Virus record (IMG/VR): IMGVR_UViG_3300028082_000009 | Span: 1-21,094 of that record | DNA length: 21,094 nucleotides | Source of the DNA: a virus | Direction: 5' to 3' (one strand) | Shown here: positions 1 through 21,094 of the stretch, piece by piece | Layout of the letters: each line of letters begins with the position of its first letter | Numbering within the stretch: the first letter of the stretch is position 1 | Notes under the pieces: model-generated | The model's database searches: none | The model's input: the letters and a program-made list of their open reading frames with translations, nothing else | Told to the model about the DNA's origin: nothing | Program-made: the position numbers and the translations under genes

Positions 1-435
1 GAGTATGCGTCTGCTGGCGTCGTGCCTCCGTTGGTCATGATAGAGCATGGTTGGTGGTTTGAGTGCAACCATTGCGGGACGCGTGTAGAAGAAGATAGCT
101 GCGATGGGAATGATGTCCTTCACGAACCAGTAGCAGTTGGCCGGGCTGTCTATTGCTGCCAGAAATGCCTGGATGATGAGGTGTCCGGCCGGATAAGCAC
201 TAAAAAACATCAGGAAGAAGTGCGGGCCGCTGTGTTAGCAAAATTTCCAGGCGCAACTAATATCTGGGTCAGTTTTTCTGATAAAAGCAAAGATGCCAGG
301 TTCAATTTTCCCGGAGGGAAATGGGGTGTTAATTGGAAAATGGGCGAGGATACCGTCATGGCGTCAAAGGACGACGTAGATGCATGGAACGCATACCGCA
401 CCCCGTTTAGATTTGCGGAGATGACGACTAAATGA
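1..435 (+). CDS. Small zinc-ribbon phage protein, 5' end cut by window
   Basis: The frame is open to the first base of the window, so the protein is probably N-terminally truncated here. An in-frame GTG at 22 and ATG at 37 exist, but neither has a convincing Shine-Dalgarno sequence. Counting from the GTG, Cys15/Cys18 (CNHC) and Cys46/Cys49 (CQKC) form two CxxC knuckles about 28 residues apart, as expected of a zinc ribbon. The C-terminal half is rich in Trp and charged residues and matches no family I can name. The stop overlaps the start of the nuclease-like gene (ATGA), so the two are translationally coupled and probably act in the same early or accessory function. Whether it binds nucleic acid or protein cannot be told from the sequence. 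Confidence 0.7.
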   Translation, partial: EYASAGVVPPLVMIEHGWWFECNHCGTRVEEDSCDGNDVLHEPVAVGRAVYCCQKCLDDEVSGRISTKKHQEEVRAAVLAKFPGATNIWVSFSDKSKDARFNFPGGKWGVNWKMGEDTVMASKDDVDAWNAYRTPFRFAEMTTK

Positions 436-1187
436 ATACTGCTGAAGTTAAGGCTGCGCTCCGGGCGCGGTTTTGCGCCCCAGAATGGGCGATATTTTTC
501 GAAGTGGCCGACGGTACGGGTGGAAATCACAACCGCTGGGCGGACGCAGTAGCAATGAATATGTGGCCGTCCAGAGGATTGGCTATTCATGGGTTTGAGA
601 TCAAGGTAAGTCGCTCTGACTGGCTGCGTGAACTGAAAAAACCGGAAAAGTCTGGGCCGGTACAGCAATATTGCGATCGGTGGTGGATAGTGACGCCGAA
701 AGGGATCGTTAAGCGCGAAGAATTACCGCCTACATGGGGGCTGTATGAAGTTTCTGAGGCCGGGGCTTTCCGCCAGGTTGTCGAGGCGCCTAAACTAGAG
801 CCTATCCCAGTCACCCGTGACTTTATGGCCGCGATATTGCGACGCGCCAGCGGCATCGACGCTGAGGCCATGGCCGCCGCCGTCAGCAAAGAAGTTGTTC
901 GGCAGCGGGCCGGAGATCACGCCCGTGTCACGGCTGAGATTGAACGGTTGTCACGGGAAGAGGATAGCTTACGTAAAAAGGTTTCAGACTTCGAGCGCAT
1001 TAGCGGCCTGTCGATTACAGGATGGGGACAAAGCGAGGCGGTCGCCAATGCGGTGAAATTCGTGTTGGAAACCGGCATCATGAAATCGTATGGCGGTATT
1101 GATGCCCTCGCAACGCGGGCGGAAACGTTTGCCAGAGATTGCCGTGATGCAGCAATTAAATTCCCATCGGAATTCGCAAAGTCATAA
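432..1187 (+). CDS. PD-(D/E)XK nuclease-like protein (MmcB-like fold)
   Basis: A 251-residue protein. The N-terminal ~110 residues fit a restriction-endonuclease-like core: Glu24, then RWADAVA with Asp38, then the strand FEIKVS with Glu56-x-Lys58, followed by a Trp-rich segment (DRWWIVTP, residues 82-89). The D...ExK spacing is the usual metal-binding arrangement of this superfamily, and phage proteins of this type are often annotated as MmcB-related. Residues ~160-190 are charged and heptad-like, probably a short coiled coil; the remaining C-terminus is unrecognised. ATG at 432 overlaps the previous stop (ATGA). A role in DNA processing, repair or host-DNA degradation is inference; the fold call comes from motif reading only. 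Confidence 0.72.
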   Translation: MNTAEVKAALRARFCAPEWAIFFEVADGTGGNHNRWADAVAMNMWPSRGLAIHGFEIKVSRSDWLRELKKPEKSGPVQQYCDRWWIVTPKGIVKREELPPTWGLYEVSEAGAFRQVVEAPKLEPIPVTRDFMAAILRRASGIDAEAMAAAVSKEVVRQRAGDHARVTAEIERLSREEDSLRKKVSDFERISGLSITGWGQSEAVANAVKFVLETGIMKSYGGIDALATRAETFARDCRDAAIKFPSEFAKS

Positions 1188-1204
1188 TAATTCCTCATAT
1201 TTTA

Positions 1205-1233
1205 TTGCAGATCACCAGACTATGGTTTATCTT
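1205..1233 (+). promoter_or_regulatory. Possible weak sigma70 promoter for int
   Basis: TTGCAG (1205-1210) and TATCTT (1228-1233) are separated by 17 nt, partial matches to the -35 and -10 consensus, and lie ~40-70 nt upstream of the probable int ATG. The -35 overlaps the left arm of the 10-bp inverted repeat, so a protein bound there could control it. Consensus agreement is modest, and AT-rich gaps throw up such matches by chance. Confidence 0.3.
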
Positions 1234-1257
1234 TTTTGATTAACAAGGGTGATCTGC
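1207..1257. repeat. 10-bp perfect inverted repeat upstream of int
   Basis: GCAGATCACC (1207-1216) and GGTGATCTGC (1248-1257) are exact reverse complements separated by 31 nt. They fill the short gap between the nuclease-like gene and the integrase start. They could be binding sites for a repressor, excisionase or the integrase itself, or could fold as a long-loop hairpin. The sequence does not decide between these. Confidence 0.6.
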
Positions 1258-1274
1258 GATTTACCAAGGATATT

Positions 1275-2441
1275 ATGACAAAACTCACTAAGACGTCTGT
1301 TGATAATCTGAAAGTGCCGGCCACCGGCGATAACTGGCTTTGGGATTCCGATCTTGAAGGTTTTGGTGTACGCGTTCAGGCATCCGGCCGTAAAACTTAC
1401 GTTGTGCGCTACCGTGTCCGCAACGCAACCAGGACGCAACGGAAACAGACCATTGCGCGGTGTACCGACATGGCGCCGGACAAAGCTCGCGAGCTGGCGC
1501 GGAAAGTTTTCGCTCAGGTGGCCAGTGGGATTGACCCGCTACAGGCCAGGCGCGGAGAGAAAACCTTACCGACGGTTGCCGATCTCCGAGATCGTTATAT
1601 GGCAGAACACGCCAAGCCCTTCAAAAAACCGCGTAGCGCAGCGCTGGACGAGAAAAACTGGCGCTTGCATATAATTCCATTCCTCGGCAGCAAAAACGTT
1701 CAGGATGTCTCTAAGGCCGATATTTTGAGTCTTGCCGGATCGCTATCTGAAAAATCCGCAACAGGCAATCAGGTCATCGCTCTGTTGTCGAAGGCATTTA
1801 ATTTGGCGGAAGAATGGGATTGGCGTGATCGCAATACCAATCCATGTTACCGAGTCCGTAAATATGATATCCCCGAGCATGAACTTATTCTCACCATGGC
1901 CCAAATTGAACGCCTCCAGGCTACTATCGCTGAACTCGTAGCCAACGATGAGATAACCGCGCCTACGGGTAATCTGTTTAGGATTTTAATGCTGACCGGA
2001 TGCCGACTGCGGGAAATCATGCACGCCCGGCGCGAATGGGTTGATCATGATCGCTCCATGCTTTTGCTGCCGGACTCGAAAACAGGGCAGCGAAAAATAG
2101 CCCTCTCAACGGCCGTTATGGAGATTATCGATTCAATGCCTGATAATGAGTGGCTGATCCCTGGACGCGGACACGGTGAGCCGCTGATGACTCCCTATCC
2201 GGCCTGGAAACTGATAAAGGCACGCGCGGACCTTCCGCCAGAGTTGCGAATCCATGACTTGCGCCACACTGCCGGCTCATTGGGCCATCAGGCTGGCTTA
2301 AGTCAAAAACAAATACAAATCATGCTTGGCCATAAACAAATGGCAACGACTGAGCGGTATCTGCATGGCTCCGTTGGTGACGAGTCGATAATCGCGGCTA
2401 AGATGGCCATGATAATCGGGGGAGCAAGCCTTCCCGGTTGA
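1275..2441 (+). CDS. int: Tyrosine recombinase, phage integrase
   Basis: A 388-residue site-specific recombinase expected to integrate and excise the phage genome. The N-terminus (DSDLEGFGVRV) is the DUF4102-type arm-binding domain of P4/CP4-like integrases, followed by a core-binding SAM-like domain (~100-195). The catalytic domain carries the full set: Arg244 in TGCRLRE, Lys269 in DSKTGQRK, His327 and Arg330 in HDLRHTAG, His353 in LGHK, and nucleophile Tyr362 in ATTERYLH. ATG at 1275 is chosen because AAGGA (1266-1270) lies 4 nt upstream; the in-frame TTG at 1236 would add 13 residues crossing the inverted repeat. Unlike many prophage integrases it has phage-type genes on both sides. No truncation is visible. 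Confidence 0.95.
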   Translation: MTKLTKTSVDNLKVPATGDNWLWDSDLEGFGVRVQASGRKTYVVRYRVRNATRTQRKQTIARCTDMAPDKARELARKVFAQVASGIDPLQARRGEKTLPTVADLRDRYMAEHAKPFKKPRSAALDEKNWRLHIIPFLGSKNVQDVSKADILSLAGSLSEKSATGNQVIALLSKAFNLAEEWDWRDRNTNPCYRVRKYDIPEHELILTMAQIERLQATIAELVANDEITAPTGNLFRILMLTGCRLREIMHARREWVDHDRSMLLLPDSKTGQRKIALSTAVMEIIDSMPDNEWLIPGRGHGEPLMTPYPAWKLIKARADLPPELRIHDLRHTAGSLGHQAGLSQKQIQIMLGHKQMATTERYLHGSVGDESIIAAKMAMIIGGASLPG

Positions 2442-2458
2442 TCTGGCGTGACGACATG

Positions 2459-2497
2459 ATAATTAAGGCCACGCAACATTTTAGTGGCCTTAATTAT
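2459..2497. terminator. 14-bp perfect hairpin after int (terminator or att-associated)
   Basis: Arms 2459-2472 (ATAATTAAGGCCAC) and 2484-2497 (GTGGCCTTAATTAT) are perfect reverse complements around an 11-nt loop. It lies between int and the DksA-like gene, ending 3 nt before that gene's GAGGA ribosome site. Only a short T-run follows (TTATTT), so it is a poor intrinsic terminator. Attenuation, mRNA stabilisation or a role in the attachment site are alternatives. Confidence 0.5.
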
Positions 2498-2509
2498 TTG
2501 AGGAATATC

Positions 2510-2728
2510 ATGTCAGCAGCAGATAAAGCACAAGAAATTGAATTGGCCGCATGGGAAGTGAATAACCGGGCCAGGCCAGAAGTTCATCGTTTCATTTCTG
2601 CCGAGGCCGGTTATGGCCCGGAATTTTGCGAGATTTGCGACGCGCCGATGCCGGCAGTACGGCGCGAGTATGGATACACATTGTGTGTAAGCTGCAAATC
2701 AAAAAGCGAGAGCGGAAAACGTTACTGA
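2510..2728 (+). CDS. DksA/TraR-type C4 zinc-finger protein
   Basis: A 72-residue protein with an N-terminal helix (MSAADKAQEIELAAWE) and a C-terminal C4 zinc finger: Cys40-x2-Cys43 and Cys59-x2-Cys62. This is the layout of short TraR/phage DksA-like proteins, which in studied cases bind in the RNA polymerase secondary channel and alter promoter use without ppGpp. The start at 2510 has GAGGA 5 nt upstream; an in-frame ATG at 2438 would run through the hairpin and is unlikely. It follows int in the same direction and may share its transcript. Its stop codon lies within the 3' end of the opposing outer spanin gene. Function in this phage is inferred from the family. Confidence 0.85.
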   Translation: MSAADKAQEIELAAWEVNNRARPEVHRFISAEAGYGPEFCEICDAPMPAVRREYGYTLCVSCKSKSESGKRY

Positions 2729-2988
2729 CCCTGAGAGGTAAGCCAATCAGCCTTGGCCGCGTCGCGCTGAGCGCAAACTCCATATAATCCCACCAGATTA
2801 TCATAAGCTGTAGTCTGGTTCGCCATGGTGGCGCCGTGCTGTAGTTCTTTCGGTACCGGATCACATTTTGCTTTGATATCTGCGGGCGCTTTTTGCATCG
2901 GGGTATCAACTGCGAAATTATAGTGCGGCACTGGCGTCCCGCAGCCCGATAAGATGATGGACATAAAGGCCAGAATGATCATTTTCAT
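2722..2988 (-). CDS. Outer-membrane spanin lipoprotein (Rz1-like)
   Basis: An 88-residue lipoprotein. A hydrophobic signal sequence ends in a lipobox LSGC with Cys16 as the predicted lipidated residue, leaving a ~73-residue periplasmic part. The segment with YDNLVGLYGVCAQRDA resembles the conserved C-terminal region of o-spanins in enterobacterial phages. It starts inside the end of the i-spanin gene (ATGA overlap), as expected for a separated Rz/Rz1 pair. With Rz it would bridge inner and outer membranes and fuse them in the last step of lysis. It is the last gene of the late run and ends tail-to-tail with the DksA-like gene, overlapping it by 7 bp with no room for a terminator between. Confidence 0.85.
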   Translation of the reverse strand: MKMIILAFMSIILSGCGTPVPHYNFAVDTPMQKAPADIKAKCDPVPKELQHGATMANQTTAYDNLVGLYGVCAQRDAAKADWLTSQGQ

Positions 2989-3434
2989 TTTGTCACCGCC
3001 GTGCTCGATTGGAGCAAAATTAGATTTACATCGTCGATGTGTTTATTGAGTAAATCGACACCGCTGTCCGGCAATTTGCAATCCGTGTAAACGAGTTTTT
3101 GAGTCTCAGTACGTATCTGCTGCTGAACTGTAGTATTCGTCACATGCAAATTACCTAGCTTGTTTTCAAAATCACCCTCAATTTTATTACCACTGGCTTG
3201 AAGGCTGGCGATCAGAGCATCCTTGGCATTGATCGCTGTGTTTTGTGCTGCCACCAGGGCCAATTGGTTACTCGTATTTTTTGCGGCTGCCCAGCCGTAG
3301 CCAAAATATGCACCTGTTCCACCTGATCCAAGGACGGAAATAAAAAACGCAACGATCATCCAGGGGAAATACGTGCCTTTTACGGCAGTTAACCCAGCCT
3401 TTACGACTGTCTCTACATCTGAAACGTCACTCAT
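2985..3434 (-). CDS. Inner-membrane spanin (Rz-like)
   Basis: A 149-residue protein with one N-terminal membrane segment (~24-46) and a long helical periplasmic region (~50-125) rich in Ala, Gln, Asn and Lys that should form a coiled coil. The C-terminal motif KLVYTDCKLPDSGVDLLN is typical of i-spanins. The start at 3434 has GAGGA 7 nt upstream and overlaps the preceding gene by 8 nt. It pairs with the lipoprotein gene that follows. The membrane segment contains Gly-rich GSGGTG, unusual but still compatible with an anchor. Confidence 0.87.
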   Translation of the reverse strand: MSDVSDVETVVKAGLTAVKGTYFPWMIVAFFISVLGSGGTGAYFGYGWAAAKNTSNQLALVAAQNTAINAKDALIASLQASGNKIEGDFENKLGNLHVTNTTVQQQIRTETQKLVYTDCKLPDSGVDLLNKHIDDVNLILLQSSTAVTK

Positions 3435-3888
3435 TGGTAATCCTCACAGATATCGGGGGAGAGGTTGTCATCTCGTCACGTCCTACGAGATTATTTCTAA
3501 AGCGGATCGTGCTGGAGTAGACATAATCCCCTGCAGGCAAGTTAGGGATGACAAAACCGTCTATTTTTGCCGAGCATTCATTTTGGTATTCGACCATCCC
3601 TGAGGGGAGGGGATACGATATGCCGGCCTTATCGCGTAAATATGGGAAAAATTCAACGCCGACCTTATTTGATGAGCAAATCTCTCGCCGGACGCCAACG
3701 GAAGATCCCACCTTTAAAACAGTAATTTTATTTCCATCGGTATCGACGATTTGGGTACCGTGGAAAGTTAGAGGGTTTCCACCAATAAGCGCATAACCCC
3801 AGAAAACAAGGCAACCAATCAGTAAAATTCCGACATATGCCGCAGCTGCCCGCGCAGCAAAAACACCTTTTTCAACATTACGTTTCAT
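3427..3888 (-). CDS. Membrane-anchored protein of unknown function in the lysis cassette
   Basis: A 153-residue protein not recognised. It has a basic N-terminus (MKRNVEKG), one membrane segment at ~12-35, then a ~115-residue region predicted to be mostly beta strands and, by the positive-inside rule, periplasmic. Two cysteines (REICSS and QNECSA), about 35 residues apart, could form a disulphide. It starts in an ATGA overlap with the XhlA-like gene and overlaps the i-spanin by 8 nt, so it is translated as part of the lysis unit. The topology resembles antiholins such as T4 RI, where a periplasmic domain binds the holin, but I see no sequence similarity. A superinfection-exclusion role is another option. 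Confidence 0.8.
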   Translation of the reverse strand: MKRNVEKGVFAARAAAAYVGILLIGCLVFWGYALIGGNPLTFHGTQIVDTDGNKITVLKVGSSVGVRREICSSNKVGVEFFPYLRDKAGISYPLPSGMVEYQNECSAKIDGFVIPNLPAGDYVYSSTIRFRNNLVGRDEMTTSPPISVRITNE

Positions 3889-4115
3889 CTGCCTATCACC
3901 CGTGACAGAATCGCCAGCAAAACTGACGTCATTACAGTACCGGCGAGCCCATAAACGATCATTTTGACAGGGGTAAACTCAGCCCTTGTCACGTATATTT
4001 TCACCATCCCCTGGAGTGTGCTAATTTGCTCCTGTAACCGGATGACGTTATCGCTCAATTCTCTGATCTCGTCTGAATCACGCTCCAGACGTTCGCGCCG
4101 GTCTTGCCGTTCCAT
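3885..4115 (-). CDS. XhlA-like small coiled-coil membrane protein
   Basis: A 76-residue protein. Residues ~6-40 form a charged coiled coil with leucine/isoleucine heptads (ELSDNVIRLQEQISTLQGM). The conserved-looking YVTRAEFTPVKMIVYGLAG leads into a C-terminal membrane segment (~52-73). This is the layout of the XhlA/haemolysin family, which works with the holin and endolysin in some lysis cassettes. ATG at 4115 overlaps the endolysin stop by one base (TAATG), and the end overlaps the next gene by ATGA. Whether it is a second holin or a holin partner is not decidable here. Confidence 0.75.
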   Translation of the reverse strand: MERQDRRERLERDSDEIRELSDNVIRLQEQISTLQGMVKIYVTRAEFTPVKMIVYGLAGTVMTSVLLAILSRVIGR

Positions 4116-4810
4116 TATTTTTGCCCGAAGTAGGTTTTATATTTCTCCCGCCTTACATTAAGAATGTTCGCAACGTATTGGCGGTTGATAGTAAAAAAGG
4201 AGCTTCCATAGCCGGACACGGCCCGCTTAGATTTGAGACTGGTTTTCTCGACATTACCGAGCCAAATATTGGGATTACAGCCGCGCGTGTTTGCGCAGAG
4301 CCTTCGGTCCTGCAAAAGGCCGCCCTCCCCGCCGTTGTAGGCGGAAAGGGTAAAGGATATACGGTCTAAGTCACTGGCGGCCGAGGTCTGGCGGGTAAAA
4401 AGGTCATGATCCATTTCCACAAAGGCAATAAGCTGATAATGCGCATCGTAGCGATTCGACCATGACCAGCCCTTCAAACTGGGATATTGCTTCGCGAGCT
4501 GGGAGATCAGGTCATATTTGATCGTTCCATTGCTGTTATAGGTGCGGGTGAACTGTCCGAGGCCCACGCCATCTTCGCGAGACGTTTTCAGTTCAGCCCG
4601 GGGGTCCCAGCATCGCTCGCTCGTCAACGTAACGCAGGATTCTTGCTCAATCTGACCGGCCATAAACTCTGGCATTGGTACGGTTGGCCAATACGTATGC
4701 TGAGCGCTAACCAGGGCCGGAAGATACTTAACGGCATTCGTCGGAATACTGTCGCTGGCCCCCGCCATAAAACAACAGGCGAGAAGGAAAAGCATGATCA
4801 GCCGGCGCAT
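4115..4810 (-). CDS. Signal-peptide lytic transglycosylase (endolysin)
   Basis: A 231-residue murein hydrolase. MRRLIMLFLLACCFMAGA is a signal peptide with likely cleavage near Ala18. The mature part carries SLT-like motifs: QESC with Glu57 as likely catalytic residue, GVGLGQF (81-87) in place of GLMQ, and AYNGG (157-161). Four further Cys (67, 172, 178 and 59) may form disulphides in the periplasm. The start at 4810 is chosen because it overlaps the holin stop as TAATG; an in-frame ATG 15 nt upstream would add MGQSV inside the holin gene. Export by the host Sec system would make release holin-independent in principle, leaving the holin to trigger by depolarisation. Confidence 0.85.
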   Translation of the reverse strand: MRRLIMLFLLACCFMAGASDSIPTNAVKYLPALVSAQHTYWPTVPMPEFMAGQIEQESCVTLTSERCWDPRAELKTSREDGVGLGQFTRTYNSNGTIKYDLISQLAKQYPSLKGWSWSNRYDAHYQLIAFVEMDHDLFTRQTSAASDLDRISFTLSAYNGGEGGLLQDRRLCANTRGCNPNIWLGNVEKTSLKSKRAVSGYGSSFFTINRQYVANILNVRREKYKTYFGQK

Positions 4811-5133
4811 TACGCTTTGGCCCACAGGACTAAGGCCGCGAAGAGAATGGCCACGAAGATCATGACGGCCGATGACAGAATAGCGGCCGCGACGCTGCCT
4901 TTTTCGGTCTGTTCGATCAATAGCTTGAGGTCAACCCGATGGAAAACGATGCGAAAAATTATTACCGCGACGCCGCCCAAGACGGGTGAAAAAGTGATCC
5001 ATTCAATCAGCGTCTTTGCCATCGGCTCATCAACTTGATAAATGATAATGAGACACGGGATAATGAGCAAAAGAGCCGCCTGGTCAATAAAAGCGGCTAC
5101 GCGTTTGAAAAATGTTGCGAAAGGAAGTTTCAT
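4810..5133 (-). CDS. Probable holin, three membrane segments
   Basis: A 107-residue, strongly hydrophobic protein with three predicted membrane segments (~18-33, 46-64, 81-104) and a charged turn (HRVDLKLLIEQTEKG) between the second and third. Size, topology and position directly before the endolysin fit a class I-type holin that permeabilises or depolarises the inner membrane at a set time. It ends as TAATG with the endolysin. The start has GGAGAG 7 nt upstream, but that site lies in the 3' arm of a 12-bp hairpin whose 5' arm begins 2 nt after the HNH-like gene's stop. Its translation is therefore likely to depend on ribosomes reaching that stop. Confidence 0.75.
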   Translation of the reverse strand: MKLPFATFFKRVAAFIDQAALLLIIPCLIIIYQVDEPMAKTLIEWITFSPVLGGVAVIIFRIVFHRVDLKLLIEQTEKGSVAAAILSSAVMIFVAILFAALVLWAKA

Positions 5134-5135
5134 TT

Positions 5136-5172
5136 TAAAGCTCTCCAGAAAATAACTTAATGGAGAGCTTTA
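5136..5172 (-). promoter_or_regulatory. Hairpin holding the holin ribosome-binding site
   Basis: The arms TAAAGCTCTCCA and TGGAGAGCTTTA pair perfectly (12 bp: 5161-5172 with 5136-5147, loop 13 nt). The holin Shine-Dalgarno GGAGAG (5146-5141) is wholly within the 3' arm, 7 nt from ATG 5133. No T-run follows, so this is not a terminator. It should mask the site unless opened by ribosomes finishing the upstream HNH-like gene. Confidence 0.65.
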
Positions 5173-5174
5173 CA

Positions 5175-5705
5175 TCACGACACTCGTTCTTCGTGGTGCA
5201 AAATTTCATCGCTATTAAATTGGTATCCTTCAATCCCATATTTCTGCGCTATCCATAGCGGGTGCGGCATCGTGTGTATGCCCTCGTCGCGGCCTATATG
5301 GTGTTCCTTGCACAAAAGCATGCCATTAGCTCGCATATCATCGACAAACTGATAGGGGTCCTGCGGGATGCGTATTTCAGCTCCGTTAACGAGGACCTCC
5401 ATTGCGCCGGCAAAAAAGGTTTCCCAGTCAAATTGCTGAGCATGGATGCCCCATTTCCCGGCTTTGCAATCCTTGCTAAATTCATCCCAGTCGATCATGT
5501 TGGTCATCGACCATTCGATAGGGTGATGGTGGGCCTCCAGCGGGTGTTCTAACTCCGGCCCGGTGCGTCCGCAAATATAGCAGCATTGCTCACGTTCGAT
5601 CAGCGTTTTCCGAGTCCGTTCAAATAGCGACGATGATTTTCGCTTTTCATGCTCGGGGATATTGATATCAACAGAGAGGGTCTGCTTAAAGTCGTTGGTT
5701 TCCAT
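5175..5705 (-). CDS. HNH-like zinc-binding protein
   Basis: A 176-residue protein. A CxxC knuckle (Cys42-x2-Cys45, CYICGRTG) is followed by EAHHHPIEW (His59-61), a ~70-residue Trp/Asp-rich insert, then LLCKEHH (Cys132, His135, His136) and HTMPHPLW. The order CxxC-HH-CxxH is that of His-Cys-rich HNH/zinc folds, so a nuclease is possible, but the usual central Asn and final His of an active HNH site cannot be placed with certainty. The gene stands between the tail fibre genes and the holin, with a terminator hairpin immediately before its ATG and a second hairpin right after its stop. Its GGAG lies inside the terminator stem, 7 nt from the start. It may be a mobile endonuclease or a regulator of the lysis switch. 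Confidence 0.7.
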   Translation of the reverse strand: METNDFKQTLSVDINIPEHEKRKSSSLFERTRKTLIEREQCCYICGRTGPELEHPLEAHHHPIEWSMTNMIDWDEFSKDCKAGKWGIHAQQFDWETFFAGAMEVLVNGAEIRIPQDPYQFVDDMRANGMLLCKEHHIGRDEGIHTMPHPLWIAQKYGIEGYQFNSDEILHHEERVS

Positions 5706-5736
5706 AAAAAAACTCCGCAGTGATTGTCTGCGGAGT
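5706..5736 (-). terminator. Intrinsic terminator overlapping the HNH-like ribosome-binding site
   Basis: Read on the minus strand: ACTCCGCAG (5736-5728), 7-nt loop, CTGCGGAGT (5720-5712), then six more T (5711-5706) that run directly into ATG 5705. A 9-bp GC-rich stem and seven Ts make a textbook rho-independent terminator. GGAG at 5716-5713 in the 3' arm is also the only plausible Shine-Dalgarno for the next gene. Confidence 0.88.
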
Positions 5737-5759
5737 GTGGAGTCACGACGGGGAATGCG

Positions 5760-6302
5760 TTACCAGGTAATGGCTTCAGCGGCGGCCGTGGTGGTTGCTG
5801 CATTAACCTGCGTATTTAGGCTAATGAGCCTTGCTTGTGCCGCATTGAGGTAGGCGAGCCAATCAGAACTGACTTTTGTCACCTGATCAGCAGTATGTGC
5901 CACAAATGCCCATACTCCACCGATAGGCTGACACCACAACGATGCGGTTGTGTCAGTGGCGGCCGCGCTGGCAAGATTCTGCTGGTCGGTGGCCGTGCTG
6001 GGATAATTGTAAACAGAACCCAGCGCATCAGAGGTAAATCCGGCATATAAATATGTCTGGCAAGACTGAGATAATAGGTTGTTTTGCGCAGTTTGTGCCA
6101 GCAATAGCAATTCGGCATCCGTGGGTGGGATAATAACGCCATTGGAAATGGTATACCCTTCTGGGTTATTGTAAACCTCAAGGGTACATTCTACTGCCCC
6201 ATCAGGAAATGGCGGAGTATTATCGTTACCATTTTCATCAACGGATTCATAAAGACATCCAGTTGATATAAATCCGTTTACTAACCAAAGATAATATTTC
6301 AT
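5760..6302 (-). CDS. Tail-fibre-associated protein (DUF4376-type C-terminus)
   Basis: A 180-residue protein starting MKYYLWLVNG, with GCLYESVDENGNDN and an acidic middle part (IIPPTDAELLLLAQTA) typical of small proteins encoded just after phage fibres. The last ~75 residues, with TDQQNLASA and a terminal helix ending in TTTAAAEAITW, resemble DUF4376. In other phages such proteins are tail fibre assembly factors or minor tip components. ATG 6302 has AAGGGG upstream, 12 nt after the fibre stop. It is the last gene before the terminator, so it closes the tail structural segment. Confidence 0.75.
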   Translation of the reverse strand: MKYYLWLVNGFISTGCLYESVDENGNDNTPPFPDGAVECTLEVYNNPEGYTISNGVIIPPTDAELLLLAQTAQNNLLSQSCQTYLYAGFTSDALGSVYNYPSTATDQQNLASAAATDTTASLWCQPIGGVWAFVAHTADQVTKVSSDWLAYLNAAQARLISLNTQVNAATTTAAAEAITW

Positions 6303-6314
6303 TTATTGTTCCCC

Positions 6315-8408
6315 TTAAACCGTTGGAATAAATACTGCCATAAGGTTGACAGCCATGCCTTCCGTGCTTGATGCGGTGATATTAAACGTGATCGTAACCG
6401 CAGCACCTTTAGTTACATAAACCAATCCATGTATGACGCAAATATTATTATACTCAGTTTGTGAGGCTATCGCTGCGTTGGTTACTGTGACGGTTGAACC
6501 GGTAAGTAGTGTATTATACGTACCCCCATAGCCCAAACAATTAATTATATATTCTCCCTTATATGGCGCTGTAAAAGTAATTGATGTTGATATTGATGAC
6601 GTGGATCCATTGGACGAGGAACTGAAATAATTACCTCCAATCTGAGTCAGTGAAACTGCCTGATTTGAGAATGCTGCAGGCATGATCTGTGCAGCCCCGC
6701 CACCACCAATGATCTTAAATAAATTGGTACTTGATGCATAGCTTAATAGGAATTTACCATTGAGCTCTCCTCCTTGCAGCGGGGTGGCATTCTGCCCGAC
6801 TATAGCTATAGGGCCTATACCGTTTACCATCACGGTGGCAGGCCCGGTATTAGTGAAAGCAGCCGTAATGAGAAAGGTCATGCCATCAGTCAATGAGGAA
6901 TAGGCTGGAGTAGGATTAATAACTAATGCATTAACTACACCGGTATCTACCCAGTAACAGGGGTTAGCGCGGATCTGATTCAGGTTTGGGACCTGGTTTA
7001 AAATGAAATTGGCGCCATCCCAAATGATATTGCAGCAGACGCCCTGAGCTAGGGTGAAAGTAGTAAAAGCAACGCCATTTACATTAAAAATACCAGAGGA
7101 TGGAATTAGGGTTATGACCCCTGCATTCGTATTTATGAATTCCAGCGATGCGCCGGCTAATACCCCTGTAATACTTGGCAGTGTCAACGTGAAAGGTGTG
7201 GCGCTCCCGCCCTCAACCAACTTACCCCAATCTGTTGCTACCATCGTGGCAGTTGCAGTATAGCTCTTGGCTCCAGCAAGATTACCCATAGCCCGCTGTA
7301 CAAACGAATCGGTCGCAAATCGGTTGCTATTATCAAACTGGGGCGCTTCAAGTCCGTAGTCGGCATCTTGTACAACGAATTGAGACCCGTCCCAAATGAG
7401 ATCGCAGTTCATCCCGGGCATAAGGATGAATGTTGTCGCTGGGGTCCCCTTAAGATTGATATTTGCCGTAGAGGATAGGGTGACGTTGTTGGCGCCACTG
7501 TTGAAAAATGACAATGCAGAACCGGCCGTAACGCCTGCGGTGCTGGGCAACGTCAAGGTAAAAGCGGCTGCGCCGTTGACTTCTATGAGTTTGCCCCAGT
7601 CGGTCGTTACCATCGTTGCGGTAACTGTGTATGCGGATTGGCCAGCCTTATTGCCAAGCGCCTGCTGTACAAAGGCCGCAGTTGCTGTCTGGCGGCTATT
7701 CGTGAATTGGGGTGGCGTCAGCGCATAGTCGCTTTCTGTTGCAACAAAATTAGTGCCATCCCAGACGATCTCACAGTTCATTCCGGGCAGGAGCGTGAAA
7801 GTGCTTGCAGTGGACCCTTTGACGTTAAACGCCCCGGATGAGGGGGTCAGTGTGACGGTCGCTGTGCCGGTATTGAACAGAGCAAAGCCAAACCCGGCAA
7901 GAACGCCAGCAATGCTGGGCGTCTCCAGCGAGAAAGCGGATGCGCTGCTAACCTCGATCAACTTTCCCCAATCGGTAGCGACCATCTGACCGGTAGCCGC
8001 ATAGAGATTACCGCCGGCCTTACCGCCGATACCGATTTGACTGAGCGTCAGCGCACCTGATTGGCCGCCAATGCTGACAACGGGGGATGCTGACTGTAAT
8101 TTCCAGTTATTGATATTTGATGCGGGCAAGCTTGTCAGCACGTAGTCAAACCCGGTATCGGCCCGCGTCGCCGTATCGCCTACTTTAGCAATCAGCGCCA
8201 CCATGGCCGTGCCGGTAGCGACGGCGGTATGGACGGGCATGGCCGCTGTGGGAATATTAGCTATTGGGAAATGGCCGGTGTTATCCAGCGGGGTCAATAG
8301 CCCGTCAATCATTGTCAACGACTCCGCGATACGCGGAACATCATCGCTGAGCTGGTTGGCGATATTCGGCAGAGGGAGAGCGTTATCCGGCGTTAAATTG
8401 TTAATCAT
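6315..8408 (-). CDS. Tail fibre / receptor-binding protein with three internal repeats
   Basis: A ~697-residue protein (start chosen at ATG 8408, 6 nt from AAGGA; ATG 8411 and TTG 8414 are alternatives). Residues ~1-110 look like a particle-attachment and trimerisation region. Then three repeats of ~123 residues follow, each with a TDWGKL motif (near 147, 271 and 394, counted from the TTG), a beta-rich stretch, WDG (218, 341, 465) and, in the first two, a PPQF/APQF...FVQ linker. The C-terminal ~90 residues (ITFTAPYKGEYII ... VNLMAVFIPTV) look like a jelly-roll/C1q-like tip, the likely receptor-binding part. It lies between the DUF4815 protein and the DUF4376 protein. Copy number of such repeats usually varies between related phages. 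Confidence 0.85.
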   Translation of the reverse strand: MINNLTPDNALPLPNIANQLSDDVPRIAESLTMIDGLLTPLDNTGHFPIANIPTAAMPVHTAVATGTAMVALIAKVGDTATRADTGFDYVLTSLPASNINNWKLQSASPVVSIGGQSGALTLSQIGIGGKAGGNLYAATGQMVATDWGKLIEVSSASAFSLETPSIAGVLAGFGFALFNTGTATVTLTPSSGAFNVKGSTASTFTLLPGMNCEIVWDGTNFVATESDYALTPPQFTNSRQTATAAFVQQALGNKAGQSAYTVTATMVTTDWGKLIEVNGAAAFTLTLPSTAGVTAGSALSFFNSGANNVTLSSTANINLKGTPATTFILMPGMNCDLIWDGSQFVVQDADYGLEAPQFDNSNRFATDSFVQRAMGNLAGAKSYTATATMVATDWGKLVEGGSATPFTLTLPSITGVLAGASLEFINTNAGVITLIPSSGIFNVNGVAFTTFTLAQGVCCNIIWDGANFILNQVPNLNQIRANPCYWVDTGVVNALVINPTPAYSSLTDGMTFLITAAFTNTGPATVMVNGIGPIAIVGQNATPLQGGELNGKFLLSYASSTNLFKIIGGGGAAQIMPAAFSNQAVSLTQIGGNYFSSSSNGSTSSISTSITFTAPYKGEYIINCLGYGGTYNTLLTGSTVTVTNAAIASQTEYNNICVIHGLVYVTKGAAVTITFNITASSTEGMAVNLMAVFIPTV
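6970..8020 (-). repeat. Three tandem ~371-bp repeats within the fibre gene
   Basis: The sequence encoding TDWGKL and its surroundings recurs near 7225, 7597 and 7967, a period of about 371 bp, with recognisable nucleotide similarity (for example around the ACCATCGT and CCCCAATC/CCCCAGTC segments). Divergence between copies indicates an old duplication kept by selection. The outer limits given are approximate. Confidence 0.7.
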
Positions 8409-8417
8409 CATCAATCC

Positions 8418-11400
8418 TTAATGCGCGGTGCTGATAGAGCGAAGGTTGAATAGAAAGGGCCGCGCGCTGGCAGAACCCGCAATATTGATTTTTAATTTGA
8501 ACTGGGCGGCGACGAAATCGCTGAGATAAAACTGATACTCATAAACGCCGTTCTGGGCATCGAGGACTGTTGCCGAAATAGAAGGGACCAATGTAAATAC
8601 GGTCGGCGTCGCGGTCGACGCTACATAGACGCTAGCAGTCGATCCGGACGGCAATATCGCATCGAAAATTACGCGGATATTACAGCCGGCAGAGTTCCCG
8701 ATGACGGCCACGGATTCATAAACATCCGCTTGGTCCAAAATTCCGGTGATAATTTCGCTGCCCGGGTAAAGGATTGCCCCGGCATTCGCTGTCGCCGTCA
8801 GTATGGCCTTGACATCGATATTGCCGGTTACCGCACTGCTGAGGTTGATTACACCACCATTAGTGGTATTGATGATGGTTCCGTCAGGCATCGTCAGCTG
8901 GATAGACGCGCCTGCGCCCGTGGCGGGTTCCTCGGTCATCGCCGAGATAATCAGATCAGTTACGCCCGTGACCGCCAAAGTGCCGAGGTCTACCGTTTCC
9001 GTTGTGGCGCTATAGGAACGGGCCAGCAGGCGGAATGTCAAATCCTCGGTCTGTTGTGCCGACCAGGTGCTCGCGTTGGAAGACGTCAACATCACGCCGG
9101 CATACGGCTGGCTTGTTACATATTGGCCAGCATTAGAGTCGTACTGGCCCATTTGGGCGATGGCTACGGCTGCTGTCGCGTCATTACACATCACAACGAT
9201 AGCGTATTCGGTATCAGCGGTCGCATAGTATGGCGAGTTGAACACGAAGCGAGTCCACTGCCCCGCGGTGATCTGCGATGGATTAAGCGCAGCCTCGGCC
9301 AAAACAGTCTGCGTCGGGAAACCTACGCTCGTTTCGCGGATTTGGACTTTTACCTGCGTGGTTCCGACTGCGGTAAACCACAGGTCAATACCAGATAACT
9401 GATATGAGCTATCGAGCGTGAAAGTTTCAGCAAGGGGATCAAGGTAAACCGTATCGATCGTTGTCACTTTCTCTTCGGTGACGGTGATCATCTCACCTTG
9501 ACCAGTAAAGGAAGCGGTAGCATTGCCGCCCCTTGACCCGGTAAAAGCCACGGATTTTGTGCCAGCTTGTACATTGGCGGGGATGGTAAATGTACCAGAA
9601 ATATTACCATTCACATCACCGGTCAGGCTACCAGTCGGCGTTACTGAGATCCCGTCAAATTTTACAGATGAAAGTGTTTCGCCATAGCCAAACCCGGTCA
9701 AAGCAAAGGCCACCGGAATTTGGCGCAGATATTCCTCTTCCGTGACAGAGGAACCCAGCGTTTCCGTCGACGTTGATGCGCTGGTTGTGACGGTAGATCC
9801 ATGGATAACAGAATACGGGTCGTAGATATAGCTGATAAATTCTTGCGTTTGCGCGGTTGCCCACACAGTGTCATACCCCGTCCAGCGGTCGACCGCTGGC
9901 GTTAGCGTCGCGGTGCCTGGGAACGCGGCGAAAGCCATATAGGGGTTGATGAGGCTTGAACTGGTCCGAGAACTATTCGAAATTACGGGGTTATGCGTCC
10001 AGGCGCAAGAAGTTGCGGACAAAACGTCATTGGGCAAATAGTTTGCGGTGCCGTTGATAGCCAATGCGAGCGCGTTACTGACCACCGCCGCGGTGTTCGG
10101 CACGCCGTCGTCGCGCTTGCTGTTATCGCTGAACGCGTCGGTGAAGATCCCCTCACTAGCGGCTGATTCATAGCTCATTGCATTCGAACTGAGATTGATT
10201 TGTGCGACGAGACTATAGAGCGTGGAAATCTGGTTTTGCATATTTTCCAGCTCATACATGCTCACCATGCGCACGCCGTCATTTGTTACGTATGTACCCG
10301 TCGACGTCCACGCCTGATAAATCTGCGCCAGTTCCAGCATGCCAGACGGAACCGCCGGCGCAATCGGAGTATATTCGTTCGCTACACCGGTGATCCAAAC
10401 AAACGCCCCGGTGCTGTTTACGCATAAACGGTCAATACGCGGCAGCATTGCGGTGTACGTTGTAAGAATTTGCGTACCGACAACAGCGCCCGCAACCGTG
10501 TAGCCATTTTCGGTAACGTTGGTCGGCGTGGCACTGATGATATGCTGGTAAGTGACTGTGTAGGTCGAACCGGGCAACGGTTCAGCTCCCCCTGGGGACC
10601 AATCAACCTCACCCCTCGTCAGTTGATAATCGGTTCCTGGGACGTAGGTTGTCGAACCCTGGGTGACGGAAACGATAGAAACTACCGATCCGTAAGTCAG
10701 CGGGTCAACTGATCCAACAACCGAACCATGGATAATGCTTTCAGTCGTTTGCGTGGTAATCATCGCGGACTGAACTGCGTTCAAAGGCGTTACGTCAAGA
10801 CTGACGACCTGGGAAACGGCGTTTGTGGAAATAAACGGCTCGCTCCCTACGGCTTTAAGATCCGGCGTTGGGCCATAAGTCAGTCGGGTTGCTGTTGATT
10901 TTTTTACAGCGTACCCGTTGATCCGGGCGCTGCCGCTATCGACGTTGTAAACCTGGTTGCCCGAGCTGTCGTTAGACATTTGGGTGACGGCCAGTCCGCT
11001 CACAACGTAGTTTGAACCGTTGCTATCAACGTCGTATTGCGCGATCGCTTGGTTAACCGTGTTAGATGATGGCGCGGATGACGAGGTACGAAGATAACCA
11101 GAGTCAACGTAGTAGACTGGGTAAAAATCACCAACCGTACCATCGCCTGAGAAGCCCCACTGCGGCGCAATTTCAAGCCGTCCGGCGCCTGGCTGATTAT
11201 AGTTTTGAGTGGTGGTGGCGGGATCAAGCAACGTAGGATCTTGCGCTTCCGTGACAACAGAGGATATAAGCCAAATGCCGATAGTCACTGTGCCCGTGAG
11301 CGATACTGTGAAAGTGCTGGCTGCCAATGAACGAATCGCGCCGCTAACGTAAGCTGAACCCGCTGCCATTTGCACGGCGCCGGTTGTCGCGTTCACTACG

Positions 11401-11591
11401 CAATCACAGCCATTTATGATATTGCCATCGGTAAACGAGGCATCTCCAATCCCTTTTAGCTTAGCCAGCAAAAGTGATTGGATTTCATTGGCCTCAGCAG
11501 ATTGAAGCGCATTACCGGCACGGAATAGCCACTGTTCATAATTTTTCGTTGGATCGTAACGGTCGAAATATTCCGCAAGAGACAGCGTCAT
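8418..11591 (-). CDS. Large tail/baseplate structural protein (DUF4815-type)
   Basis: A 1057-residue protein. The N-terminus (LAEYFDRYDPTKNYEQWLFR and ALQSAEANEIQSLLL) is characteristic of the DUF4815 family of phage tail proteins, which continues through ~570 residues including the YDVDSNGSNYVVSGL and DGVPNTAAV regions. The rest is Ser/Thr/Gly-rich beta domains; FTLDSSYQLSGIDLWFTAVG onward resembles a carbohydrate-binding or jelly-roll module, and the last ~100 residues end in LFNLRSISTAH. It probably connects baseplate and fibre. ATG 11591 has AAAGGAA 6 nt upstream; an in-frame TTG at 11597 is less likely. It ends 9 nt before the fibre start. DUF4815 proteins have no proven function known to me. 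Confidence 0.87.
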   Translation of the reverse strand: MTLSLAEYFDRYDPTKNYEQWLFRAGNALQSAEANEIQSLLLAKLKGIGDASFTDGNIINGCDCVVNATTGAVQMAAGSAYVSGAIRSLAASTFTVSLTGTVTIGIWLISSVVTEAQDPTLLDPATTTQNYNQPGAGRLEIAPQWGFSGDGTVGDFYPVYYVDSGYLRTSSSAPSSNTVNQAIAQYDVDSNGSNYVVSGLAVTQMSNDSSGNQVYNVDSGSARINGYAVKKSTATRLTYGPTPDLKAVGSEPFISTNAVSQVVSLDVTPLNAVQSAMITTQTTESIIHGSVVGSVDPLTYGSVVSIVSVTQGSTTYVPGTDYQLTRGEVDWSPGGAEPLPGSTYTVTYQHIISATPTNVTENGYTVAGAVVGTQILTTYTAMLPRIDRLCVNSTGAFVWITGVANEYTPIAPAVPSGMLELAQIYQAWTSTGTYVTNDGVRMVSMYELENMQNQISTLYSLVAQINLSSNAMSYESAASEGIFTDAFSDNSKRDDGVPNTAAVVSNALALAINGTANYLPNDVLSATSCAWTHNPVISNSSRTSSSLINPYMAFAAFPGTATLTPAVDRWTGYDTVWATAQTQEFISYIYDPYSVIHGSTVTTSASTSTETLGSSVTEEEYLRQIPVAFALTGFGYGETLSSVKFDGISVTPTGSLTGDVNGNISGTFTIPANVQAGTKSVAFTGSRGGNATASFTGQGEMITVTEEKVTTIDTVYLDPLAETFTLDSSYQLSGIDLWFTAVGTTQVKVQIRETSVGFPTQTVLAEAALNPSQITAGQWTRFVFNSPYYATADTEYAIVVMCNDATAAVAIAQMGQYDSNAGQYVTSQPYAGVMLTSSNASTWSAQQTEDLTFRLLARSYSATTETVDLGTLAVTGVTDLIISAMTEEPATGAGASIQLTMPDGTIINTTNGGVINLSSAVTGNIDVKAILTATANAGAILYPGSEIITGILDQADVYESVAVIGNSAGCNIRVIFDAILPSGSTASVYVASTATPTVFTLVPSISATVLDAQNGVYEYQFYLSDFVAAQFKLKINIAGSASARPFLFNLRSISTAH

Positions 11592-11602
11592 TATCAATTC
11601 CT

Positions 11603-12079
11603 TTAGAATTCGAGCACGAACTCAAATTGCTGGCGCACAGAAGAAGAAAGAGCGATTGCCGTGATATATTCAAGCAGCAGCATTTGCCCAGGAGTAGCAA
11701 CTTGGCTTGGCGTAACATAAGGCGCAGTTACGCCCGCATCTAGCGTTGTCCCAACGAAAATCGCTAGTTCCCTGATGGTCTGCCCTGCCGCGTCAGCAGC
11801 ATTGAACAGAGTCCGAAAATAAAGGTAATTAGTGGGTACCGTCGAAAGATCATAATTTCCACTGGTCATCTGAATGGCCCCAGCGCTATCTGGCGTCACG
11901 TATTGGGCCTGTGTTACAACGCGGCGTCCCACCTCGGCCAGCAAGGCCGTAGTCGCTACATTCTCGCTCGGGGGCGTTGTATCCCAGATGGTTTCCCCGT
12001 TTCCCCATGCGAGATAAATTGGCTGCGCAATGATGGCGGCAGCCATCGCTACGCGCCCTGAATTAGTCAAAATGGACAT
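11603..12079 (-). CDS. Small tail protein of unknown role
   Basis: A 158-residue protein (MSILTNSGRVAMAAAI...) with a WGNGETIWDTTPP segment, a central LLAEVGRRVV helix and a C-terminal strand QQFEFVLEF. Proteins of this size and start are common between the wedge and fibre genes of contractile-tail prophages and may be fibre adaptors; I do not recognise a named family. ATG 12079 has a strong GGAGG 6 nt upstream. The gap before it holds one copy of the GCATCACGACTCG repeat, and it ends 11 nt before the DUF4815 start, so the two are probably co-translated. Confidence 0.75.
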   Translation of the reverse strand: MSILTNSGRVAMAAAIIAQPIYLAWGNGETIWDTTPPSENVATTALLAEVGRRVVTQAQYVTPDSAGAIQMTSGNYDLSTVPTNYLYFRTLFNAADAAGQTIRELAIFVGTTLDAGVTAPYVTPSQVATPGQMLLLEYITAIALSSSVRQQFEFVLEF

Positions 12080-12108
12080 ATAAATCCTCCGTTATTAAAT
12101 TCATTTGA

Positions 12109-12121
12109 GCATCACGACTCG
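12109..12121 (-). repeat. Intergenic 13-bp repeat, copy 1
   Basis: CGAGTCGTGATGC (minus strand) lies 8 nt after the stop of the wedge-like gene and is identical to a copy at 14485-14497. Both sit in the two largest gaps of the baseplate run. Confidence 0.55.
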
Positions 12122-12129
12122 TAAACCAA

Positions 12130-13347
12130 TCATGCCGGAATGCTTTCGTGTGCTGAGTTAATGCCAGGGGCATAAGTCATGGTTCCTGTCACGTTTGCAG
12201 TCCACAAAGCCGCCTGGGCCCACGTTAGTGAGCCGAGAGGATAGGTGTAGATTGTCGCGTCATGCCGGCTCATCGCAGCACTATCTACATGTGGGATGAG
12301 GGTATTTACAGCGGAGGATGACCGGTCTTGAATGGGGTAGTGTTTCGCGTCGATATATCCAACGACAGCAGCGTTAATAGCTGATCCAAGTGGCATTACC
12401 GTCGCCATCATGTCCGGGCTTTTTAATATTTTATTGACGTCCAAATAGAGATCGTCAGAGAGCCGGTTGAAATCTACGCGGGCATTCGTGGCGTTTCTGA
12501 GTTCAATGTGCTGAGAAAAAACGGTTCCATTAATGCCACCGCTGATAAACGAAATAAGCTGTTCTTCAGGGGGTAGCACAAGCACGCCGGAGGCTTTATT
12601 TCGGTTGATGACTTCTAGTACATCAGTCCAGTCAATTGGCGTGGCGGATACCGGCTGGATGAGGAAAGGGCCGATACTGGTCCCATCGTAAAACTTTGCG
12701 GAACCTGAAAGAGCCGACTTATCCAAGAAAAAAAGATTAGCCATTGGCTCTTTTATAGTGATGTCTTTCCCCGTGATATCTAGCACCGCTTGCTCAATGG
12801 CACGGGCATTCACGCGCAGGCGGAACGCTTCGGCGGGGATAAGCAGCCGATAAGCCGCGTCGGTCATTGCCTGGCTTGTCTTTGCTACCCCGTAGATATC
12901 ACCGTGAAATTGTAACCATTCGCCCTCTGCTGTAGGGACTGCCATTTGATCAACGGCCAGGGGGATAGACTTTTTGGCTACGCGCAGCTCCCGCGCATAG
13001 GCGCCGAATACTGCCCGTAAAATATCCCGCCAGGCGAAGAGTCGATTCGCTGTCAGCGTATTGCCGCTACCCTCAGTTAGGACGCATGCAGACAGGGCGG
13101 CAAATTCGCTTTTTATTTCGCTGATCTGAAAGCCATCCTGTGCCATTTTGGCGGCCAGGGCGGTGATGGTGAAGGCTGACAGGTCATAAGTGTACGTGGT
13201 GCCGCTGAGGACGCAGGTGAGACGTTCATCGCCAACTGACCAAGACACACCGGCAGCGTTATTAATAAAAAACGCCACGCCCTGATCTGGGGTTGTATCC
13301 AGTACGCGCCAGCGGACCCACCGCAGAAGCCTATCCAGCATTGTCAT
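12130..13347 (-). CDS. Baseplate wedge protein, tail protein I/DUF2612-like
   Basis: A 405-residue protein directly after baseplate J. The stretch GDIYGVAKTSQAMTDAAYR and LLIPAEAFRLRVNARAIEQ matches the pattern of tail protein I and DUF2612 proteins (short Gly-rich turn, D-x2-YR-x-LL, then a helix before IT-x-K-D-I), which form the outer baseplate wedge in P2/Mu-like tails. The protein is about twice the usual length of P2 gpI; the extra C-terminal ~150 residues include YIDAKHYPIQDRSS and may contact the fibre network. ATG 13347 overlaps the baseplate J stop (ATGA), supporting partnership of the two. The family call is by motif and gene order. Confidence 0.7.
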   Translation of the reverse strand: MTMLDRLLRWVRWRVLDTTPDQGVAFFINNAAGVSWSVGDERLTCVLSGTTYTYDLSAFTITALAAKMAQDGFQISEIKSEFAALSACVLTEGSGNTLTANRLFAWRDILRAVFGAYARELRVAKKSIPLAVDQMAVPTAEGEWLQFHGDIYGVAKTSQAMTDAAYRLLIPAEAFRLRVNARAIEQAVLDITGKDITIKEPMANLFFLDKSALSGSAKFYDGTSIGPFLIQPVSATPIDWTDVLEVINRNKASGVLVLPPEEQLISFISGGINGTVFSQHIELRNATNARVDFNRLSDDLYLDVNKILKSPDMMATVMPLGSAINAAVVGYIDAKHYPIQDRSSSAVNTLIPHVDSAAMSRHDATIYTYPLGSLTWAQAALWTANVTGTMTYAPGINSAHESIPA

Positions 13348-14456
13348 GATAATTGGCTCACGGTGACAGTGCCTGGAACAAGTACCTGATTTTGCCCACA
13401 GGTGGTATTTTCTGTCACATTAATGACGACACTTTCAATGCCAGCGACACCGAGTACCGCTGTTTCAATGGCGTCAGCATAAAGGATATCTCCGGTATCA
13501 ATTCCTGACAGAAGCGTGGCGAAAGCACTGGTAACGCTGGTTTGCGTTGATGTCCCAACGGTATAGCCATCGAGCATGGAGACTTGGATAGTGAGACTGA
13601 TTGGCACTTGCGCCATGGCGGCCACGGTTGCTCCCACGCCGCCGGCGCGATAGCCAGGGGTACGGGAGCCATCGGGATTTATCCAACCATCGATAATTGT
13701 TTGGGCAGTCGAGACAAGGGCGCCGGAGGGCGCGCCAGATGAACCATAAATATAGAGCTTTACGAATCCAGCGAGAGAACTGTCAATGCCTGAACGGGTT
13801 ACATACTCGGTGATATCGCCGGTTGAGTCAGCAAGAGTGGCCGTCCCGATGCCGTAGAGCAGCGCATCATCAGTACCGCGTGATAGCGCAGCTATGTAGT
13901 CCGAAAACCGAGTAAGGCGCTCGCTATCCGTCTCCGTATCACGGCCGGAGGTGGTGCCCGCGTTGCTGATCGTGTAAGTGCCATCGTCAAATGAGGTTGA
14001 CGAGTTAATCGCCCCTGCGGCGATGTTATAAGCAGATCCAGAGGCTGCTGCGATGACGGGAAAAGCTATTGAGGTTGTTCCCGCGGCCCATGTCAGCGCT
14101 TCGGTCGAGTAGTAAACTCGGCCATCAGCAGACGTAAATGGCGTCTGATCGGCAATGGGTATGGCCGCCAATAATGCGACTGGCGCGGTGATCGTTACTA
14201 CATCAGTGGCATAAGCCGCGGCCAACTGCGTAAATTTAAACGTTTTGAAAACGGCAGTAGGGATGGCCTCTTTCAGTCCATTAAAAACCTGAATATAAAA
14301 TTGCTCTAGCTCATTAGCCGGCGCCTCGATCAGTGTGCGGGCCGTAGACCCGGGGATGAGGTCAGTGATTTTTGTCGTTACGCCGCGCACATAGTTGAGC
14401 ATCGATGCCGAAATAGCGACAAAACTTTTAAGCTGGAACGCCAAGGCAAAGCCCAC
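13344..14456 (-). CDS. Baseplate J-like wedge protein
   Basis: A 370-residue member of the baseplate J family (P2 gpJ, Mu gp47, T4 gp6 relatives). The N-terminal FQLKSFVAISASML ... IPGSTARTLIEAPANELEQ and FNGLKEAIPTAVF is typical, followed by the beta domain (TPFTSADGRVYYSTEAL), then TDSERLTRFSDYIAALSRGT and YVTRSGIDSSLAGFVKLYIYG. The C-terminus ends in VLVPGTVTVSQL. GTG at 14456 is the furthest plausible start, with only a weak ribosome site; ATG at 14402 would remove the family-like FQLKSF segment. It follows the gp25 fusion and overlaps the next gene by 4 bp. With gp25-like and gpI-like proteins it builds the wedge around the hub. Confidence 0.88.
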   Translation of the reverse strand: MGFALAFQLKSFVAISASMLNYVRGVTTKITDLIPGSTARTLIEAPANELEQFYIQVFNGLKEAIPTAVFKTFKFTQLAAAYATDVVTITAPVALLAAIPIADQTPFTSADGRVYYSTEALTWAAGTTSIAFPVIAAASGSAYNIAAGAINSSTSFDDGTYTISNAGTTSGRDTETDSERLTRFSDYIAALSRGTDDALLYGIGTATLADSTGDITEYVTRSGIDSSLAGFVKLYIYGSSGAPSGALVSTAQTIIDGWINPDGSRTPGYRAGGVGATVAAMAQVPISLTIQVSMLDGYTVGTSTQTSVTSAFATLLSGIDTGDILYADAIETAVLGVAGIESVVINVTENTTCGQNQVLVPGTVTVSQLS

Positions 14457-14484
14457 CGTGCTGATTTATATTGTGGGCAATGTC

Positions 14485-14497
14485 GCATCACGACTCG
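14485..14497 (-). repeat. Intergenic 13-bp repeat, copy 2
   Basis: The same CGAGTCGTGATGC lies 2 nt after the stop of the gp25 fusion gene. In this copy GTCG-TGATG-CGAC could form a 4-bp stem; copy 1 lacks the matching arm. Confidence 0.55.
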
Positions 14498-14499
14498 AT

Positions 14500-15150
14500 T
14501 TAGGCGCTACCGCTCGGCGATGATGTTGAGGCAGTAGTGTCGACTGTATTCCCGTCGATGGCCATGGCGTTAGCGACAACAGAAATACTATCCCCGGCAG
14601 AAGTCCCGGTAACGCTGGTCACTGACGATATCCGGTAATCTGCTTTCAGCGATGATTTAACGTATTGCGCGCCCAATAAATCCGCCGCAGGCCCGGTCAC
14701 TTTGCCCAGCAACTCATGCAACCGGCATCCATATTTAGGGTGCCGGATAAGCTGCCCTTTGGGCGTGTCCAGTCTCTTACCCAATTGCTCGGATAAATTA
14801 TCTATACCGCTGACCGTCATGATATCGCCGGTGTCATCCACCGCCAGGCGTCGGTTAACAAGGGCCACGTCGCGTTCAAATACCTGTCCCGTTTCCTGCG
14901 TTGTCGAAGTAACGCCGGCAGCCGCGGGGACGCGGATAAGCGACCCGGTCAGGAGTACAGAGCTGGATACCAGGTTGACGTCATCCGTGAGATACGGATC
15001 GCTCAGATTGTTCATCCAGATCAGCTCGATCCAACGATTAGCGTCTCCGAGTTCGCGGTATGCCACCATCTGCAACGTATCGCTATGGTGTGTTTTTGCC
15101 AAGCGATAACTTGGCATTGCCTTTTCGAAATCTGTCAAATATTCAGACAT
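14500..15150 (-). CDS. LysM-like plus gp25-like baseplate fusion protein
   Basis: A 216-residue protein made of two parts usually encoded separately. Residues ~14-76 (SYRLAKTHHSDTLQMVAYR ... RWIELIWMNNLSDPYL ... GSLIRVP) have the LysM/tail protein X pattern (a D-TLQ-hydrophobic helix, then NN-L and a final IRVP strand). Residues ~105-200 carry the gp25/GPW signature (SEQLGKRLDTPKGQLIRHP and YGCRLHELLG). Thus a hub-linker LysM domain and the sheath-initiator/wedge gp25 are fused. The tail is Ser/Thr-rich. ATG 15150 overlaps the end of the next upstream gene by 8 nt; AGGGGA is ~10 nt away, rather distant. Confidence 0.85.
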   Translation of the reverse strand: MSEYLTDFEKAMPSYRLAKTHHSDTLQMVAYRELGDANRWIELIWMNNLSDPYLTDDVNLVSSSVLLTGSLIRVPAAAGVTSTTQETGQVFERDVALVNRRLAVDDTGDIMTVSGIDNLSEQLGKRLDTPKGQLIRHPKYGCRLHELLGKVTGPAADLLGAQYVKSSLKADYRISSVTSVTGTSAGDSISVVANAMAIDGNTVDTTASTSSPSGSA

Positions 15151-16327
15151 TTAAACTTATCCCCTGAGTTATGATTGACAGATTACGGCTTATTTCCGGG
15201 ATGCTAAGCGCGGCAAGCACAGGATCGTAACCAGCCAACGTGGACAGGCTTTCTGCTGCTGCGGATGTTATTGTCACAGGGGAGGCGGCTGCTTGGAGCA
15301 GGTCAAATACATTTGACCCGGCATAAATGCTCGCGGGCTCCCCGCCAGTCGTGGATGAGCAGTTTGACGCGCCAAAAACGTCGGAGTAATCCTCGTATGT
15401 TTCAGCAGCTTTTAGCGAGTTATTGAAAATGCAGTAAAGCTCGCAATAAGTGCTGGCAACCATCGAAAGCTGACTTTGTTCAAAGTCGCCGATCCCCGCC
15501 ACTGCGGCGAAGGTACGAAAAACATTCATGCCTGTGAGCGCGACATCTCCCGCGATGCCAATAAGCGTACCAGCCACGCTGCCTATAGCAGATTCACCTG
15601 TCGCAATAACGGACTGCACAGAGGAAAGCACGTCATAACTCATGTCGGCAAATTCAGAGACGGCGTCGGCAACGGGCGCCACTACCGACTCGACCTCATC
15701 CTCAGCCGTAGTAATGAGTCCATTAATGCTGTTCAGATAGCCATCCAGGGACGTGAGGGCATTATCCAACGCGGTTAAGCCGGTTGAGAAATCCCCGCTA
15801 AACGGTGAGTCAGCCGAAACAGCATCAGGGTCAGTATCGATAGCCTGCAAATTGATATTGTACTGATATAACAACGGCCGAGATTTGCTGCGGCGTAAAA
15901 TGAACTGCGAAGGCGATACACTGTAAATAAAATTATCCAGCGTATCGATGAACAGCAGTTTGATCGTGGCGGGGTCGATCCCTGCATCGATAGCTGACTG
16001 TCGCGCATCATGATAATCGTGCTGGATAAGCGTATTCAGGGATTCGAATGCGTCAGCGCCATCCTCTCCGCTCACTCCGCCTGCGCGCCACCCGGTTGTG
16101 CCGGCAATCGTAACGGTTGGCAGGCCCCCGCCAAAACTATCGACCCATCCTTGCACCTGGCGCCCAAGCGTCTGCGTCACGGCTACGCGAGAAGGTTCCG
16201 TCCGGGTCAAATCTTCGGGCCGGATTTTTAACGTAAGCAGTGAGCCCGATCCATCTTGGGTCTGAAGTAAAAACGATATTGGCCTGACGCCTGCGCGCTG
16301 ATCAGTTGGAGCTGGGTATGTAGTCAT
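15143..16327 (-). CDS. Baseplate protein with DNA-circularisation/hub-linker-like N-terminus
   Basis: A 394-residue protein. Residues ~15-165 (ISFLLQTQDGSGSLLTLKIRP, SRVAVTQTLGRQVQGWVDSF, TVTIAGTTGWRAG, ALN-type helix, LLYQYNINLQAI) have the beta-barrel pattern of tail proteins placed between tube and hub in Mu/PBSX-type tails (Mu N/XkdQ-neighbour proteins). The middle (~185-300) is a long helical, Ala/Ser/Asp-rich region with repeated small residues, and the C-terminus is unrecognised. It follows the spike by 15 nt and precedes the LysM-gp25 fusion, so it probably anchors tube to baseplate. The Shine-Dalgarno is weak (GGA ~13 nt away), suggesting coupling to spike translation. Confidence 0.68.
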   Translation of the reverse strand: MTTYPAPTDQRAGVRPISFLLQTQDGSGSLLTLKIRPEDLTRTEPSRVAVTQTLGRQVQGWVDSFGGGLPTVTIAGTTGWRAGGVSGEDGADAFESLNTLIQHDYHDARQSAIDAGIDPATIKLLFIDTLDNFIYSVSPSQFILRRSKSRPLLYQYNINLQAIDTDPDAVSADSPFSGDFSTGLTALDNALTSLDGYLNSINGLITTAEDEVESVVAPVADAVSEFADMSYDVLSSVQSVIATGESAIGSVAGTLIGIAGDVALTGMNVFRTFAAVAGIGDFEQSQLSMVASTYCELYCIFNNSLKAAETYEDYSDVFGASNCSSTTGGEPASIYAGSNVFDLLQAAASPVTITSAAAESLSTLAGYDPVLAALSIPEISRNLSIITQGISLNV

Positions 16328-16342
16328 TTTATGAGTTTTCCA

Positions 16343-17086
16343 TCACGCCGCTGCCGGCGGCCCAGATATGTCATCACCTTCTTTAACTTTGGTGTGGCCG
16401 TGGTTTACCTGGCTTATGCCTTCAGCTACCTGATCACCATCGCTATCGATTTCACCAGTGAAATGCGCTTTTGGCGTGTCGAACGTCATCTGATTAGTGG
16501 CTTTAAAATTGATATCTGGCGCGGTTATCGCCAGCGCATTTGTCAGCGTAACATCACCCGTACCGTTAGGGTTGAGATGGACGACCACGGCTTGCCCCCC
16601 CAGGCTAATTGTGACTGAGACAGCCTTATCGGTATTTCTATCGACAAGAAGTGTCCCGTCGACGTTTTTACCTGCAAATTGCGGCGCCGTAGTGTTTTCC
16701 CCGACTTGAACAAATGCGCCGCTGGGGTGAATAATGCCGAAATTGCCATCACCATCGGTATACGATATGACATCAGATTGGTGACGCTCGAATTTCAAAA
16801 GGGGGTCAGCGAATAGCATCTGATTGATTTGGGGGTACTGAAATCCCACGACCATCGGGGTACGGCCAACCATGTCGATCACGGCCAGAATATCCTGACC
16901 GGTCAACTGAGTAATATCCCATTTATTTTGTTTCGCGGGTACGGCGGGTAAATCGATTGATCCAGACCGCGTGCTGGCCGACTTTGATAATAACTGGACG
17001 CCAGATAATCGGCTGCCGTCGTCAACCATAACCATGTCGACAGATACGTCCTCGGGATGCGTTGCAACAACAATGCCTTTTCTCAT
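16343..17086 (-). CDS. Baseplate spike protein (gpV/gp45-like)
   Basis: A 247-residue spike. The N-terminal OB-like part (GIVVATHPEDVSVDMVMVDDG) leads to a central beta region and then a repetitive triple-beta-helix-like stretch (GDVTLTNALAITAPDINFKA). Near the C-terminus is NHGHTKV with His229-x-His231, the pair that coordinates an iron ion at the apex in P2 gpV/phi92-type spikes, followed by DDISGPPAA. ATG 17086 is chosen because it forms an ATGA overlap with the hub stop and has GGGA 7-8 nt upstream; the in-frame start at 17137 would add 17 residues inside the hub gene. The trimer punctures the outer membrane when the sheath contracts. Confidence 0.87.
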   Translation of the reverse strand: MRKGIVVATHPEDVSVDMVMVDDGSRLSGVQLLSKSASTRSGSIDLPAVPAKQNKWDITQLTGQDILAVIDMVGRTPMVVGFQYPQINQMLFADPLLKFERHQSDVISYTDGDGNFGIIHPSGAFVQVGENTTAPQFAGKNVDGTLLVDRNTDKAVSVTISLGGQAVVVHLNPNGTGDVTLTNALAITAPDINFKATNQMTFDTPKAHFTGEIDSDGDQVAEGISQVNHGHTKVKEGDDISGPPAAA

Positions 17087-18648
17087 GATATTTTCCCGAA
17101 CGGATTCCCGGTTTTTGTCGCTTGCTCTGCCAGCCACGGGCTATTAACGCCTGCGCCCATTTGAGATCGAGTTATGAACCCGGTCCCACGTTCAAACGTG
17201 ATGTTGGCGCGGTAACCCTGATACGGGGCATATTCATCGGTTATTTCCACTATATAAGCCTCGTATTCGATATTACCCATATCAAAACGGGCATAATCGC
17301 CGGCCTGCATATGCTCAGCGGTACCATTATTGGCAGCAGGTCGCATCAGACCCCCTTTGATATTTGCTGTCCCGCTTTCATAAACGACGTTGTCTTTGTT
17401 CATCGCTACCATGATGGCACGACGATTATCAAGCCAAGCGGTAAATTGCCCGCTACGGGCATTTTGCTCAGTAGCGTTAAGACCAGAGGTCATACTGGTT
17501 ACGCCGTCGTCCCCTTGCTGGGTTTCGCCGTACATGGCCCTGACGCCGTAATATTCCGAGGAAGAGTTGGCATATTCCGTTAAATTTACGGTTTGGTCGG
17601 ACGCGCTCAATGCGAACAGTTTTCGATAAACATCGTCTATCAGGTCAAACCGTTGGTTGTTGACCCAAAAAAAATTGGCGATATTCGCGTCCGATCGGGT
17701 TGCCGTAATGCTTTGGATATCCTCTTCGGCTATCGTTACATAAATCGGATCTGGTGCATCCGGTTGGATCTTGCGAGTAGTGGCATTCGCGGGCTTAGTG
17801 ATATAAAGCGCGGGTGTCGGGCGATAAACCACATAAACACCATCCTCCCGGTCTTGCGTGAAAATCTCATTCCATATGCCGATATCCCCATACAGCTTGA
17901 GCATGTCATAAATAGACCCTTGGGCATTCTGGTAGCTGTTATTGACCACGCCGTGAGATACAGTGGCGTCTATCTTCAGGCCGGTGGGCATCGGTGTCTG
18001 AGGGGGCATGAAGGCGGCAATATGGGGGTTGATGATTTTGTTGATCATGACGCTGACAAAATCAGCAGAACTCATCGTATTCTGCGCGGTAATGCCAAAC
18101 ATTTCCCACATGTTGAAATTTGTCAGCAACGGCGCGCCGCCGGCATAGGCGGGCAGAGACAATATCTGGTAGGTTTGCCAGATTTTACCGTAATCCTGTC
18201 CACTAATGACAACGGTACGCACGGGCCGGCTATCGTTACCCATGCTCTGTGACCGCGTAACCTCTGAAACAAATCCGCGCATTTTTATCGGGATGATTGC
18301 GGGTTGCGGCCCTACTCCGCCCCACATGCGGATTTCAATAACATCCATCGACTCGACGAGGCCATAAATTGTTTCTAACGCTGCGGCTGAGATGGTGGGG
18401 CCATTAGACGAAACCACTGATGACAGCGGCTTATCAGCGAACACGATGGAAAATGCGCCAGATGGCTCACGGACGGATTTTCTGGTAGTGACGTTTGATC
18501 CGTCGCCCAAATATGGCGTCAGGTCAATAAAAGCATCACGGCCGGCGTATCTTGCCGATACCGCGGCCTGTCCATCTACCGTCTTTCGACTGATGGTTTT
18601 GTACAGCCGAACCTGTAGCTGTGGGGATGCATCCTTATAGCTCGGCAT
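17083..18648 (-). CDS. Baseplate hub protein (gpD/gp44/gp27-like)
   Basis: A 521-residue protein after the tape measure and before the spike, where the hub gene lies in P2/Mu-like phages. The beta-rich N-terminus (LQVRLYKTISRKT..., LTPYLGDGSNVTTRKSV, FVSEVTRSQSM) and the conserved-looking VVISGQDYGKIWQ motif fit the T4 gp27-like hub fold; the middle has YDMLKLYGDIGIWNEIFTQD and YRPTPAL, and the end GYRANITFERGTGFITRS. As a trimer it would adapt the six-fold tube to the three-fold spike. ATG 18648 has GGGGGGA 5 nt upstream, 2 nt after the tape measure stop. Confidence 0.82.
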   Translation of the reverse strand: MPSYKDASPQLQVRLYKTISRKTVDGQAAVSARYAGRDAFIDLTPYLGDGSNVTTRKSVREPSGAFSIVFADKPLSSVVSSNGPTISAAALETIYGLVESMDVIEIRMWGGVGPQPAIIPIKMRGFVSEVTRSQSMGNDSRPVRTVVISGQDYGKIWQTYQILSLPAYAGGAPLLTNFNMWEMFGITAQNTMSSADFVSVMINKIINPHIAAFMPPQTPMPTGLKIDATVSHGVVNNSYQNAQGSIYDMLKLYGDIGIWNEIFTQDREDGVYVVYRPTPALYITKPANATTRKIQPDAPDPIYVTIAEEDIQSITATRSDANIANFFWVNNQRFDLIDDVYRKLFALSASDQTVNLTEYANSSSEYYGVRAMYGETQQGDDGVTSMTSGLNATEQNARSGQFTAWLDNRRAIMVAMNKDNVVYESGTANIKGGLMRPAANNGTAEHMQAGDYARFDMGNIEYEAYIVEITDEYAPYQGYRANITFERGTGFITRSQMGAGVNSPWLAEQATKTGNPFGKIS

Positions 18649-18650
18649 GA

Positions 18651-21094
18651 TTATCCCCCCACCCCAGACGGCGTTGGCGCGGAAAGTGTCGTTTTCAAAG
18701 TCTGCGTTGGGGCAATCGGTTTGCCCGACGCATCCAGGTGATGAATATTGACATCTACGGTGCCCTTCCCGCCGCTCTGATTATTTCCTGAGCCATTATT
18801 ATCGGCGGGGAGTTGTGCCGAATTCCGCTTGAGGGCTTCGTTATATTGCGCCGTGAAATATGCCTTGCTTCGGTGCCCCTGATTTTTACTTGTACCAGTA
18901 GGCAGCCCCTGCCAGATTGCGCCGAGTTTTGATAGAGCCTTATCGATATCACCATTTTCGATATCTTCCAGGGCCCCCGCTTCTTTGAGCAACTCAATCG
19001 CGGCCCGGTCTTGTGACTCAGGGCCAAAATTTTTCAGCCCAATTTTACGTTTTACTCTATCCCAGGTTTCAGGGACGAATTGATAACGACCAGCTGCCGC
19101 ACTAGGACCGTCAGCAGTACTTAAGCCCCGAATATTGGGATGGTCTTTAAAATCATCAAAATGCCCACCGCCGACTATCGAGTTATAATTGGCCCCCTCC
19201 GATGCGGAAATGGCCTCAAGGAACGATGCAACCTGAGCCTGTTTCTTCGGGTCTTTGATGTCACTGATACGTCCGACGGGGGTAACGCCAGGCCGCCAAT
19301 TAGCCGGGGCAGCTCCGGGGGTGCCACTGCCGGTATACATACTGTCGACTGCCGTATCTTCCTGCGCTGTATTAGCTGCCAACTCGTTATCTTGTAGACC
19401 GTTTAGCCGGTCGATCTCAGCCTGCGCAGCCTTCATTTCCTGCAATGCTTTTGCCTGGCGGGCTGTCACAGCCTTGAGCTGCTGGTCGCGAGGTAATTTT
19501 GCTTCATCTGCGGTAGGAATACCTGAGGTGTTAGCCCGAGCAACGTCTAGCCTATCGGTTTGCTCGTCAATCTGTGCTTTATACCGCTGCTTTATCGCGT
19601 CTCCCTTGCCGTTCCATTCAGCCCGGATAACCTGTTCCTCGATTTTTTGCGGGGTCATCCCATTTTTGCCAACGCCTGCAATTGACATGATGCCGTGACG
19701 CATTTCTGTAACGAGGGGGATCAGTTTGTCTGCGACTGCTGTTTTTATGTTTTCCAGAATATTTTTACTGTCGCGGATATCTGAACCCTGGGTTTTCTCC
19801 TGGTCGCGCGTAGAGATCAGCTCAGTGAGCATTTTCTTCTGCGCATCGACGTCATTACCCGCCATGACAGTGCGCAGCCGGTCAGACTCTGTAGATGTGA
19901 GGGCCTGATCACCGGTGCGGCCATATAGGCTCTGGGCCACGCCCTGTCGATCACTATTTGAGCCGGTATAGACCTTCGCCAGACTTTCGATTCCGGCAGA
20001 ATTCAGCGAGGACATATCCACCCCCGCGCTGGCTAGACCAGTCTGAATGTCACCCATTTTATTTGGGCTAACATCAAGCAAAGCCATCGCCTGATTGATA
20101 CCGATCCCCAGATGCTGTGAAGTGGCCATCGCCAGCAATTCAGGATTTTTATATTTGTCGCGTAGGGTCGATAGCGTTTCCTGAAGAAATGTTTTATTTC
20201 CTCTCGGGCCCTTAATGCCATATCGCGCAGCCGCGCTGCCTTTGCCAAACATCTGGTCATCGGTCGCAAACGCGCCACCCTCGCGCATGATGGCAGATTG
20301 AATCGGGTCTAGTCCCATCCGATTAGATACCATGGCAGTAAAGAACTGACTGGCCTCACCGTGGGCACCCCCATTCGTCAACGAGGAATTGATGCGGTTA
20401 AGCAGGCTACTGGTTCCGGCGGGGTCTAGGCCGGGCATTCCCGAGCCGACAAGGGCCGAATATTCACCGGTATAGCCCAGAACATTCGGTTTGCTCATGG
20501 AATAGCGGGTTTGAGTCACGGCAAAATTACCGATGGCCTCCATAACCTCGTCGGCTTTGGCGAACGCGCCTGACTTACCAATGGTTTCCCCAATCAGGAT
20601 CGCCATGCGACGTGTATCTTGGTCATTACCCGTGACGCGCGCACCGCGCAGCGAACCAAAAACGCTGGTTGATTGTTCTGGGTCTAATCCGAAGCCGCGG
20701 GCAAAACCAACACTGGTCGACAGTTCAGAGCCGAGCTGTTTGTATTGTTCATCCGATAAATTGGACAGTTTTGTAAATGCTTGGCCTAATTTCCCCGCCT
20801 CGTCAAACGTAACCCCAAGATTATTGGCATTGTCCTGTATTAGTGTTTTCAGTCCTTCAAACGAGACGTTTACATCACCCAAAGTCCGTTTTAAGCGATC
20901 ATAGGCGATATCGTTTTGCTCTGCCTGATCAATATGCTCTTTAACTGAGCTGACAATTTGCCCCACCCCGAGGGCAACCATACCGCCGACAAGCCCCATA
21001 AGGCCCGCGCCAAACCCGGCAGACATTCCGGTTCCGACGGCGTTAGCAGCGACGCCGCCCACCGGCCCGGCGGCCCGCAACCCTGATTGAAGGA
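18651..21094 (-). CDS. Tape measure protein with lambda R-like lysozyme domain, 5' end cut
   Basis: At least 813 residues; the frame is open to the window edge, so the N-terminus is missing and no start is assigned. Positions below count from a TTG at 21080. Residues ~1-45 are a Gly/Ala-rich hydrophobic stretch and 46-620 mostly helical, as in tape measures, with TMP-like EAGKLGQAFTKLSNLSDEQ. Residues ~617-752 match the lambda endolysin R family: AISASEGANYNSIVGG with Glu628 at the position of catalytic Glu19, AAAGRYQFVPETWDR, and IWQGLPTG. It would set tail length and, once ejected, cut peptidoglycan locally. A final Gly/Asn linker and VDVNIHHLDASGKPI close the protein. Confidence 0.93.
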   Translation of the reverse strand, partial: LQSGLRAAGPVGGVAANAVGTGMSAGFGAGLMGLVGGMVALGVGQIVSSVKEHIDQAEQNDIAYDRLKRTLGDVNVSFEGLKTLIQDNANNLGVTFDEAGKLGQAFTKLSNLSDEQYKQLGSELSTSVGFARGFGLDPEQSTSVFGSLRGARVTGNDQDTRRMAILIGETIGKSGAFAKADEVMEAIGNFAVTQTRYSMSKPNVLGYTGEYSALVGSGMPGLDPAGTSSLLNRINSSLTNGGAHGEASQFFTAMVSNRMGLDPIQSAIMREGGAFATDDQMFGKGSAAARYGIKGPRGNKTFLQETLSTLRDKYKNPELLAMATSQHLGIGINQAMALLDVSPNKMGDIQTGLASAGVDMSSLNSAGIESLAKVYTGSNSDRQGVAQSLYGRTGDQALTSTESDRLRTVMAGNDVDAQKKMLTELISTRDQEKTQGSDIRDSKNILENIKTAVADKLIPLVTEMRHGIMSIAGVGKNGMTPQKIEEQVIRAEWNGKGDAIKQRYKAQIDEQTDRLDVARANTSGIPTADEAKLPRDQQLKAVTARQAKALQEMKAAQAEIDRLNGLQDNELAANTAQEDTAVDSMYTGSGTPGAAPANWRPGVTPVGRISDIKDPKKQAQVASFLEAISASEGANYNSIVGGGHFDDFKDHPNIRGLSTADGPSAAAGRYQFVPETWDRVKRKIGLKNFGPESQDRAAIELLKEAGALEDIENGDIDKALSKLGAIWQGLPTGTSKNQGHRSKAYFTAQYNEALKRNSAQLPADNNGSGNNQSGGKGTVDVNIHHLDASGKPIAPTQTLKTTLSAPTPSGVGG

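What the first reader, a model, noticed from the sequence alone, without database searches (positions are those of the whole stretch)
5173..14497. A GTCGTGATG motif recurs at late-gene ends
CGAGTCGTGATGC is identical at 12109-12121 and 14485-14497, each within 8 nt after a stop. The core GTCGTGATG also spans the HNH-like stop (5173-5181), GTCGTGA lies after the DUF4376 gene stop (5743-5749), and a one-mismatch form covers the spike stop (16341-16349). All are on the minus strand at gene ends, in gaps that are otherwise very short. Such linkers could serve module exchange by homologous recombination or bind a protein or RNA.
Basis: seen in the sequence. Interest (0 to 1): 0.5.

Follow-up and report, generated by a model that had tools for sequence, protein, structure and literature searches.

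The report
Phage late promoter with leaderless starts
The repeated nine-letter word is not a gene-end linker but very likely the core of a promoter that sits just before the late genes of a widespread family of 90-kb bacterial viruses, where messages often seem to begin exactly at the first letter of the gene.

Summary
The true unit is 16 bp, GTCGTGA-nnn-CAnAAT, pointing at the next gene. It recurs at homologous junctions in phages whose J proteins are 35-49% identical, with 8-15 copies per genome. A matrix trained on six phages finds 290 sites on the structural strand of 95 relatives' loci against 13 in controls. A at position 11 and T at 15 match the A-11/T-7 of a sigma70-type -10 box. Numbered so, +1 falls at or within 2 nt of the start codon in half of the unique sites (leaderless). 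There is no -35 box. Of 68 other sites tested, 28 carry a hairpin whose 5' arm begins before +1, so only read-through RNA can fold it fully, as for T4 lysozyme. I conclude: a phage-specific late promoter read by host RNA polymerase plus a phage factor. Best factor candidate (inferred): two unnamed cysteine-rich proteins found in 15 of 15 genome-length records. The larger often ends in a clamp-binding-like motif (QGELF, QLSLF), hinting at T4-like coupling of late transcription to replication. No experiment was done.

The parts
16334..16349 (-). Promoter site GGCGTGA-TGG-AAAACT; predicted +1 at 16327 = A of the ATG of gene 15143-16327 (leaderless)
   Evidence: PWM 13.6 bits, ATG at offset 22; ST4 has a site (record 50180) 22 nt before the conserved start of the homologous gene
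15143..16327 (-). Baseplate/virion structural gene (phrog_1011) downstream of the site at 16334-16349
14479..14494 (-). Promoter site GTCGTGA-TGC-GACATT before the baseplate J gene; predicted +1 at 14472
   Evidence: PWM 17.4; GTCGTGA in the homologous gap of ST4, Yen8-01, Dolphis, Jeremy and phiT5282EW, not of Touem01 or Mecenats66
14451..14478 (-). Hairpin GCCCAC(14478-14473)/GTGGGC(14456-14451); 5' arm follows the -10 box directly, 3' arm lies beside the start
   Evidence: p=0.03
13344..14456 (-). Baseplate J-like gene (phrog_6); start is GTG 14456 or, by homology, TTG 14444
12103..12118 (-). Promoter site GTCGTGA-TGC-TCAAAT; predicted +1 at 12096, then a GGAGG ribosome site
   Evidence: PWM 15.0; GTCGTGA in the homologous gap of ST4, Yen8-01, Dolphis, Jeremy, phiT5282EW and Touem01, not of Mecenats66; no significant hairpin (p=0.43)
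11603..12079 (-). Virion structural gene (phrog_1394)
5734..5749 (-). Promoter site GTCGTGA-CTC-CACACT; predicted +1 at 5727
   Evidence: PWM 21.3
5706..5736 (-). Terminator-like hairpin ACTCCGCAG(5736-5728)/CTGCGGAGT(5720-5712) plus T-run up to the ATG at 5705; the 5' arm overlaps the -10 box and reaches the predicted +1
   Evidence: p=0.02
5175..5705 (-).
5166..5181 (-). Promoter site GTCGTGA-TGT-AAAGCT before the small gene in the position of the holin; predicted +1 at 5159
   Evidence: PWM 16.7; sites before the gene preceding endolysin in ST4 (annotated holin), Yen8-01 and phiT5282EW
5136..5172 (-). 12-bp hairpin (5172-5161 / 5147-5136) whose 3' arm carries the GGAGAG ribosome site of the gene starting at 5133
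   Evidence: p=0.02
4810..5133 (-). 107-aa gene in holin position (weak, below-cutoff DUF350 match), upstream of the endolysin homologue 4115-4825
   Evidence: synteny with ST4
2445..2460 (+). Possible further site GGCGTGACGACATGAT overlapped by a 15-bp hairpin (2458-2472 / 2484-2498), before a TraR-like zinc-finger gene (ATG 2510)
   Evidence: PWM 13.8, hairpin p=0.02; not shown in relatives

Best explanation
The motif is the core of a late promoter class private to this phage family. GTCGTGA (about -22 to -16) is read by a phage-made factor, and CAnAAT (-12 to -7) is opened by the host RNA polymerase as a -10 box; there is no -35 box. Initiation at +1, 6 nt after the box, gives leaderless mRNA when the gene's start codon sits there, and otherwise a short leader. 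In a good part of the leadered cases a hairpin spans the promoter. Its 5' arm begins in -10/+1, so RNA arriving from upstream folds it (hiding the ribosome site or ending transcription), while RNA started at the promoter lacks part or all of that arm and is translated. Shown: the motif, its spacing, strand, conservation, hairpin geometry and predicted ribosome-site release. Inferred: that it is a promoter, the +1 position, host polymerase, and the factor. The factor is most likely the conserved cysteine-rich protein 'ZnA' (mostly 165-200 aa), perhaps with its neighbour 'ZnB' (about 80-130 aa); confidence in that identity about 0.45.
For: (1) GTCGTGA sits in homologous gaps of six other phages, two of them near-identical. 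(2) Of 12,733 heptamers with 30 or more copies in six genomes, GTCGTGA ranks first for an ATG at one fixed offset (22 of 101 at +22, log10 p -18.2) and first for a conserved downstream base (T at 15 in 74 of 101, A at 11 in 72 of 101); structural strand 64 of 86 with both, other strand 1 of 15. (3) 95 relatives' loci: 290 sites on the structural strand, 55 on the other, control mean 12.7, maximum 36; 89 of 95 loci hold at least one. (4) A11/T15 equal A-11/T-7 if offset 22 is +1, and offsets 21-22 favour C (53%) then A (57%); no -35 signal. (5) 183 of 365 unique sites have a start at offsets 21-24. (6) Hairpin at p<=0.05 in 28 of 68 leadered sites, 3.4 expected; the 5' arm crosses the predicted -1/+1 border in 21 of the 28. 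(7) Predicted ribosome-site accessibility rises from 0.390 to 0.545 when RNA starts at +1 (n=140) against 0.459 to 0.498 in control starts (n=83), p=1.4e-7. (8) ZnA and ZnB are in 15 of 15 genome-length records although replication genes are not detected in several of them. In the 14 motif-rich ones ZnA lies on the strand of most sites (8-15 against 0-2), and in 12 of 14 no site lies within 14 kb upstream of it. (9) No Sigma70_r2 match in 14 of 15 records.
Against: No transcription start has been mapped in any of these phages as far as I found. Mecenats66 has ZnA and ZnB but no clear excess of the motif (3 against 1.65 control), and a suspected variant motif in it did not hold up. In G001 and G014 a site lies 1.0-1.5 kb upstream of ZnA. 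Not every hit is at a start: ST4 9645 is inside the gene region, and by a crude ORF call several GTCGTGA copies in Dolphis, Touem01 and PHB04 lie inside genes. The 55 sites on the other strand of the 95 loci were not resolved. 40 of 68 leadered sites show no significant hairpin, and that test searched only for 5' arms starting at offsets 8-22, so the overlap with the promoter was partly imposed. ZnA has no recognisable DNA-binding or polymerase-binding domain. One record, G013, does encode a Sigma70_r2 protein. The window is a fragment without the ZnA region.
Confidence: 0.86

Rival explanations
1. Ordinary extended -10 promoters used by the host's own sigma factor or another host sigma, with no phage factor; GTCGTGA is just a strong upstream extension.
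For: The -10-like box has sigma70's two key bases; G at offset 8 (54 of 90) and T at 7 in a minority (31 of 90) resemble the TG of an extended -10.
Against: The same seven bases are kept in phages and prophages of alpha-, beta- and gammaproteobacteria (classes recalled from the organism names). In four whole host genomes (19.3 Mb) only 17 strict matches occur; 13 fall in prophage-size clusters or at a fetched prophage locus (G048 C2, G047 C1 723-760 kb, G046) and 4 could not be placed. No structural-strand site of ST4 lies in its replication region. Known extended -10 motifs do not reach -22 (recalled).
Confidence: 0.12
2. A lambda-Q-like antiterminator binds GTCGTGA next to the -10 box and modifies polymerase so that it ignores terminators.
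For: The Q binding element of lambda also lies just upstream of the -10 box, and lambda Q has a zinc site (both recalled). ZnA is cysteine-rich and precedes the site-bearing region. Terminator-like hairpins follow some sites (6 of the 28 significant hairpins have a T-run at once after the 3' arm).
Against: 8-15 sites per genome, many at a fixed distance to a start codon, suit promoters better than one antitermination locus; no PHROG match of ZnA.
Confidence: 0.1
3. The motif acts as RNA: a processing or translation signal in a long late transcript.
For: Mostly sense-strand and just before start codons; hairpins are common.
Against: The two best conserved bases downstream fit a DNA -10 box; leaderless spacing to ATG equals -10 to +1 spacing; 40 of 68 leadered sites have no significant hairpin.
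Confidence: 0.06
4. The specificity factor is the small HTH protein (A1) rather than ZnA.
For: Present in the six motif phages; in Mecenats66 not found by BLAST and only weakly by profile, E 5.4e-8.
Against: Not found in six motif-positive records of 81-93 kb, G013-G015 and G017-G019, which also lack detectable replication genes where tested.
Confidence: 0.05
5. Chance repeats or recombination linkers between modules.
For: Short words recur by chance in the window.
Confidence: 0.01

Closest known systems
T4 late promoters with gp55/gp33/gp45 (PMC2988020 and PMC7892883: passages seen)
   Same: A -10-like element without a -35 element; before late genes; host core polymerase; in T4 two phage proteins with C-terminal clamp-binding motifs. 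ZnA often has such a tail; by size ZnA recalls gp55 (about 185 aa, recalled) and ZnB gp33 (112 aa).
   Different: T4's box is TATAAATA; here there are a GTCGTGA block and a CAnAAT box. T4 late mRNAs are not known to me as leaderless. ZnA and ZnB show no sigma-like or gp33-like similarity in the searches made, and the clamp would have to be the host's.
T4 gene e / soc / I-TevI translational hairpins (PMC2988022 and PMC3014915: passages seen)
   Same: A late promoter lies in the 5' arm of a hairpin that hides the ribosome site in longer transcripts only; one window case precedes a putative lysis gene, as gene e does.
   Different: Here it recurs across many late genes and in several cases is also terminator-shaped.
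Single-subunit phage RNA polymerase promoters (T7, K11; recalled)
   Same: One compact block right before +1, repeated before late genes.
   Different: Sigma70-like A-11/T-7 spacing; no RNA_pol match in seven phage records (whose controls were silent) and no unassigned gene of 700 aa or more in the ST4 annotation.
Lambda Q / QBE (recalled)
   Same: A protein-binding word beside the -10 box; a zinc-type late regulator.
   Different: Many sites per genome instead of one; fixed distance to start codons.

Membership tests
Bacterial sigma70-type -10 promoter element | Hexamer with A at -11 and T at -7, 6-7 nt before +1 | tested here: met
   A at 11 and T at 15 in 84% and 85% of 295 GTCGTGA copies in relatives' loci; +1 is inferred from the ATG peak at offset 22, not mapped
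Classical sigma70 promoter | -35 hexamer about 17 bp upstream | tested here: not met
   At most 0.035 bits per column over 40 nt upstream, 368 sites
T4-type late promoter | TATAAATA box | tested here: not met
   Consensus is GTCGTGACGnCAnAAT
T4-type late promoter | Sigma-family factor (gp55-like) encoded by the phage | tested here: inconclusive
   Sigma70_r2 found in 1 of 15 records, controls ring in 10 of 14; gp55 itself is highly diverged, so a miss is weak
T4-type late promoter | Factor tethered to a sliding clamp by a C-terminal motif | tested here: inconclusive
   34 of 60 unique ZnA end in a clamp-like pentamer against 17 of 4018 stop-to-stop frames of 120 aa or more; binding not testable here
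Leaderless mRNA | Start codon at +1 | tested here: inconclusive
   183 of 365 unique sites have a start at offsets 21-24; +1 not mapped by experiment
RBS-sequestering hairpin of the T4 gene e type | 5' arm encoded upstream of +1, 3' arm covering the ribosome site | tested here: inconclusive
   28 of 68 leadered sites at p<=0.05, 21 of them with a 5' arm across the predicted +1; accessibility shift against controls; predictions only, +1 not mapped
Single-subunit RNAP promoter | Phage encodes a T7-like polymerase | tested here: inconclusive
   0 of 7 records, but the control genomes did not ring either
Lambda Q antitermination | Q-family protein | tested here: inconclusive
   ZnA has no PHROG match and no significant PDB fold match; a distant relative is not excluded
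Recombination linker | Shared sequence long enough for homology | tested here: not met
   Conservation stops at the unit's upstream edge

The most novel reading that the evidence does not exclude
A second, independent invention of clamp-coupled late transcription. A zinc-type phage protein (ZnA) with no sigma resemblance reads GTCGTGA beside a -10 box, is tethered by its flexible C-terminal QGELF/QLSLF tail to the host's own DNA sliding clamp, and so fires late, largely leaderless, genes only on replicating phage DNA.
Probability: 0.33. Interest if true: 0.92.

Novelty: new variant of a known kind. Interest (0 to 1): 0.74.

Why it matters
It gives a predicted promoter map for a family of ~90-kb myoviruses, many with an integrase (Dolphis, PHB04, ST4, Touem01, Yen8-01 without an annotated integrase in the stretch seen, and prophages of alpha-, beta- and gammaproteobacteria), in which I found no promoters described. 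It corrects start codons: portal and one baseplate gene in ST4 are probably annotated 90 bases too short. It offers a large natural set of candidate leaderless phage genes and of promoter-in-hairpin switches. It also names two unnamed conserved proteins as testable late regulators. If the clamp link holds, coupling of late transcription to replication is not peculiar to T4.

Tried and rejected
Nucleotide relatives of the window among phages: none. Single-protein scans of viral and genome contigs with window proteins: no relatives; a tail-tube alignment worked.

A first pattern for the longer motif was off by one base and found matches in only 3 of 7 phages; replaced by the listing. Ranking heptamers by plain over-representation did not single out GTCGTGA (rank about 3021, 102 seen against 91 expected): the word is special by strand, spacing and context, not by raw count.

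T7-like polymerase: no match, inconclusive. HTH protein A1 as regulator: first favoured, then weakened. A variant motif in Mecenats66 (TAGTGA): suggested by eye, not supported. 'ZnA absent from Mecenats66' was an artefact of the record's ends, corrected.

ZnA fold: no PDB match at E<=0.001, VIA best Z 2.3, one short viral relative at E 1.4e-7. ZnB: Foldseek nothing at E<=0.001; several of the top rows are zinc ribbons of RNA polymerase subunits, VIA best Z 4.8 over 41 residues, which may mean only the common zinc-ribbon shape.

Weaknesses of counts: the 95 loci include one record (L177) of the same length as the training phage PHB04 and some contigs that appear in both collections, for example L204/L247 and L206/L248; removes duplicates by 80-nt identity. 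Six of the 95 loci, all 4.3-7.2 kb long, had no site. The control set stopped at 83 of 400 planned, and 42 of its 365 sites had no assigned start. The 42 distant ZnA loci hold near-identical copies. The frames in the clamp-motif background are stop-to-stop frames, not genes. Relatedness among phages means that sites are not independent. The hairpin test allowed 5' arms only at offsets 8-22.
Full report
What was seen. On its own the nine-letter word is not unusual in the window (8 matches with up to one mismatch, 4.5 expected, 11 of 100 shuffles as many), so the question had to be settled with relatives.

Relatives. The window is a 21-kb virus contig with integrase, tail fibre, baseplate and virion structural genes and an endolysin homologue. 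It has no nucleotide relatives among phages, but its proteins match Aeromonas phage ST4, Yersinia phage fHe-Yen8-01, Pseudomonas phages Dolphis and Jeremy, Enterobacter phage phiT5282EW, Pseudomonas phage Touem01, Bordetella phage PHB04 and Morganella phage Mecenats66 (35-49% identity for the J protein). In six of these (PHB04 was not in that call), at the homologous gaps before the J gene and before the next baseplate gene, GTCGTGA stands again in the same direction, while the rest of the gap differs. It is absent at both gaps in Mecenats66, whose gaps are closed or 13 nt long, and at the J gap of Touem01, which is closed.

The unit. Whole-genome listing showed that the word is followed by a second conserved part. 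Without selecting the motif, every heptamer with 30 or more copies in six genomes, both strands (12,733), was scored. GTCGTGA ranked first for an ATG at one fixed offset (offset 22, 22 of 101) and first for conserved downstream bases (T at 15, 74 of 101; A at 11, 72 of 101). On the structural strand 64 of 86 copies have both bases, on the other strand 1 of 15. By plain abundance the word is not special. A 16-column matrix from 66 sites gives, at >=13 bits, 96 sites in the six genomes (83 on the structural strand) against 7.3 for shuffled matrices; 7 in the window against 0.51 (maximum 3); and 3 in Mecenats66 against 1.65. The five window sites on the structural strand all fall 22-50 nt before a gene start.

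Independent confirmation. A tail-tube profile fetched 80 viral loci (the best 80 of 119) and 15 bacterial loci. In these 95 loci the matrix finds 290 sites on the structural strand, 55 on the other, control mean 12.7 and maximum 36 over 21 control matrices; 89 of 95 loci have at least one. Of 295 GTCGTGA copies, 84% have A at 11, 85% T at 15, 107 an ATG at 22 and 43 at 23. One locus is probably a training phage and some are duplicates; the de-duplicated set, which also contains the training genomes, has 365 sites. In four host genomes (19.3 Mb) the strict leaderless pattern occurs 17 times, 13 of them in prophage-size clusters or at a fetched prophage locus.

Reading as a promoter. If offset 22 is +1, then A11 and T15 are A-11 and T-7, the two bases that matter most in a sigma70 -10 box (recalled), GTCGTGA covers -22 to -16, and the bases at -1/+1 favour C and A. 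Nothing is conserved in the 40 nt upstream, so there is no -35 box. Half of the unique sites (183 of 365) have a start codon at offsets 21-24, which would make those mRNAs leaderless or nearly so; 140 have a start at 30-74; 42 have none assigned. In ST4, 9 of 13 structural-strand sites lie within 80 nt of an annotated start. Two more (70203, 70172) lie just before the portal gene, the second 22 nt before its conserved upstream start, and one (50180) lies 22 nt before the conserved start of the baseplate gene homologous to window 15143-16327; both annotated starts are 90 nt later. One (9645) has no start nearby. The genes served are terminase, portal, protease, head-tail adaptor, tail lysin, three baseplate genes, holin, a gene annotated as ADP-ribosyltransferase and one small gene of unknown function; none is in the replication region.

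The hairpin switch. The commonest 5' arm start is offset 16, directly after the -10 box (9 of 28), 22 of 28 start at 17 or before, and 21 of 28 arms cross the predicted -1/+1 border; 6 of 28 are followed at once by a T-run. Folding predicts that the ribosome site is more open in RNA started at offset 22 than in read-through RNA (0.390 to 0.545, n=140; controls 0.459 to 0.498, n=83; p=1.4e-7). This is the design of T4 genes e and soc, where transcripts from late promoters lack the 5' part of an inhibitory structure (passages of PMC3014915 and PMC2988022). In the window it is clearest before 4810-5133 (holin position) and 5175-5705; the site at 12103-12118 has none.

The factor. No T7-like polymerase was found (inconclusive) and a Sigma70_r2 domain in only 1 of 15 records (controls ring). 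Comparing 16 sources by profiles, replication genes and a small HTH protein are not detected in several motif-positive records, but two adjacent small cysteine-rich proteins are in all 15 genome-length records; only the 21-kb window lacks them. The other proteins present in all 15 are mostly structural or are themselves late genes by position. ZnB follows ZnA within 700 nt in 77 of 80 loci. ZnA lies on the strand of most sites, and in 12 of 14 motif-rich genomes no site lies within 14 kb upstream of it, as expected for a gene made before the late genes. Among 29 records of 45 kb or more taken from the motif scan, 22 have ZnA, including all 16 motif-rich records between 80 and 100 kb; three records with one to three motif copies lack it, and four motif-bearing records of 50-69 kb, perhaps fragments, lack it. 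Motif sites also accompany ZnA loci: 56 on the ZnA strand and 18 on the other in the 38 closest loci (control 4.7 for both strands) and 83 and 1 in the 42 most distant (control 6.7), near-identical copies included. ZnA often ends in a pentamer like the bacterial clamp-binding motif (QGELF, QLSLF, QARLW; consensus recalled): 34 of 60 unique sequences at the very end, against 17 of 4018 frames. AlphaFold gives a confident body (mean pLDDT 87) with a loose tail there (last block 56). No known fold matched ZnA; ZnB resembles zinc ribbons in general. In T4, gp55 and gp33 both carry C-terminal clamp-binding motifs and the clamp activates late transcription (passages of PMC2988020 and PMC7892883). 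The analogy is suggestive, not shown.

Against. There is no start-site mapping. Mecenats66 keeps ZnA and ZnB without a clear excess of the motif. 26 of 60 ZnA lack a clamp-like pentamer at the very end. The tests share phylogeny. The window itself ends before ZnA.

Literature. Searches of the held open-access library for the motif with phage and promoter terms (393 papers match loosely, the 20 listed were seen as listings only; none), for the genus (one paper, listing only), for leaderless phage late promoters (one paper, listing only) and for the named phages (8 papers) showed no description of this promoter. Of the 8, two were searched: the Mecenats66 paper and the Touem01 paper do not contain the word promoter in their main text; the other six were not opened. 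Subscription papers are not held.

Noticed in passing
window 2445-2510, + strand: A possible site of the same kind overlapped by a 15-bp hairpin, before a TraR/DksA-like zinc-finger gene beside the integrase; relatives have the gene, but the site was not shown to be conserved.
   Followed up: partly
ST4 record OR261032, portal (68444-70060) and baseplate gene ST4_071 (48974-50068): Annotated starts look 90 nt too late; the promoter spacing points to starts at 70150 and 50158.
   Followed up: partly
record G013 83240-83446 (the record of L204): G013 alone among 15 records carries a Sigma70_r2 protein (190-aa frame); its role is unknown. A contig of the same length in the genome collection is titled Nitrosomonas sp. 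Nm132.
   Followed up: no
Yen8-01 77798-84250, ST4 83422-86955, phiT5282EW 45239-52012 (the last in reversed coordinates): Very large genes (annotated ADP-ribosyltransferase in ST4), homologous to each other and each preceded by a site; possibly proteins delivered with the DNA.
   Followed up: no
window 6999-7776: Three 37-nt imperfect repeats about 370 nt apart inside the tail fibre gene 6315-8414, probably repeated fibre domains.
   Followed up: no
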